Origin: Ceratodon purpureus
Taxonomy: Eukaryota > Streptophyta > Bryopsida > Pseudoditrichales > Ditrichaceae
Length of the DNA stretch: 64,000 nt
Assembly: GCA_014871385.1 (NCBI GenBank)
Contig: CM026426.1
Span: 14,043,810 to 14,107,809, forward strand
Reading direction: 5' to 3'
Shown: one piece after another, positions 1-64,000 of the stretch
Position numbering within the stretch: the first letter of the stretch is position 1
How the letters are laid out: every line of letters starts with the position of its first letter
The notes under the pieces: generated by a model
What the model was told of the DNA's origin: nothing
The model's input: the letters and a program-made list of their open reading frames with translations, nothing else
Databases searched by the model: none
Position numbers and translations under genes: made by a program

Positions 1-326
1 GCTTCTGCCACTTTGTATCAAATAAGGCCTACGTGTACTACATTTCCCCTCCATATAATCAGAATCAAATGTGTATTCAATTGCGAATTCATAAAGGTTT
101 GGATAAGTTGAAGAACTTATCTAAAGACAAGGGGAGAACGTATATTTCCGTAGCAGAGGTACACTGAATCCTTCCATTGCCAATATATAGTTGAACTTAT
201 CAATCCACATGTAACGGCAAGAAAATATGGTAGCAGTAGCAACCGATCCCAATTGCTGTAGATCTGAGATAAGATTATGAGTAGAGCCACATATAACACT
301 GTGGAAAGTGATTTCCACGGTTGACA
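1..326. other. Non-coding left edge
   Basis: I see no convincing gene here. Overlapping open frames on both strands near 117-329 show no recognisable motif. CCGG is absent, which contrasts with the unit that begins right after it. The stretch may be flanking host DNA or the edge of another element whose end lies outside the window. Confidence 0.4.
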
Positions 327-676
327 CACCGGAATACTAATTCCGGTAGGAAAATGATAAAAATTTAAAAATTTTATGTTAGAAATACGGAAGTACTAAG
401 CCAATAAGTGAAACAACCGGTTAAGACGGTTGGCCGAATAAATAAGAGACCGGAAGGTCAGCCGGGTGAGATCCGGACGTCTGCGCTGGAGGAGAGGGGT
501 ACAGTCCGTATGACAGAACCCTGACGCGGTAGACTTAAGGATAACCACCCAAAGGTACAACGCACACGGGGAGAATGGCTGCAACCATTAAAACGCCGCC
601 GGTCGCGACCGTCCAATGATGAAGGGCTACGACCGTCCGTCATGATGAGCTACGAACGGGTGGGCGTGAGGGCAGG

Positions 677-684
677 TATAAAAG
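677..684 (+). promoter_or_regulatory. TATA box of the 886-2751 gene
   Basis: TATAAAAG lies about 200 bp upstream of the first ATG of the long open frame, followed by a pyrimidine-rich stretch (CTCCTCCTTTCTC) near 700 where transcription could start. The leader up to 886 has no obvious splice sites. Confidence 0.6.
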
Positions 685-885
685 GAGGAAGAACAGCCGT
701 GCTCCTCCTTTCTCTTTGTCATTTTGTGGCACGCCGGGTCCTTGCGTTCTAAGGCGGAGGGCGCAGTTAGGGTTGGACGGTAGGAGAGAGACGGTGAGAC
801 GGAAGTGTTTCCGTTAGGCGAGAGATTGTGGTGAGGATCGTGCGTGCAGGTGTTACCGGAGTGACGGAGAGGAGGACTTAGCAGA

Positions 886-2751
886 ATGGGTAGAAAGGGG
901 AAGGAACCGGCGGCGGAAGGACAGTTGTTCAGGGTACAACGGGCAATGCCGTTGATGCCGGCAGACGAGAGGGAGAGGGAGCTCCTCCGGACCGCCTTAG
1001 AATCTATGGGTTGTGAGGTCCTACTGGACAAGGCATGGGGTTGGAAGCATGCCCTTCCGGCCCATGAGATCCTCGTCAAGAATCCCGAGAATCGAGGAAC
1101 CATCCGGGGAGAGCCGGATAAGTGGACTGCACAAGTCTGGAGGGATACGTATGGTTTCAAGAACTCTGGAGAGGTCTCGACACCGGAGACCCGGGAGTTT
1201 GTACACCGGTATCTCAAGGGGTTCGGAGATCCGAGAGAAGGATGGGAGCTGGAGGACATCGCGAGTCCGGAGGCCCGGAGAGTAGTAGGGTTTATGAACC
1301 CTATTTTCCATCCGGAAAAGCCCAAACGGATAACCATCAAGTGGGCGTCCGTTTTCATTGGGGCCATGATCGGTGAATTCACGGTAGACTGGGGTGTCAT
1401 GATGAAGACGATAATCGACCGGCAGGTAGCCAATCTCCGGAAGACCAAGAAGCAGGCCACCTGCCTTCCGTCTTTCCTCATTCACCTCTACCGTCACAAG
1501 GGGCTGTTGAGTCCTGAGGAGATCCGGGAGTACGATGAGATCATAAGCTATCAGCGGTTCGCTGAACCGGAAGAAGTGTCCGATCAGGACGATGATGATG
1601 ATGTTATCGAGGTCTCCCCTACGCCGGCTAAGAGACCCCGCCCCAGCCCGGAGAAGGGACAGCCATCCGCATCACCTCGGACTCCCACACCGGCCAAGCG
1701 AACCTTGAACACGGAGGTCCAACAGCCCACCGGACCACCGGCGCACACCGGGGATCCGTACCAGGACTTAGTTAACCTATCGGAGCAGGCGTCGACGTAT
1801 GCCCGGTTCCTACAGTCGACTAGGCAGGCGGAGGGCCGGTTGGCTAGGGAGGTGATGTCCATTACGGAGACGGACCGGTTGGAGGATTGCCTGAGTATTC
1901 TTCGCAAGCACCGGGACTTGGCCGGTCTCCAGGACAAGCACATGGACCGGCTAGCGAAGTACCGGGAGAGGAATCAGAAGCTCGAGCAGGAGGTGCTTGA
2001 TGCCCGGAAGGATTTCAGTGACGCCCGTGACCGGGCAGTCGAGGCCATCCGGTCGGTCGCCGAGATCAAGGCCACTTTAGCTCTTCCGGTAGATGTGGGA
2101 TATCAGTGCGCCGTTTACCAAGCCTTCTTGACCCGTCAGCCGGATCCGACTATGAAGAAGATTATAAAACTCATGCACGACCGGACGCAGGTGATGAAGG
2201 ACACTTGGACGCAGATGAAGAACCTGGTGGAGATCCTCGGTTCCGCAGAGGCCGGTCCGTCATCAGGGCCACCGGCAGATCGAGAGGAGCCCAGACCACC
2301 GTCCCCACCCAGGGAACCGGCGCCGGTGCCGCCTCCAGCCTCTCCGATACGGTCGGCCATCCGGTCAGCCCAACAGGAGGTAGGACATCCGCTGGAGGAT
2401 CCTATCCCGGATACCTTGAGCAGTCTGCACACTCTACCCAATTTGGCTGGAGTCGAGACTGTTAACCCCGGAAATATCCCTTTGGGACCGGACCAGAGAC
2501 CACCACCGGAAGGTTTTATGCCGGTACAGGGATCTCCGGAAACGCTCCAGGTGGATCTCAGCGCAGTTCCGGTGGCGGCACGATCTCCATCCCCGGCGGT
2601 TCAAGCAGAACGATCCCGGAAGTCCAGTGAACCGTCGGCATCTGAGACTCCGGAAGAAGGCCCCTCGTTGAAGAAACTGAAGCGGGTACAGAAGAAGGAA
2701 CGGTTGGACGGAACCCGGCACAGTCCCCGGCTCGATAAACACAAGGAGTAG
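886..2751 (+). CDS. Unrecognised 621-aa acidic/coiled-coil protein with C-terminal basic tail
   Basis: This is one uninterrupted frame from ATG 886 to TAG 2751, the only large intact gene in the window. Residues 1-230 look globular, with a run resembling plant transposon-encoded 'mobile' domains (a 'KNPENRG...W...VW...YGF' pattern), but I cannot name the family. Residues 235-245 are an Asp run. Residues 250-300 are Pro/Ser/Thr rich. Residues 310-420 have heptad-like, Glu/Arg/Leu-rich coiled-coil character. Residues 450-580 are Pro-rich and low complexity, and the last 35 residues are basic (KKLKRVQKKER) and could be a nuclear signal. There is no zinc knuckle, protease or polymerase, so it is not a full retroelement polyprotein. 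CCGG is used about once per 36 bp even inside the codons. It may be a gag-like or DNA-binding accessory protein; function unknown. Confidence 0.7.
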   Translation: MGRKGKEPAAEGQLFRVQRAMPLMPADERERELLRTALESMGCEVLLDKAWGWKHALPAHEILVKNPENRGTIRGEPDKWTAQVWRDTYGFKNSGEVSTPETREFVHRYLKGFGDPREGWELEDIASPEARRVVGFMNPIFHPEKPKRITIKWASVFIGAMIGEFTVDWGVMMKTIIDRQVANLRKTKKQATCLPSFLIHLYRHKGLLSPEEIREYDEIISYQRFAEPEEVSDQDDDDDVIEVSPTPAKRPRPSPEKGQPSASPRTPTPAKRTLNTEVQQPTGPPAHTGDPYQDLVNLSEQASTYARFLQSTRQAEGRLAREVMSITETDRLEDCLSILRKHRDLAGLQDKHMDRLAKYRERNQKLEQEVLDARKDFSDARDRAVEAIRSVAEIKATLALPVDVGYQCAVYQAFLTRQPDPTMKKIIKLMHDRTQVMKDTWTQMKNLVEILGSAEAGPSSGPPADREEPRPPSPPREPAPVPPPASPIRSAIRSAQQEVGHPLEDPIPDTLSSLHTLPNLAGVETVNPGNIPLGPDQRPPPEGFMPVQGSPETLQVDLSAVPVAARSPSPAVQAERSRKSSEPSASETPEEGPSLKKLKRVQKKERLDGTRHSPRLDKHKE

Positions 2752-3790
2752 AGTTTAGGATAGGGACCGGATAAAATGGCAGCGACTAACGATGGGGCTC
2801 CAGTGCACCCGGCTGCCAATCCGGATAGATAATGGCAGTAACTAGGAATAGAAGGCGGCCATCGGTCCGGGATTCCCGGATCCAAGATCCGGAATTTCTG
2901 GATCTCGGTGGGCCACTTGGTCGCTTTAGGAACCGATAGGTTTTAGTATTTAAGTTAGACGTTTTTCCAAGGCCGGGGCCTTGTTTTTTTACGCCGTTTT
3001 GTTGTTGCAATTGAGAATATACTTTTGGATTTGTTGTGTCAACCGGCTGCTGACGGGTCCGTTGCCGTATGGTTTGTGGTACTATTGTCTTCAGTAGTGT
3101 TCCGGAGGAGTGTTGAACAGTAGGATGGTCTGGAGAGCGCCCGGAGAGACTAGGGAGGTGTCAAGCGTCGAGTGTTGACAGTTTCTAGTCCCGGAAGGAG
3201 TCCGTAGGGAAGGAGAGACGTATTGCAGCAGGGCTGGTAGTCTCAAGGACACGGAGAGCCGTGTGTACACCGGGATTTGGAAACGGACCGGTCGCTTCCT
3301 GTAGATGGGATAAAAGCCGGATGTCCTGCTGCGAACCAATCCAGAAGGGAGATAGTATAGTAGAATTCCGTGTAACCGTAAGGTGATGTCATTGTAGTAT
3401 GATTTCCGTATCCATAACCGGCACTGAGTAGTTATCCGGACCGGTCCCTAGCCATACGGAAGGATTATTACTCCACTTCTCGGGTGGTAGATAGGAACAG
3501 TGGGGTGTCCAGCCACTTTAAGTCACGGGACGGTGGAGAATCCAGCCACTTGAAAGGATAGACGGATCAGTGGGAACCGGCCACTAGTCTAAAAAGCCGG
3601 AAAATAGGAACGAGGCAAAAACTACCGGATTCGACCAACCGGTTGTAATACGGAACACGGTCGGACTCAGGTTGTGATTTCCGTTAGGATCTAAAAGGAA
3701 GAAAACTATAGGTCTTCGTGGGAACGAACACGGAGTGGTTTACTTTGGAGGGAATTTAGTGTGAATTAAGTGCCTTCCGGAGGAATACAG

Positions 3791-4690
3791 ATACCACGTC
3801 GTGCTCTAAACACTTGAATGGAAAAATATGAGGTACTCTGGTATGCCCGAAATGAGCATTCTCAAAGTTCGGGCACAGAACACTGTACTTATCACTGCTG
3901 CTTCTTAGTCGGGCATAACAATGGAAGCTCAGGAAGACACTGCATAAATTCATCCTTCCGTTTTGAGGTTCATGAATAAGCTTTGAATGTTTGCTAAAGC
4001 AGATGCGCAAAAACACAGAAAGAAATCAGGCTTCACTTTGCTCAGTGTTGCAAGGATGATCAAATCCAAACACAGGTGTGCTCCTTCCTCCTCTTCACGA
4101 CTATCGTAGCATAATCGTATATGAAGAAGATAGACATTAAAAATCCCCAACAAGCATTGCACATCGAGCAAGTCTCTCACTAAACCCCTAAACCTTCGCA
4201 AATCTCCTTCTTGATATTATTCTATTTTTTTGATGTTGGTCGTGATATATTTTTTTTTTCCCAATAGTACGTAATTCTGACAATATTTTCGATACGTCAG
4301 AAGAACCACGCAGTAAGATGATGCGAGACCCAATTTTTTTAAATTTCACAATCACTTGAAAGCAGAATTTCCATTTTCAACCATGCACTCTACAATTACC
4401 AGAACCCAAACTATAAACCCTAAACAATGCAACTTCATATGCTAAGTAATAAGAATGGAGAAGGAAATACCTAAGAATGGAAAAAAAGATTAAAAATAAA
4501 AAACTACCTTACTTTTTTAATTTACTTAGAAAGATAACCAACTAAGGGGAGGGCGGAGGGAGAAGGAGGTTTGCAAATGTTCTGAATTCCAGAGATCCAA
4601 AGTCGAATACACTGAAGATAGATGGAGGAAATCAAAAAAATGATAAAGTAGTTTGCAATTGAGGAGAGGAACACATGTACTGCTAGGTGC
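3791..4690. other. AT-rich spacer without a gene
   Basis: I see only short overlapping frames and homopolymer A/T runs. CCGG motifs stop at about 3,780. Nothing recognisable. Confidence 0.5.
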
Positions 4691-4699
4691 TGAACAATT

Positions 4700-5290
4700 G
4701 GCAAATTAGGACACAGATTTTTGTCCTAAGAATCCTTACACGGTACAGTCCAAAGCATGACCAGAGTGCTGCAGACAGAAAAAAAAAAAAACACAGAAAC
4801 AGGACGACTTAGGGAAGTACATGCGGATCTCGAAAGTAGAAGAACTCGGCATCTCCCATAGCCTCCCTGTAATTACAGAAGTGCGGTAACATTGACATCT
4901 TAACTAGACCAGGTATACACCAATTGCATATCCTGTACATCTTGTCTAGTGTCCTAACGCTTGTGTCTTTTTATGACAGAAACTTCTGTCCTAACGATCC
5001 AAACCTGCTACAGTTCGGAACCAAACCCGCTACAGTCTGGAGACGAAGCAGAGTGCTGTAGGCCGCAAAACAAAACACAGGGAAAGGGGCAGGGAGAGAG
5101 GTCAAGTGCCAGATGAAATGTGAAGAGCTCGGCACATGCCATAGCCTTCTTCTACTTACAAAACTGCTGTAACAATAATAGTTTAAGTATACAAAATATA
5201 CACTACCTGTATACCCTGTTTATCTTGTTTATGGTCCTAAATAAATACTCCTCTGTCCTATTAGTCCACTGTCCTAATTCCATTTCCTGC
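4700..5290 (+). repeat. Diverged tandem duplication with GTCCTAA motifs
   Basis: A block of about 170 bp beginning at 4,723 recurs in diverged form from about 4,988. Shared landmarks in the same order are GTCCTAA, a 'tacagt' stretch, 'agagtgctg', an A-rich/CACAG stretch, 'agctcggca' and 'ccatagcct'. TTAGGAC and GTCCTAA also form an inverted pair at 4,706-4,729. The motif GTCCTA recurs around the neighbouring MULE gene (for example 5,256, 5,267, 6,510, 8,190, 8,343), so these may be its subterminal repeats. Confidence 0.5.
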
Positions 5291-5536
5291 TCCGGCCGGC
5301 AGCCCTCTTCTTAGTCCCTGTTTTGGAGCATGCTTTGAAACGCCGCAGGTTCTTGGGCCTTGCATTCACTTTGAAGGACGGTTGAGAAAGGAGTGCAGCA
5401 AGCCTGCCTCGTATTTCACTTTCAGTGCAGCCATCTTCCCTTTAGCCTGAGCCTAGATAGCCAGAAGATGCTCCCAAAGACCTACAGTCTCAAGCGTCAT
5501 AGTGTCCACATCCCCGAGCAACCCTCTCAACCGAAG

Positions 5537-7696
5537 CTACGTCCTCTCATGATCCTTTGACTTTAGGACAGCCCCTCTCCTGTCCTGGGTTGCGGCTTTG
5601 GCTGTCTTGTCTCCCAGTTCCAAGCCAGCAGTGCTACAGCCAGCTTGAATTGAACCCCTCAAGGTTCCAGCGTATCGTATGATGTTGCTAGGGTGGACCT
5701 CTGCGTTTATCATCCTAAACACCTTCACCACATGCTTGCAAATGTTAGCTCGCATGCCCAATGGGTAGTTGCAGTGAGCCCGGTCCGAGTTTGGGCTGGT
5801 CACCACCCAGATCGTTGGGAAGTTAGTCAAGGACGCAACATAGGCCACGTCTTGCTTCAGACAGATAGACACATGCTCGTCCGGGATCTCAGTAGCCCTT
5901 ATGACTGCATTGGCCACAATCCCCTCTGCTTTTCCGTTCTTGATAAACCCGTATAGCTTACACTGGACAGCATACCAGTAGTGAATTAGGATATCCCTGA
6001 TCAGATGGTAAATCAGCCAATCCACACGGTGGCCGTCAAACTTTTGCCTGAAATACCTTAGAATGGCCTTCAAATTCGCATGGTAACTTTCAACTACAGC
6101 GTTGGTGTCTTGATTGCAGTGGGGCATGTTGCGGAAACCCTTGATCCACATTTCCAGCTTCAAAATCCAGGTGGTTTTGAAGTACTCGAAGAAGGCCTTT
6201 GCCTGTGGATACTTAGCCTTCAGGAAGTTGAAACGCTCTTGCGCAGTCATCACAGCAAGCTCTCCCTGAAGGATACCGTTTCCATACATTAGGTCAGCAG
6301 AGGCAGAAAGAATCTCTGCCCAAAGATAGTTTGCTTTGATCTTTTAAGTCGCATTCTGAAGCCACGCCTTGCGTGTATGCCACAAACAGAGCAGGATCTT
6401 AATGTCGTCCTTTGTTTCGCCTTCAACAGCATCAGCCTCAGGCCAGACTTTCCCGCGGGTTCACATGAAAGCAGGGTGTTTCAACATTATACTGAGCACA
6501 AAACTGCTAGTGTCCTAAAGATATTACAGTAAGTGCCCTCACCTAATTGCATTTAGTTTGGCCTGGTCATTGTCAACCAAGAAGGAGCTTGACCTCCAAT
6601 CAAGCTTCACAGCTATGCAACGATCCCGCAACTTGGTCAGACATGGTACGATGTCTACTTCTCCTGACCTACCCTGGATCGTGAAGGCAACAGGTATTCC
6701 CTGCTCCCATTTGTCGAAAACCATCGTGACTGTGTACAGTGGATATTACAGCAGAAGACACAGAAAACAATATCAGAGATCGCAGTGACATTAGGATAGG
6801 AAATACAACGCACATACAGAAAACAGTCCTTCATCTGGACATACTGGAAAGAGTGTGGCCCTGTGCACACCTTGGGAGCGTTGGTGGAGAATGTCGCATC
6901 CATGGACAGAGCCCTCCTGTGGCCATGTCTGACCATCATCTCCAGTTGCCATTTGGTCTGGATGGCCAGACAAAATGGGTCGTCCTCGGGAGGCGGCGGC
7001 TCATTCAGCTCTACAGTCCCATACTCACGGTAGTGTTAGTAACAGTCTGCATTCTCGTCTGTCCACATACGGACACTCATGGCATCGGACGGATGCTTTT
7101 CCCACAATTCTTTGGCAAGCTTGTTAGTTATGTTGTATACGTCGGATGGCATAATGAATGTGTCCCTCGTGGCTGGCAGGTTATTTTGCGCACATCACAT
7201 TACTTCCGCCTTGTGCTCGGCCATGACCTGGGCGGGCGACTTGCCTGACCTTAAGGTGCCTGCTATCCACTTCTTCGTGGCTGCTGACAAATGCCCAGAT
7301 AGGCCAGCTCTGTGTCCTCCAAACTATCCTCCATGACACTCCTTCCCTTCTCGGTTAGTATGCATCATGCAATGGAATTGAATAGTACAAAGTTTTTGCA
7401 TCACACTGTAACTGTTTTGCAACAAATTTGCACTGGCAGCCGCGTTTGATTGACATCCCAGCCTGGACGTTGCTTACCCGGGTCCTTCTCTTTGGCTTTG
7501 AGGCTGCTTTGATCAAGGCCTGCGCTTGCAGTAGCTTCTTCTGTGCTTCCTGTAGGCGTGCAAGCTCTTCTGCGTCCTCATCCACAGCCTCAACATTAAG
7601 GTCAGGAACAGTCTCCTTCTTACCCTTCTTCTTAGGTTGCGCCTTCTTCTCTGCATCTTTTGCAGCCTTCTCTACAAGCTTCTGAGCCTTCTTCAC
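5537..7696 (-). pseudogene. MULE-type transposase (decayed), DDE core and SWIM finger
   Basis: Read on the minus strand, the pieces follow the order of a plant Mutator-like transposase: a Lys/Ala-rich N-terminal stretch with a GCxCxF segment (7.4-7.7 kb); a 'TRDTFI...LAKELWEKHPSD' segment (about 7.1-7.2 kb); the first catalytic Asp in 'SMDATF' (about 6.9 kb); 'SFLVDND' with the second Asp (about 6.57 kb); a 'CLWHTRKAW' segment (about 6.38 kb); the catalytic Glu in 'NAVVESYH' (about 6.1 kb); and a SWIM-like C...CKH finger (about 5.75 kb) that lacks one Cys. In-frame stops are at 7,195-7,197 (TGA), 6,461-6,463 (TGA) and 6,344-6,346 (TAA). At least two introns are implied, one near 6.49-6.54 kb. 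The gene is dead as read. I could not find long terminal inverted repeats. Confidence 0.8.
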
Positions 7697-7989
7697 GGCC
7701 TTTCTCTAGTTGGTGGAGTTCTTTCTCTGGGTGAGGCAGTGAGAGAAGACCTTCTGCACCTCCTTTTTGTATTGCCGACTATAGTCGACGGGCCCATACT
7801 GACACCAATAGCTACAGAGGACACGTACAAGGCATATACAGTGAGGTGATCCTATCCTATTCTCATTGGTGGCCTAAACTTCAAGAAGGGATCCACAAAA
7901 TCACAGTAGATAGAAAGTGTTGTGGAATACAACTGTCGTAAACAGGAAACAGGCTTAGGGCAGGCGGTACCTAATCTTCTGAATTGCCA

Positions 7990-8460
7990 AGTCAGCTCTA
8001 ATCTATTTCCTAACATCCTTCTTCATGCAACGACGTGACTCTTCCACAAAGGTATAGGGATGCTGGCGGGCGGACATCTCATCCTCGAGGAAGTCCTCCA
8101 ACCTATCCCATAGGATGGTGACCTTCTGCGTCTCCCGACGCTTTCCATTTCCCAAATTCCACTTAGACTTCCACCGCAGGTCTGTCCTACAGAATGGCCC
8201 ACGGGGTGGGTTCTGGACTCAGTTTCTAACCTTCTCTGCCACCCTCCGCCAGGACGGCCTCTTCGTCTTGTCGACTAGCTCAGTGCCATCGACTTCCAAC
8301 TCCTGGACATCGGGCTCATCCTCGGCTGGTTCTTGGCCAGCTCTGTCCTAAAACTGAGCGAATCTTCTCCATTGCTCGTAGGTTGCTCTTCTTCCGGCCT
8401 GGCTTCATCCTGCCCGTCCTCGGTCCTCTCCTCGCTAAGGCCGTCTAACCTGTAGCAAGT
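7990..8460 (-). pseudogene. N-terminal exon(s) upstream of the MULE transposase
   Basis: Reading minus, an acidic linker is followed by a Trp/basic segment with patterns such as 'WNLGNGKRRE' and 'ILWDRLEDFLEDEM'. The frame is broken by stops near 8,010 and 8,225. Spacing and strand fit a 5' exon of the MULE gene or a second MULE-borne ORF. I do not recognise the domain; it has a faintly Myb/SANT-like feel that I would not rely on. Confidence 0.45.
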
Positions 8461-8469
8461 TAAACCGAA

Positions 8470-10896
8470 ATGTTATCCAAGGCTTCCGGAAATAGGGCCA
8501 GGTGCATCGGAGTGGCCTAGCGACATGCTTTGTGGCTGCAGCACATCGGGGTCGGGACTCCCCTCCCTACGGCCTGGTCCACCTTCTTATGTTGCATCGC
8601 CACCGGCGTCCTGGAAGTCCCATGTGCACTCCTCACCAACCGCTGCCAAGTCCACTGCATAATTGTCCGCCTCAAAATCATGCATGTCTACAGTTTCCCC
8701 GAGGTCCAAATCCTACTTCCGATCTATGGTGTGTACATCTGCATGCCCGAGGCAGTGTCGACACACACCGATCCGTCGTGACTGACTTCACATCCGTCAT
8801 CTTCAATGTACCAAAGGAGCGTTGCAATCGTTCAGCCCCCCTCATGCATCGCATACTCCCGATAACATCCTCACAATGTCACTAATTTCCTCACAAATGA
8901 TAGCAGCCTACCCCGCTCAACCTTCCTACGCCATGCCGGATCTGTCACCCAATTCTCTAAGTCTAAACACATGAATTTTGCCTCATGCTGTCGCGAGAGA
9001 CTCATGGCATCGCCCCGATGTTCAAAACAGCGCAGCCGCCGTCAGTAGGAAGGTTGAGAATAATGAGGGCACAACGAAAGAGCCGTCGCCGGGGTGGGGG
9101 TGGGAGGCCGATGAGGGTGACGGGACCAAGATGAAGAATGTCCCGTGCGGGATGACGGACAGACTGGGCGGGGAGCTGGAGCCCGGGCGCGGGGAGACAC
9201 AACGGGCGCTTGGGGCTTCGCCCAGCGTCGGGGCTATCGGCTCCATGGTAGGGCGCCGACGCCCCACTTGCCCGACCCCCATTTTTTATCTTCGCAGCCC
9301 GCTTGGGGGAGGCAGGTCCCCGACCCGTGCGAGGCCAGAGCCCCGTGCCCGACCTACAGCCCGGGCCTGGTTCACTGCGAGAGTTCCGCCTCCCGTGTTC
9401 TGCTGCGACCCCTCACCTGCGAGGCAAGTTCACCCGACCCCGCTTCTGCCTCCTCTCATCAACGAAGTTCTGTTCATCATCGGAAGTGAAATTGAATTGG
9501 CCTTCTGGATGGTTCACCCTCGGACTGAAGCTTGTAGCACGCTTTGTCTAAATTCAAATACTTTCACTGGTAGCGAACGGGTCGTTTCTGACCCCATTCT
9601 TTTAGGGGCCTGTCGTTCCTCACCGGTATTCGTCGTTAGGAGGCCGAGTTCTCTTCGAATCGAGGTTGATGACATCATCTTCGGAACTCCACCAATGCCT
9701 TTGTATTTGTGACGATATAGAATAGGGTATGTGGTCGACGATACAGATGAAGAGGGTTTTGAAACGGAATTCTAGAGTCCAATTAATACTCACTTTTGAA
9801 ACAATGAAAGTGATTTATCAGAATGTACGTGGGATCTCAGTTGTTTACTGTAATAAATTTGAACGGTTACATATGTGCCATTTGAGATATTAGAACTTTC
9901 AATTTCCATACTTTTGGTAATATTTATTCACTCATGGTAGAATTGCATACTATAAGTGCTGCCAATGGAGAGTATGTCAGTGTCACCACAAACAGTATGG
10001 AAAACTGTTTTCCAGATTTGTAACAAGTTTGGTAAAGTCTATTCCAGTCTTGCGTCCTCAGTTAGATTTTGAAGCAGTTCATGAATTCAAAAGCAATTCC
10101 CAGACCAATTGATTGGAAACATTATATGGTAGAAATGAAATAGTATTATATCTTTCTGTGTAGATTAAAATAAAACTGAATGATTATGAACATCTACACC
10201 CATGAGTTTTTGAATTACTGCGTTCCATAAATTAAGATGACTCCAAAATATAAAATTATGACACCATCAGGAAGTATGAAGTCCAAAAATATTGGGAAAA
10301 GTGGACATTCATTATGTAGTTTTTTTAGGATAGCACTGTAAAATTAGTAACATACAATATACTGTCCAAAGTGAACTCTGTCTATAGAAAAGGTTATGAT
10401 CGCGTTTTTCATGAACCAAATTGTACTAGAACGTAACATTGACCAGTCCCTTCTGGATTTGAATCCTAATATTTAAGGAAAATAAAATTACTTATCATTT
10501 GAGAGTGTTGTGATATTGCAATTGGTAAGGAATGATTGTGTGAAATCGAATGGATATGTTGACATAGAAGTTAGTTACAATTTCCTATAGTTATATTATC
10601 CGAATGATACAGTACGGGTGACGTTAAAGCAGTCAGAAATATAATAAGATAATTAAATTAAAAATATGAATGATACAAATCAGCGTAGTAGAGAATGTAT
10701 GGATTTTCTTCACACAAAAAATTCCATTATATTTAAATGTTATTTTCTAAAAAAGTATTTGGTCACGTCAAGTATTACGATTATACACAACATGAACATT
10801 GTATTTTTAATTTACTTTATGAATTTAAAGAGTAAAGATCTCCAAGTTATTAATTCGTACTTATTATTACATGATTCTATTCAAGTTGGTTTATCC
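8470..10896. other. Spacer: GC-rich part then AT-rich part
   Basis: From about 9,000 to 9,450 the sequence is GC-rich and CpG-rich, with open frames on both strands that I regard as compositional; it could be a promoter region. From 9,712 to 10,896 it is AT-rich with no gene that I can support. The hAT target site is at the right edge. Confidence 0.45.
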
Positions 10897-10904
10897 ATTA
10901 CCGT
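10897..10904. repeat. Left 8-bp target site duplication of the hAT element
   Basis: ATTACCGT lies immediately before the CAGGGTTGT terminus and is repeated exactly at 21,571-21,578. Eight bp is the standard duplication length for hAT transposition. Confidence 0.9.
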
Positions 10905-11119
10905 CAGGGTTGTTCATGGGACATAAGGACCGGTCCGTCCGTCCGGTTCGCTCGTCCGTCCGTTAGGGGTCAGGGGAGGTCCGTTTGACCAGGACTTACG
11001 GTTGACCACCCAAATGGTGAAATTAGAGATACCTTGGCCACCTAGGATGCCACGCGTCTGACATGTCACCAAATATTCCACATATACAGTTGACTCGGGG
11101 GATGATGTGGCTAAGAGGA

Positions 11120-11310
11120 AGGGCGCCAACGCCTTGAGGGAGGGGGGCGCGAGCGGCTGAGAGGGGGGCGCGAGCAGCTGAGAGGGGGGGCGCGAGCGAA
11201 GGGGGGGGCGCGATCGAGGGGCCGGGCGTGAGCGCCTGCGATGGCGGGGGGGGGGGGGGGGGGCGCGAGCGCCTGCGATGGCAGGGGGGGGGGGGCGCGC
11301 GAGCGAGGAA
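11120..11310 (+). repeat. G-run/GCGCGAGC array A (left end of hAT)
   Basis: Five to seven imperfect copies of a roughly 20-30 bp unit made of a run of G followed by GCGCGAGC and a short spacer. It lies between the left terminus and the 3' end of the transposase gene. Long G tracts give strong G-quadruplex potential on the plus strand. Confidence 0.85.
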
Positions 11311-11476
11311 CAAAAATCAAGCATTGAAGGAAATTAAGACATGAGTGAAGTTTTCATAGTGACATAAATGAGAGAAGTTTCAACTCATGTCGAAACAAAA
11401 TTACATTCAATAGCCTTAGCTAATGTTTTATGGACATTGACTAAGGTTAACATATAAGTATCTACGTATAAAATTT

Positions 11477-11515
<39 letters not shown>

Positions 11516-11602
11516 TTTTTTGTAATTTTTTAAATTATTTTGGAATCATATATATTATACTTTCTCTATATAACTTCTATATGTAATATGCTGAAAGATT
11601 TA

Positions 11603-14600
11603 TTACTTTTTTTTATTTTTTTTGGCGGTGCGCCGCTCTGGATTCCTTCGAGTACCGGGCATACCCAATGGTACTCTTACAACAATGTCTTCATCATCAG
11701 GTGCTTCTTCACGGCTATCTTCCGATGAGTCATATCCTTCTGAGGATTTCGAGCCCTCGTCATCTCCATTTCCCCCCTGATTAGGCACATACTCCTCCAC
11801 CGTGGAATGAATGTTGCGCAATTCGTGGTCAATTGTACCATGCACCACCGTGGTCACAATTCTTTTGACCTTCCGTCTTTTGGTCTTATCGGTGATTCCG
11901 TCCACATTCATTACGGGTAATCTACGTTTACCCACAGCCACAGGTAAAGACGGGGTAGTCCCAACAGTATATCCTGAAAAAAAAGGGCGAACGTTTGTTG
12001 GACCTTTCCGTGACCGTATCACTCCACGACGCGTTGTAGAAGGTCCAGCTGGTAGACTTCGTCCAGAAGAAGTGAGTGGAATGCTTGTATTCGGTGTTGG
12101 AGTTAATGAGCCATGCCTAGTAGAAGTGCTTGAACGAGGTGGGGGAGGTCTACCCAACCCTGCAAGTACTGCTCCGATTGAAGGTGTACTCTGGGGCAGG
12201 GGTGTTTGAAACAATCGGCCAATAGGAATTTCATCTTCTTGTCCATTTCTAACTGTCTCTGATTGTTCATTTCTTGGAGGGCTTTCATCCAAACCTCCGG
12301 ACCTGATTGTTTCCTCAACATTTACTGGTAGAGTGCCTGGGAGTTGCTCAACTTCTTCTCCTCCCTCAACGTCTTCTGGAATTGGAATTTTCTCTCCCAT
12401 GTTGTTACCCCCTCCTTCATGGCCATGTTGGAAACGCTACGAACGGGGTGAATGTCATCATTATCGCCACCATCGTCGCTTTGATGCTGAGTCATTTCGA
12501 CTTCAAATTCATCATCAATATCATTGTCTGCCCGATCGTATGCAACCTCGCCTCTAGTTCGTATTTCATTAACAACGCGGTGAGGCGAAGTAGCTGCCTC
12601 TTCATCATATCCTGCCTAGTCAAAAACTCCATTAGGCTCGTTAACGTGTTCATTGCGTGGCATGTCACCACCAGCATTGTCCACGGGTAACTCCTAATAC
12701 TCATCATCCATAGTAGCAAGAGTATAATGAACTCCACCGTCGTCACCATCGCCTTCATTATCTTCAACTCCGTTGTGGAATCCTTCATCTCCATTATCAT
12801 CACATACGTCTTCATTGTACATGGTTGAAACTTCTTCATCCGAGTCTTCGGAGAACAATTGGTTCTCGTACCAAAGAACAGGATCCACTCCACGTCGTTC
12901 TCGAAGGAGCTTACTGTTTGTGTAAATGTACACCAAGTCCTCTGCCTTCTTCACAGCCAATCGGTTGCGAACCTTACTGTGAACAAAGGAATACATGCTC
13001 CAATTTCGCTCACATGATGATGCCGAGCATGTTAACAAAAGGATGCGCTTTGCTATCAAGGGCAACGCATCGCCCCCAACCCGCTGCCACTATTGATGAG
13101 GTAGCATCTTAGTCTATCGAATGTTTGGGGCCTCCAAAGGGCTGAATGGACCGGTGCGTTCCTCAAACTGTGTTAGCTCGAACAACACAGTATCGTGGTC
13201 CAGTTTAAGGGACTCACTCAAATGAATTAGCACTTGCAGGAGTGCACGCTTCGCAGCACTGTTAGTCAATAGCTCGTGGCTCTCCGGGATAATGTAGGGA
13301 TTCAAAATGGCGCCTGCGTAATGGAGATCTGTCAACATCATCTTCCATCTCTTCGTAAAATGTTTCTCATAGCGCCCTGCTATAGCGGGGTCTAGGAAAA
13401 TAGGGTCACCCCGTAGACGGAACACATGCTTCTTCAAATTATTCATGGCCAACCATGCCCTCGCCATTGCCGGTGTTTGTCCATCAAAGGTCTTCAAGGT
13501 CACAACAGCCGGCCTCATAACATGCACAAGATCCTCACAACGTAACTAAAATGTCTCATCGAGAATGGTACTCCGTACTTGACCTGCTAAGGCGTGAGCA
13601 CGATACCCGTTTGACCAATTGAATAAAGTACTCACATATTTGTCCCATTTTGGACTGGCTACACCTGGATTAGTGCCTCCCTTAGTTCAAGCAATTGAAC
13701 AATCATCAAGTACTGGCATCCAAATCTTGTCTCCGCTGGTAACAACAAAGACAACTTTGGGCTGAATTGGCGAAACAAAGCCATGGTGACATGACGGCGA
13801 CGTATAAAATTCGGTATGCATTCTGCCAAGACAATCAGCTCTTTGAAGGTTGCTTCCTTCTCCAAATCTTCTAGTAAGAGGTCCATGATGTGAGCTGCAC
13901 AACCTTGCTTGTAAATGTGTGGATAAGCTTCTACTACCTGGTCCATGGCTCCCAACATCGCAGTAGCATTGTCAGAGCAAATCTGTACCTCATTCTGCGG
14001 TCCAACTTCTTTGATGTACTCTTTCAATTTCCCAGCTATGTATGCTTTTGATTTCTTGTACCCCGTTGTATCAATGGAACCCAGGAATATATCTCCTGCT
14101 AGACACACACAAGCATGACATTCATCAACGGCCGACAAACAATGTTGTCCCATCCATCCGAGCAAATAGTTGCCTCGTACAAGCTAATACACTGCTTCGT
14201 TTTCTCCTCTATTTTCATCTTGAGAAGGTGCTTTGTTGGCTGGATGTGCTTGGTTTGCATTGCGTTGTACGGTGGTGGACGGTAGACAAAACCTGCTTTC
14301 GAGGTTGCCTCCACAGCTGCGATGAAAGATTGATGTCTAACCACATTGAAAGGCACATTCGCTTCGTAAAAAAAGGACGCCCATTTCTCATCCAATTTAT
14401 TGCGCTTTCCAATTTGATAGGCCTCGGTAAAACTTTGTTGCCGCATAGATCTTGGTGTACATGAATCGCCTCTGCTTAGAGGCGGAGTTGACTGAGACGG
14501 TTCAACTTGAGAAATCCTCTTCTCTTGGACCTCCTCCGTTCTTTGAGGCACTTCCGTAGATTGCTCAGCAGGCATAGATTGGCTAGAACATGGTGCCAAG

Positions 14601-14870
14601 TGTGCCTCGCCATCACCACCGTCAGTGCCGTAGATCTCCGCATGTGTCATTCTTTTTGGTATTACACTACCACAATTGGCAAAGCGCCTAAATACGGCGG
14701 CAGGGGCCTTGGTACAATGACTCTTGCTTGAACCTTCACCCCATCCATAGTGCTTCATAGCTCTTTGTCGTTTATAACAAAAAGTGAAATTGCACCACAC
14801 ACATTTAACATGGTCCTTATCAATGAACGTCCACCACGGAGCCCACTCAGCCGTCGACTGACGCTGTTAA
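11603..14870 (-). pseudogene. hAT transposase (BED finger, DUF659, dimerisation domain), broken
   Basis: The minus-strand order is: a BED-type zinc finger around 14.85-14.70 kb (W...F..KD, then CVWC and a downstream H/C); a linker rich in Ser/Pro/Gln; a DUF659-like catalytic region ('ICSDGW...RPLMNV', then 'VGPQNEVQICSDNATAM', about 14.2-13.9 kb); and the hAT C-terminal dimerisation domain ('CSASSCERNWSMY...KVRNRL', about 13.05-12.93 kb). A long acidic tail and then a Lys-rich end reach 11,603. Defects are a frameshift in a TG run near 14,106, another near 13,665, and in-frame TAG codons at 13,546, 13,114, 13,090, 12,694 and 12,616, plus a frame change near 12.4 kb. Every in-frame stop is TAG; at 13,546 and 13,090 the family usually has Trp. 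The 5' end is unclear. Confidence 0.85.
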
Positions 14871-15089
14871 CCTGCCATTCTCCGTGTCTCTCAAAAAGTA
14901 CAATGATCTCTTGTCTGCAAGTGTTAGTATGACACATGTGAGAAAAAAATGGTATGTGTAGACATCAACCACAGGCCAATGTGATGCACATAGTCTCAAG
15001 CAAGGAGCCCACAAGGAGTTCCGAGACTAGAGGCCATGATTTCAAATGAAATTAGGCTTGGCCTAAGTTGGTGGCATTTATACTCGTGA

Positions 15090-15111
15090 GAGGGAGACGC
15101 GAGCTTCTCCA

Positions 15112-15144
<33 letters not shown>

Positions 15145-15375
15145 CGCGAGCTTCCCCAGCGGGGGGGCGCGAGCTTCTCCAGGGAGGGGTGGCGTGAGCT
15201 TCTCCAGGGGGGGGGCGCGAGCTTCTTCAGAGGGAGGGGGGGCGCGAGCTTCTTCAGAGGGGGGGGGGGGGGGGGGGGCGCGAGCTTCTCAGAGGGGGGG
15301 CGCGACCTACTGCAAGGGGGGGCGCGAGCTTCTGGAAGGGGGGGGGCGCCAGCTTCTGTAAGGGGGGGAGGCACC
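15090..15375 (+). repeat. G-run/GCGCGAGC array B
   Basis: About ten copies of a unit with a G run, GCGCGAGC and then TTCTYCAG-like spacers. It lies between the transposase and kinase genes. The spacer sequence differs from arrays A, D and E, which suggests that each array is homogenised locally. Confidence 0.85.
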
Positions 15376-15515
15376 CTTGTACGAGGGGCAGTCCCGGTGA
15401 ATGGGCCATACAGTTTTTTAATTTTTTTTTTAAAAACATTCTTTCATTCCATTACAAAACCAACAATAGCATTTCATGTTCCACCGAGGCACGTATACGC
15501 CGAAAAAATGATTTA

Positions 15516-17071
15516 TCAAAATATTAGAAACGTGCAAACAAGGCCACATAGGCAATCAAAATGTTCTAAACGTAAATCACTATGGAAGTACAATGTGTAT
15601 CTAAAACAACCATTGGGAGCTTGGAAGTTGTAAGGGGGGCTCATCAAATCATTCACAACTTCTGCAAGTGAAAGCCTCTTTGCAGGATCTTCGTTAACCA
15701 AGCCATCCAACTTTGATGAGAATACAATCTTTGAGATTGAATCCTTAAAGAGTTCTGGGCATTCTTCTTCTCTCCATATCTTCTTTGCCAAATGGCCTAC
15801 CGAAAATGCATCAGATTGCGTCGTACATGGATGCATCCTCTTCATGCGCTCCAAATTGCGTTCCTCATCATCTTTGTCGCCATATACCATAAGGGGAGGC
15901 CTTCTTCTCAATGACTCTGCTTGCCATACCCCAATCGCACACACCAATATATACTTTATCCTTGTCATGAGGTGGAAAGTGGAGTAGAATGTTGGATTGC
16001 GTTAAGTCGTTGTGGAGGATTTCAGCCTTATGGACTATGTCCATAACGTAGATGAGACTCCACGCCAACATTCCTCGGTTCTTTCGATAGGCAACAATTC
16101 TTTGGCACTCTTCCATGGGCATTTCCCTCGACTTCAAAATTTCGTTGTAATTTGTGACCTCGGTCGCCTTCTCATTTAATTTGAGGAAGTTGCGGAGGCA
16201 ATCTCCATTCCACCACAGGTATAAGCTTCCATGGTCTTGGAGTGAATGGCCCAAAATTTTATCACACTCGGATGCTCTACGGGATTAACCGTGGCCTCAA
16301 TCGCCCGTTGCTCTCGCTGCTCCACTTCAGTTTTAGCCTTGGAAAGTTTTCCCGCAAATTCGATGTGAATTGGAATACGCTTCATATTGGCTATTCGCAC
16401 TTTTCGCACTTTGCCATACCCCCCCTCGGCATTGAAGCCAAATAATGGCACAACTTTGGCCGTAACCGGAATCCATATCAATGAACCATACATGTGTGCT
16501 TCCAATGTTGAGTTCAACGCTTGCTCATTCCAAGGCATAATCTTTGTTTTCCCCTTGGAACATCTCTGACATGCCTCCTGAACCGCTGTCAGTTTCTGAA
16601 TAAACACTTTGTCTTGGTTGCTCCATTCTTCGCCTTGTGGTTTCTTCACATGTGATTCAAACACATGAATGACATTTGTCGTAGCACTACTCACTTGTTG
16701 TGTCAACCACTTAGGGCTGTGAAAATACTTCGTCTTGCAATCCATGTAGAACTCTGATCCTTCCAATGCGCTCCAAAATTCCTTTTCCAAATCACGTTGG
16801 AGGTTGTAGATACCATTCTCTCCTTGATCAAGGTACATTGCCTTCAACATTCGACAGTCACCTTCCTGATGAAATGCGTATACTCCAATGGTGGATAACC
16901 GTCATCCTTCTTGTGCGCCGCAATACTCTTCTTCTTTTTACCCTTCGAGCTAGATGAAGGAGTAGAACCAATAGAACCATGAGGTCTTACACAACTCATA
17001 GGGTCCACCGCATCTGGAGCATCCAAGTCCTCATAGATACGCCACTTGCCGGAGCCTTGTCTAGAAGACAT
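15516..17071 (-). pseudogene. Protein-kinase-like cargo gene of the hAT element, frameshifted
   Basis: The start is taken at ATG 17,071 (MSSRQGSGKW), which is followed by Ser/Lys-rich residues. Kinase landmarks then appear in order across three frames: a glycine-loop-like 'GFNAEGGYGKVRKV' (about 16.42 kb), 'EHPSVIKFWA' (about 16.27 kb), the catalytic loop 'LHNDLTQSN' with HND in place of the usual HRD (about 16.0 kb), 'VCDWGMAS' in place of DFG (about 15.94 kb), 'SDAFSVG' (about 15.8 kb) and 'DPAKRLSLAEV' with the subdomain XI Arg (about 15.67 kb). Frameshifts fall near 16.85, 16.21 and 15.90 kb, so it is not translatable as read. The catalytic Asp and the magnesium Asp are both present, so the ancestral protein was probably active. 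It shares strand and element with the transposase but is a separate gene. Confidence 0.75.
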
Positions 17072-17105
17072 CGCAAAGTAAATCCCTGAAAAAAAAATCA
17101 ACAAC

Positions 17106-17141
<36 letters not shown>

Positions 17142-17298
17142 AAGACTTTCCACATAAGCAGTTCCAAGCAAGGCGTGTTTTCACACGTTAGGACAAGGAG
17201 CCGCTGTGGAAAGGAGTGAGGGGAACGAGAGCTTCTCCCCACCTTATATAGTCCCCCCACGGACCCGCTCGCGCCCCCCCCCCCCCCCCCCCCCCCCG
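17106..17298 (-). repeat. C-run array C upstream of the kinase gene
   Basis: Two long C runs (about 17,107-17,137 and 17,268-17,297) flank about 130 bp; the second is preceded by CGCTCGCG. Only the core of the repeat is present, without a full tandem array. It sits in the probable promoter or leader of the kinase gene. Confidence 0.7.
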
Positions 17299-17299
17299 C

Positions 17300-18100
17300 T
17301 ACCTTTTGTTTTACAACTTCTTTTTTTTTTTCTTTTTTTCTTCTGAAAATAGTCGAATCTCTGCACTACTTTCTAAGAGAAAAAAATAAAATAAATACTT
17401 AAAAAAACAAATTAAAAAATAGAAACTCTGGGGATTTTATACATGCACAACCTCTCATTCAGCTCTCTTCCACTTCATGCTATTGATTTAATTTTATTCC
17501 GTTTATCTCCCAAACCAATTGCATCGAGCCCCTTCCTAACGGTTCTTTATATTTTTAATTATATGTTAGAGCATTGTAAGATCCGTATGTACAATGAAAT
17601 ATATAGATTGTTTTTTTTAAAACTCTAATCCAACTGTCTTCGACTCCATGCTATTGATTTTATTTTATTCCCTTTATCTCTTCCAATGTTTTATCTTTTT
17701 TAGTTTTCCACATCTCTTCTAATATTAATGTACTATTTTTTTTGGTCAACATTATATTATTCATTGTGCATTAGATCATTATTCCGTTATGGCATAATTC
17801 AGTTTCTAATCATCATGAGATTTATTTATCTTGATAACTTCTTTCATCCCATATTATTCATCCCTTTTTATCCTGAGTCTCTTATTATAGTCATGATTGT
17901 TTTTATATAATTTGATAACTCATCCCCAAATTATTCAAATCAGTAATCCTTAATTAAATATTTCTTTGTAATTTTTTATTTTTTATTTTTTATTGTGACA
18001 AATGGTGAAAAAAACCATTGCATTTCTTTGTATTATTGTCTTCCAACCTTCTTCAATGCTACTCCTAAGATTACAAAAGAGTTTTTTAAGGTCCAGACCC
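17300..18100. other. AT-rich spacer inside the hAT element
   Basis: T-rich sequence lies between the divergent kinase and RING genes. A phrase around 17.45-17.49 kb (cttccac/ttcatgctattgattt) recurs near 17.64 kb, suggesting a small internal duplication. I see no gene. Confidence 0.5.
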
Positions 18101-18107
18101 TCTCGCA

Positions 18108-18268
18108 CCCACCCTTGGACCCGCTCGCGCCCCCCCCCAAACCCGCTCGCGCCCCCCCCAAACCCGCTCGCGCCTCCCCCCTAACCCGCTCGCGCCCCCC
18201 CAAACCCACTCGCGCCTCCCCCCTAACCCGCTCGCGCCCCCCCTAAACCCGGGCGCCCCCCCCCCCTC
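18108..18268 (-). repeat. CGCTCGCGCCCCCC array D
   Basis: About seven tandem copies of a unit of roughly 20 bp built from CCCGCTCGCG plus a C run and an A-rich joint. It is upstream of the RING gene. The plus strand is C-rich, opposite to arrays A and B. Confidence 0.85.
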
Positions 18269-18300
18269 CACTTTTTAAGCTCCACCTTGCCACTCAGGCC

Positions 18301-18458
18301 TTGAACTACCTCGCGGTGGCTTATTGCTGAGTACTTGGGTGGGGTCTACAATATTTTGACAACGCCACGTACCTCTTTCAACCGTATTTTGTACGCTCAT
18401 CCGGGAATTTGGGCCCTAAACTACCTCACGGTGGCTTATTGCTGAATACTTGGGTGGG
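18301..18458 (+). promoter_or_regulatory. Duplicated 42-bp block upstream of the RING gene
   Basis: A block starting 'ACTACCTCGCGGTGGC' at about 18,305 recurs at about 18,420 with only a few changes (for example TCGCGG to TCACGG). The pair lies 120-280 bp before the ATG at 18,578. The conservation between copies suggests a recent duplication or a conserved promoter site; the function is inferred from position only. Confidence 0.5.
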
Positions 18459-18577
18459 CCACAAAGTATAGTTAGAATACCATAATCAACGACGTAGGAA
18501 ATTTGTAAAATAAATTGGGGGAAGTTTTGAGGAGTTGGTGTGTTTTTTAACACACAAAACTTTACCAGTACACCACG

Positions 18578-20963
18578 ATGGAGGGAAACCCAGCTCCGGC
18601 GGCGGCGGAAACGCCACTCACCAAGGCGGAAAAGAAAAAAAATCAGAGATCGTGAACGGAAGCGTGGTGGTAAGAAGATGAAGAAGCGGCTTCATGTGTT
18701 GAACAACCCGACGAAGTTGGCATTTAGAGGTTGGCAAGATGAGCCGGAACCGTGGAAATATTCCACATGCGAGGAATTCATTGAGTGGTGCCACATCACA
18801 AAAATATTTCCACACGATCGCCACAGAAATCACAGGATCTCAGACAAGGCTAACCTCTATTATTGCTTGAATGCGGAGTTTGTTGAACGTTCTATACAAG
18901 TTTACAAGCATCTATACAAGCAATCTTGTGTCAAACGCAATGAAGTACCATTGTTCATTTGCAGAATGGTGTATGCTGAGGTGATGCTTCACAAAGTGGT
19001 GGATTGGTCCACCATCAAATCCACGACGAGTGTTAGGGCGCCGACAGAGCGTGACATTCCCAAACAAAAGAAATACCCAGATGGTGGCCTGGGGAAAAGA
19101 ATGAAGGTAAAAACACAAGTGCCGGAGCCTGCTACAGCAGAGTCAGAACCAGATTCTGATTCCGATGGTCGTCGTGGAGAAAGAGTGCCACGTAGAATTG
19201 CAGCACCAGCAAATATGGCTGTAGAGCCTCCAATGAACCATCCAGCAAACGTCATAGAACCTCACGACGATGCAAACATCATCTTCGTGGAAAACGATCC
19301 GAATACGGCAGCTAATTTGGAGGTGGTCGGAACTGAACCTACGATGGTTCTTGGCATGCCGGTTGTAGTTAGAAATGAACAGTCTAACCAAACCGAGGAG
19401 GTTGGGGAGTTGCAATTACAGGTTATAGAAAAGGATGGCTTCATTGCAGAGTTACAAGAGACCATCCGAAAACTACGATTGGAATCAGCAGCAAAAGATG
19501 AAGTAATATCAGATTTGCGCAATCAATTGCAAGAACGAGAAAGACCTCAGTCTTCTCAAGCCAATGATATACCTGTAGTTCAGGATCCAATGTTGGTGGA
19601 TGAATCTTACATCAACAACACAGTTGATGTTGCAACGGCCGGTGTGTTGGAGAATATTTCCACACCAGCAAAACGACGACGAGTTGGAAAGATATTGCCT
19701 CCACCAGCCCCATACCCGCGACCCTATGTGGACATTGATGGACCATTAAGTCAAGATTCCTTGTCATTTCCACCCAATGCTCTAACGGGAGAAGTGGAGA
19801 CATTGATGAGAGCCAATAATGAATTGCGCCTCCTTGTTTCTAAGTTCGCTAAAGCATACTACGAGTGGAAAGTGGCAACCATTCTCAGCGTTGATCGCGG
19901 TCGCCAAATTGCATTAGAGTTCAAGAAGATCGACGAATCGTACTTGCAACACAACAGACGAAGGGATTTTGGCCTCACTTCATAGATTAACGTAGATGAT
20001 ATGTATCCAGATGACATGCCAATGCAAGAATCGAATCCTAAACTCATAGATTGGGCCTAGTTGGATTTCGATGTGGAGAACGCAACTTCGTGCCATGATC
20101 TTCAAATGAAGGAAGGAGTTGAAAGCAGAAAGCTTTGGCCAAATCCTCAACCGTGGGTGATGGATGGTTCAAAACAATGTATGGTGTGTCTAAACACATT
20201 TGGTCCTGAGGGTGGATGGGCAATTGGATCATGTACCCACATGTTCCATCCAATGTGTTTAATTAACATTTTTTTGGTAAGGAGATTTTGCCCGATGTGC
20301 AAATCCCCGTTCCATGAACGCTTGTACGAGGTTTTTGGACTCACTCCATACATGCCACCAAGCCATGAGAGAAATCTCGAAAACACACCAGGTGAAGAGT
20401 ACCGCAACATGTGGGGGGAAGATTTGATTTGGAGTTGGCGGGCCCAGACTCACTCGGTCTTCAAGAGCAATGTAAGTGACGAGTTGGGTGGGGAGAATGA
20501 CCCCAATCAGATTGTGAGGGTTGCAAAGAAGATAATTGGATCAAAGAAGGAGGACCAAGGGAAACAAAATTTCTTCTATCAGACTTTGAATGGATAGTGG
20601 GATGCGAAGAATAAGAAGTTCCAACTTGGTAATCACCCAAAAGGCCTCATATGGAACAAAGAGGGGGAATTGGTTACAGACCTTGAAGGTCAATTCATGA
20701 CTTTGACCGCCCGAGATGCAGTCCAAATGTCTCTTTCGGAGTGGAAGTTAATTTTCAAACATGAAGCTGTTGACTTTCTTCTGGAGGAACACTCTCCACT
20801 GACATTGCGTACATTGAGAGAATTGAGGAACTCGCAAATTTTGCGTTCTCTCAGTGAAAGTGATGGCCCATTCCGGCGGACACGGACGAGAGCCAGGCGC
20901 AGCTTGACGCTGGACGATGGAGCGGGACCAAGTGGCACAGCGGGAGTAGATGCAGATGAATAG
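18578..20963 (+). pseudogene. Coiled-coil/RING-H2 protein (E3 ligase-like) cargo gene, three in-frame TAGs
   Basis: The start ATG 18,578 opens MEGNPAPAAAE and leads into an A8 run (18,635-18,642) where the frame shifts. After that, one frame runs to TAG 20,961, apart from TAG codons at 19,983, 20,058 and 20,595. The full product would be about 795 residues. In order: an N-terminal unknown domain with many Trp and Tyr, an acidic/Pro linker, a coiled coil ('KDGFIAELQETIRKLRLE...', about 19.43-19.55 kb), and a RING-H2 finger at about 20,176-20,310 with the spacing CxxC, CxH, HxxC, CxxC. The C-terminal third has a 'YQTLNG...WDAKNKKFQLGNHPKG' pattern and then a basic end. RING-H2 proteins usually act as ubiquitin ligases; here that is inference. 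Homology evidently continues through the TAGs, so these are recent changes. Confidence 0.75.
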
Positions 20964-21234
20964 AAATAGTTACAACTTAGTACTAAGTGACTAGTTTTCA
21001 TATACTACAGTTTTTGTAATATTTTGGTTTGAATTGGTAATGAAATGCTTTTATTTTCATAAATGTATACAACATTGCAAAGTCCATGTATTTTGGCTCA
21101 CGAGTATCTCATTTTTTCTATGCTGAATTTACACATTTGTCATTGTGCTTAGCCCCAATATATTATTCTGATGGAAATGTTAGGTTTTTTTGCATTGTCA
21201 AAAATTTACTATATCTACAAAATGGGCCGCACGA

Positions 21235-21357
21235 AAAACCCGCTCGCGCCCATCCTTGAACCCGCTCGCGCCCCCCCTGAACCCGCTCGCGCCCCCCCTT
21301 GAACCCGCTCGCGCCCCCCCTGTACCCGCTCTCGCCCCCCCTACACATGCTGGCACC
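21235..21357 (-). repeat. CGCTCGCGCCCCCC array E (right end of hAT)
   Basis: Five to six copies of a unit of about 22 bp (GAACCCGCTCGCG plus a C run), placed between the RING gene and the right terminus. It is in inverted orientation relative to array A at the left end. Confidence 0.85.
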
Positions 21358-21570
21358 CCTTTTGCATATGTGGAATTCCCCGTCATCGTTCGTTGTCCAT
21401 GTCATCAATATGTTTCCCCTATAGGTAAGTTGTAAAAAAAAAAAACTAACTTAGTAATTTTCCTCCTCCCCTCAATGTCCGATTATATCCGGGGACCGAC
21501 CGGTCCGTCCGTCCGTCCGTCCGTCCATGTCCGGAAATTTTGCCCATGTCCGTCCGATAAGACAACCCTG

Positions 21571-21578
21571 ATTACCGT
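21571..21578. repeat. Right 8-bp target site duplication of the hAT element
   Basis: ATTACCGT follows directly after ACAACCCTG at 21,562-21,570 and equals the left copy at 10,897-10,904. Confidence 0.9.
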
Positions 21579-22491
21579 TCTAATATATTTAAATATGCGT
21601 ACGAATGTTTGGAAACAAATGATATTATACTATTCATTGTGTGGACACTATAAAAAATACTATACTTATATGAAATACACTTCTACAGGAATTTGTGCAG
21701 ACATTATGGCATTTTATATATATGATGTGCAATGTTCTATTACAACGGAGGAGTAAAAACAATATATCCTCTAATTACTATTATTTAAAAGATTGCTAAA
21801 TTGGCGACAAATTGGAAAATATGGATGTTATGAAAGTTTGTCAATATTTAAATTACTTCTGATTTAAAAAGCCCAGTGTTTGTTATATTCTAAAAATATA
21901 TTCAAAATGTTGATAAAGTTATTGTATGGGCTACATTAAATCAATCTTAAATATATATACTTGAAATAATAGAAATAGTAATTTTGTTAAAATTAACAAT
22001 TTAATATTGGAATTTCATTAATTAAGCATATTTAACTATAATTTTATTTAAATAGATTTGAACAAAAATTACACAAGTCCATAATAAAATGAGGAATATT
22101 TAAAGATTTCATATATAGAATACTAAAATATTTCCTAATTTAACAAATTAATCTATTACTTAGAATACATTAATGAAAGCACGTTCAAATGACAATTTCA
22201 CAAACTCTTTTAGTCAATATACCAACAAAAATAAGAACAGATTCTTATATTCGAGCTTCATATAAATATTTATGAACGTATGAAATTTCGAAATTGCACT
22301 AGATATTTTGAAAATATATATTTATATTAAAGGCTTGTTTTTTAATATTATGTACCGCCGAATTTAAATGGCAATCTCCATGAAGTTTTAAATTTCACTT
22401 TAACAATTTAGTCTTTTCAAATGTCTTATTTACTCATTCTGAAATATTTTATTATATAATAACTGGAAAAAAAAAATTATGACAATGTAGG

Positions 22492-22574
22492 GATATACAT
22501 CTTTTTGTAAAGAATTACAATTATGTTTTTTTTAAAAAGCCATAAATGTAATTCTTTACAAAAAAATGTATATC
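22492..22574. repeat. 83-bp near-perfect hairpin
   Basis: GATATACAT, a T run and GTAAAGAATTACA are followed after about 25 bp by the reverse complement TGTAATTCTTTAC, an A run and ATGTATATC. This could be a tiny foldback MITE or a stem-loop. No clear target duplication was found. Confidence 0.7.
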
Positions 22575-23329
22575 ATTTTGAGTTAGGAAAAAATAATTGT
22601 ACTATAATAGTGTATAGGCATTATAATTATTTATATGGAAAAAAAATATAAAAGGACTTCATATTTGATGTAAAAATAATTACAATATTACAATTGTCCA
22701 TTATAAGGGTGAACAATTTCGGCACTGAAATCTTTCTCTATGTCATTACATATATTTTATTAATTTGAAGAATTTTAAAACTTCAATACTCAAAGTTTCA
22801 TATTCAATGTGAATAAACTAATGAATACGTTATGTAATTGGGTTTACTTGTTTCTTGTGGTGTTTTAAAATTGGATAATAGACCATTCCTTTCATTTTTT
22901 TGACTACATCACTTTTCATTCATTGTACCCCTCTCATACTTCGTGTATCTCATGTACGGAATATTAATTTCTTAAAACATATCACTTTAAATATTTGGAT
23001 ACCAATTACATAAAAACCAATAAATTGGTTAATATATACATTTGTCTAATAGATGCTTTATTCTATAGTTCTTAAACAACTCAAATTATCCTGCAATTTT
23101 ATCCTTAATTTTTTTAATTACATTGTTGTGTACGTTGTTATCCTCAATTAATTTGAACTCGCTTTCCACAAATTAATCTTTAAAAGAGTGCAAACATTTG
23201 AATATATAATGTTAAAGTGTTCTTTTCATTTGAAAAATTTAATATGTCTTACAAAAGATTTGCATTATCTATAACAAATGGTTAAATCAACATTGAAAAC
23301 AATGCATTCTCAACAATGGTCCATTGAGA

Positions 23330-23640
23330 TACATGTGTACTACTTATTCCGTTGGAGTTTGAGTTGCCACAATATTTGCCAACAAAATAAGAGGGAAGAT
23401 AAGACTTCTTTTATGAGAAGTCTTATACCTTCGAAAGATGAGCAAATATGAGTATCACAAGCTTCGGTCATCTATACATGACGCTAGAGCATGTGGAGAT
23501 CCTTTCTCTGTTTTGCTCATCCTTGAGCTTTTCGAAGCAAGTATTACCTTCAAAAGATGAGCAAAGATTAGATTCACAAGCTTTGGTTAGGTATAAACGA
23601 CGCTAGAGCATGCAGAGATTCTTTATTATTTTTTTTCATT
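23330..23640 (+). repeat. Diverged direct duplication, third copy near 25.0-25.2 kb
   Basis: Two neighbouring copies of about 120 bp (starting at about 23,428 and 23,549) share 'agatgagcaaa', 'tcacaagctt' and 'gacgctagagcatg'. A more distant copy near 25,015-25,180 keeps 'gagttgccacaatattt', 'gatgggcaaatatgag' and 'attcacaagcttcg'. This looks like an old, locally amplified repeat. Confidence 0.6.
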
Positions 23641-24726
23641 TTTGAGCTTTTAAAATCATATATTAATTATTCAAAAGACTAAAAGAAACAAACTCAGTTC
23701 AATGTTAGATGCATGATTCAAAATTGCATCAGTTTTTTGGAAAATTATTGCTTCTGTGATGGTCTCATTGTCCGATCCTGGTATATTTACTACATAAGCG
23801 TGAGGATTACCATTACGTTAAAACTTATCATGCATTTAATTTCCAGGAATACAAATTAATTTAACAATTAACACATACTTGCATGCATATGAACTCCAAC
23901 TAAATTATCATCTACTAACTGGAAAAAATGTTATGTTTAATTCTCGGTTTCAATTTATTTGAATTTGAATTTTATTCTGTAATGTACATAGCCCCTAAAT
24001 AGTTATTTTCTATTTAACAATAATTTTGTCTTAGTTTTCTTTATTTATTGCAATTCATTTTGTTTAATATAAATTTTAAGAAGTACATGCTATTATAAAA
24101 AACATATAATCAAATGAAATTGTCCACATTCTGCATTTAATTAGACTTAAGTTAAGAACCATTGCTTTTATAAAAGAAAACGGTTAATTAATTGCTTTAC
24201 ATTACAAAGAAAGACAAAAATCAATTAAAAACTATACCTCCATGCTTTAAAATTAAAAAAATCTATTTTTAATTGTTCAACAACTACTGAGAGTGCATGC
24301 GTTAATTGATTAGTATATTTGCATTTCTTAACAATTGTACATTTGCAATTATAGAAAATAATCATTAAGAATTACATACCTAGAATTCAAACAATGATAC
24401 ATGTGTCATTTAAGAGATCTATTTCTTCGGTATGTCATTGTGTTTCATGATGTACCATTGAAAGATGTAATCCTCTTCAATTTCGTAGTTCAAGCCGAAC
24501 ACTCCTTTGCATTGTAATGCAATTGTTCGAGTTCATATTGAACCATTACATTGTACGTAACGGCTTCTATGTTGTCATAATGATGAATTGCATCATCGAA
24601 ACCTTCATTCATTTACTCATCCCGATCACATTGCTATTTCCGTTACCTACTAAATATAAGAGTTGCTAAATATAAAAGGCACAATTGTCTTTTAAAACCA
24701 CCTCATGTACATATTAAAATTTAAAA

Positions 24727-24988
24727 CTATGATATCGTTCTTTATATCGTTCTTTAAAACTATGTTATCGTTCTTTATATCGTTCTTTAAAACTATGTTA
24801 TCGTTCTTTATATCGTTCTTTAAAACTATGTTATCGTTCTTTATATATTTCTTTAAAACTATGTTATCGTTCTTTATATCGTTCTTTAAAACTATGTTAT
24901 CGTTCTTTATATATTTCTTTAAAACTATGTTATCGTTCTTTATATCGTTCTTTAAAACTATGTTATCGTTCTTTATATCGTTCTTTAT
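24727..24988 (+). repeat. 33-bp minisatellite, about 8 copies
   Basis: The unit reads CTATGTTATCG, TTCTTTATATCG, TTCTTTAAAA. It contains a nested near-duplication of ATCGTTCTTTA, and two copies carry a TATATATTTC variant. Because 33 is divisible by three, open frames appear on both strands (about 24,692-25,045), but they are products of the repeat and not credible genes. Confidence 0.9.
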
Positions 24989-27100
24989 AAGTCTTTTGTA
25001 CATATGATTTAGTTTGGGTTTGAGTTGCCACAATATTTGTGACACTAATTACATCGACGATAGGAGCTCAAAGGAATGGGTTGTTTGTCCCAAAGATGGG
25101 CAAATATGAGATTCACAAGCTTCGATGGAAGATTAGGATACGTGCCTCGCATGTAGAGATTATTTCTCAGTTTTTTGTATTTTGTGTTATTGGAGTGAAT
25201 AATCATTTGAATTTGAAATATTATGAATTTGAGTCGATATATATAAGTCCTATGTAGTGAACTCCTCAACCATGGAGTTCATGTTCATTTAAATGGCATT
25301 GACGTGAAGTTTTTGCTTACAATTTAATCATATTCACGTACAAAAGAACCTGAAATTGAAATAACAATGTAAGAAAATGTTATTTGATATATATACGCTC
25401 TTATAAACAAATTGTCAATACATTATTGTTTTTCAAATGTTTGTAATTAATTACAATAAAAAATCTATTTTCATACGCTTTTTATTGATCCTTTATTTTC
25501 TACATATCCATTTTATTAAATCTGAGTCAGCTCGGACTAGCTCATGAGGTTTGTCCACGTGTTACCAAGTGCTTCACAGACGAATATAAATAATTATGGG
25601 TAATTTGATTTGCGTTATAAATTTCATGAATTAAATGAACATTTACATAAAATTTCCTACGAGTTGACGGTGTATTAAATGCAAAAATTATATTAGATTA
25701 ATTGATTGTAATTTTTAGTTAAATTAAGCATATGCAAGTATTTTAATTGAGAAAAATGTGATATAAAATTTATGTTATAAAATTAAAATATTTCGTAAAA
25801 AATTCATTTTATTAGTTAATAACTAATACTTTTGAATAACTATTTATTGGCTCCATTTAAATTTGCAGCATATGATCATAAATATGGAATTAATGTTGAT
25901 AAAACAATAAAATTTATTTATATAACCTATGTTAATTCATTAATAAAATTGTTGAAAGAGAAAGTATTTTCTTAATATCGTTACATTTTCATTATAGGAG
26001 TAATGACACCCGTTGAATGTTAAAAGACATTCTTTTAAAGGTATAAGGCCACAAGATCAAATCTTATGTCTTCATAAGATTGAAGTATACTTTATAATGG
26101 TACTATAATTGAAATTAACCTCCGTTATGAATTTGTAAAATGCGTACCTTTCTCTTTAAATCTTCATATGAACAATTTTTTATTCTCAAAATACCTTATG
26201 AAAATATAAATAACATATTGCATCATTTATCCAGTTTGTAAGAACAAATTAGTTTTTCAAAATATGTGTATTTAACGAAAATAAAAATTATTTTTTAAAT
26301 AATATATCAAAATCAATATTTAGGTCCTCTCTAATTAAAGATTTATTGCTTTATTTAAAATTTCAAATAAATTATTTATATTTAATAATTAAATATAAAA
26401 TAAATGTGTATTTAAATCAAAATTAAATCATTTAGGATGTCGTGAAAACGAAAAAAACCAAAATGCAAATTATCAATGAATCTTCATTTACTTTAATATA
26501 GGTTTCTACAATCCAACATCCAAATTATACTTCTCATGTAAATTCTAAAAGTGTTTTTCTCCAAACATTACAGTCCTTTCTTTTTAAAGACAATAAAAAA
26601 TTAATTATAGGTTCTCATTTCAATGCATATACATATATATATAAAAGTAGAATCATCAGTATAAAAAAATATTATTTAATAGAAATGGAACATTATAAAA
26701 GTCGTCTACACAATAGACGCCAAGTGAATTTTTATTCCCGAAGGAATTGCTTGCATGAAAAATTAAATGTTGAAACAATTCATGTCACATTGTTTGGAAA
26801 GGGAATTGAAGATTAACATTCAGATACTAAAGGTCATTTTTTTAAAAATTGTTGGGAATCTATTTTCATATTTCCATATCTAATTATACTCATGTAGACC
26901 TCTCAAGTGTGCTTTATTACTATTGGGGTACATTTGATATCCTTAATATTATGTGTAAAAAATTGTATACTAATCCCTTCTTACCCTGTCCGGGTTTCTC
27001 AATATTTCTAGACATAATATTTCTCAACATAATATATTAGTCACGACCTTGTAGTTTCAATTTTTTTTTGTAAATAACAGTTCTGTGAAAGGATCACAGT

Positions 27101-27131
<31 letters not shown>

Positions 27132-27968
27132 CTTTTTTCCACTTTGAAATATTGAATATATAATTGAAATTTCCTAAAGAAAGGAGTACGGTAATTCTCT
27201 TATATAAATCTTTATTCACACACTTCAAATTACGTTCAGAAAATGGAAGTGAATTTTAAACTTGTTATTTAAATGTTCTATTATTATTTTCGGCTGCCAA
27301 AATAGCGATTTAATGTCATCTTGTATCACACATTATTACAGATACGCTGATTATCATAAAAGTATATCAATGGTACTCATTCTCTTAAAAACACAAATAC
27401 GTAATATATCTTCCCATTATAATATGAAATACAAATCCCATACACAACAAATTAAAAAGCCATGTGCACAGTCTTGCATTTTCTGAATGGAATCTTTCAA
27501 TCTCAGATTCCTAATTTACTCTGAACACCAATTCACGTACTTCAAATTAGTCCTCAGCATTTATGGAGCAAACTGTGAGTGCGAACTTCAACACAGAGAA
27601 ATCGCCGACTATTAATCAAAATCCGAGATTATATTGAAAAACGTATTGAACCGGCGTTCTGTGAACGTATTCTCATACGCTCATGTCGGTAATACAACAC
27701 ACATAATATCTGAATTACATACAAAGTACTATGAGAGTTATCGGCCAGCACTCGTCCCTCAGTCACTCCTATTCAACGACAACTTTCGCGCGATTGAATT
27801 CGGAAATCCTCACAGTGTCTTCAGTATCTGTAATTTCAAATTGCACATACTTCCGCTGTTCTTAAGATAACCCCCTAAAATTCAGAAGAACTGTAAACCA
27901 CCTGAAGTAGAATATATACCAACTTTATCACCTCAAACATCATTTACATCTGCACTATTACCGTCCAA

Positions 27969-29646
27969 TCAAAATTCCCGGTGCATGATGTCGGGTACAT
28001 CAGGGACACTAAATATTTTTGAAGAGGTCCTACTTGCAAGATATTCAGTGCTTCTATATCGCCTAGGAATGAAAAGGTTATCATGTCGTGCAATGCCATA
28101 AGGCTGCAGAGGACAAATGTGAAGAATTGGATCCTTCACCAGTGCGTTCGAATACCATAGATGCCTCGTGACCCCTTTCAGAACTCTTGGCCTCGTTCCT
28201 CTCTTCCTCCACGTTCGCACGCTTGACAAGTTTGAAACGTCGTTGTGGCTAGTTTTTCTTTTTCGAGATCCATAACGAGGAACCGTGATCTGTTCTTGAA
28301 GTGTGACACAACCCACTGTTTTGAATATAATCACTTAGTTTATGATTTTCCGTGTTGTCTCAATGCACAACGTCAATCTACCTCATATACCAGACGAACA
28401 ACACTATATTACACTAAGGATTGGAAGTTCAGCACCTTTCTGTAGAATGTCAACAAGTTCGAATTAGAAAAATAAACCCACCTACTGGGGGAGCATCTCT
28501 GTCAATTGAAACGTTGTTGTTTCTCTCGGCAATTCCTTCGGCGGGGAGGGGTGCCAGAGAGAGTCGCTCCTCCACTGCAGAATCACATGGTGACATCAAT
28601 AGAGGCGAAGACTTACTTTTGAATGAATGATGATAGAAATTAAAAGGGATTATGACAAACATATCACCCAGCCCACCCCCGCCCTCACCCCCAGACAGCA
28701 TTTGTTCTAAAAGTAGTAATATTCACTTGGTGTTACAAGGAAATATTTATCATGAATCCCTAACTCCGAGAATGTGGAATGAGTGAACCGAAATTGCGAC
28801 ATAGCACTCACCGTTCCTGAGTAGACGACCTCTATACAGCGGATGCTGAATTTCCTGCGAAGGATAAGATGGGAGTCTGCTTCGAATGTCGTACATGGTA
28901 TTTTCGGGGGAAATGTCCGAGATGCTTAGTGTCCAGTTCAATTCCCAGTCGTCTTCAGCCCCGACGAGATCGTGCACAACACATTCCTTTCCAGCGTCAA
29001 AACGGTACTCATGCTCTCGTCCTTTGTTGCGCATGTGACGATGTCCAGGCCCGAAAGTATACATTTGAGTATCACGTTTTCTGTATCGTAAAAATTGAAT
29101 AGCAGCGTACTCAGCCCAATTCACAGCGTATCCCTTCTTTTCAGCCAGAAGTCCCCGAGCAAACGTTAACCCAATTGACTTGGTCCGATTCATTGCTGAA
29201 ATGTGTCTCCTCTTACAGTGATTCAATTCTATCCTGCATCTTCGGACTCTCCATACTCTCTTCCGCTCCGTACCTGTATCCGCTGCCGTCCTTCTTCCAC
29301 CTGGCAGAGCAGTCGGCATCGGACACAATGGATACCGGGAGATGGTCTACATTGGTTTTTGGAAAACGTGGCACGTAACCAGTTCTGTTCAAGCCCTTAG
29401 AAGTATGAAACCATGTTGCGGTGCCATCGCCCTCCATGGCGGCCAAAGTATTGAGTAATAACTGCATGAACGGGACTGAATCAGCAAAATAGATAAAAGT
29501 GAAAGGGCAATACACTCGTGTGACAAATTCGTGCCTGAACAAAATCGATTCTGGATCTGAAGCAGACATAGGGCAACATAGTGCTCCATCAATGTAAGAA
29601 CAATGGGGAGCACATGAAGTTCATTGATGCTTATTACATCTTCCAC
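27969..29646 (-). pseudogene. Unrecognised minus-strand gene or gene remnant downstream of CACTA tnp2
   Basis: Three overlapping minus-strand frames (29,646-29,213, 29,328-28,750 and 28,334-27,969) have protein-like composition: aromatic and basic runs such as 'YVPRFPKTNVDHLPV', 'GLLAEKKGYAVNWAEYAA' and 'WRKRGTRPRVLKGVTRHLWY'. I do not recognise the family. The strand and position 3' of the CACTA transposase suggest a second gene of the same element, as CACTA elements often encode two proteins. The frames need joining by introns or frameshifts, so it is probably decayed. Confidence 0.4.
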
Positions 29647-29649
29647 AGG

Positions 29650-30830
29650 CGTTAAAAGGAATATGGACTAAGAGTTAACATACTCTGCAGTACAAGGGCA
29701 CATGCGCTATTTCAATCTATTAACCATAATCAATTCAAGAACATACATCGCAGACCAGCAGAGCGAAAATGCAATACTTCACGACGAAGGTGCTTACCTG
29801 ATCGGGCGTGTTCAGCAACCGATAGTATACGAGGAAGGCGATATGGAGTAACAGTCCCGAACAGTATTATGTGAACTTCCTGTACGATCACTAACAAGAA
29901 TAAGAATGGAGAGTAAGTACACTTGGTATTGCTGAAATAGGCAGCAACAAACACTTAACAATTACAAGCTTTTGCTTATCATGTCACAGACTATTGCATC
30001 CCACTACGTGAGACGACGGGGCTCAAAAAGCGACAAGATGTGCACCAGTCAAGAGATATGACATTCAACAGAAAGGAAAGTGACGGTGATTTCATTGTTG
30101 ACAAGCAGATACGAATGCTCTGCTAATGATGAATGAGTAAAATCAGTAATACTACAACGACGTCATTTCAGACAGTAAATCACAATCGTATTGAATTACC
30201 ATTGGTCTGCATCAACAGTCATTTTCTGTGGACAGGATGACATGGGCTTCATTATGGTTGATGAAAACGGAAAGGTTTCTAATTGAATCACACAATATGA
30301 CCATCAAGCTTGTAAAACATGTACACATGCATTGTTCCTAAAGATCTGAATAGCTATGGATTCACGATAATTCAGAGTTTCCATTAGAAGTTTGATAAAT
30401 GGCCTAATTAACGTATAACAGTGCCAATTTTTAATAATCAAATTCAAAAGCTAAAATGCGTGGGTATTATGGACGTACCCCTTTGCAGCATAGGTGATTC
30501 TGGACAACAGGACATGTATCTACAAGAAAGTCAATGAATCGGAATGTTACTGTACAGAAACCAAAAAATTGGAAAAAAAACTACCGAAACTCTATAATGT
30601 AATCGACGACGCAGATTGTAAGCATTTCATTTGTAGAAGGAACAAACGTGTAGGGTTCGAGGACAAATTTGTTCCTGACGACAATGCTGATTGACATTGG
30701 AAACTGTGAGGTACTATATGAGCACAAGAGAACGATGCATCCAAATTTAAGATACAAATAATTATTGAACACGACAAAGGAAAGGGAAATATAAAATTAA
30801 TCATGATAAATAATATAACATAACGCATAC
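29650..30830. other. Spacer between the unrecognised ORF and CACTA tnp2
   Basis: I see no credible gene in this stretch. It may hold introns or untranslated parts of the flanking minus-strand genes. Confidence 0.4.
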
Positions 30831-33800
30831 CTCTCAAAACTGGAAAAAAAAATCTGGTGCAGGGACAGGGTGCTGTGACTCTTCCTCTGGATCGTCGTTG
30901 TCATCAGCCTCTCCGTTCTGTACATCTTCGAAGTCCATCTCCGCATGCGCAGCCTCTTTGTCGCATTCTTCGCCAGCCAAAACATGTGCTATATCGACAT
31001 ACCGAATCGGCTCCGTGACAAGGTCTACCACTCGCCCATTTGAAGAATCACCTCTACACAAGTTAACGGTAGCGTCAGACCTGCCTGGTGCACTCAAGCG
31101 CTCATCCGTGGAGTCCTTTGTGACACGTCTTGCACGCGGTTCAACGTCTACCACTACTTTCCAGTCCGGATCGTCCGGGTCCTACACAAAATATACCTGG
31201 AACAAACACGTTATACTCCTAATTGACTGCCCACGAGAGTAAAGGATGTCGAAAATATATAATACAATGATACATGATATGAATGAACGAGTAATACCTA
31301 TTTCGCATGACTAGGCATCAAGAATAGTTGGGGTGGGGGTTCTACTGGGGGACTCTGACGAGCATCATACTGAATGGACCAGAAACCGTGATGGTCATGT
31401 CGGATTGTCTGAGCTCCGCCCAAGTTAGGTCTCACCCAAGAACACCTCATGACGTTGTAATGAAGATGGCCATACTCCACCAAGAATATGTCTTTGACAA
31501 TGCCGATGTATTTGAGCGCGGCTTCAACGGGGTTTCTATCTGCCCGTGATGATCTACATGTTTGGTTAACAATACATGCCACACCCGAATCAAATGAACA
31601 TGGCTGCGACCACTCTCGTCATCGACTCTGGAGTGCTGTCCGTAAGCATACATGGATGCGTAGTGCTGGATGCTTGGATTTGGCATGCAGGACATGGTAA
31701 CCACTGAAACATTGACGGATACATCTGCAGCTAACATAGCCAACACTCGGTCCTCTAGCCACTGATGGAATTTTGGAAATGTGCGACGGGCCCTGACATC
31801 ACTTGAATCGAGCTCGACCAGGTACTCCCTGCAATTTTGGACAAAATACCATGCACACACCAATATAAATGAGATTTTTGTGTGGCAATTTTAGAAATTA
31901 GAATAAAAAGAATGCTCAATTTCATTGTACTGCCCCTACTGCTATGGAGTTACCGAATGAAATAAACAGTCCATACCACCGTCGTCTTTGGAAAATGAAA
32001 CAAAATCCACAGCAAATAAGCGGAGAGTATTAACCTGTAAAGACTTTCGGTAATGATTGAGTGGTTGATGATATGTTCGTGCAATTGTATGAGCTCCTCT
32101 TCCGGCCAGCGTCTCTTTAATCCTTTATCTTCCAGAACCTCACCACTTTCGCGTTCATCATCCTCCATTTCCCAAATAACTCTTGCTCGCACAGGGTAAA
32201 GTCGGAAGTGTTCCGTAACAAATCCCAGTGCCTCCTCCATGATGTACCCCATTGCGATAGAACCTTCAGGCCTGGCTTTATTACGAACAAGAGACTTGAG
32301 ATGTCCTATGTATCTTTCTGCGCAATACATCCAACGGTCATGGACGGGTCCACACCAATAGAGTTCTCTCGGCAGATGCAAAACTAGATGGGGCATAACA
32401 TTCCAGAAAGCAAGAGGAAAATGGATTTCTAGGAGTGCCATGGTCTCTGCAACGTATGTTTGCAACGCTAGCAGTTCCCTGCACGTCAATGAACTTTGAG
32501 CATATGCGCTTAAAGCAATGCCCGAGACGGATTATAGCTACTTCTACACCTGCTGGCAACAGTCCACAGATCGAAGCAGGTAACACCTCTTGCAGCAACA
32601 CATGCCAGTCATGCGTTTTCATAAATTAGAACAATTCCTTCTCTAAGTTTACTAACTTTTCAAAGTTGGCACAGTGACCTTGCGGAGTACATACAGAGTG
32701 TATGTTGCGAAGCAGTTTTGACTTCTCCTGCTTCTGGAGAACATAAAGCGCATGGGGTTTTGTGAAAGTGACACCATCTTCCTCGGGCACTACTAGAATT
32801 GTACACTGGGAGCTACGTTTGTAGAACTACGTTCCGAGATTTTGCTACGTTCTGAGAGAAATTAACTACATTCCAAAAACAGGGTCACTTGTGTCTGGAA
32901 AAGCTACGTTAGTGCTACGTTTGGTAAAGTTCAGTACGTTTTTTGGGGAACCGGAAGTTCCCAACAACCGGGTCGTTGTTTACTGCTGTGGACTTCAGTT
33001 ACGGCTTGATGATTCACCGTAAGTAAATTCATTTACTTACACAGGGTTTAATTCTTGAGCACGTTTCATGCTACACTTTTCAGTGGGTAAACACCAGTCA
33101 ACTTTATTTGATAAATGACGCCAAATTTGTACAACATGATTAACAACAAGTATTTTTATTTTCATTTTCCACATGTCACCCACTGCCTGTTTGAGTTGGA
33201 GCAGTGGTATTGGTCAATTTTGGATATGATGCAAACATGTTTCCACTAGTCTCATACGTCTTCAGAACATGATGTATTTCATATGACGATTAGGGTAATA
33301 CTCGATAGTACTTTATATTCCCTAGTCGATAATACAACTACTGCTAATCTTTTCGTCCAGGACTTTTGAACAACACACTAATAAAAAAAACTTATCAAGC
33401 TGGACATATTCTTTGAATCCTTGAGAGCAAAAATATATACATTAAGTTTGTACAAATGTTACACTTTATATTGTATTTTAATAATTCGACTCGTATTTGG
33501 ATTTCAGATTTTTAAATGGGTTTGGAGATTTAATGGGTGGATTTACCATTTTGTATTTCAGAGAACATTTCGTTCATTTAATTTGAAGCTGAATGTACCT
33601 TTCAAATTTGATATTAGATCTATTTTTATACTTTAGATTTTAAATTTCAGATGTAATTCAAGACTTTAAATTGTAGTTTTTAGATTTAATTGTAGATTTT
33701 AAACTAGAACAATTGCACTCAAATCTAAGGGTTTTTTAAATTTATCTTTGATTTTTTAAAGGTTACTACCACTAAAGCTAAACTCTAATTTGAAAATTTT

Positions 33801-35017
33801 CCCAAAAACTTATATAAATATTTAAAAAAAATACAAAATCAATTTGCTTCTATATATCTCATATATAACATTTGTTAATCATGTATAATTAATAGTAATT
33901 TTTTGATGGTTATGAAGTACACCTAAAATTTGATTTGATCTCTTATGTATAAATTTTTAAATTATGAAAACAAATCCTATTATAGAAAAGATGAAATTAT
34001 TTAGCCATAAGACAATAAAAACCCATGTATGAAGCAACAAGATAGTTTACCGTAAAAAGTGGATTAATGAGACAATGTTGATTTTTTCTTAGAGCATTCT
34101 TTTAAACAAAGGATTGTATGTTATGTAGAAACATAATTTCTTTACAAATAGTCAAACATGCATCAAGAAATGGCTAACAAAATATATAAAAACAAAGTGT
34201 CGCCGCACACCAATGATTATATGTACAAATAGACATGTAAATATTTTTACATTTTAAATAATAAATAAAAACACATAAAGAGTATATACATGAACCAAAG
34301 TATGCTTCAAAATTAACAAGTAATATCTAACCCCTAAAACTCCTTAAACATTTGGAATCTAAAACACTCTGAAACTCTCATTATAAAGCAAAGAGCGAAA
34401 GAATCATACATTTTTATTTTATTTTTCATTTTAAATATCACAATTTTTAAAAAATCATTAAACTTGATTGAATGATTTGAAAGTTCATAAAGTTTGAAGT
34501 AAAAACATTATCTTTACTATTCAAACACGATAAACAAAATTTCACCTATATTTCTGTCAAATTTTGAGAAAACAGGGAAATAAAGATTTTATAATAATGC
34601 GGTCCACATGATACATGTTCATCAGATCTTAGAGGTTATATAAGGGTATACCATTCTGAAAATATATTAGAAGTTATAAAAAAATATAGTATCATAAAAA
34701 ATTTGTGAAAAGAAGAAGATTTGTATTATTAGATTTTTTTATTTTTTTATTAATTTAAATTATTTAAAAAATATTTTATGTGATAAAGAAAAAATAATTT
34801 CATCTTTATCTAAATTTTAGTTTCTGTTAAAAAAAATGCATTTCAAATAACAAATTAGAACCCTGAGTAAAGAGTAAATGGTGCCAATGGTGCACGCAAT
34901 GTCCGGGGGAAGGCATGGAATCATCTACAAGTTCAAAAGCTTGGAGATACTCGCACAGCGATCAGGGTATATGCCGAGCGTCGTTGAAACCCTAAACCCA
35001 ACCAAAGAGCCGCCACT

Positions 35018-35302
35018 TTGAGTACTGTTTCTAAGTTCTTGCGCACATCGCTCTTGATTCGTTTCACTCCACTCTTGCACTCTCAACCTCTCCATCGCCC
35101 TCGCAGATTCTCTGCTGGCCCATCACCCACTCACACCATCACCTTCGAGAATCTGTCGTCAGCTGAGTACCTGCTCACCCGCTGGTACATCGACAGGCCA
35201 GAGAGGCCATTAGCTCATTCATGTCCACTAGGTTGTTTTGGATTAGCGGACTTAAATGTAGGTTTTCGTGGTTGGCGAGTGGGTTTTGATGTGTTTGTGT
35301 GA
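35018..35302 (+). pseudogene. Captured 5' exon of a host gene with a mitochondrial-like presequence
   Basis: The frame begins MSTVSKFLRTSLLIRF and is rich in Arg, Ser and Leu with no acidic residue over the first 40 positions, as in mitochondrial targeting peptides. It continues through 'ENLSSAEYLLTRWYIDRPERP'. A possible donor site follows near 35,260. I cannot name the gene. It lies within the nested CACTA element, so it is probably a transduplicated fragment. Confidence 0.5.
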
Positions 35303-35445
35303 TTGGGATGTGGTTTCAGGTACCAGGCTTCCAGGGACGACCTTGCTGGATATTGATTTGTTCTCTTCAACTGGCGTAAGCTGTGGACATCGGCAGATTA
35401 TGGTCAGCTTCAGCGTGATATTGAATGTGCAGAAATGGGGCGTGG

Positions 35446-35556
35446 CGTAAGAGCGAGTCGAAAGGCAACGGCGCTAGGAAGCAGGCGAAGAAAGCTAATG
35501 GAAAGGATTCTAATGCGCCAAAGCGGCCAGCATCAAGTTTCTTGATCTTCATATGA
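35446..35556 (+). pseudogene. Captured HMG-box protein (HMGB) fragment
   Basis: The frame reads a Lys/Ala-rich basic stretch and then 'GKDSNAPKRPASSFLIF', the N-terminal start of a plant HMG box ('KDPNKPKRPASAFFVFM' type), and stops at TGA 35,554. In plant HMGB genes an intron commonly follows this region; here the expected donor GTGAGT reads ATGAGT. This fits an exon fragment captured by the CACTA element. It encodes no complete HMG box and is probably non-functional. Confidence 0.75.
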
Positions 35557-35767
35557 GTCTTTGTCTGCCTGCTTTCTATTGCTGCACGTGATTTCTCGTT
35601 TCTGCAAGTCTCTTTGTGAAGATTCCCGATGTGCCTGCAGGATTCTCCAATGTGGCTAGATGGTACAAGCACATTGACTGACTTCACTTGTTATTATCAG
35701 ATTTGGTCTTGTTATTGTGGTATGTATTGTTGGAAATTTCAGGTCATGAGCAGGGTTTTAATTTGGT

Positions 35768-36085
35768 TTATCTCATGCTGTTGAGGTCCACGTACTGCGA
35801 TGGGTTCTGCCGATTGCGTTGAATCTTGACTGCTGCAACAAAAGCACCAGCAGCAACGAACAAGAGGACTATGAGAACTGCCCACACGCCGGAGTGACCC
35901 CCACTCTTCTTTTTAGAACCAGTATCCCCGTGTGTCCAGCTCCAGCCTGCACCGCCCTGCACCTTCTCACCACCTGTGGCAAGCAGAATCTCCTCCAAGC
36001 CACCCACCTTGTTGTAGGTGACTTTCATCGATAGTGTGTCAGGTGAGGATTGATTTACGGCAGTGGTGGATTCTTCGAAATACAT
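35768..36085 (-). pseudogene. Captured 3' exon of a single-pass membrane protein
   Basis: The minus frame ends at 35,768 with a hydrophobic segment 'VWAVLIVLLFVAAGAFVAA' followed by a short basic cytoplasmic tail (KIQRNRQNPSQYVDLNSMR). The part before the membrane span is Gly/Ser/Lys rich. It resembles the C-terminal exon of a type I membrane protein. I do not recognise the family. It sits within the nested CACTA element in opposite orientation to the other captured pieces. Confidence 0.5.
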
Positions 36086-39000
36086 CTGGAATTGAATCGG
36101 TCCTTTGAGAGTGTGCTTTGGAATTTGAGTGTGGATAAGGTGTATTTTCTTTATTTTTGTCTGAATCCGAAGAGGAATTTCAAACGGTGATGAGAAGTAG
36201 GATTGAGCATTTTCTCTAATGTTAGAAGTTGTTCAGATTCTCAGTCCAGCTGTGGGAGTGCACATTGAGAGCACGGACATTGAGAGCACGACATTGAGAG
36301 CAGTGCTGCCCATACGCTGTTGCCACTTCTGCCACATGTGAAGAACAAATATATCCACGTGTCTTCTCTCAAATAAACACTGGAGTTTAAATGGTTTATA
36401 AATAAATATAAAATTTGCTCAACGTGGCAAGAGCTAATTAACGAGCAAACAGATATAAAAAGAATACATTGACCAATTACAAATATACACGTGATACTTG
36501 GTCTTGGAAAATCCGAAGTAAAAAGCCCAGTAAACAGTAAAAAGAAAACTCTATATTTACCACTACTCTGTGAAAAGTATAATAGATCAAGATGTTGGTG
36601 GGCCCCGTCAAATGGACTTGGGAACGGAGTCGCATGCATGGGGACTCGAGGTTCCCTTACCACAATTGTGGTGTAACAGAATCTACACCCCAACGTAGCT
36701 TCTAAAAGAATTACGTCCGACCATAGAAAATACGACGCTTTGGAGACTTGCAATTTTCCTAAACCAAGAGTAAAAAACTACGTTTTTGCCGTAGCTCCCA
36801 GTGTACGATTCTAGTAGTGGGGCAGCAAATGCAGGTGCGGCATCACATCTTCCTACTGGATGTCCTTCCGAACTACCACAATGTCGAGTTCACCGAGCAA
36901 AAATCCTACTGCCGTGACCGCAACATTCTTCTCGATGTGCATAACATCGAGAGTATGTCTCACAGGTAGATCCTGGTGGAAAAAAATAACAAGTATACGT
37001 TATAAACGACACAAAGAAAGCCCTTATCTGTAACAGGCTCAATCAACATGCAATTCAGAAAAGGTGAAAGTACATTTCATCGGTGACAGAATTCTTCACA
37101 AGCTACTTACGAGATCAAAACTGACAAATATGCTACGGAACACATTGTTGTGTTCAACAACGTTCCGCTTACTGCTGATGCACACCCATTATACTCTGTT
37201 ATATTCGAAGGGATCGCTAATGTAACTGACCTCTGTGTCCAACACCCAACGTTAAGACATCGTTACATTGTCAGGCCAGGAGGGACTATCTATGTACAAT
37301 TGAACTTCATTCCATACTTGTAGCAAAGGGAGAACATACAGGTTACAAGTGAGCACAATTAATACGGTAAATATCAACATATAGCTTGCAAATTGGTTTC
37401 TCTCACGGGGCATAACATTGCCCAAAGTATTCGGTGATTTGAGCAGAACGAACATCGTACTGTTCAGTATCACATGTCATACTGACTTCGGTACTACCTC
37501 ATACAGGAAAATAAAAGTATCTAATATACACCGTCTAGCAATGACTATTGCAGACGTTGTTCGCTCTGCTTTCCCTAACATAGGAGATTTGACAGCAATA
37601 AATTTGTATACCCCATACTCGGGAATAACAAAATTCACAATGAATTGTTCATGAGCTTGGGCTACGCAGCATCTTGAACTATCTCTCTGGACGATTGCGG
37701 CTTGTTTTTCGCATATACTGATGACCAATATATATCTTATACACCCGTACTGGCGATGAAAAACATCAGAATGTGAGACAAACATATAGAAGTCACATCA
37801 CATAACAAGGGACTTTACGACGAGGCCCAACTTCGACACTTGCATGATTGTGTACAGTAAGTGATGCTCTATATGAACCGGTCATAGCACTGGGACTTTC
37901 TCTAGTAGCACAGAACAAACTAAAATCAGTTAGACAGTATGGACAAATCCATAATTGATTGAAAGGAGATCGAAAGAAAATCAAACCTTCCAATACGGGA
38001 GGCAGTACAAACAGGATACTCTCTTTATGCCATTTCTTCTTACAGTGTCGTCCTGTTGCGGGCCTCTGACATCTCCTAGATCAAAAACCGCCACCACAAA
38101 CTGGGCAACCATGAAAGCCTTAGTAGTAGTGCCGGCCATTAAACCATATGCCGGGAAGTCACCAATGGACCAAATGACCATAGCCCGTAATATAAAATGT
38201 GATGACTGATTGTACGCTGCTGCGTCCATGCAGTATATGCCTACTGTCCGAAGCACTAATAGCTCATCTATGATAGGTCCCATGTACTCATCGAAATGTT
38301 CCGACGTAACTGATTTGGGGTCAGGGATAAGCATGGCTAAGATGATGAAATACTTCTTAGTAGTGAGCCAGGGTGCTATATTGTAGTTGAGAAACATAAT
38401 TGGCCAGATGGAATACGTACTTCTCTTGTCCGAAGAAGGGTTAAACCCATCTACTACTAGTGCAAGCCTTATGCACCACGGATCATATGCAAACTCAGTG
38501 TGGTATCTTTCGTTGATCCATGCCCATTGCTTGGAGTGGGAGACATGAGTCATGAAATTCACATCTCCCTGTTGGAACAACCACCAAGTCATCGAAGCAG
38601 CCTGCATTGGGCTTCTAAAAATACGCTTAAATCTTAGAGTTAGTGGAAAAAAACGGCATACCTTATGTGGCACCATGGATTTCCCAGCTCATTTTTTCCG
38701 TGGATAGAATGTGGCATCCTTCCACTCCTGCCTGAACAACTTACAGTTATTGACACAAACATCGAACGATTTGTACAAATGCCCCAGCTTTCTCACATAA
38801 TTTGCTGCTTCCTGGTATGATGTAGGTAGAGAATTTGGTTTCGGTAGGAGTGATTGGCTGAAGTTTCTGAACAACTCATCTATATAGACATTGGTGCAGC
38901 CATGTAATTTACAGGAATTCAACATGATGTACGCTGCTGCCATTGATGACACTTCAGCGCCCTCGAAGAGGGGGCTGGCAGCTGCCTCTTCCAAAGAGGT

Positions 39001-40317
39001 TATAGCTGCATCCAATTCGTCTTCGCCCTCCCCCCATTCCAGATCCTCCATGTTGGAAAGTGACGAATCACTGGACTGGTCCTCTGAAGTCAGTGCAAAA
39101 TCAAAGTCAGGATGCACATTGCTATCCGGGATTTCTGTGCCGCGATTGTTGGAACTGTCATGCATAGCGGTGTTTCGATCTGCAATGTCGAAAATGGGAG
39201 TCTCAACGATCCCAGTGCATGGATTGCCTCCTCTTGCGGCATTGTCCTCTCGTCGGGGGATCCACAGTTGCTCAAGCGCACTCGTGCTCCACTGCCGACT
39301 TCTGGCGACAAACCACCCCCACCCCTTTCTGCAACTGGAGACACGTGGCCATGGCCACTGCCTTTGGATTGAGCAAATGGAATACTTGCGGCCACACCTA
39401 TGCCCTCCATTTCGTTTATAGACTCTTGTCGATGGCAGTCCCCAAGATCGTAGGCTTCAATGATCATCTCGTTCAAATCAATGCCGGAGTCCATGGTGCG
39501 AGGCCTCACTCTCCTAATGCTCTCGGTAGCACGAGCACCGTGATACCACTGTATGTGGTCATCCCACTTGTTGTCTGAATCGTCTGCCTTATACCCCTGC
39601 ATGGAAATAAATTTAAAGCCAATTCAGACTAAACGGTCCATCACATTTAAGGACATCGCTCCAGCGTAATGGACCATACGCCACAACTCTGGAAATTAAT
39701 TGGACCTTACAGCCGGATTAGTACTTGATTTGCTGTCATTTCGTTTTCCCAAATGACGTCCGAAACAATAAGAGAAATAGACCAACGAATAACACAAATA
39801 ACTCGCTATCCACAGTTTCCGACCACTGCCCTATGTCAAAGATACCCAGAAAAACGAACATCAGTTCAATGTGAGTGTGATTTATTACCTCGGAACTGTC
39901 GTAGTACCATGGATGCCTCCCGTGCTTTGTCAGGCATCTGCGGTATGATCGTAAAAGAATGTTTGATATTGGGTCCTTCACGTGCAGATTGCAAGGGCAG
40001 CGCAGCCGGGGCAGGTTTTCTCTTTCCGCCCTCTGGATTTCTCTCCCAATAAGTTTTTTGCCCCTCCTTAGTATTCTTGCCTCATTTGGAGCACTACGCC
40101 GAATATTATCCCCCATTACTTTCAATTACAATTGACTGCAAACGAATACAATGAGGTAGCACCAGTCCCTATGTCAACAAACACTAACACATACGCATCC
40201 TCCATAGTTAATGAGATTGTCAATCGTCACTGATCATTGAGAATTATAAACATTAGGAAGTTACTTACGTGGACATGCATTCCGATGTATATGAATCGGA
40301 GTAACAGATACTGTCAT

Positions 40318-41270
40318 AAAAAAACAAACAACTGTGGCAATATGCAGCATATGTATCCATCTGTGAGGATATAAATTCACTAACAGGGATACGCGAAAAC
40401 CTATCATGCAGAGTACGAGGTCTTCACTTCTCAAGAATTGTAGGGCAACTGTAGCGTCGTTGTATGCGTATGAGTCCAGGGATTCGGCTTCTCATCATCA
40501 GACTTCAAAACATTCCAGTAGCTGAAGGGGCCTCTCGAATTCATGAATGCAATTGTTATTTGGATTTAAATGACGCTCTGGTATTGCAGCAATATATGCA
40601 GTTGTACAACAAATTTTTCTGTTTATAACTCTATAAGAGGGTGATAGGGTCTATGCAACGCAAAATTCTATGACCTATAGCCATCTAAATGTACAACATA
40701 AATGACAGCTCCAGTTCGACGTATGGAACACGGAACTACCGGAGATCTCGGCAGAATGCCTGCATCCGCAACTAAAGCGTCGACGAATGATCCAATTATA
40801 CTCATGAAAAATGACGAGCGGTGGCAATATGCAGCTAATTTCTCTATTTCGAAGACTTTTAATTCAGAAAAATGAGTACAACAACACATACCTGCCGCGT
40901 AAGAGTACTTCAATCTAAAGAAGTGCAGTGAAAATGTATCGTCGGTGGAAGCTTAGGAGCCAAGCGCATTGGCTTCTGATGAAGATACCGATTTCATAGT
41001 TGAATACAAATGTATCTGTGTGATTACAACATGTAATTAGCATATCCACAGTGAACTCACTATTGTATTACTTTAGAAGAGACTATCAGGAAATATGCAA
41101 TGCAAACTGACACACAAACCTAGTGAAATGTACAACATAAATGACAACTCTAGTTTGACGTATGGAGCACGGGAGTACAGTCGATTTCGGTGGAAGGCAT
41201 GCATCAATACGCATTTCTCTTAGGGCTGAATAAATGAGGGGACAGTTTATCAATATTATGGCCACCAAAC
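40318..41270 (+). repeat. Diverged tandem repeats upstream of CACTA tnp2
   Basis: A block of about 90 bp with 'atgtacaacataaatgaca' at about 40,690 recurs at about 41,128, and 'ggcaatatgcagc' recurs at about 40,337 and 40,822, each followed by a related 'gcttct' stretch. The spacing of about 440-485 bp suggests a subterminal repeat set at the 5' end of the outer CACTA element. Confidence 0.55.
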
Positions 41271-41279
41271 GTAGTTTCT

Positions 41280-42375
41280 AACATATATATGGGAGTGCCA
41301 TGGCTACTGCCACATTTCGCTTCCTGTCGCGACCAGTATATATGTAGCCATTCCGGCACTAATTTAATCTGCAATCTAGCTACCCCTTATGGAAGGTCAA
41401 CGTGTAACTCTCAGAGGAGTACAAGATTTATCTAGGCACTACATTACGTCCACAGAAGATGTCACTATGAAATTGATTTTACCCACTTCCCGAGAACAGA
41501 CACTCCACGGCTCTGAAGAGGTATCTTTTAACCTAATTCATAAGCCGGGCACACCGTCCATGTACAATACATTATCAGAACACGCACTGTAGTGCATCCT
41601 TCATTTTCGAAAAGGGGATACCTCTCCAAAACCTTGTGGAGACGCATAGACATTTTCCAAAATATAAAAAATTTATTTACGAACCATCTGTACAGGGGAT
41701 GTATGTTATAAATATCCCCGACTGTGAAAAAACTACAATTATTGTCACTCCACTCCGATGTATAGTAACGATAAGAAACTAAACTTTGCGTATCGAACAC
41801 CGATAGATTGACGCACTTTACAGTGTATCAATAGCAAATACTACCTCTTGAGTTCATGATGAAGACGTCCTGTAATCCCCTACTGTTTGAAACTAAGGAT
41901 TGAAGCATTTCTCAAAGATTCAAACTACGATCGAGAAACGCTAATATGAACCACAGAGATGTTGTCATTCACTTATTCAGGTATTGCCTGGGATAACTTA
42001 TCAAGGACACCATATAGAAATCCTGTAACCTAAAAAGCGAATAGCCTCTGTAGGAGCGGATGACAGAAGCCGCCAACAATCCACTTCTGTTACGGGCCAC
42101 CTACTTCATCGTGTTTTTGTTTCGTAGCAGTCAACTCAGAGCACGTTGTATCCTCCAAGTCCTCCTTCATCCCGCCTGCGTTTGCTCGTATTGCTAAGCT
42201 GTTGTTGAGTGGAAACTAAGTCCGAGAAGGGGACAGTAATAGATACTTCATTAATTATTTTTGTATCACCGGAATAACCCTGTTGCCTGTTCCTGACATT
42301 TGCCTTGTGCTCCAGCTAGCAAAATACCTCATCACCCTAGCCACTTTAGACGGGCTAATATCTCCCGACGAATCC
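41280..42375. other. Spacer before the 19.9-kb element
   Basis: I see no gene with recognisable features. Short frames near 41,528-41,800 and 42,283-42,528 have no motifs. The right edge carries CCTC at 42,376-42,379, taken as the target duplication of the next element. Confidence 0.4.
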
Positions 42376-42379
42376 CCTC
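42376..42379. repeat. Left 4-bp putative target duplication (CCTC)
   Basis: CCTC abuts the left terminal inverted repeat and is found again at 62,247-62,250, directly after the right one. Four bp can match by chance, but both copies start exactly where the inverted repeat stops. Confidence 0.55.
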
Positions 42380-42424
42380 AACACCATATTCGTTATTTTG
42401 GGAGATTTATCATCTCCCAAAATA
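42380..42424. repeat. Left terminal inverted repeat plus hairpin
   Basis: Positions 42,380-42,406 match the reverse complement of 62,220-62,246 without mismatch. Positions 42,393-42,406 (TTATTTTGGGAGAT) are repeated inverted after a 4-5 bp loop (ATCTCCCAAAATAA, ending 42,424), so the left end can fold on itself. The right end lacks this second arm. Confidence 0.75.
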
Positions 42425-43445
42425 ATGCATTAGGTCAGGTCGAGTTAAAATGGGCACAATGGTCCCATACTTGGCAAGGAAAAGCTTACAAGCAATTTCC
42501 ATTAATTTGGGACATGATCACACAGTAGTAATGGGAAATGAAAGAACGTAGTGGTTTACTAGAAATATTTGAAAAAATACATGGTAGGTCAAACCACCCT
42601 AAATGAACATCAAACAAATAACAAGAAATGGACACAACGGATATGCTGGAAAATCATATATTAGAGACCAAGACAAAAAGTTGGGGTCCTAATAGTTTTT
42701 CACTATTTGAAGCTCTAATTTTGATAAAATTCAAAAACTAATCATATGCTCACAAAGCTAAGCGAGGGAAATAGAATATTCTAAAATTCAAGAGGATAAA
42801 AAAGATGAAGTAATAAGATAAAATGTGAAAATAATAAATTACAATAATTTACAATTAATGTACTTTAAAAGTATATTGACAAGTTTGCCGTTAATATACC
42901 ACCAATTACCATCAATGTATTCTCAATGTGTAAATGCTTGCTTAAGTGTAGGACCTTTCAAGCCATAGAAACCAACTTATAGCCAAAAAAGTGTTGATGA
43001 GTACACCTACTCAATGAAATAGAAGGTGCAAAATTTTCCCTTGATTGTAATTAAAGGCATAGTGGATCAACATGATATTTCTTAAGATTTTTATACCTTT
43101 GTCCCCTTTACTCAACTTTCCAAGCATATAATTTATTTCAAATTTGGTGAGAAATTGAATTTGTGGGAAATGTTTAAGTGAAGACTCCATCTTTTTGTCT
43201 TGGTCTCTATATATATGTGTGGAAATACAATTTAGGTCGACACTCCTTAAATGCTGAATCCGTGACAGGCTCTTCCAGACCTGTACAAACAATCAAGTTG
43301 TTCGACCAACATAGCTGCCTGCAGTTTCCACAGTATGATATGCAATCAAAGAACATACTGACTTCAGTACAGTCCCATACCAACAAATGTATGTTATTGG
43401 CTCTACTTTAGAAATCGAAACTAGGAACTTCAGCGCTAGATGTCG

Positions 43446-43776
43446 TTTAGGTCGCCTCGACCTAAATGGCTGGTATGTGGCAATACATATGATATAGAAT
43501 CAACGCTTTAGGGTACTAAGTAAAAATCTACACAAAGAACTATAGATGACCTGTTGGTATCCCGCACTCGTAAAGTACGAACTTCAACGCCAAATGCAGT
43601 TTAGGTCGCCTCGACGTAAACTGCGGCCTATAATGTGGTATACATGATAAATAAGGAATGGACTGAAATACTTAAGTAGTGTTCCCTCCAACAAAATATA
43701 TGTAATTAGCTAGTATTCAAAACATAAATACGCTAGAACTAATACGCTATAACTGATTAGGTCGACTCGAGCTAAA
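43446..43776. repeat. Three 21-bp palindromes 3' of the DUF7869-like gene
   Basis: Copies at 43,446-43,466, 43,600-43,620 and 43,756-43,776 carry GGTCG-type variants of the arms, with one or two mismatches. They lie beyond the stop of the minus-strand gene, inside the element's left end. Confidence 0.85.
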
Positions 43777-43909
43777 CATCTACCTTTGTCTAGTAAAACA
43801 TAATGTTGGATGAAGGGACGAACGAAATTCAGTTCAGTCGTCTTCAAACGAATATAAGCGATCTGACTAAATTCAGAACTTCAAGACCACCAACTTGAAA
43901 GCTACATGT

Positions 43910-46748
43910 TTATTCAGAATCCGGAGACACAAATCTCTCCAAGGAGGCCTTTATAATGTCCAGTTGTTTCAGTGGAATCTTCAACGTTGGATCCTTGCCA
44001 ACGCCTCGCTCGTTGACATTTTTTTTAACTTTTGATTTCCAAGCTGTTATGACTGCATCAGTACTCTGCCACGACTCGGGTACATCCTTCTCAACTGTCC
44101 AACGAAGTCTCCCATCCACATCCCAGCCGGTATAGAATTTCAAAACATTTTCATCTCGGGAAATTCGACGGTAGAACTCTACTTGGATCGTGTTCGGAAG
44201 GTCAAGGTTCGAATTAGGGTCAGTCAAGGCCCTCGCAAGCCAGAAAGGACGATCGTCTTCATCGCAGGGTCGTAGCGCTAAGAAGTACCCTGCAAAAAGG
44301 TCTCGCGCAACACGGAATGACGGTCCTGGGCGATCTCGTTTTTGACCAACAAAGTGATCATCTTCTGCGAACTCCTCGCGCAAAGTTCCAGCTTCCTGAA
44401 ACTCGTCTTCGACGGAGTGAGCGAGCCGAGTGGATGGCCAAAAACCATGCTCCAAGGCGGGGACAACATCAAAGGGGATGGAAAGAGCCTCTTTAACATC
44501 GTTCCAATAGTATGAGAGTGGCTCATAGATTCTTCTGGACTGGACTGAATCCGAAGATAGCCTCTCCCAATGATCTACAAAACCCGACAAGCCCTTAATC
44601 ACATCAGGCAGGTGCCGCATCTCGCGAGGCGCCACGGCACCAGGAACACCACGGGGCCATAAAGATCGACCTTCTGAATCCTCCTTCCACAACTTGATGC
44701 CACAACCATCTCCTTTTGGCAACCAGTCGTCGTCGTGACAGAAGATTTTATACTTCATGACTGGGCATCCTGAAGAATCAACATAGAATTTGAACTGATG
44801 AGCTTTAGTGTGACCCATTAACGTATCGTCGCCATCAAGCATCCACTCCGCGATGAATTTCTTGAAATCTGGGACCTACTGAATGAAATGCGGAATTGTT
44901 GGTACAACTTCATTTTTCATGAAGGACTTCATGAGGAGAGGTACTGTGGGGAAGTCCTCCCTCCGCAAAGCCATGCTCCATCGCCCGAAAAGGGCATTAA
45001 TATCCTCATGAGTATGGCCGACCAGCATGAAGTTCATGTACACTTCGCGAAACACCCGCTTCGCGACTAATAGGGACCAGAATGAAAATACAAATCTATT
45101 CTTGTTATCACTGACAGCGTTATCCATTTGGACGTTAAGAATGGGAGGCAAGGGTTTAGCAGCAACAGGAACCTCAGGAGGAGGGCCAAGAGGATCCAAA
45201 CACATCTCTGAACCATGCAAAAGCGCGACATACAATGGGTGGGACGGATTTTCTTGAAAGAGTTCCCTAGAGGTGGATTTAGGGGGTGACTCAAGATCCC
45301 GAAGGAGCTTCGCAAACGATCCAACCGTGTAATTAGCGTCGTGTGAGTAAATGTCAAGGCCATAATGGGCGTAACCTTGGTCCACATGCCCATGAGCAAG
45401 CATTCCCGTGACAGCGAGAGGAAGCTTCATGAGACCGTCTAAGTGTTTGACCTTGTGGGATAAGGCCGGCGACGCTGTCTTCGAGTGGTCCATCTTGTCA
45501 TGCATAATTGTAAGAACTTCATGCGGAGTAGCCTTCGACCTGAATCGATTTAGGTATTACAAGTCCCTATGCGCCATTGCAGAGTCATTGTGCAGCCTCA
45601 TTTTCTTAGACCATAACAGGGACGCCTGAGATCCTGTTAACGTCAACTTCTTCTGGGACTGGAACTCATCACATTTTGAGCAACGAGCGAAGTTGTCTCC
45701 TGCCCGTTTGGCGTAATATTCTGGATAGCTAAGCCTCCCGATCTTGCTCAAGTTAGAGGCGGACATAGGAGGCAATCCACAGTCCGCTAGATGCTCATCG
45801 AGGATCAGAATCTGTTCCTTCCATTTGAAACTGGAAGGCAGAACTTTAGCTACAACTGTCTCCCCTGAAGGCAGAACACGACTATTGTGGAGCATGTGGT
45901 CGGCATGCCTGTCAAGGATGGCCCCTAGGACGGCAGCTGCTACGACTATGTGATTTCTAGGTTTACGTAAACCAGTATTACCGTGAAATTGAGCCTCAAA
46001 ACCAGCAGCAACATACTTGGCATTTCTATAAAATGTACTAGAGCTCACTTCCATAATCTTCATCCATGCAAAGGGGCAAACATCTATGCCCTCCAGAGTC
46101 ACCACACTCCTCCCCGCTGAATTCTTGTGGATCTGTCTATGCACGTCGAGTTTTTATGTGGTTACAGAACTGCACTGTGGTCTTGTCGTACATACGCGAC
46201 CGTAGAGTAGAGATTTTATCTCTGGGATAGTGTTGGACGCATAAGTGAGCGCAGCACGTGTTTGCCGCTACAGAGTTGATTGATGGCTGGGTCATGAGAA
46301 ACTCAGCGTGACGTGATATAGGTGGGGGGATATTCCTAGAGGAGTTATCATACGATCGGGTACGATCTCCCAGGGATCGGTTACGCTCCGCAACCCAACG
46401 GTTATGTACATCACGTTGACTATGATGCTCTAGGCTAACTCCATCCAGATAGACGTGGCTGATAGGCCACGTTTTGAAGGAGTACCTCCAATCATCCTCT
46501 GACTCTTCTTCGACTAACGAACGTGATACCTGGACGACGACAATGGAATCACCAAGGGGACCAACCGTGTCAGATACGAAGCTCGACCGTGGGTTCCGGA
46601 TCAAACCCTCTGCTAATGGGATATTGTCGTCACTGTAAATTGTACGAGTCTTCTTTTGCCACAATCTTGAGGAGACAACCACAAAGTCTGGAAGCTCTGG
46701 GTTTAAGGGCGCTTCAACCGGTACCTCGTCATCTGAGGAGTAATCCAT
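43910..46748 (-). pseudogene. DUF7869-like element protein, three breaks
   Basis: The start is taken at ATG 46,748 (MDYSSDDEVP). Order: acidic N-terminus; a Cys-containing segment ('TCCAHLCVQHYPRDKI', about 46.25 kb); 'VCPFAWMKIMEVSSSTFYR' (about 46.05 kb); a CSKCD knuckle (about 45.68 kb); 'IMHDKMDHSKTASP' (about 45.48 kb); 'QMDNAVSDNKNRFVFSFWSLL' (about 45.1 kb); 'LVGHTHEDINALFGRWS' (about 45.0 kb); and a long C-terminal region to 43,910. The DKMDH, QMDN..DNKNR and GHTHEDI triad is the signature of the family I know as DUF7869, which is common in plant and animal mobile DNA; its acidic/His residues suggest a nuclease-like fold (inference). Breaks: a frameshift in an A5 run near 46,145, TAA at 45,557 and TAG at 44,876. 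About 950 residues when whole. It may be the element's transposase. Confidence 0.75.
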
Positions 46749-46843
46749 TGTACTTGGAATGCAACAGATCCAATCATATGAGAACATATTATACTCCTTG
46801 AAGAGAATTCATCTGCCAGTCAGAGACCATAGTCCAGGCCCAG

Positions 46844-47053
46844 TTTCGCTCGACTCGAGCTAAACTGTTCCTGGACTATGAGAAGCAGGAGTTTAGCTCG
46901 ACTCGAGCTAAACTGCTGCTGCCTTTTGGATGCAGAAGTTTAGCTCGAGTCGAGCTAAACTAATGCTGCCCTTTGGATGCAGATGTTTAGCTCGACTCGA
47001 GCTAAACTTCTGATGCCGTGTGGATGCAGCAGTTGAGCTCGAGTCGAGCTAAA
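46844..47053. repeat. Five palindromes in a roughly 47-bp tandem array upstream of the DUF7869-like gene
   Basis: Copies at 46,844, 46,892, 46,939, 46,986 and 47,033 (each 21 bp) are spaced 47-48 bp apart. Spacers share a 'TTTGGATGCAGA'-like sequence. The array is just 5' of the gene, as expected of regulatory binding sites. Central bases alternate between C and G. Confidence 0.92.
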
Positions 47054-47099
47054 CTGCCGTCCGCAAAAAGCGGCGCTTTAATAGGTGCTTCCATCTACG

Positions 47100-47640
47100 G
47101 AATTCTGAGTCGCAGACTCAGAGTACGCTTACGGTGTCCGCTCTCAAACGTTTCCAAGAAGTAAAGAGAGACACTGCTAATACACCAAGACTTGAAACAA
47201 TGAATGCATACAACAACCAGAAATCAATGAGATGTACTGATGATCGGAGAAAACTAAAGAGAAGACGTACAAGAGAAACGGCGCAATACAGCTTCCGCCC
47301 GGAAAACAACCACCTCCAAGTGAGCGCCGAGAGCTCCTACACGCGAGAGAAGCAAGTGAGTAGAGAAAAGACTTCAAGCGGGGACAATTCCAGAGGTCAT
47401 TCTCTAATGTGTGACCGTTTTCATGCCGCTTGAGTTTTGAAAATAGGCGGGAATCATGAATGACCATTCGTCCCTCCACATTTCGGGGTGTGAGAAAGCG
47501 CGGGAATTACCACTTTCCATACTTCTCGGCCCTTTAGATAGATGCAGATGCAAAATATTTGGTGCATTAAATCAAATGAGATGGGTTGGAAGTCCCTATA
47601 GCGCCAGACAGAGTGTTGACTTTTGGCCCCGAACTTTTCC
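47100..47640. other. Probable edge of a nested segment
   Basis: No palindromes occur from 47,054 to 53,738. A small inverted repeat CTGAGTCGCAGACTCAG occurs near 47,105. I see no gene; the open frame at 47,134-47,433 has no recognisable content. Confidence 0.4.
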
Positions 47641-47647
47641 TCCTCTA

Positions 47648-47738
47648 TCAGGGTTCAGGGTTTAGGGTATAGGGTTAAGGGTTAAGGGTTTAGGGTCTTA
47701 GGTCCAGGGTTAAGGGTTTAGGGTATAGGGTTAAGGCG
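47648..47738 (+). repeat. Degenerate telomere-like tract (TTTAGGG/TTAAGGG)
   Basis: About twelve heptamer-like units such as GGTTTAG, GGTTAAG and GGTATAG follow one another. Plant telomeres are TTTAGGG. An interstitial tract can mark a repaired break or a former chromosome end. Confidence 0.75.
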
Positions 47739-48129
47739 TTTCTAGGGACATTAAATATCTTGTATATGGAATAAAATTAAATCGAAAATTGTTTGAACCT
47801 ATTTGAATTTCGTGAGTAAGGTTCATACAGGGAAGTATATCGTTGCAAATATTCATACCTCCATGTACAAGAGTATGTATTTTTGCTCAATTTCATTAGT
47901 ATATATGATGTATGAAATCAAAACATTATATTTGAGTTCATGAATAGTGGATAGACCTAGGTAGATATATTTTTAAATCTAGAATTATTTATTTATTCTA
48001 AATATTTAGTGAGATATAATTATCATGTACTTATATTCATGTACTTTTATTTATGTCTCTATTTATTTCATAATGTGTTCTTTACGCCGTGAATGGTGTA
48101 GTTTTCTTCTTTCGTTTCTGGAACTCTAT

Positions 48130-48620
48130 ATCTCAACATGTATATTTTTAATATACATGTTAGTATCATAATATGTATAATATAATTATATGTTCATTTA
48201 CAAGTAGGTACTAATATATTCAAAAACCATTTAATGTCCAATTAAGGATAGTACGATAATAATAAACTATATTCTAATATATAAAAATCTTAAAATGATA
48301 TACAAGTATATTCAAGTATGTACGAAATATATTGTTAAAAATAATAGTATTAGATTATAGAATTCAATTCATTTATCATGGCAAATTATATACGTTTTTT
48401 AGAAGATTGAATTTTTATATTTAATCATGAGACGCAAATATTTAAACGATGGTATGCCTTGTATGATTAGTATGGAAATTACATAAACCTTAATCAATTC
48501 TTTAATGTTCTACCTTTACTTATATTTGTACAATTTTATTACATTCTAATAAGAAAGTGGAATGTTTGGTTCATTCATATAATTTTATAAAACAAAACTC
48601 ATAAATCATGCATTTAAATG
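48130..48620 (+). repeat. Left arm of a long AT-rich inverted repeat
   Basis: Read as reverse complement, this block matches 50,100-50,585 in order: 'atgaatgaaccaaacattcc', 'gaattgaattctataat', 'ttcgtatataaacttgaata'-like, 'atattagtacct' and 'ctaacatgta'. Divergence is moderate with small indels. The two arms bracket the duplicated ORF at 48,950-49,477. Confidence 0.75.
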
Positions 48621-48949
48621 AAACGTACTAAATCAATGATTATAATTATAATTGTAGTATTAATATATGAAATCGAGAAAGGCACCATATGCTTCTGCAA
48701 GCATACAATCCCATTAATCAATTCTTTAATAATAAATAAAAATGTCACATTTAAGTTAATCTGGACTTTCAAAATTCCACATCGGTCAAAGTCCCGTTAC
48801 CAAGTCTGGTCAAAGTCCCCTTCGTTACTCTAGAACATTCGGCTTCCTGCCCATGCCCCTTCATAAGCATAAGTTCCTTTGGGCGACGAAACAGTTGTTT
48901 CATTCTTAGTTTCCCTTCTATTTCATCTACTTGTAGTTCATTTGCTGTG

Positions 48950-49477
48950 ATGAGGAGGTCGGGCGGTGGTTTTAGGGTGTCAAGTTACCCGCCAGACGAG
49001 TGGGAGGAGGTTGTTTCCCCACAAGGAGTGGAGGAGCTTCGTCCGTGGTTTATGGCGGTGGAACGCGCCCGTGGTCGCGGCGTAGAGATTCCCCCGTGGA
49101 ACCTCATTGCATGCCTAATGCAGCCTGGTGTGGAGTGGGATTGGACTATTGCACATGGTCTAGAGCAACTGGAGATTATGAACGCTTCCAACATTAAGTT
49201 TCCCCTCACCTCCGGCGAGGGCTTCTCTATGGCTGATTCTGATAAGGATGAGTGGGAGCCGGTTGTTTGGCCACAAGGAGTGGAGGAGCTTCGTCCGTGG
49301 TTTATGGCGGTGGAACGCGCCCGTGGTCGTGGCGTAGAGATTCCCCCGTGGAACCTCATTGCACGCATTATGCAGCGTGGTGTGGAGTGGGATTGGACTC
49401 TTGCACATACTCTAGAGCAAGTGGAGATTATGACCGCTTCCAACATCAATTTTCCCCTCACCTCCGGGGAGGTCTGA
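48950..49477 (+). CDS. Unrecognised ORF with an 84-codon tandem duplication
   Basis: ATG 48,950 opens MRRSGGGFRVSS. Two tandem copies of an 84-residue module follow (from about 48,995 and 49,247, exact 252-bp period). Each runs 'DEWE..V.PQGVEELRPWF', 'ERARGRGVEIPPWNLIA', 'GVEWDW', 'LEQ.EIM.ASNI.FPLTSGE'. Long stretches are identical at the DNA level, so the duplication is recent. The second copy shifts frame near 49,467; an alternative frame continues as 'MADSNEEGSENLGSPPHE' to 49,539, and plausible small exons follow near 49,634-49,662 and 49,770-49,800. I know no family. It sits between inverted repeat arms and could be the gene of a nested element. Confidence 0.55.
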   Translation: MRRSGGGFRVSSYPPDEWEEVVSPQGVEELRPWFMAVERARGRGVEIPPWNLIACLMQPGVEWDWTIAHGLEQLEIMNASNIKFPLTSGEGFSMADSDKDEWEPVVWPQGVEELRPWFMAVERARGRGVEIPPWNLIARIMQRGVEWDWTLAHTLEQVEIMTASNINFPLTSGEV

Positions 49478-50099
49478 TTCTAATGGCTGATTCTAATGAG
49501 GAGGGGAGCGAGAATTTGGGGAGCCCACCACATGAGTGAGTAGGTGAAATGTTATCTTCTCAGAACCCTTAACCTTGCCCTTAGTTTGATGTTTTCATAG
49601 TAATAGATTACGTTTGCTGTATGTATCGCGCAGAATTTCATTGGCTGATGCTGAGTTCGTGGTGAGTGTCAAGAGGATGAGTCCTTGCTTTTGACATGCA
49701 CTTTTCTGTTTTAAACCCTAAACATCATACCATCTGACCTTCTTTTTCTCTTTGCTCCTGAACTTGCAGGCATCTTCGATATACTTCTACGGTTGAACTT
49801 TTTGCTCCTAATCAGCTCAGATATGGAAAGGGGACTTCAGGACGTAGTTAGTAGGACCGTTATACTATACGATATTTGGCAACCATAGATGTAAAAACAG
49901 ATGACTTTCATCTTTTGGTAACTTTCGCTGATGGGGTTCCCCGTGTGGATTGTAACTATTTTTGGAATGGAATGCCTTCAAAACAGGGTTGTTTTAGATA
50001 AAAAAACAGTGTTTCATTTGATGCTTTCATATTTGTATATTTCGTATTCTTATATTTCCATGCTTTCTAATATATTTAGTAGTAAATTTCGTCTGAATC

Positions 50100-50585
50100 C
50101 ATGAATTATGCATTTTGTTATTTAAAATTATATGAATGAACCAAACATTCCTTTTTCTTATTATAATGTAATAAAATTGTAAGAATATTAGTCAAGGTAG
50201 AACGTGAATGAATTGATTAAGATTTTTGTAATTTACATGCCAATCATACAAGGCATACCATGGTTTTAATATTCGCATCTCATGAATAAATATAAAAAAC
50301 CCTAAACCTTCTAAAAAATATAAAGAATTTGCCATAATAAATGAATTGAATTCTATAATTTAATACTATTATTTTTAACAATGTACTTCGTATATAAACT
50401 TGAATATATTTGTATATCATTTTTAGATTTGTATATACTTGAATATAGATTATTATTCTCGTATTATAATCAATAATTAAATATAAAATTGTAAATGAAT
50501 ATATTAGTACCTTAGTATACTATACTATATTATTATATTATAAAAAAATTATGATTCTAACATGTACTTTAAGAATATGATGATT
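50100..50585 (+). repeat. Right arm of the long inverted repeat
   Basis: This is the inverted partner of 48,130-48,620. Its outer half (about 50,400-50,690) is repeated directly at about 51,443-51,735 with high similarity, including 'tatacttgaatatagattat' and 'ttagtaccttagtatactat'. Confidence 0.75.
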
Positions 50586-51442
50586 ACATTTAGGTAAATA
50601 TGTTTCGATTTAGAGTATATGAAATTCATTATCATTGCTAATAGTGTATTTATATTTGATGCTTTAGTCAAATAATTACAAATTATTATTACAAAATTAG
50701 AAGAAGCATTTTTTTAGGTAGAACGTTATTGAATTGATTAAAATTTACTTAATTCAAAAAAATCAAAAATCAAAATCTAATGTAGATTCATAAATTTATA
50801 TGAATGCAAATATAATCAAAATGCAATACCAACTTCACATAATGCAAGCATGTTTTGAAGCATTGTAAAAAATTACCAATACTTTTATTTAGAATAAAAT
50901 AAAAAACGAGTTCCCTATCCTGTTTAGTTTTCATTGGAACTCACATTGGGTTGGCAACCTCAACCCCATTCAGAGTACACATTAAGGGACATGGTTCTCC
51001 AATCCCATGTAAGTTATTGGAGCCATCATGGTGAATTCTTCTTAAGGTAAGAAAGAGCAGGTTTACCAAACCATATGGGGTTAACAATATGGAGACTGAA
51101 CCGCACTATCTATCTTTAAAGTAACTTCCTATAAAAAGTTATTTTCACTTTCTCACTACCCGAATCAGGTTCATACAAATAAAATAAAAAAAGGGACAGT
51201 AATATTTAACTCGCAATTCTTACAAATATTAATAATACCATTCAGTGATTTTGATATAACTGAAATTATTATTCCATACTGAAAATTAAAATTTTAAATT
51301 GTAGTATCTATGTACATGCTTGTATATGAATTCTGAATTATCAAAATCTTTGAACTCACATGGAATTTATTTGGAATAGAATTCTAATTCGTAGGTCTAG
51401 ATACACAAAATTTTTATATACACACAATGTATTTCGTATACA

Positions 51443-51735
51443 TACTTGAATATATTTGTATAACATTTTAAGATTTGTATATACTTGAATATAGATTATT
51501 ATTCTCGTACTATAATCATTAATTAAATATGATACTCTAAATGATTATATTAGTACCTTAGTATACTATAATAATTTTTTATATTATAGATAAATTATGA
51601 TACTAACATGTACTTTAAGAATATGATGATAACATTTATGTAAATATGTTTCCAATTAGAGTATAGTGAATTCCTTACATTGCTAATAGTGTATTCATAT
51701 TTGATGCTTTCGTTATATAAATACAAACTTTTACT
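51443..51735 (+). repeat. Direct second copy of the right arm
   Basis: It repeats about 290 bp of 50,400-50,690 at a spacing of about 1,040 bp. This indicates an insertion next to a related element, or a segmental duplication. Confidence 0.7.
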
Positions 51736-52339
51736 TGAACTCTAATCTTGTGAATTCAAATTAAATTCCTCTTTGAACAAATATTAACTTCATATATCTG
51801 AAAGGATTATTGTGTTAATTAAATTTGTAGACGTCTCATATTCAATTAATATTAGTAAAGATAAAATATACGTTAAAAAAGTAGAATATTTGCTACTCAT
51901 GAATATTTTTAGTTTCGTACAAATTAAGTTTCTCTAATAAGAAGCTAATTCGTACAAAAATATTAGATTCTCATGAATGTATTATTAAAGTACTATATTT
52001 ATACCTTATTAGATAGTAATGAATATTTACGAAATTTTAAATATTTGCTTCTCATGAATAAATATAAAAATTTCAATTCTCTAAAAATTGTTAATAATTT
52101 GCCTACTTAGATTTTGTGCTTTCTCATGTGTCTATACCATTACACAATATCATATATTAATACTACAACAATGATGTCCATTGATGTAGGACAATTCATT
52201 TGAATCCATAAAATGAAGATTTTATTTTTGGAATATATATAAAGAGTAAGAAAATAAAGTTTTGTTTATATATTTGAAAAAAGCCAAAAAGTATTGGTTG
52301 AATCAAATTTAAAATAACGAGGTAGAAAAAAGTAAATAA

Positions 52340-53620
52340 CATTTTAACCCGCGGGGACGGGGCATTGAACCCCGCGGTGACGGGGCCACGCGATTTGGCG
52401 GCGCGGTCACGGGCCCGTGCGAGGGGGAGGAACTAATCCCCACCGCGACCTTGTCCACGAAGGTGTTTGCTCCTTCGTTTCTCTATGTGTGTCTGTGTCT
52501 GCGCTTGTTTCTTGGTGGTGGCGGGAGTGAATTTCGTGAGAGAATGTGCACTACAGTGTGTTTCGCGCGAGTTTTGGGGGCGTCCTATGTTCCGTTTGCT
52601 TCGTCTAGAGGGTGTAAGTTGTTTGTTTGAAGTAGTGTTGGTCTCTAGGGTTTAGGTTTTATCTTGATGGTTTGAAGTGTTCGTGCGCGGAGGGAGTTCC
52701 AGGTGTTTGGCGCTGCGGTCTGCATTTGTTTCTTAGTTTTCTTTTCCATGTTCTTGTGCTGGGTTCTTCCTCCGTCTTTAGGGTTTAGGTTTATTCCGAT
52801 TCTTCTGTTCTTGTGCGAACTTCTTCGGTGCTCTGTGGAGGCGTGCGATTTGGATTGGGATTTCTGGAGGCCTTGAAAACGCTGCTGGGCTAATTTTCAG
52901 GTGCGTAACATATCGCTTTACTGGTTTCCTCTTCTTTCAGTTCAATTGCAGTGACTTTTGCGATTTAGGGTCTTCTCGATTGAGCTTTTTCGTTTATTTT
53001 CTCTTCCAATTATGAATCCTTGGCATGTTCTCGCTAGTTTAGGATAAGCATCCTGTAATTTTTTTAACGAATTCAGAGTTGTGTGTCTCTGTTTGTGTTC
53101 GTATTCTTTATGTGATATGTGTGTGTCTGTCTGTGGCCGAATTCTATCTTGTGTTTGTATTCTGTGTGTGTCTGTTTGTGTTCGAATCCTATGTTTCTTC
53201 GATGCTTGACTGTAATTGCTAGATTTAGATAGGAATTCTCGTGTTATATGTTTTGGGATCAGAGTGCACGCATTTCAAGTGAATCTGAATCTGTGTTGCG
53301 ACTGTTTCTGCATCAGTGTCATTGCTGTGTGTAGAAATTTATAGGTTTTATGGATGAGGTGACTGCATTCAGATGTAGTTCGTGTTGTAGTTGAAGTTAT
53401 GTTTAATCACATCCTTTTCTGAATTGGGTACAATTTGGCGCCAATGCTCACGTTCACATGTTTCACCGTATGCTTATTAGATCCCATTAGCTTATAATAG
53501 GAACTGTACATATGGAATCCAAGTTCATTTGTACTATTCACCCGTATTTTTCGGCACAATTCTACAACATTTCAATTATAGATGTATGATCCGATCCTCT
53601 GCAACCATTCATTTTTGCAG
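52340..53620 (+). promoter_or_regulatory. GC-rich promoter and non-coding leader of the plus-strand gene set
   Basis: An abrupt GC-rich block (52,345-52,460: ACCCCGCGG-type repeats, high CpG) interrupts AT-rich DNA, followed by a GT/T-rich leader typical of a plant 5' untranslated exon. A likely donor (CAG/GTGCGTAAC) is at about 52,900 and an acceptor (TTTTTGCAG) at about 53,620, giving a leader intron. No TATA box is obvious. The open frame at 52,467-52,655 is probably an upstream ORF without meaning. Confidence 0.5.
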
Positions 53621-53738
53621 GAAGAACAAATTTGACAAGACATTCGTTCCAGAAATTGAATATATCCATCTGGAAATGGCAGAGAGGTAACAAACCAAAT
53701 GCCAATTTTGTATAAATCACCGTATAGAACCTCAACAG

Positions 53739-54374
53739 TTTAGCTTGAGTCGAGCTAAACTGCAGCTTTCAAAAAAAATATACAAAAACTGAATAAAAAC
53801 AATAATTTCTGCACATTTAAATCAGAAAAATTCTATTATACAACCTTGCAGTTTAGCTCGACTCGAGCTAAACTGTAAGGAGCTTTGCAGTTTAGCTCGA
53901 GTCGAGCTAAACTGCAGAGCTCTCACAGTACTGAACTTACAGCTAATCTGTAAGTTGTGAACTGTGGAAGCTCTGCAGTTTAGCTCGACTCGAGCTAAAC
54001 TGCGGAGTACCTTACAGTTTAGCTCGAGTCGAGCTAAACTAGAGGTGCAACTCCCCTAATTTCCTAGGAGAGAAACCTACAGTTTAGCTCGAGTCGAGCT
54101 AAACTGTGCGTTCTCCCTTCTAAAGTCCTGGCAGTTTAGCTCGAGTCGAGCTAAACTGCAAGGGGATCATGGTGGGCGTTGAGCAATTTAGCTCGAGTCG
54201 ATCTAAACTGCTAGGGATCATGGTGGGCGTCCCAGCAGTTTAGCTGGAGTCGACCTAAACTGCTCCACCCCTACCATGGGCCCCTTGCAGTTTAGCTCGA
54301 CTCGAGCTAAACTGCTGGGATGTCATGTGTTATATTTTGTAATTGAACCAACATTTAGCTCGAATCGAGCTAAA
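53739..54374. repeat. Eleven palindromes inside intron 1
   Basis: Copies start at 53,739, 53,852, 53,891, 53,979, 54,018, 54,083, 54,134, 54,187, 54,239, 54,291 and 54,354. Most are perfect with both arms intact. All lie between the donor at 53,687 and the acceptor at 54,416, so they would be removed from the mRNA. Confidence 0.95.
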
Positions 54375-55887
54375 TGGCTTTGAATTTGTCTAATGGTAAA
54401 CGTCTCCACCTTGCAGTGAGGAGAAAGCAAGGGTACTTGAGGCGCTACAACATTTCTTCAAGCCTGTTCCTAACTCGGATTCGGATGACGATGACGGGGA
54501 TGACTCAAACACATTTGAGCCGTGGACTTTCAAAGACCCCTCCAAGGTGAAAAATTGGACATTGCGATGGGCTGCGCACACCCCTTATCTAAAATTTGCT
54601 ACCATATTCAAGGGTGAAGTCCAAGATCCCCAGGTCATCGACATGGAAACGAAGGTCACTGAGTTTGACCATAAGGGGAAAGAGATCATAAAGATCATGT
54701 GCTCATCTATGGGGAATAATCCATACCTCTTCACCATAGTAGTGGACGTAGCAGAGAACCTCTTCGACCCGATATCCTTAATGGAAAGTCTGTCGAATTC
54801 ACCCTACGACGAGATAGTGACCACAATGAGGCAAGAAGTACTGGACAGGAAGTGGGCAACAAAAGATGGACGTACTCTCCCGGCGAAATCCCTAGCCTGG
54901 AAACTGAGGAATGTTGTCAGCACCCTTACGCTCGCCGCAACGGAGGCAAAGGTTAAACAGAACCTGGGAAAATCTCATATTGACGTTTCTGGAGTGACAG
55001 CAACCGGGAGCCAAATGGGAAGCCAACAGACAGGACGCAGTAGGGGGAGAGCAATAGTTCCTTCCCAAAGCCGGGGCGCTTCTGCAACTCCCACACCCCT
55101 CTCTCCATTGAAGAAGAATGGCCTCGAGAAGAAAACCGACAAGCCAAAGCCCAAGAAGGACTTGCTCTTATCTGCGGAGGACTTAGCAACAAGTTTGAAC
55201 TCTGTTCTCGGGGAACTCCCAAAGGTGAACAAGGTTGGAGAGGTCCTGAACTTCGATAATGCCAACCGAATTTACCAGAATTTCTTCGCTGATTGCCAGG
55301 ACGAGTTCGTCTTCAAAACGAATGGGCAACCAAAGAAGTTCAGTGTGGACGTGACGCGGTGCAAGCCCGCACCGGCCCATTGGACTATCCGTGCATATGA
55401 GAAGCGGGGCATGGAGGAGATGAAGAATTACTTGGTCAACATGCCGGATAGGACACAGAAGCAAACCCTGTGTCTCATGCCAGACACGAAGGCACGGCCA
55501 CAACTAGAAGAGGATCTAAGGGGTTGTACATTCCATATCATCAACGGGCAACACAGCGTTGCGGCGTCCAAATCTCTCATCGAGGATAACGCCAGTGAGG
55601 AGTTGGTGAGGGACTTCAGGAGGTGGGACGCGTACATCGTTTGGACGCATGATGTTCATAAGCTGAGAAAGATCTCAGCATTCTATAATCGGGTGAACCA
55701 TCTCGCACCCTTTAAGCCAACTTGGGCGAGCAATATACTTGCCTCAAGAAAAGTGTGGGTGAAGTATGGTAAGCCGCAAAAGAAACATGCTGCCGCTGGT
55801 GCAGCCGAGCGCAGGAGTACAGGTCCAAAAAGTAATCCAGCGTCGAAGACATACGACGTAAGTTCACTGATTCATTAGCATTAGCAG

Positions 55888-56006
55888 TTTAGCTCGACTC
55901 GAGCTAAACTGCAGGCAGTTTACCTCGAGTCGAGCTAAATATTGATAATCTTCTTGTTTTCAATATTCTGGTGTATCTCGAGCAATTTAGCTCGAGTCGA
56001 GCTAAA
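55888..56006. repeat. Three palindromes inside intron 2 of the ParB-like gene
   Basis: Copies at 55,888-55,908, 55,919-55,939 and 55,986-56,006 fill most of a 199-bp intron. The middle copy has TTTACCTCGA as its left arm. Confidence 0.95.
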
Positions 56007-57445
56007 GAGTAGTTCTGTGACAGCATCATCTAAGGTTTCTTCGTGTGCGTATGCAGAACTTTGTGAATGCAATCAGGGAGCGCTTCGCTATGATCGATGT
56101 GGCGAAGCATCAAGCCCTAGTGGCGAAGAAGGGAGGGAAGAACACTATCTCCCTAACAAACGAGCTGACGATCATCACATCCAGTGATGAAACATGGGAC
56201 CTGTGGAAGGAGGTGATCGCGTCTGTGGCATGTGGTGGACTCATTGTTCCCGACACCGAAGCACCTCATAAGAAATTCTATGAGAAGAAGGGGTTCGTTC
56301 CAGACAAGGATGGGACGCTTCCGAGGGAGTTCTTCAAATGGCAGGGGAACTTGACAGAGGCAGATCACCAGAAGCTGTGTAAGCACATTCTGCATAAGTC
56401 TGGGCCAAGTCGGAAGTACACATATCCGAAGGTTACCATCAAGCAGAATACGAATGTACTGGAGGACTGCTACTCCGTCAAGGAGTGGGCGGAGCGGAGA
56501 AAACGTAAGGCTGTAGCTCAGGCGGAGTTCAACAACATTAATCCAACGCTCCATCTATTCAAAAGAGACGGCTTTGATGTACCCGCTTGGAAGCATTTCA
56601 AGAAGGCTTACCATGTCTCCAAGGAGTCCAAGCACGTTCTGCTTGATTGGGGTATTCCAAACTCGTACTGGACTAACTCCAGAGCTACACAGTTCCGCAA
56701 CAAGTCCGCCAAGGATCTCTCCCCATATGCGGTTGAGTTCTTTAAAACCTTCCTGAAGGTTCGACATGCGTTTCAGAGTCCTTTGCTGAGATGTCGTTTC
56801 TCCCATTCATCATGGAACCTCGACTCGCCTTTGGATCTTGGCCCTCCGATATATGGAGGTTGGCGGGCGAGGCACTCACATTCGGAATCATCGACTTCCG
56901 GTTCCTCCCAACCTACAAGACGAGGCATAACTACACTTTGGAGAACCCCTTCTTCATGGAGTTTTTCAAAATGATCGATGACTATGGGGAGCCCCAGTTT
57001 GACGATATTCGGCAGTGGCTTCTCATTTGCGGAGACGATGAGGACTTCGCCCAGGTGCTCACTTGGGTGGAGCGAAACACCTTGAGTGGTCGTAGAAGAG
57101 TCCATTCGGAGTATTTACCCGCTCCTAACGAGCGACTTGGCGGACACCCCCCAAAGAGCAGAATCGCGATGGAACCCGTCAAACTCCTGTTTCTCATTGA
57201 TGATAATTTACTTGAGAACGAAGTGTCAACGCCAGAACCTCTGAGCCAGTACACAACTCCGGACCACCCACTGTACAAGGACAACACGAAGTTCAACGAA
57301 AGGAGGTACGCAATGTATCCATCCGAGTTAAGGATGGAGTTCTACCTGCAGGTCCACGACACTTTCTGCAATACTGAGGGGGCGGTTTATCAGCTCTATG
57401 GTGGAACGAAGTCCCTCATGGCCGCCGCGGTATGTGTTTCCAAAC

Positions 57446-57537
57446 TTTAGCTCGAGTCGAGTTAAATCGTTCTACTGTTTTGATCTTATGGACCATGTAT
57501 GCATACACTTCCACACTTTAGCTCGAGTCGACCTAAA
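57446..57537. repeat. Two palindromes inside intron 3 of the ParB-like gene
   Basis: Copies at 57,446-57,466 and 57,517-57,537 each have one or two arm changes (GTTAAA, ACCTAAA). They occupy a 140-bp intron. Confidence 0.95.
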
Positions 57538-58608
57538 CCTTGTTTACCTTGCCTTTGTTTTTTTTCCAGATGCTCTCGATCTTGGCTTTCGTGGTCGCGG
57601 ATGATAGTGACTCGTCTCATATGATCGAAGCACAATCACTTGGATTGACTCTGGACCGAACTGATCTTAGTGTCCACGCTTATTATGTCCATATGGAACG
57701 CTTTCCGGAATATGGCAAAGATGTGCGGAAAGAGAAAGGCAGAGCTGTGGAGGAGGGTGACGATGAAGAAGTGGAGGAGGATGCCCCTACCAAAGAACAG
57801 ACCCCCTCCTCCAGTGCTGCGGACATCAGCAATGAGAGCGATGCGCCGCCTTCTGATCCGGTAAGTCAGACAGCATCTGAGGGTGGAGTGGGGAGAAGAC
57901 TCGATTTCCCTAACGTCAACATTACGTGTACGAACGATGAGAGACCGGGTTCTGCACCGGAGCTGGGATCTGGAAGTGGGAGAAAGACTGGCGGTGCGCG
58001 AAGTCCTGGAAAGCCGGCACAGAAGAAAAAGAAGGTTAATCCTACAGCTTGGCAAGCCTCCCCGTTGGGAAGAGCCGCTCCCTCTCCGGATGTTCAAGCT
58101 CTTATGGCAGAATTATAGGCGTCCAGGGAAAGGGAGAAAGACTTACAAGATAAGATGGCACAGCAGAAAATGGATATAGAGAAGACAATGCAGGCGACAG
58201 TGCAGGCGGCTCTGCGAGGCATCAGTAATGTCCCTATTTTCCCGAATGCGGGTCCAGTTCTGCCTAACGTCCAGCCGATAGGTAGCGCCCCACCTACTTC
58301 GCGAGTAATTGAGATTTTGGGATCCCCTACGAGTGGTGCAAAATTGCCAATGTCGGATCCGAGTCCCGCATCAGTGCCTGAGCCAAGCCATCATTGCACC
58401 GACCAGGTCATGCGTGACCCTAGTCCAAGCCCACCCCGTTCTCCCTTCCACAATCAGACTCACGGAGATGCTCCCGAGACATCTTCAGGTCCCTCCCAAA
58501 CTTAGATTTTTTGAACTCGGAATTTTGTAGATGAGGTGTTAATACCGGAGTAGTTCACTGAAATGTGCATTTTGTACCAAAGCGACTGTAATTAATACAA
58601 ATAGGCTG

Positions 58609-58629
58609 TTTAGCTCAACCCGAGCTAAA
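58609..58629. repeat. Single diverged palindrome between genes
   Basis: TTTAGCTCAA and CCGAGCTAAA around a central C lie about 100 bp after the stop at 58,505 and 157 bp before the next ATG. Both changes from the consensus fall at the inner CpG positions. Confidence 0.85.
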
Positions 58630-58765
58630 CCGTTCAACTTTTTACCAATCCCTTCTATGTCAGCTTCATTGATCACTCTCTGATGATTCTATAGTTCTCT
58701 TGCAATGCCGAGGTCAGGAAGTACATGAGGAAGTGGACGATCTTCCGATCTTAAATGATGTTGTC

Positions 58766-59879
58766 ATGGCCCAAACTGCGGATGAGCCTATACGCACAAA
58801 TATGGATTTAGATGTCACGGCCCAGTGTGCTCTTACCTTGCCAACGTGCGTAGAGGTCATTCCTGACGATCAACCTCAGGATTCATTAGGGTCGATGGGT
58901 CCTGTGGAGGATCGGGATGTTGTAGAAGGACAAGCCGAGGATGTTCAGGTATTTCATCCATCATTATATCTCGTTGCACTGCTTCCTTGGTAACTGACTT
59001 GCCTTGCGACTGTCCTCATTGTATCATTCGTATAACTCCGTCCGAGTATAATATAGTAATGTCCATCTGTCATCAGTATTTCCTCTCTAGGTGCGCGAGG
59101 CATCTGGATGTGACGTAAGTTCTAGTGAAGAATTGAGTCCTGTCCCGACGCGACCTCAAACTGGTTGGTTGAATGTTGTCCTCAACCTCAATGGAATACT
59201 TTGCTCCAGTACTCCTCATTGGCCTGGAAAATCATTTGTTAGCCATGACCTTAGCATCCACTCAACGTCCAAGCTAGCAGTCGTGGGCCCCAAGCTTGTT
59301 TGTGTCAGGCCCAATTGCGTTGATTTCCTTCGTCGGTTGTCAACGTTTGCAACCATAACCGTCTGGAGTTCGATGAAGACTTCAACGAGAAAAATGATCT
59401 GCGACTATCTGTTCGGTCCGATTCGTACTGTCTATCCGCTCTGAATTCTAGGTCAAGAGGACTGTCAGAGAGTTCCTATGGGCGTAGATTTTCGAGGTCG
59501 TCCAGTATATATGAAGGAACCCGGGACTCAGAAGGACATCTTCCTTAAGCCGATGTCTGATGGTCTCTTTTGTAAATTTGGTGGCCTATATTCCGAAGCC
59601 AACACCATTTTTATCGACGACAGCCCGATCAAGCACTGTCAGAATAATTCTCACAATGTCCTTTTACTCTCCACTTGGAACAACCAGAAACCCAATGCCG
59701 CAGATGATCGTTATTTGTTGTCGAAACTTTTGCCATATCTTGTAGACCTACACCACTTTGTGGGGACAATCGCTAGATTCAGGGCCGAGCGTCCGATCGG
59801 GAAGAAAATGTATTATGATGACCGTTCTACCTGTGAACAATACGCTAAGATTAACGAGGCAATTAGTCGTAGAGCATAA
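58766..59879 (+). pseudogene. FCP1/HAD-like protein with Asp-to-Asn at the nucleophile and an in-frame TGA
   Basis: ATG 58,766 (MAQTADEP) was chosen because it is in frame; exon to 58,948; intron 58,949-59,090; exon 59,091-59,879. The second exon has the plant FCP1/HAD-like order: motif I 'VVLNLNGIL' at about 59,175-59,200, where the family normally has DLNG; 'RPNCVDFLRRL...ITVWSS' (about 59,310-59,370); 'GQEDCQRVP' (about 59,454-59,480); 'KDIFLKPMSD'; and 'NTIFIDDSPIKH' at about 59,605-59,640, which keeps the acidic motif. TGA 59,442 interrupts the frame just before GQEDC and clear homology continues after it. HAD/FCP1 enzymes are Mg-dependent phosphatases; losing the first Asp should abolish phosphatase activity. 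About 310 residues when read through. Confidence 0.75.
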
Positions 59880-60109
59880 TTTGGCATGATTTTGGTTCTC
59901 TAGTTTGTTAATAGACATTTCTGAACTACCGCGGAGCTATTAGTATATTGTACATCTTAACCACTTGCGTAATCTTTGTATCCAGACTACTCCTTTTGTA
60001 ATACAAAGTTTATATTTCTTTCTTGATCTATTCTGCCCCTTGCGACGAACCCTAAACCATTGCTGAATTATTGGGGGATGTATGTTTCTATTCGCTTTAT
60101 GTATTGCAG

Positions 60110-60939
60110 GATAATGCACGTCGAGCCTCAGTGGATTCTTTGAATAATGCTTATGGCTGCGGGCCCTCTCTACGTAGCAGAGGGCTTCTGTTGCAATCCG
60201 TTGCAACAGCGCAGTCCAGGATGGACTACTCAACTATGGCTGTCGACAAAGGGGTTGTGGACAGCCCGGTTAACCTGTCCGTTCCCAAGACCCTGAAATC
60301 CCCTTCTCCTATGTGGCCACGGACCGTACTGCAGGTTCTATCTCCGAAACGACAGAGTTCTACCCCTACAAAGCGTGCTCTTTATAACAATGTGGAGGAC
60401 ATGCCGTCACCACCACCGGCAAAGGTTGGTTTTCATTCCTGAGTATTCGCTTTTCATTCCTTTCTGATGTTTCATTCCTGTAAGTTTCTTTCAATATGTT
60501 TCATTCTGATGTCCTTATTTTAGCTCGAGGCCACCTAAAATGATTGATCTTTTTATACTTTCATCTAGGTCTGGTTCTAGCTTATGTAGGCCTCCTCGTT
60601 CAAGGTCCGTTCGACCTTTACACTTGCACTCAGCAGTTTAGGTCGATTCGACCTAAACCGAAATCTCTTCCCAATGCTAATTTATCCCCTTTGCAGATGC
60701 CGAGGCTACGATCAACAACTACAGGATCCGGGGCAAGGAAGTCCGGCGACTCCCACTCTAAACCATCCAGTACCCGTCGCCACTCTCTGCCAGAGTCAAG
60801 CATTGGTGACAGGCGTAGGCAGAAGTTGCAACGTCTTCTTGATAGTCCAATGATGCAGGTCGATGGAATGTCGTGGACTTGTCAGCGCCAACGGGAATTT
60901 GTCAAGTCAAGAATTGAGGCTTACGGAGGGACTCCATAA
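60110..60939 (+). CDS. Small basic Ser/Arg-rich protein, two exons, 5' end not seen
   Basis: Exon 60,110-60,424 follows an acceptor (TATTGCAG) and reads 'DNARRASVDSLNNAYG'; a donor at 60,425 and acceptor at 60,696 lead to exon 60,697-60,939 ('MPRLRSTTTGSGARKSGDS', ending TAA). Phases match. The product is Ser/Pro/Arg rich with 'SVPKTLKSPSPMWP' and 'SPKRQSSTPTKRALYN' stretches and a final 'CQRQREFVKSRIEAYGG'. The first in-frame Met inside the exon is at about 60,221, so an upstream exon may exist, possibly joined to the FCP1-like transcript. No known family. The intron carries two palindromes, tying it to the same element. Confidence 0.55.
60519..60657. repeat. Two palindromes inside the intron of the small basic gene
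   Basis: A diverged copy is at 60,519-60,539 and a good GGTCG-type copy at 60,637-60,657 (arms TTTAGGTCGA and TCGACCTAAA), both between the donor at 60,425 and the acceptor at 60,696. Confidence 0.9.
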
Positions 60940-61034
60940 CCATATAGAGGATACTATGTACTGTATAGCAATGGCGCAGACAATGTAGACAATTATAAGA
61001 GTCGTCTGTGTTATTTCAGTGTAATTATGTTTTG

Positions 61035-61040
61035 AATAAA
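61035..61040 (+). terminator. Poly(A) signal AATAAA
   Basis: AATAAA lies about 95 bp after the last stop codon (60,939) and is followed by T/GT-rich sequence. It fits 3' end formation of the plus-strand gene set. Confidence 0.55.
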
Positions 61041-61227
61041 ACGATTGATGTGTTTGTCAAATTTTCTCGTCTGCTATTTTTGCCTCATTGTTTTGCACAC
61101 TTTTCCGAATGTAATTTATGTGATTGGACATTGCCTTTTATTAAAACCTTGGTTTAGAAAGGTAGCGAATAGTTATTACTAAAAATACAGGGGATGTGGT
61201 ATATTCTTTTTCCCTGTTTATATTGCG

Positions 61228-61248
61228 TTTAGGTGTGATTGACCTAAA
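61228..61248. repeat. Diverged palindrome near the right end
   Basis: TTTAGGT...ACCTAAA with a degenerate centre (TTTAGGTGTGA / TTGACCTAAA). It sits directly left of the TTAA that borders the MITE. Confidence 0.75.
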
Positions 61249-61256
61249 TGACTTAA

Positions 61257-61993
61257 GGGGGGAAGCACAATAAAGTGGACCACAAAAGTGCTTAGCTCAT
61301 TGCCAATTTCAGCCTGTTGTATAAACCCGCTAGAAAGTGGCATCTAAAACTTCTTGATGGGAAATTAAGTTTAGGATACGGAAAGTAGACTTGATGTACT
61401 ACAACTTCCGAAATTTGCATTTGTAGTTGTTGAGTTGAGACACCTCTATGAACACGACAAAGTTGAACAAAGTGAATGCAGTCATTTGGAAAAGTGACCG
61501 TATTACATTGTAGTTTTGACAGAAATCACTTTTAACTTTGTGGGGCCCTTCGTTTGTACATTACGCTTGTAGAAATGATCCGGGTGGTCGTGTTTGCAAT
61601 CCTAGATTGGCAAAAAGTATCCCCGGGACGTTTTTAAAACACTGTTTTCGGTGAAACTTTTTGTGAGGTTTTTTTCACCGAAAATTGTTTTTTAAATTGG
61701 AAAAAACATCCTCTGAAGACAATAGAGGGCCCCAAATGAAGAAATCAAGACTTTGGAAAAGTTCATTTTCATGATTTAGAACTAGGGGTCAAATAAAGTT
61801 TCAATTGAAGATGTTTTTTTCATTGAGATGTGTGTAAGATACCTTATGACACCTTAGAAAGTGACTAAAATGCTCAAAAACTACACCAAAATGCTCAAAA
61901 TCAGCTTTGAGCTATAAAAAACAGCACACTTCATATTCACTTCCTAGTGATCACATATTGCACTTGGTGGTCCACTTTATTGTGCTTCTCCCC
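61257..61993. mobile_element. 737-bp MITE with inverted ends and TTAA flanks
   Basis: The left end GGGGGGAAGCACAATAAAGT (61,257) and the right end, read in reverse complement from 61,993 as GGGGAGAAGCACAATAAAGT, are inverted repeats of at least 27 bp with one mismatch. TTAA is present on both sides (61,253-61,256 and 61,994-61,997). It has no coding capacity. TTAA flanks suggest piggyBac/Kolobok-type targeting, or TTA with PIF/Harbinger; I cannot decide. Confidence 0.85.
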
Positions 61994-62070
61994 TTAATCA
62001 TCATCTCTCTTTAAACATGTTTTTAATGAATCAATGAACATTACTAAGTTTTCTCCTGTATGTTTGTGCA

Positions 62071-62091
62071 TTTAGGTCCACTCGACCTAAA
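62071..62091. repeat. Right-most palindrome
   Basis: TTTAGGTCCA and TCGACCTAAA around a central C. It is 129 bp inside the right terminal inverted repeat; no further copy was seen in the rest of the window. Confidence 0.85.
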
Positions 62092-62219
62092 TGACATGGG
62101 CCTCATTGTTCCTTTAAGGTGTTTTTAATGATTCAATATTGATTTCCGCAAGATTGAAGTAAATGGGAAGGCACGAATGTGGCCATTTCTCTACACGCTG
62201 ATTTCCCAAATTCAAGAAT

Positions 62220-62246
62220 ATCTCCCAAAATAACGAATATGGTGTT
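62220..62246. repeat. Right terminal inverted repeat
   Basis: A perfect 27-bp inverted match to 42,380-42,406, followed by CCTC at 62,247-62,250. Confidence 0.75.
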
Positions 62247-64000
62247 CCTCCTTGGTATTCACTGTCATCTATCTCAGACGGCAGGCTTATCGTATAGGCA
62301 GGACTGATGACCTACTACTGCGTTGGACACAGAAGCAAACATAGACACTCCGACGATGTTGGCATTTGGGCAGTCGGCCGCGAACAACGACAACTATACC
62401 ACTTCTGCTGCATTGCGTCCGTAACCGACAACGACCTTCCCCAGTGTCTTCCGTACGGGCAAAAACATATGGGATTCCGAAGCCAAGCGAGGCGCGAGCA
62501 CGCGATACAAAGACAGTATCCCTCACAGTTGTGGAGAGGTCCGTGCACACCAAGTTCATACTCACGTATCACAGTGTCAATCCATCATGGTTCCCCACCG
62601 AATCTACCTCGTATACCTGAATTCAACCCAAATTCGATGTCGTAGCCGAGAGACATCACTAAATGCAAGTAGCTTCTCTATGTCTGTACCGATGTGTTAT
62701 AATTATGAGAAAACTATAGATCCATAAGGAAACGGGAGCCACGATGAGCTCAGTTGGTGTAATATCAAATGCTGGACTAAGTGTTATTGTCAAAGACTGT
62801 GCCTCCACTAAGGACCTATTCAGCATAAGTGGAAGATCGCTCGCTCTCAGGGAATAAGCGTGTATAGTTGGGGGAAGAGTATTGGTCCGACCTTATACTA
62901 ATGTGGCACTGCGTTCTCTAATGTAGGTCTTGATACGCTGCTTTACATTGGATGCAAGAGAATTTGGAGGGGCATTGATGTTAACAAATCTATTTCGAGC
63001 TACAGGACAAATCCCCTGGACTATGACAAATTACAAGGGATCGTTTTGACTATAAATTCTAATTCTTCCACCCCCAGCCACCTCGCCATAGGCTTCTTTC
63101 CTCAAGGGTATATGGTGTCATCTTTGTCATGAACGCAGAAGCCCTAAGCGGAATCGTCCAGCGCATCAATAGGTGGGTACATATTTCATTTAAGTTATTA
63201 TGACGTGTAGCATTTTGGTAGTCGTGTTTTGGAATGTACTGCGTAGCAGCATCAATCCTTTTGTAGCTAACTGACGTTGTTTTCTTAGCTTCTGAAATTT
63301 TCACCTATGCCAAATGCTGAAGACGGCGATTCTTTATTGCTATGTCCAATTTTGGGCATCGAGTTCCAGATAACGGAACCCTTACTCTGTCTTGTTTATT
63401 GTGTTTCCGGCGCAACAAGATATTATACATTGAGGAGAAAATGGCGTGTAGTACGACACACCCATCAATTGCAGGCGTGCCCAAAAACCCTAGTAGCACC
63501 TTTACCCCTCTTCAAACGTTAAGATTTTGCGTCAGCACTCCAGATAATTCGTCCGCGACGTCTCCATTAATCCCTTTGGTAAGCCGTTCCTCCCATTTCT
63601 GATTCTCTCTTGTGCGTTATTCAATTACAAGTTCACGGGGTTTTAGGTACACCCTTCTCTTCTGAATTGGTGGCGTCTTCATCCCCTTATAGAAACTATT
63701 GTTTGTCCACTATCGGTCCATATTTTTAATCGCGGTCAGTGTAGAACCAGACTTGTCATAGGATGTTTAAGGACATCATGCTTATCGTGATGTGCCCAAG
63801 AGTGAGGTGCCACCAATTCATGAGAGACAATCCATACCTTGGGGGAATAGGAATTCCTTGTATGAAGGCAATCTCTCTTTGTCCCTGTAGAATGTTGATT
63901 TAATTTACAATTTTTCTGGAATGATACAAATCGGATAAAACAACTTGTTCGAAGACAATGTTATTCTGGAAATGTCATGACGACCTTTGATGGGGATACT
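62247..64000. other. Right flank, possible exons only
   Basis: Nothing here is recognisable. Frames at about 62,420-62,620 (plus, 'AKTYGIPKPSEARARDTKTV') and about 63,340-63,580 (plus, ending at a donor-like GTAAG near 63,581) have protein-like composition and could be exons of an unidentified gene, but I cannot support a model. The remainder shows no repeats or motifs that I can place. Confidence 0.35.

Follow-up and report, generated by a model that had tools for sequence, protein, structure and literature searches.

The window, the whole 64,000-nucleotide stretch of the Ceratodon purpureus genome that we analyzed, harbors a large element that carries a DUF7869 transposase gene on the minus strand and, on the plus strand, an FCP1-like gene and a ParB-like gene of three exons, together with clusters of a short palindrome (Table 1). 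An earlier note, made from the sequence alone, had reported a perfect 27-bp inverted repeat pair with CCTC just outside both ends, and both features are indeed present.

Table 1. Features of the element and its target site, in window coordinates.
Feature	Position	Strand	Remarks
Left target-site duplication CCTC	42376..42379	.	Paralogous empty site on C11 has a single CCTC
Whole element, window copy	42380..62246	.	19,867 bp, decayed; perfect 27-bp inverted ends
Left 27-bp terminal inverted repeat AACACCATATTCGTTATTTTGGGAGAT	42380..42406	+	121-bp left end: 40 or more copies genome-wide
Left subterminal palindromes (3), GGTCG variant	43444..43781	.	2 to 4 mismatches to consensus
DUF7869 transposase gene	43910..46787	-	Frames broken here; single 955-aa frame in other copies; PF25273
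Palindrome sites (5) upstream of transposase gene	46842..47058	.	Spacing 47-48 bp
Palindrome sites (11) upstream of ParB-like gene	53737..54379	.	
ParB-like gene exon 1, INGQHS motif	54403..55857	+	Donor site; C3-family homologue E=5e-51 (single short subject sequence)
Palindromes (3) in intron 1 of ParB-like gene	55886..56011	.	
ParB-like gene exon 2	56057..57431	+	End estimated from C10 copy; frame broken here; homologous exon in C3 family
Palindromes (2) in intron 2 of ParB-like gene	57446..57542	.	
ParB-like gene exon 3	57570..58503	+	End estimated from C10 copy; broken here
Palindrome between ParB-like and FCP1-like genes	58607..58634	.	
FCP1/NIF-like phosphatase exon	59052..59873	+	2 stops in window copy; PF03031 in C10 copy
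Right-side palindromes, including subterminal site at 62069-62096	60635..62096	.	
Right 27-bp terminal inverted repeat, exact reverse complement of AACACCATATTCGTTATTTTGGGAGAT	62220..62246	-	131-bp right end: 40 or more copies genome-wide
Right target-site duplication CCTC	62247..62250	.	Paralogous empty site on C11 has a single CCTC

A search of the genome with the termini and their flanks, as the earlier note had proposed, yielded at least 40 copies of each end, differing target-site duplications (TSDs) and an empty site. Since only the best matches of each genome list were scored (40 of 197 and 40 of 183 end candidates; 150 of 1025, 87 of 722, 140 of 756 and 150 of 1398 in the other lists), the copy and linkage numbers given here are lower bounds. 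Ten further copies were fetched, four because their ends were already paired and six from the left-end list; two of these six had no right end within 20 kb and were excluded from the TSD count. The eight remaining closed copies are 15.3 to 18.9 kb long. Together with the window copy, all nine show 4-bp TSDs that agree perfectly between left and right and differ from copy to copy (CCTC, ATTG, AATG, TCGA, AAAG, CTGG, AAAC, AAAA and TTGT). The empty site paralogous to the window insertion aligns without gaps over 87 bp and holds one CCTC; a second candidate is a 73% match spanning the join at C6:78568774. The mobility suspected earlier is thus borne out by the duplications and the empty site. We rejected the possibility that the 27-bp ends belong to an unrelated MITE, because all 10 further copies share the internal transposase gene. 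We conclude that the element is a real multi-copy cut-and-paste transposon of 15 to 20 kb, whose copy in the window has decayed, its transposase frame being broken where other copies have open frames of 955 aa.

The assignment of the minus-strand gene to DUF7869 was confirmed by a profile match to PF25273, with E=2.5e-36 in the window copy and E=1.5e-42 in the transposase of an open copy. Scored matches of this type numbered at least 150 in the C. purpureus genome and 0 in 14 control genomes. Three motifs, HDKMDH, QMDN and HTHDDID, are invariant in a sequence alignment of the three DUF7869 proteins compared, and these conserved D/D/D-type motifs make the protein the most plausible candidate for the recombinase, as had been supposed. 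It is a putative RNase-H-fold DD(D/E) transposase, probably of the Sola group. PDB sequence searches with the 955-aa protein and with a three-protein profile returned nothing meaningful, and a literature search on DUF7869 found no paper in the library covered. Through this element the domain gains a likely function, as the transposase of a large group.

The gene called ParB-like in the earlier note is real and conserved, and encodes a protein of 1255 aa. Its ParB label comes from the INGQHS motif only: no ParB/Srx domain was matched in Pfam, NCBIfam, PHROGs or PDB sequence searches, and the homologue in a distant family, located on C3, gave one weak, sub-threshold match over the motif (DUF6551, E=0.022). 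A sub-threshold similarity of exon 2 to MHCassoc_trimer in Pfam (E=0.003-0.02) was judged to be chance. The protein could possibly include a degenerate methyltransferase-like half, as suggested by a motif-I-like string identified by eye (AGTKSLIAAA / GGGKLSCAA); no DPPY motif was seen in it, and it gave no profile match to N6/N4 DNA methyltransferases. Neither this half nor the ParB-like domain had a meaningful match when searched by sequence against the PDB. The FCP1/HAD-like assignment of the third gene held up, with PF03031 matching the corresponding open reading frame of the C10 copy at E=1.2e-13. All three genes are under purifying selection (dN/dS 0.09-0.45), with values against the C10 copy of 0.13-0.31 for the transposase (10/10 copies), 0.09-0.45 for the ParB-like gene (10/10 copies, two in part only) and 0.10-0.45 for the FCP1-like exon (8/10 copies, the other two giving no match).

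The earlier note had also asked whether the neighbors of DUF7869 homologues include the two plus-strand genes, and they do. A divergent transposase lies near 67 of the 87 ParB-like matches listed (0-2 in shift controls) and is linked to 95 of the 140 FCP1-like matches listed (0-3 in controls), leaving 20 and 45 of these matches, respectively, without a transposase partner among those listed. Moreover, an FCP1-like gene is found downstream of the ParB-like gene in 76 of the 87 listed ParB-like matches. Because the genes are linked across many copies, we reject the reading that they are unlinked host genes; the transposase and the opposite-strand ParB-like and FCP1-like genes move as one unit. 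Neither of the two outcomes named in advance as refutations, MITE ends or plus- and minus-strand genes that are never found together, was observed.

The palindrome of the window family has the consensus TTTAGCTCGANTCGAGCTAAA and is concentrated upstream of both the transposase gene and the ParB-like gene, as well as in the introns of the latter. The window contains 27 sites inside the element (up to 3 mismatches) and none outside it (up to 5 mismatches); four weak matches appear outside at 6 mismatches. The confinement of palindromes to the element, as first noted, is confirmed for the family palindrome; when arms of at least 9 containing all four bases were counted and simple TA-type repeats left out, 14 of 15 perfect palindromes lie inside, and the remaining one is an AT-rich sequence at 25810-25828. 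TA-type repeats, which are self-complementary too, do occur outside the element, for example near 11479. The genome holds 2293 perfect sites (0 for the reversed control), and in the C10 copy none of the 31 sites falls in coding sequence. In L050, a stretch from another assembly, the palindrome is kept at 28 of 28 bases while the adjoining coding DNA is about 70% identical.

The C3 family, whose transposase is 55% identical to that of the window family, has a palindrome of its own, TTCAACTCGANTCGAGTTGAA, changed on both arms relative to TTTAGCTCGANTCGAGCTAAA. In 362 Mb there are 14 perfect C3-type sites, all on C3: four lie upstream of the transposase of this family, and the other 10 fall at 20391-24408. 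From these sites a ParB-like gene was predicted between them and then found, 30 kb away and 27-38% identical (the E-values for exons 1 and 2 were each obtained against a single short subject sequence); judged by position, palindromes lie in its introns as well. Their orientation and order, and the lack of C3-type sites in other places, suggest that a single element holds both clusters. The palindrome and the ParB-like gene have thus diverged within the same layout between the families, and that both differ in a distant relative suggests that the element encodes a protein recognizing its own DNA.

The palindromes might be the transposase's own binding sites, subterminal and for promoter autoregulation, with the ParB-like gene as an unrelated passenger. 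It would suit this that the window family has subterminal palindromes close to each end and that every sequence inspected for palindromes also holds the transposase; L050 is among these, its 4.3 kb being too short to show a ParB-like gene. In the C3 element, however, the sites occupy the promoter and the region of the ParB-like gene, with none (up to 4 mismatches) between the transposase and the near end; the ParB-like gene is under selection; and its introns carry sites in both families, in C3 by position. We consider this reading rather unlikely.

VANDAL is a Mutator-type element, and Kolobok has TTAA as its target. None of the nine different TSDs is TTAA, which rules out Kolobok and also piggyBac, whose target is likewise given as TTAA in the description available. 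Ginger was ruled out by its TG...CA termini, 40- to 270-bp inverted repeats and Gypsy-like integrase, as against AA...TT, 27 bp and DUF7869 here, and Mutator (VANDAL) membership by a TSD of 7-12 bp (both as outlined in PMC10741241); KDZ/Zisupton was ruled out by the 8-bp TSD given for Zisupton in the accessible part of PMC12730594. The absence of any known superfamily signature, as claimed at first, is nevertheless not established. By the description available in PMC10741241, Sola elements exceed 15 kb, have 4-bp TSDs and variable ends and are present in moss, all of which fits the element, including the 4-bp TSD in 9/9 closed copies; the 27-bp repeats also fall within the 11-1124 bp given for Sola there, a weak criterion. 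A table in PMC9033089 records Sola from moss, and the available text of PMC6431247 mentions neither Sola nor ParB. A truly new superfamily unrelated to Sola could be argued from the lack of a functional name for DUF7869 in Pfam, of a PDB relative by sequence and of a paper on the domain in the library covered; we regard it as unlikely, since size, 4-bp TSD, moss host and opposite-strand ParB-like accessory gene match the descriptions of Sola and Sola1 as far as these are available.

It is less likely still that the palindromes lack a binder encoded by the element and act as host-factor binding sites, as insulators or as hairpins. As near-perfect palindromes they could in principle form cruciforms. 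A fixed host factor is, however, not easily reconciled with two families in the same host that use different palindromes, changed on both arms, and 49 of the first 50 sites listed (of 2293) lie in or beside elements located by protein searches. A virus-derived element, Polinton or similar, is scarcely credible despite the large size and several genes, given the 4-bp TSD, the lack of any polymerase, capsid or integrase match among the open reading frames scanned and the lack of viral-contig relatives of the transposase or ParB-like exon 1 in single-protein scans, which reach close relatives only. A search for plasmid relatives found none.

We therefore favor, with reasonable though limited confidence, a giant autonomous transposon, probably Sola-like, whose ParB-like protein would serve as its own recognition factor for the palindromes. 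The element inserts with 4-bp target duplications; the DUF7869 protein would act as its transposase, and the ParB-like protein would bind the palindromes as a dimer. The element could in this way be recognized and regulated by its own protein, and perhaps de-silenced, as by VANC for VANDAL. The FCP1-like protein could have a role in transcription. A more far-reaching and decidedly speculative version would be a parS-ParB-like system in eukaryotic giant transposons, in which a ParB-fold protein encoded by the element loads at promoter and intron palindromes, spreads along the element, marks it as self and sustains its expression against silencing, with protein and palindrome co-evolving so that families do not cross-talk.

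Bacterial ParB-parS systems have a DGxxR-like motif and palindromic sites near their own gene. The element resembles them in its motif (here NGQH) and in the location of its sites, and differs in having no profile match, a eukaryotic host and no ParA among the open reading frames scanned; the parS palindrome is different in sequence and length. Among the closest parallels by description is Sola1-1_Ec32 of Ectocarpus, an element of 21.5 kb whose ParB-like accessory gene (1104 aa, versus 1255 aa here) lies on the strand opposite to the transposase and which shares the 4-bp TSD and a length above 15 kb (PMC12477816, available portion). The Ectocarpus protein has a recognized methyltransferase domain, whereas here there is a motif-like string only; the available description mentions neither palindromes nor an FCP1-like gene, both of which are present here (PMC12477816). 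An algal Sola1 element has been described with a ParB-like accessory gene; in the present element such a gene belongs, conserved and under selection, to the machinery and has palindromic sites of its own. In the VANDAL/VANC anti-silencing system of Arabidopsis, according to the accessible text of PMC5735166, VANC is encoded by the element and its motif YAGTATTAY occurs as dynamic tandem repeats, which lie upstream of VANA21 and within the introns of other genes; the VANC protein and the motif have diverged in parallel from one family to the next. The present element likewise has short motifs upstream of one gene and in introns, and a protein and motif that co-diverge; VANC is not described there as ParB-like (PMC5735166), YAGTATTAY differs from the palindrome found here, and anti-silencing, a feature of the VANDAL system, is a conjecture for the present element. 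The element may work like VANDAL/VANC without being a VANDAL member, with a ParB-like protein apparently unrelated to VANC. Unlike VANC, it would offer a testable case of plant transposon self-recognition in which two families with two palindromes permit a comparison of cross-binding.

The inverted 27-bp ends and CCTC flanks described in the earlier note were borne out in the window sequence; by our own arithmetic, a perfect pair of this length is expected by chance in 64 kb at a frequency of ∼1e-7. The left and right ends of the element each occurred in at least 40 genome copies at 98 to 100% identity. We compared the window copy with 10 further copies (n = 11); in two of these the second end lay outside the 20 kb examined, and they were left out of the duplication count. 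In all nine copies with both ends in view (element length, 15.3 to 19.9 kb) the two 4-bp flanks were identical, every pair being different from the others. A search with the window flanks joined by a single CCTC yielded two uninterrupted paralogues, C11:15159308-15159599 (74%) and C6:78568774-78569065 (73%). The C11 paralogue, the one read base by base, aligned ungapped over 87 bp across the site, with one CCTC. The element thus inserts with a 4-bp duplication, and both the empty site and the differing duplications that the earlier note had named as proof of mobility were found.

Features of the window copy
Feature	Location	Description	Occurrence
Nested MITE-like element	window 42664-43207, ∼545 bp	inverted ends AGAGACCAAGACAAAAA, TA-rich flanks	absent from ten other copies
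Nested piggyBac-type MITE candidate	window 61257-61992, ∼736 bp	TTAA flanks, inverted ends near GGGGAAGCACAATAAAG	absent from the other closed copies compared
Telomere-like array, TTTAGGG variants	window 47649-47736	inside element, adjoins large inverted and direct repeats at ∼48.1-52.3 kb	
Potential terminal hairpin	window 42392-42424	inner half of left inverted repeat recurs inverted (TTATTTTGGGAGA ... TCTCCCAAAATAA)	
FCP1-like protein	window 59052-59873; L040:6920-7744	DLNGIL in C10 copy	

The window copy has decayed, with broken transposase frames and two stops in the FCP1-like exon. Open frames common to the copies on C10, C8, and C5 encode 955 amino acids (aa) on the minus strand; the four plus-strand frames encode 492, 504, 321, and 275 aa. 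The 955-aa protein matches DUF7869 (E=1.5e-42), the 275-aa protein NIF/FCP1 (E=1.2e-13). Predicted splicing at two phase 0 GT-AG introns joins the 492-, 504-, and 321-aa frames into a 1,255-aa protein, the ParB label of which is a reading of its INGQHS motif. Compared with the C10 copy, substitutions were skewed to synonymous sites in all three genes, with dN/dS values of 0.13 to 0.31 for the transposase, 0.09 to 0.45 for the ParB-like gene, and 0.10 to 0.45 for the FCP1-like exon (8 of 10 copies). Because of this bias, we conclude that the accessory genes are under selection and are not mere passengers. Active phosphatases carry DxDxT at the position of the FCP1-like DLNGIL, and this protein may be altered in catalysis. 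ParB-like exon 2 ends in AGTKSLIAAA (GGGKLSCAA in the distant C3 family), strings that recall methyltransferase motif I; profile searches gave no support for a methyltransferase in the ParB-like protein.

The three genes also move together. Whether they are neighbours had been raised earlier, and a divergent transposase indeed lay 4 to 25 kb from 67 of the 87 ParB-like matches listed (0 to 2 after position shift), with an FCP1-like gene 1 to 9 kb downstream of 76 of the 87 (median, 4619 bp). Similarly, a divergent transposase lay 6 to 30 kb from 95 of the 140 FCP1-like matches listed (0 to 3 after position shift). Among the 150 transposase matches listed, a ParB-like partner was listed for 67 and an FCP1-like partner for 95; the 955-aa frame was present in 31 (our own count). 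C6, on which the window lies at C6:14043810-14107809, holds 109 of these 150 matches versus ∼30% of the genome, an enrichment on a putative sex chromosome. We infer this identity from its size (110.5 Mb, 30% of the 362.5-Mb assembly); the U and V chromosomes of the 360-Mb C. purpureus genome are described as >100 Mb each, ∼30% of the genome (PMC8000587).

Allowing ≤3 mismatches, each of nine copies contained 16 to 33 sites of the consensus palindrome TTTAGCTCGANTCGAGCTAAA. Genome-wide we found 2293 perfect sites, and none for the reversed control; 49 of the first 50 sites listed were within or adjoining elements known from protein searches. Of the 31 sites of the C10 copy, 7 lay upstream of the transposase and 13 upstream of the ParB-like gene; the two ParB-like introns held 3 and 2, a single site preceded the FCP1-like gene, and the subterminal regions held 3 and 2. 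Coding sequence, which makes up 40% of the element, contained none (P = 1e-7, treating tandem sites as independent). Four of the five subterminal palindromes had GGTCG with both arms changed; across nine copies such double changes occurred at 34 of 247 sites.

The C3 transposase is 55% identical to that of the window family over 937 aa, and the C3 element end matches over its first 12 bp (AACACCATATTC), with 6 mismatches in 27. Upstream of this transposase are nine palindromes TTCAACTCGANTCGAGTTGAA (≤2 mismatches), which retain the window-family core with both arms changed. A ParB-like gene was absent from the first 14.6 kb of the element examined, which at that point counted against the model. 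Perfect C3 palindromes numbered 14 genome-wide, 4 at C3:52326-52600 and 10 at C3:20391-24408. Since the latter are spaced like the window-family palindromes of the upstream cluster and of introns 1 and 2, we examined the gap in which exon 1 was predicted. This gap held a 522-aa open frame that contains VNGQH; an alignment over 465 aa (E=5e-51) gave 27% identity to ParB-like exon 1. The next gap matched exon 2 in two frames (38% and 31% identity; combined E=1e-68), which means an interruption or an additional intron; in the 391 bases after it, past AG/ATG at the corresponding place, similarity was too weak to count. The sites thus predicted a diverged ParB-like gene 30 kb from the transposase, and both clusters likely belong to one element. 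The palindromes diverge between the two families within the same layout.

DUF7869 had at least 150 scored matches in the host genome, which fall by frame length into several families; 14 control genomes gave no match. A second family (678-aa frame) has dozens of copies on many contigs, many with identical scores (e.g., C9:8410657 and C10:5766691), and is probably a smaller, recently active relative. A GTDB scan yielded one relative, the 4.3-kb contig CADCWO010000071.1, filed under a cyanobacterium ("Synechococcales" metagenome-assembled genome). Its intact 963-aa transposase frame is 67% identical over its length, its coding DNA is ∼70% identical, and its upstream palindrome matches at 28/28 bases; it is likely contaminating DNA of another moss in the bin.

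HDKMDH, QMDN, and HTHDDID are invariant in three transposase proteins, and DUF7869 would accordingly be read from its sequence as a putative DD(D/E) transposase. Sola elements are described as having DDD, 4-bp duplications, very variable ends, and lengths mostly of 2 to 9 kb, some >15 kb (PMC10741241), and are reported from Physcomitrella (PMC10741241; PMC9033089, table). A 21.5-kb Ectocarpus Sola1 is described with a combined ParB-like and methyltransferase gene on the opposite strand (PMC12477816). Because of the shared 4-bp duplications, length, and moss host, together with the Ectocarpus ParB-like gene, the moss element, judged from published descriptions, is most likely Sola1-like.

The ParB-like protein is a putative binder of the palindromes, a role that the transposase may have instead. 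Binding by the ParB-like protein could serve self-recognition or anti-silencing. In Arabidopsis, VANC is described as binding motifs arranged in dynamic tandem repeats, which lie upstream of VANA21 and within VANB21 and VANC21 introns, protein and motifs co-evolving (PMC5735166). The layout of motifs in VANDAL elements and of palindromes in the moss element is the same in kind.
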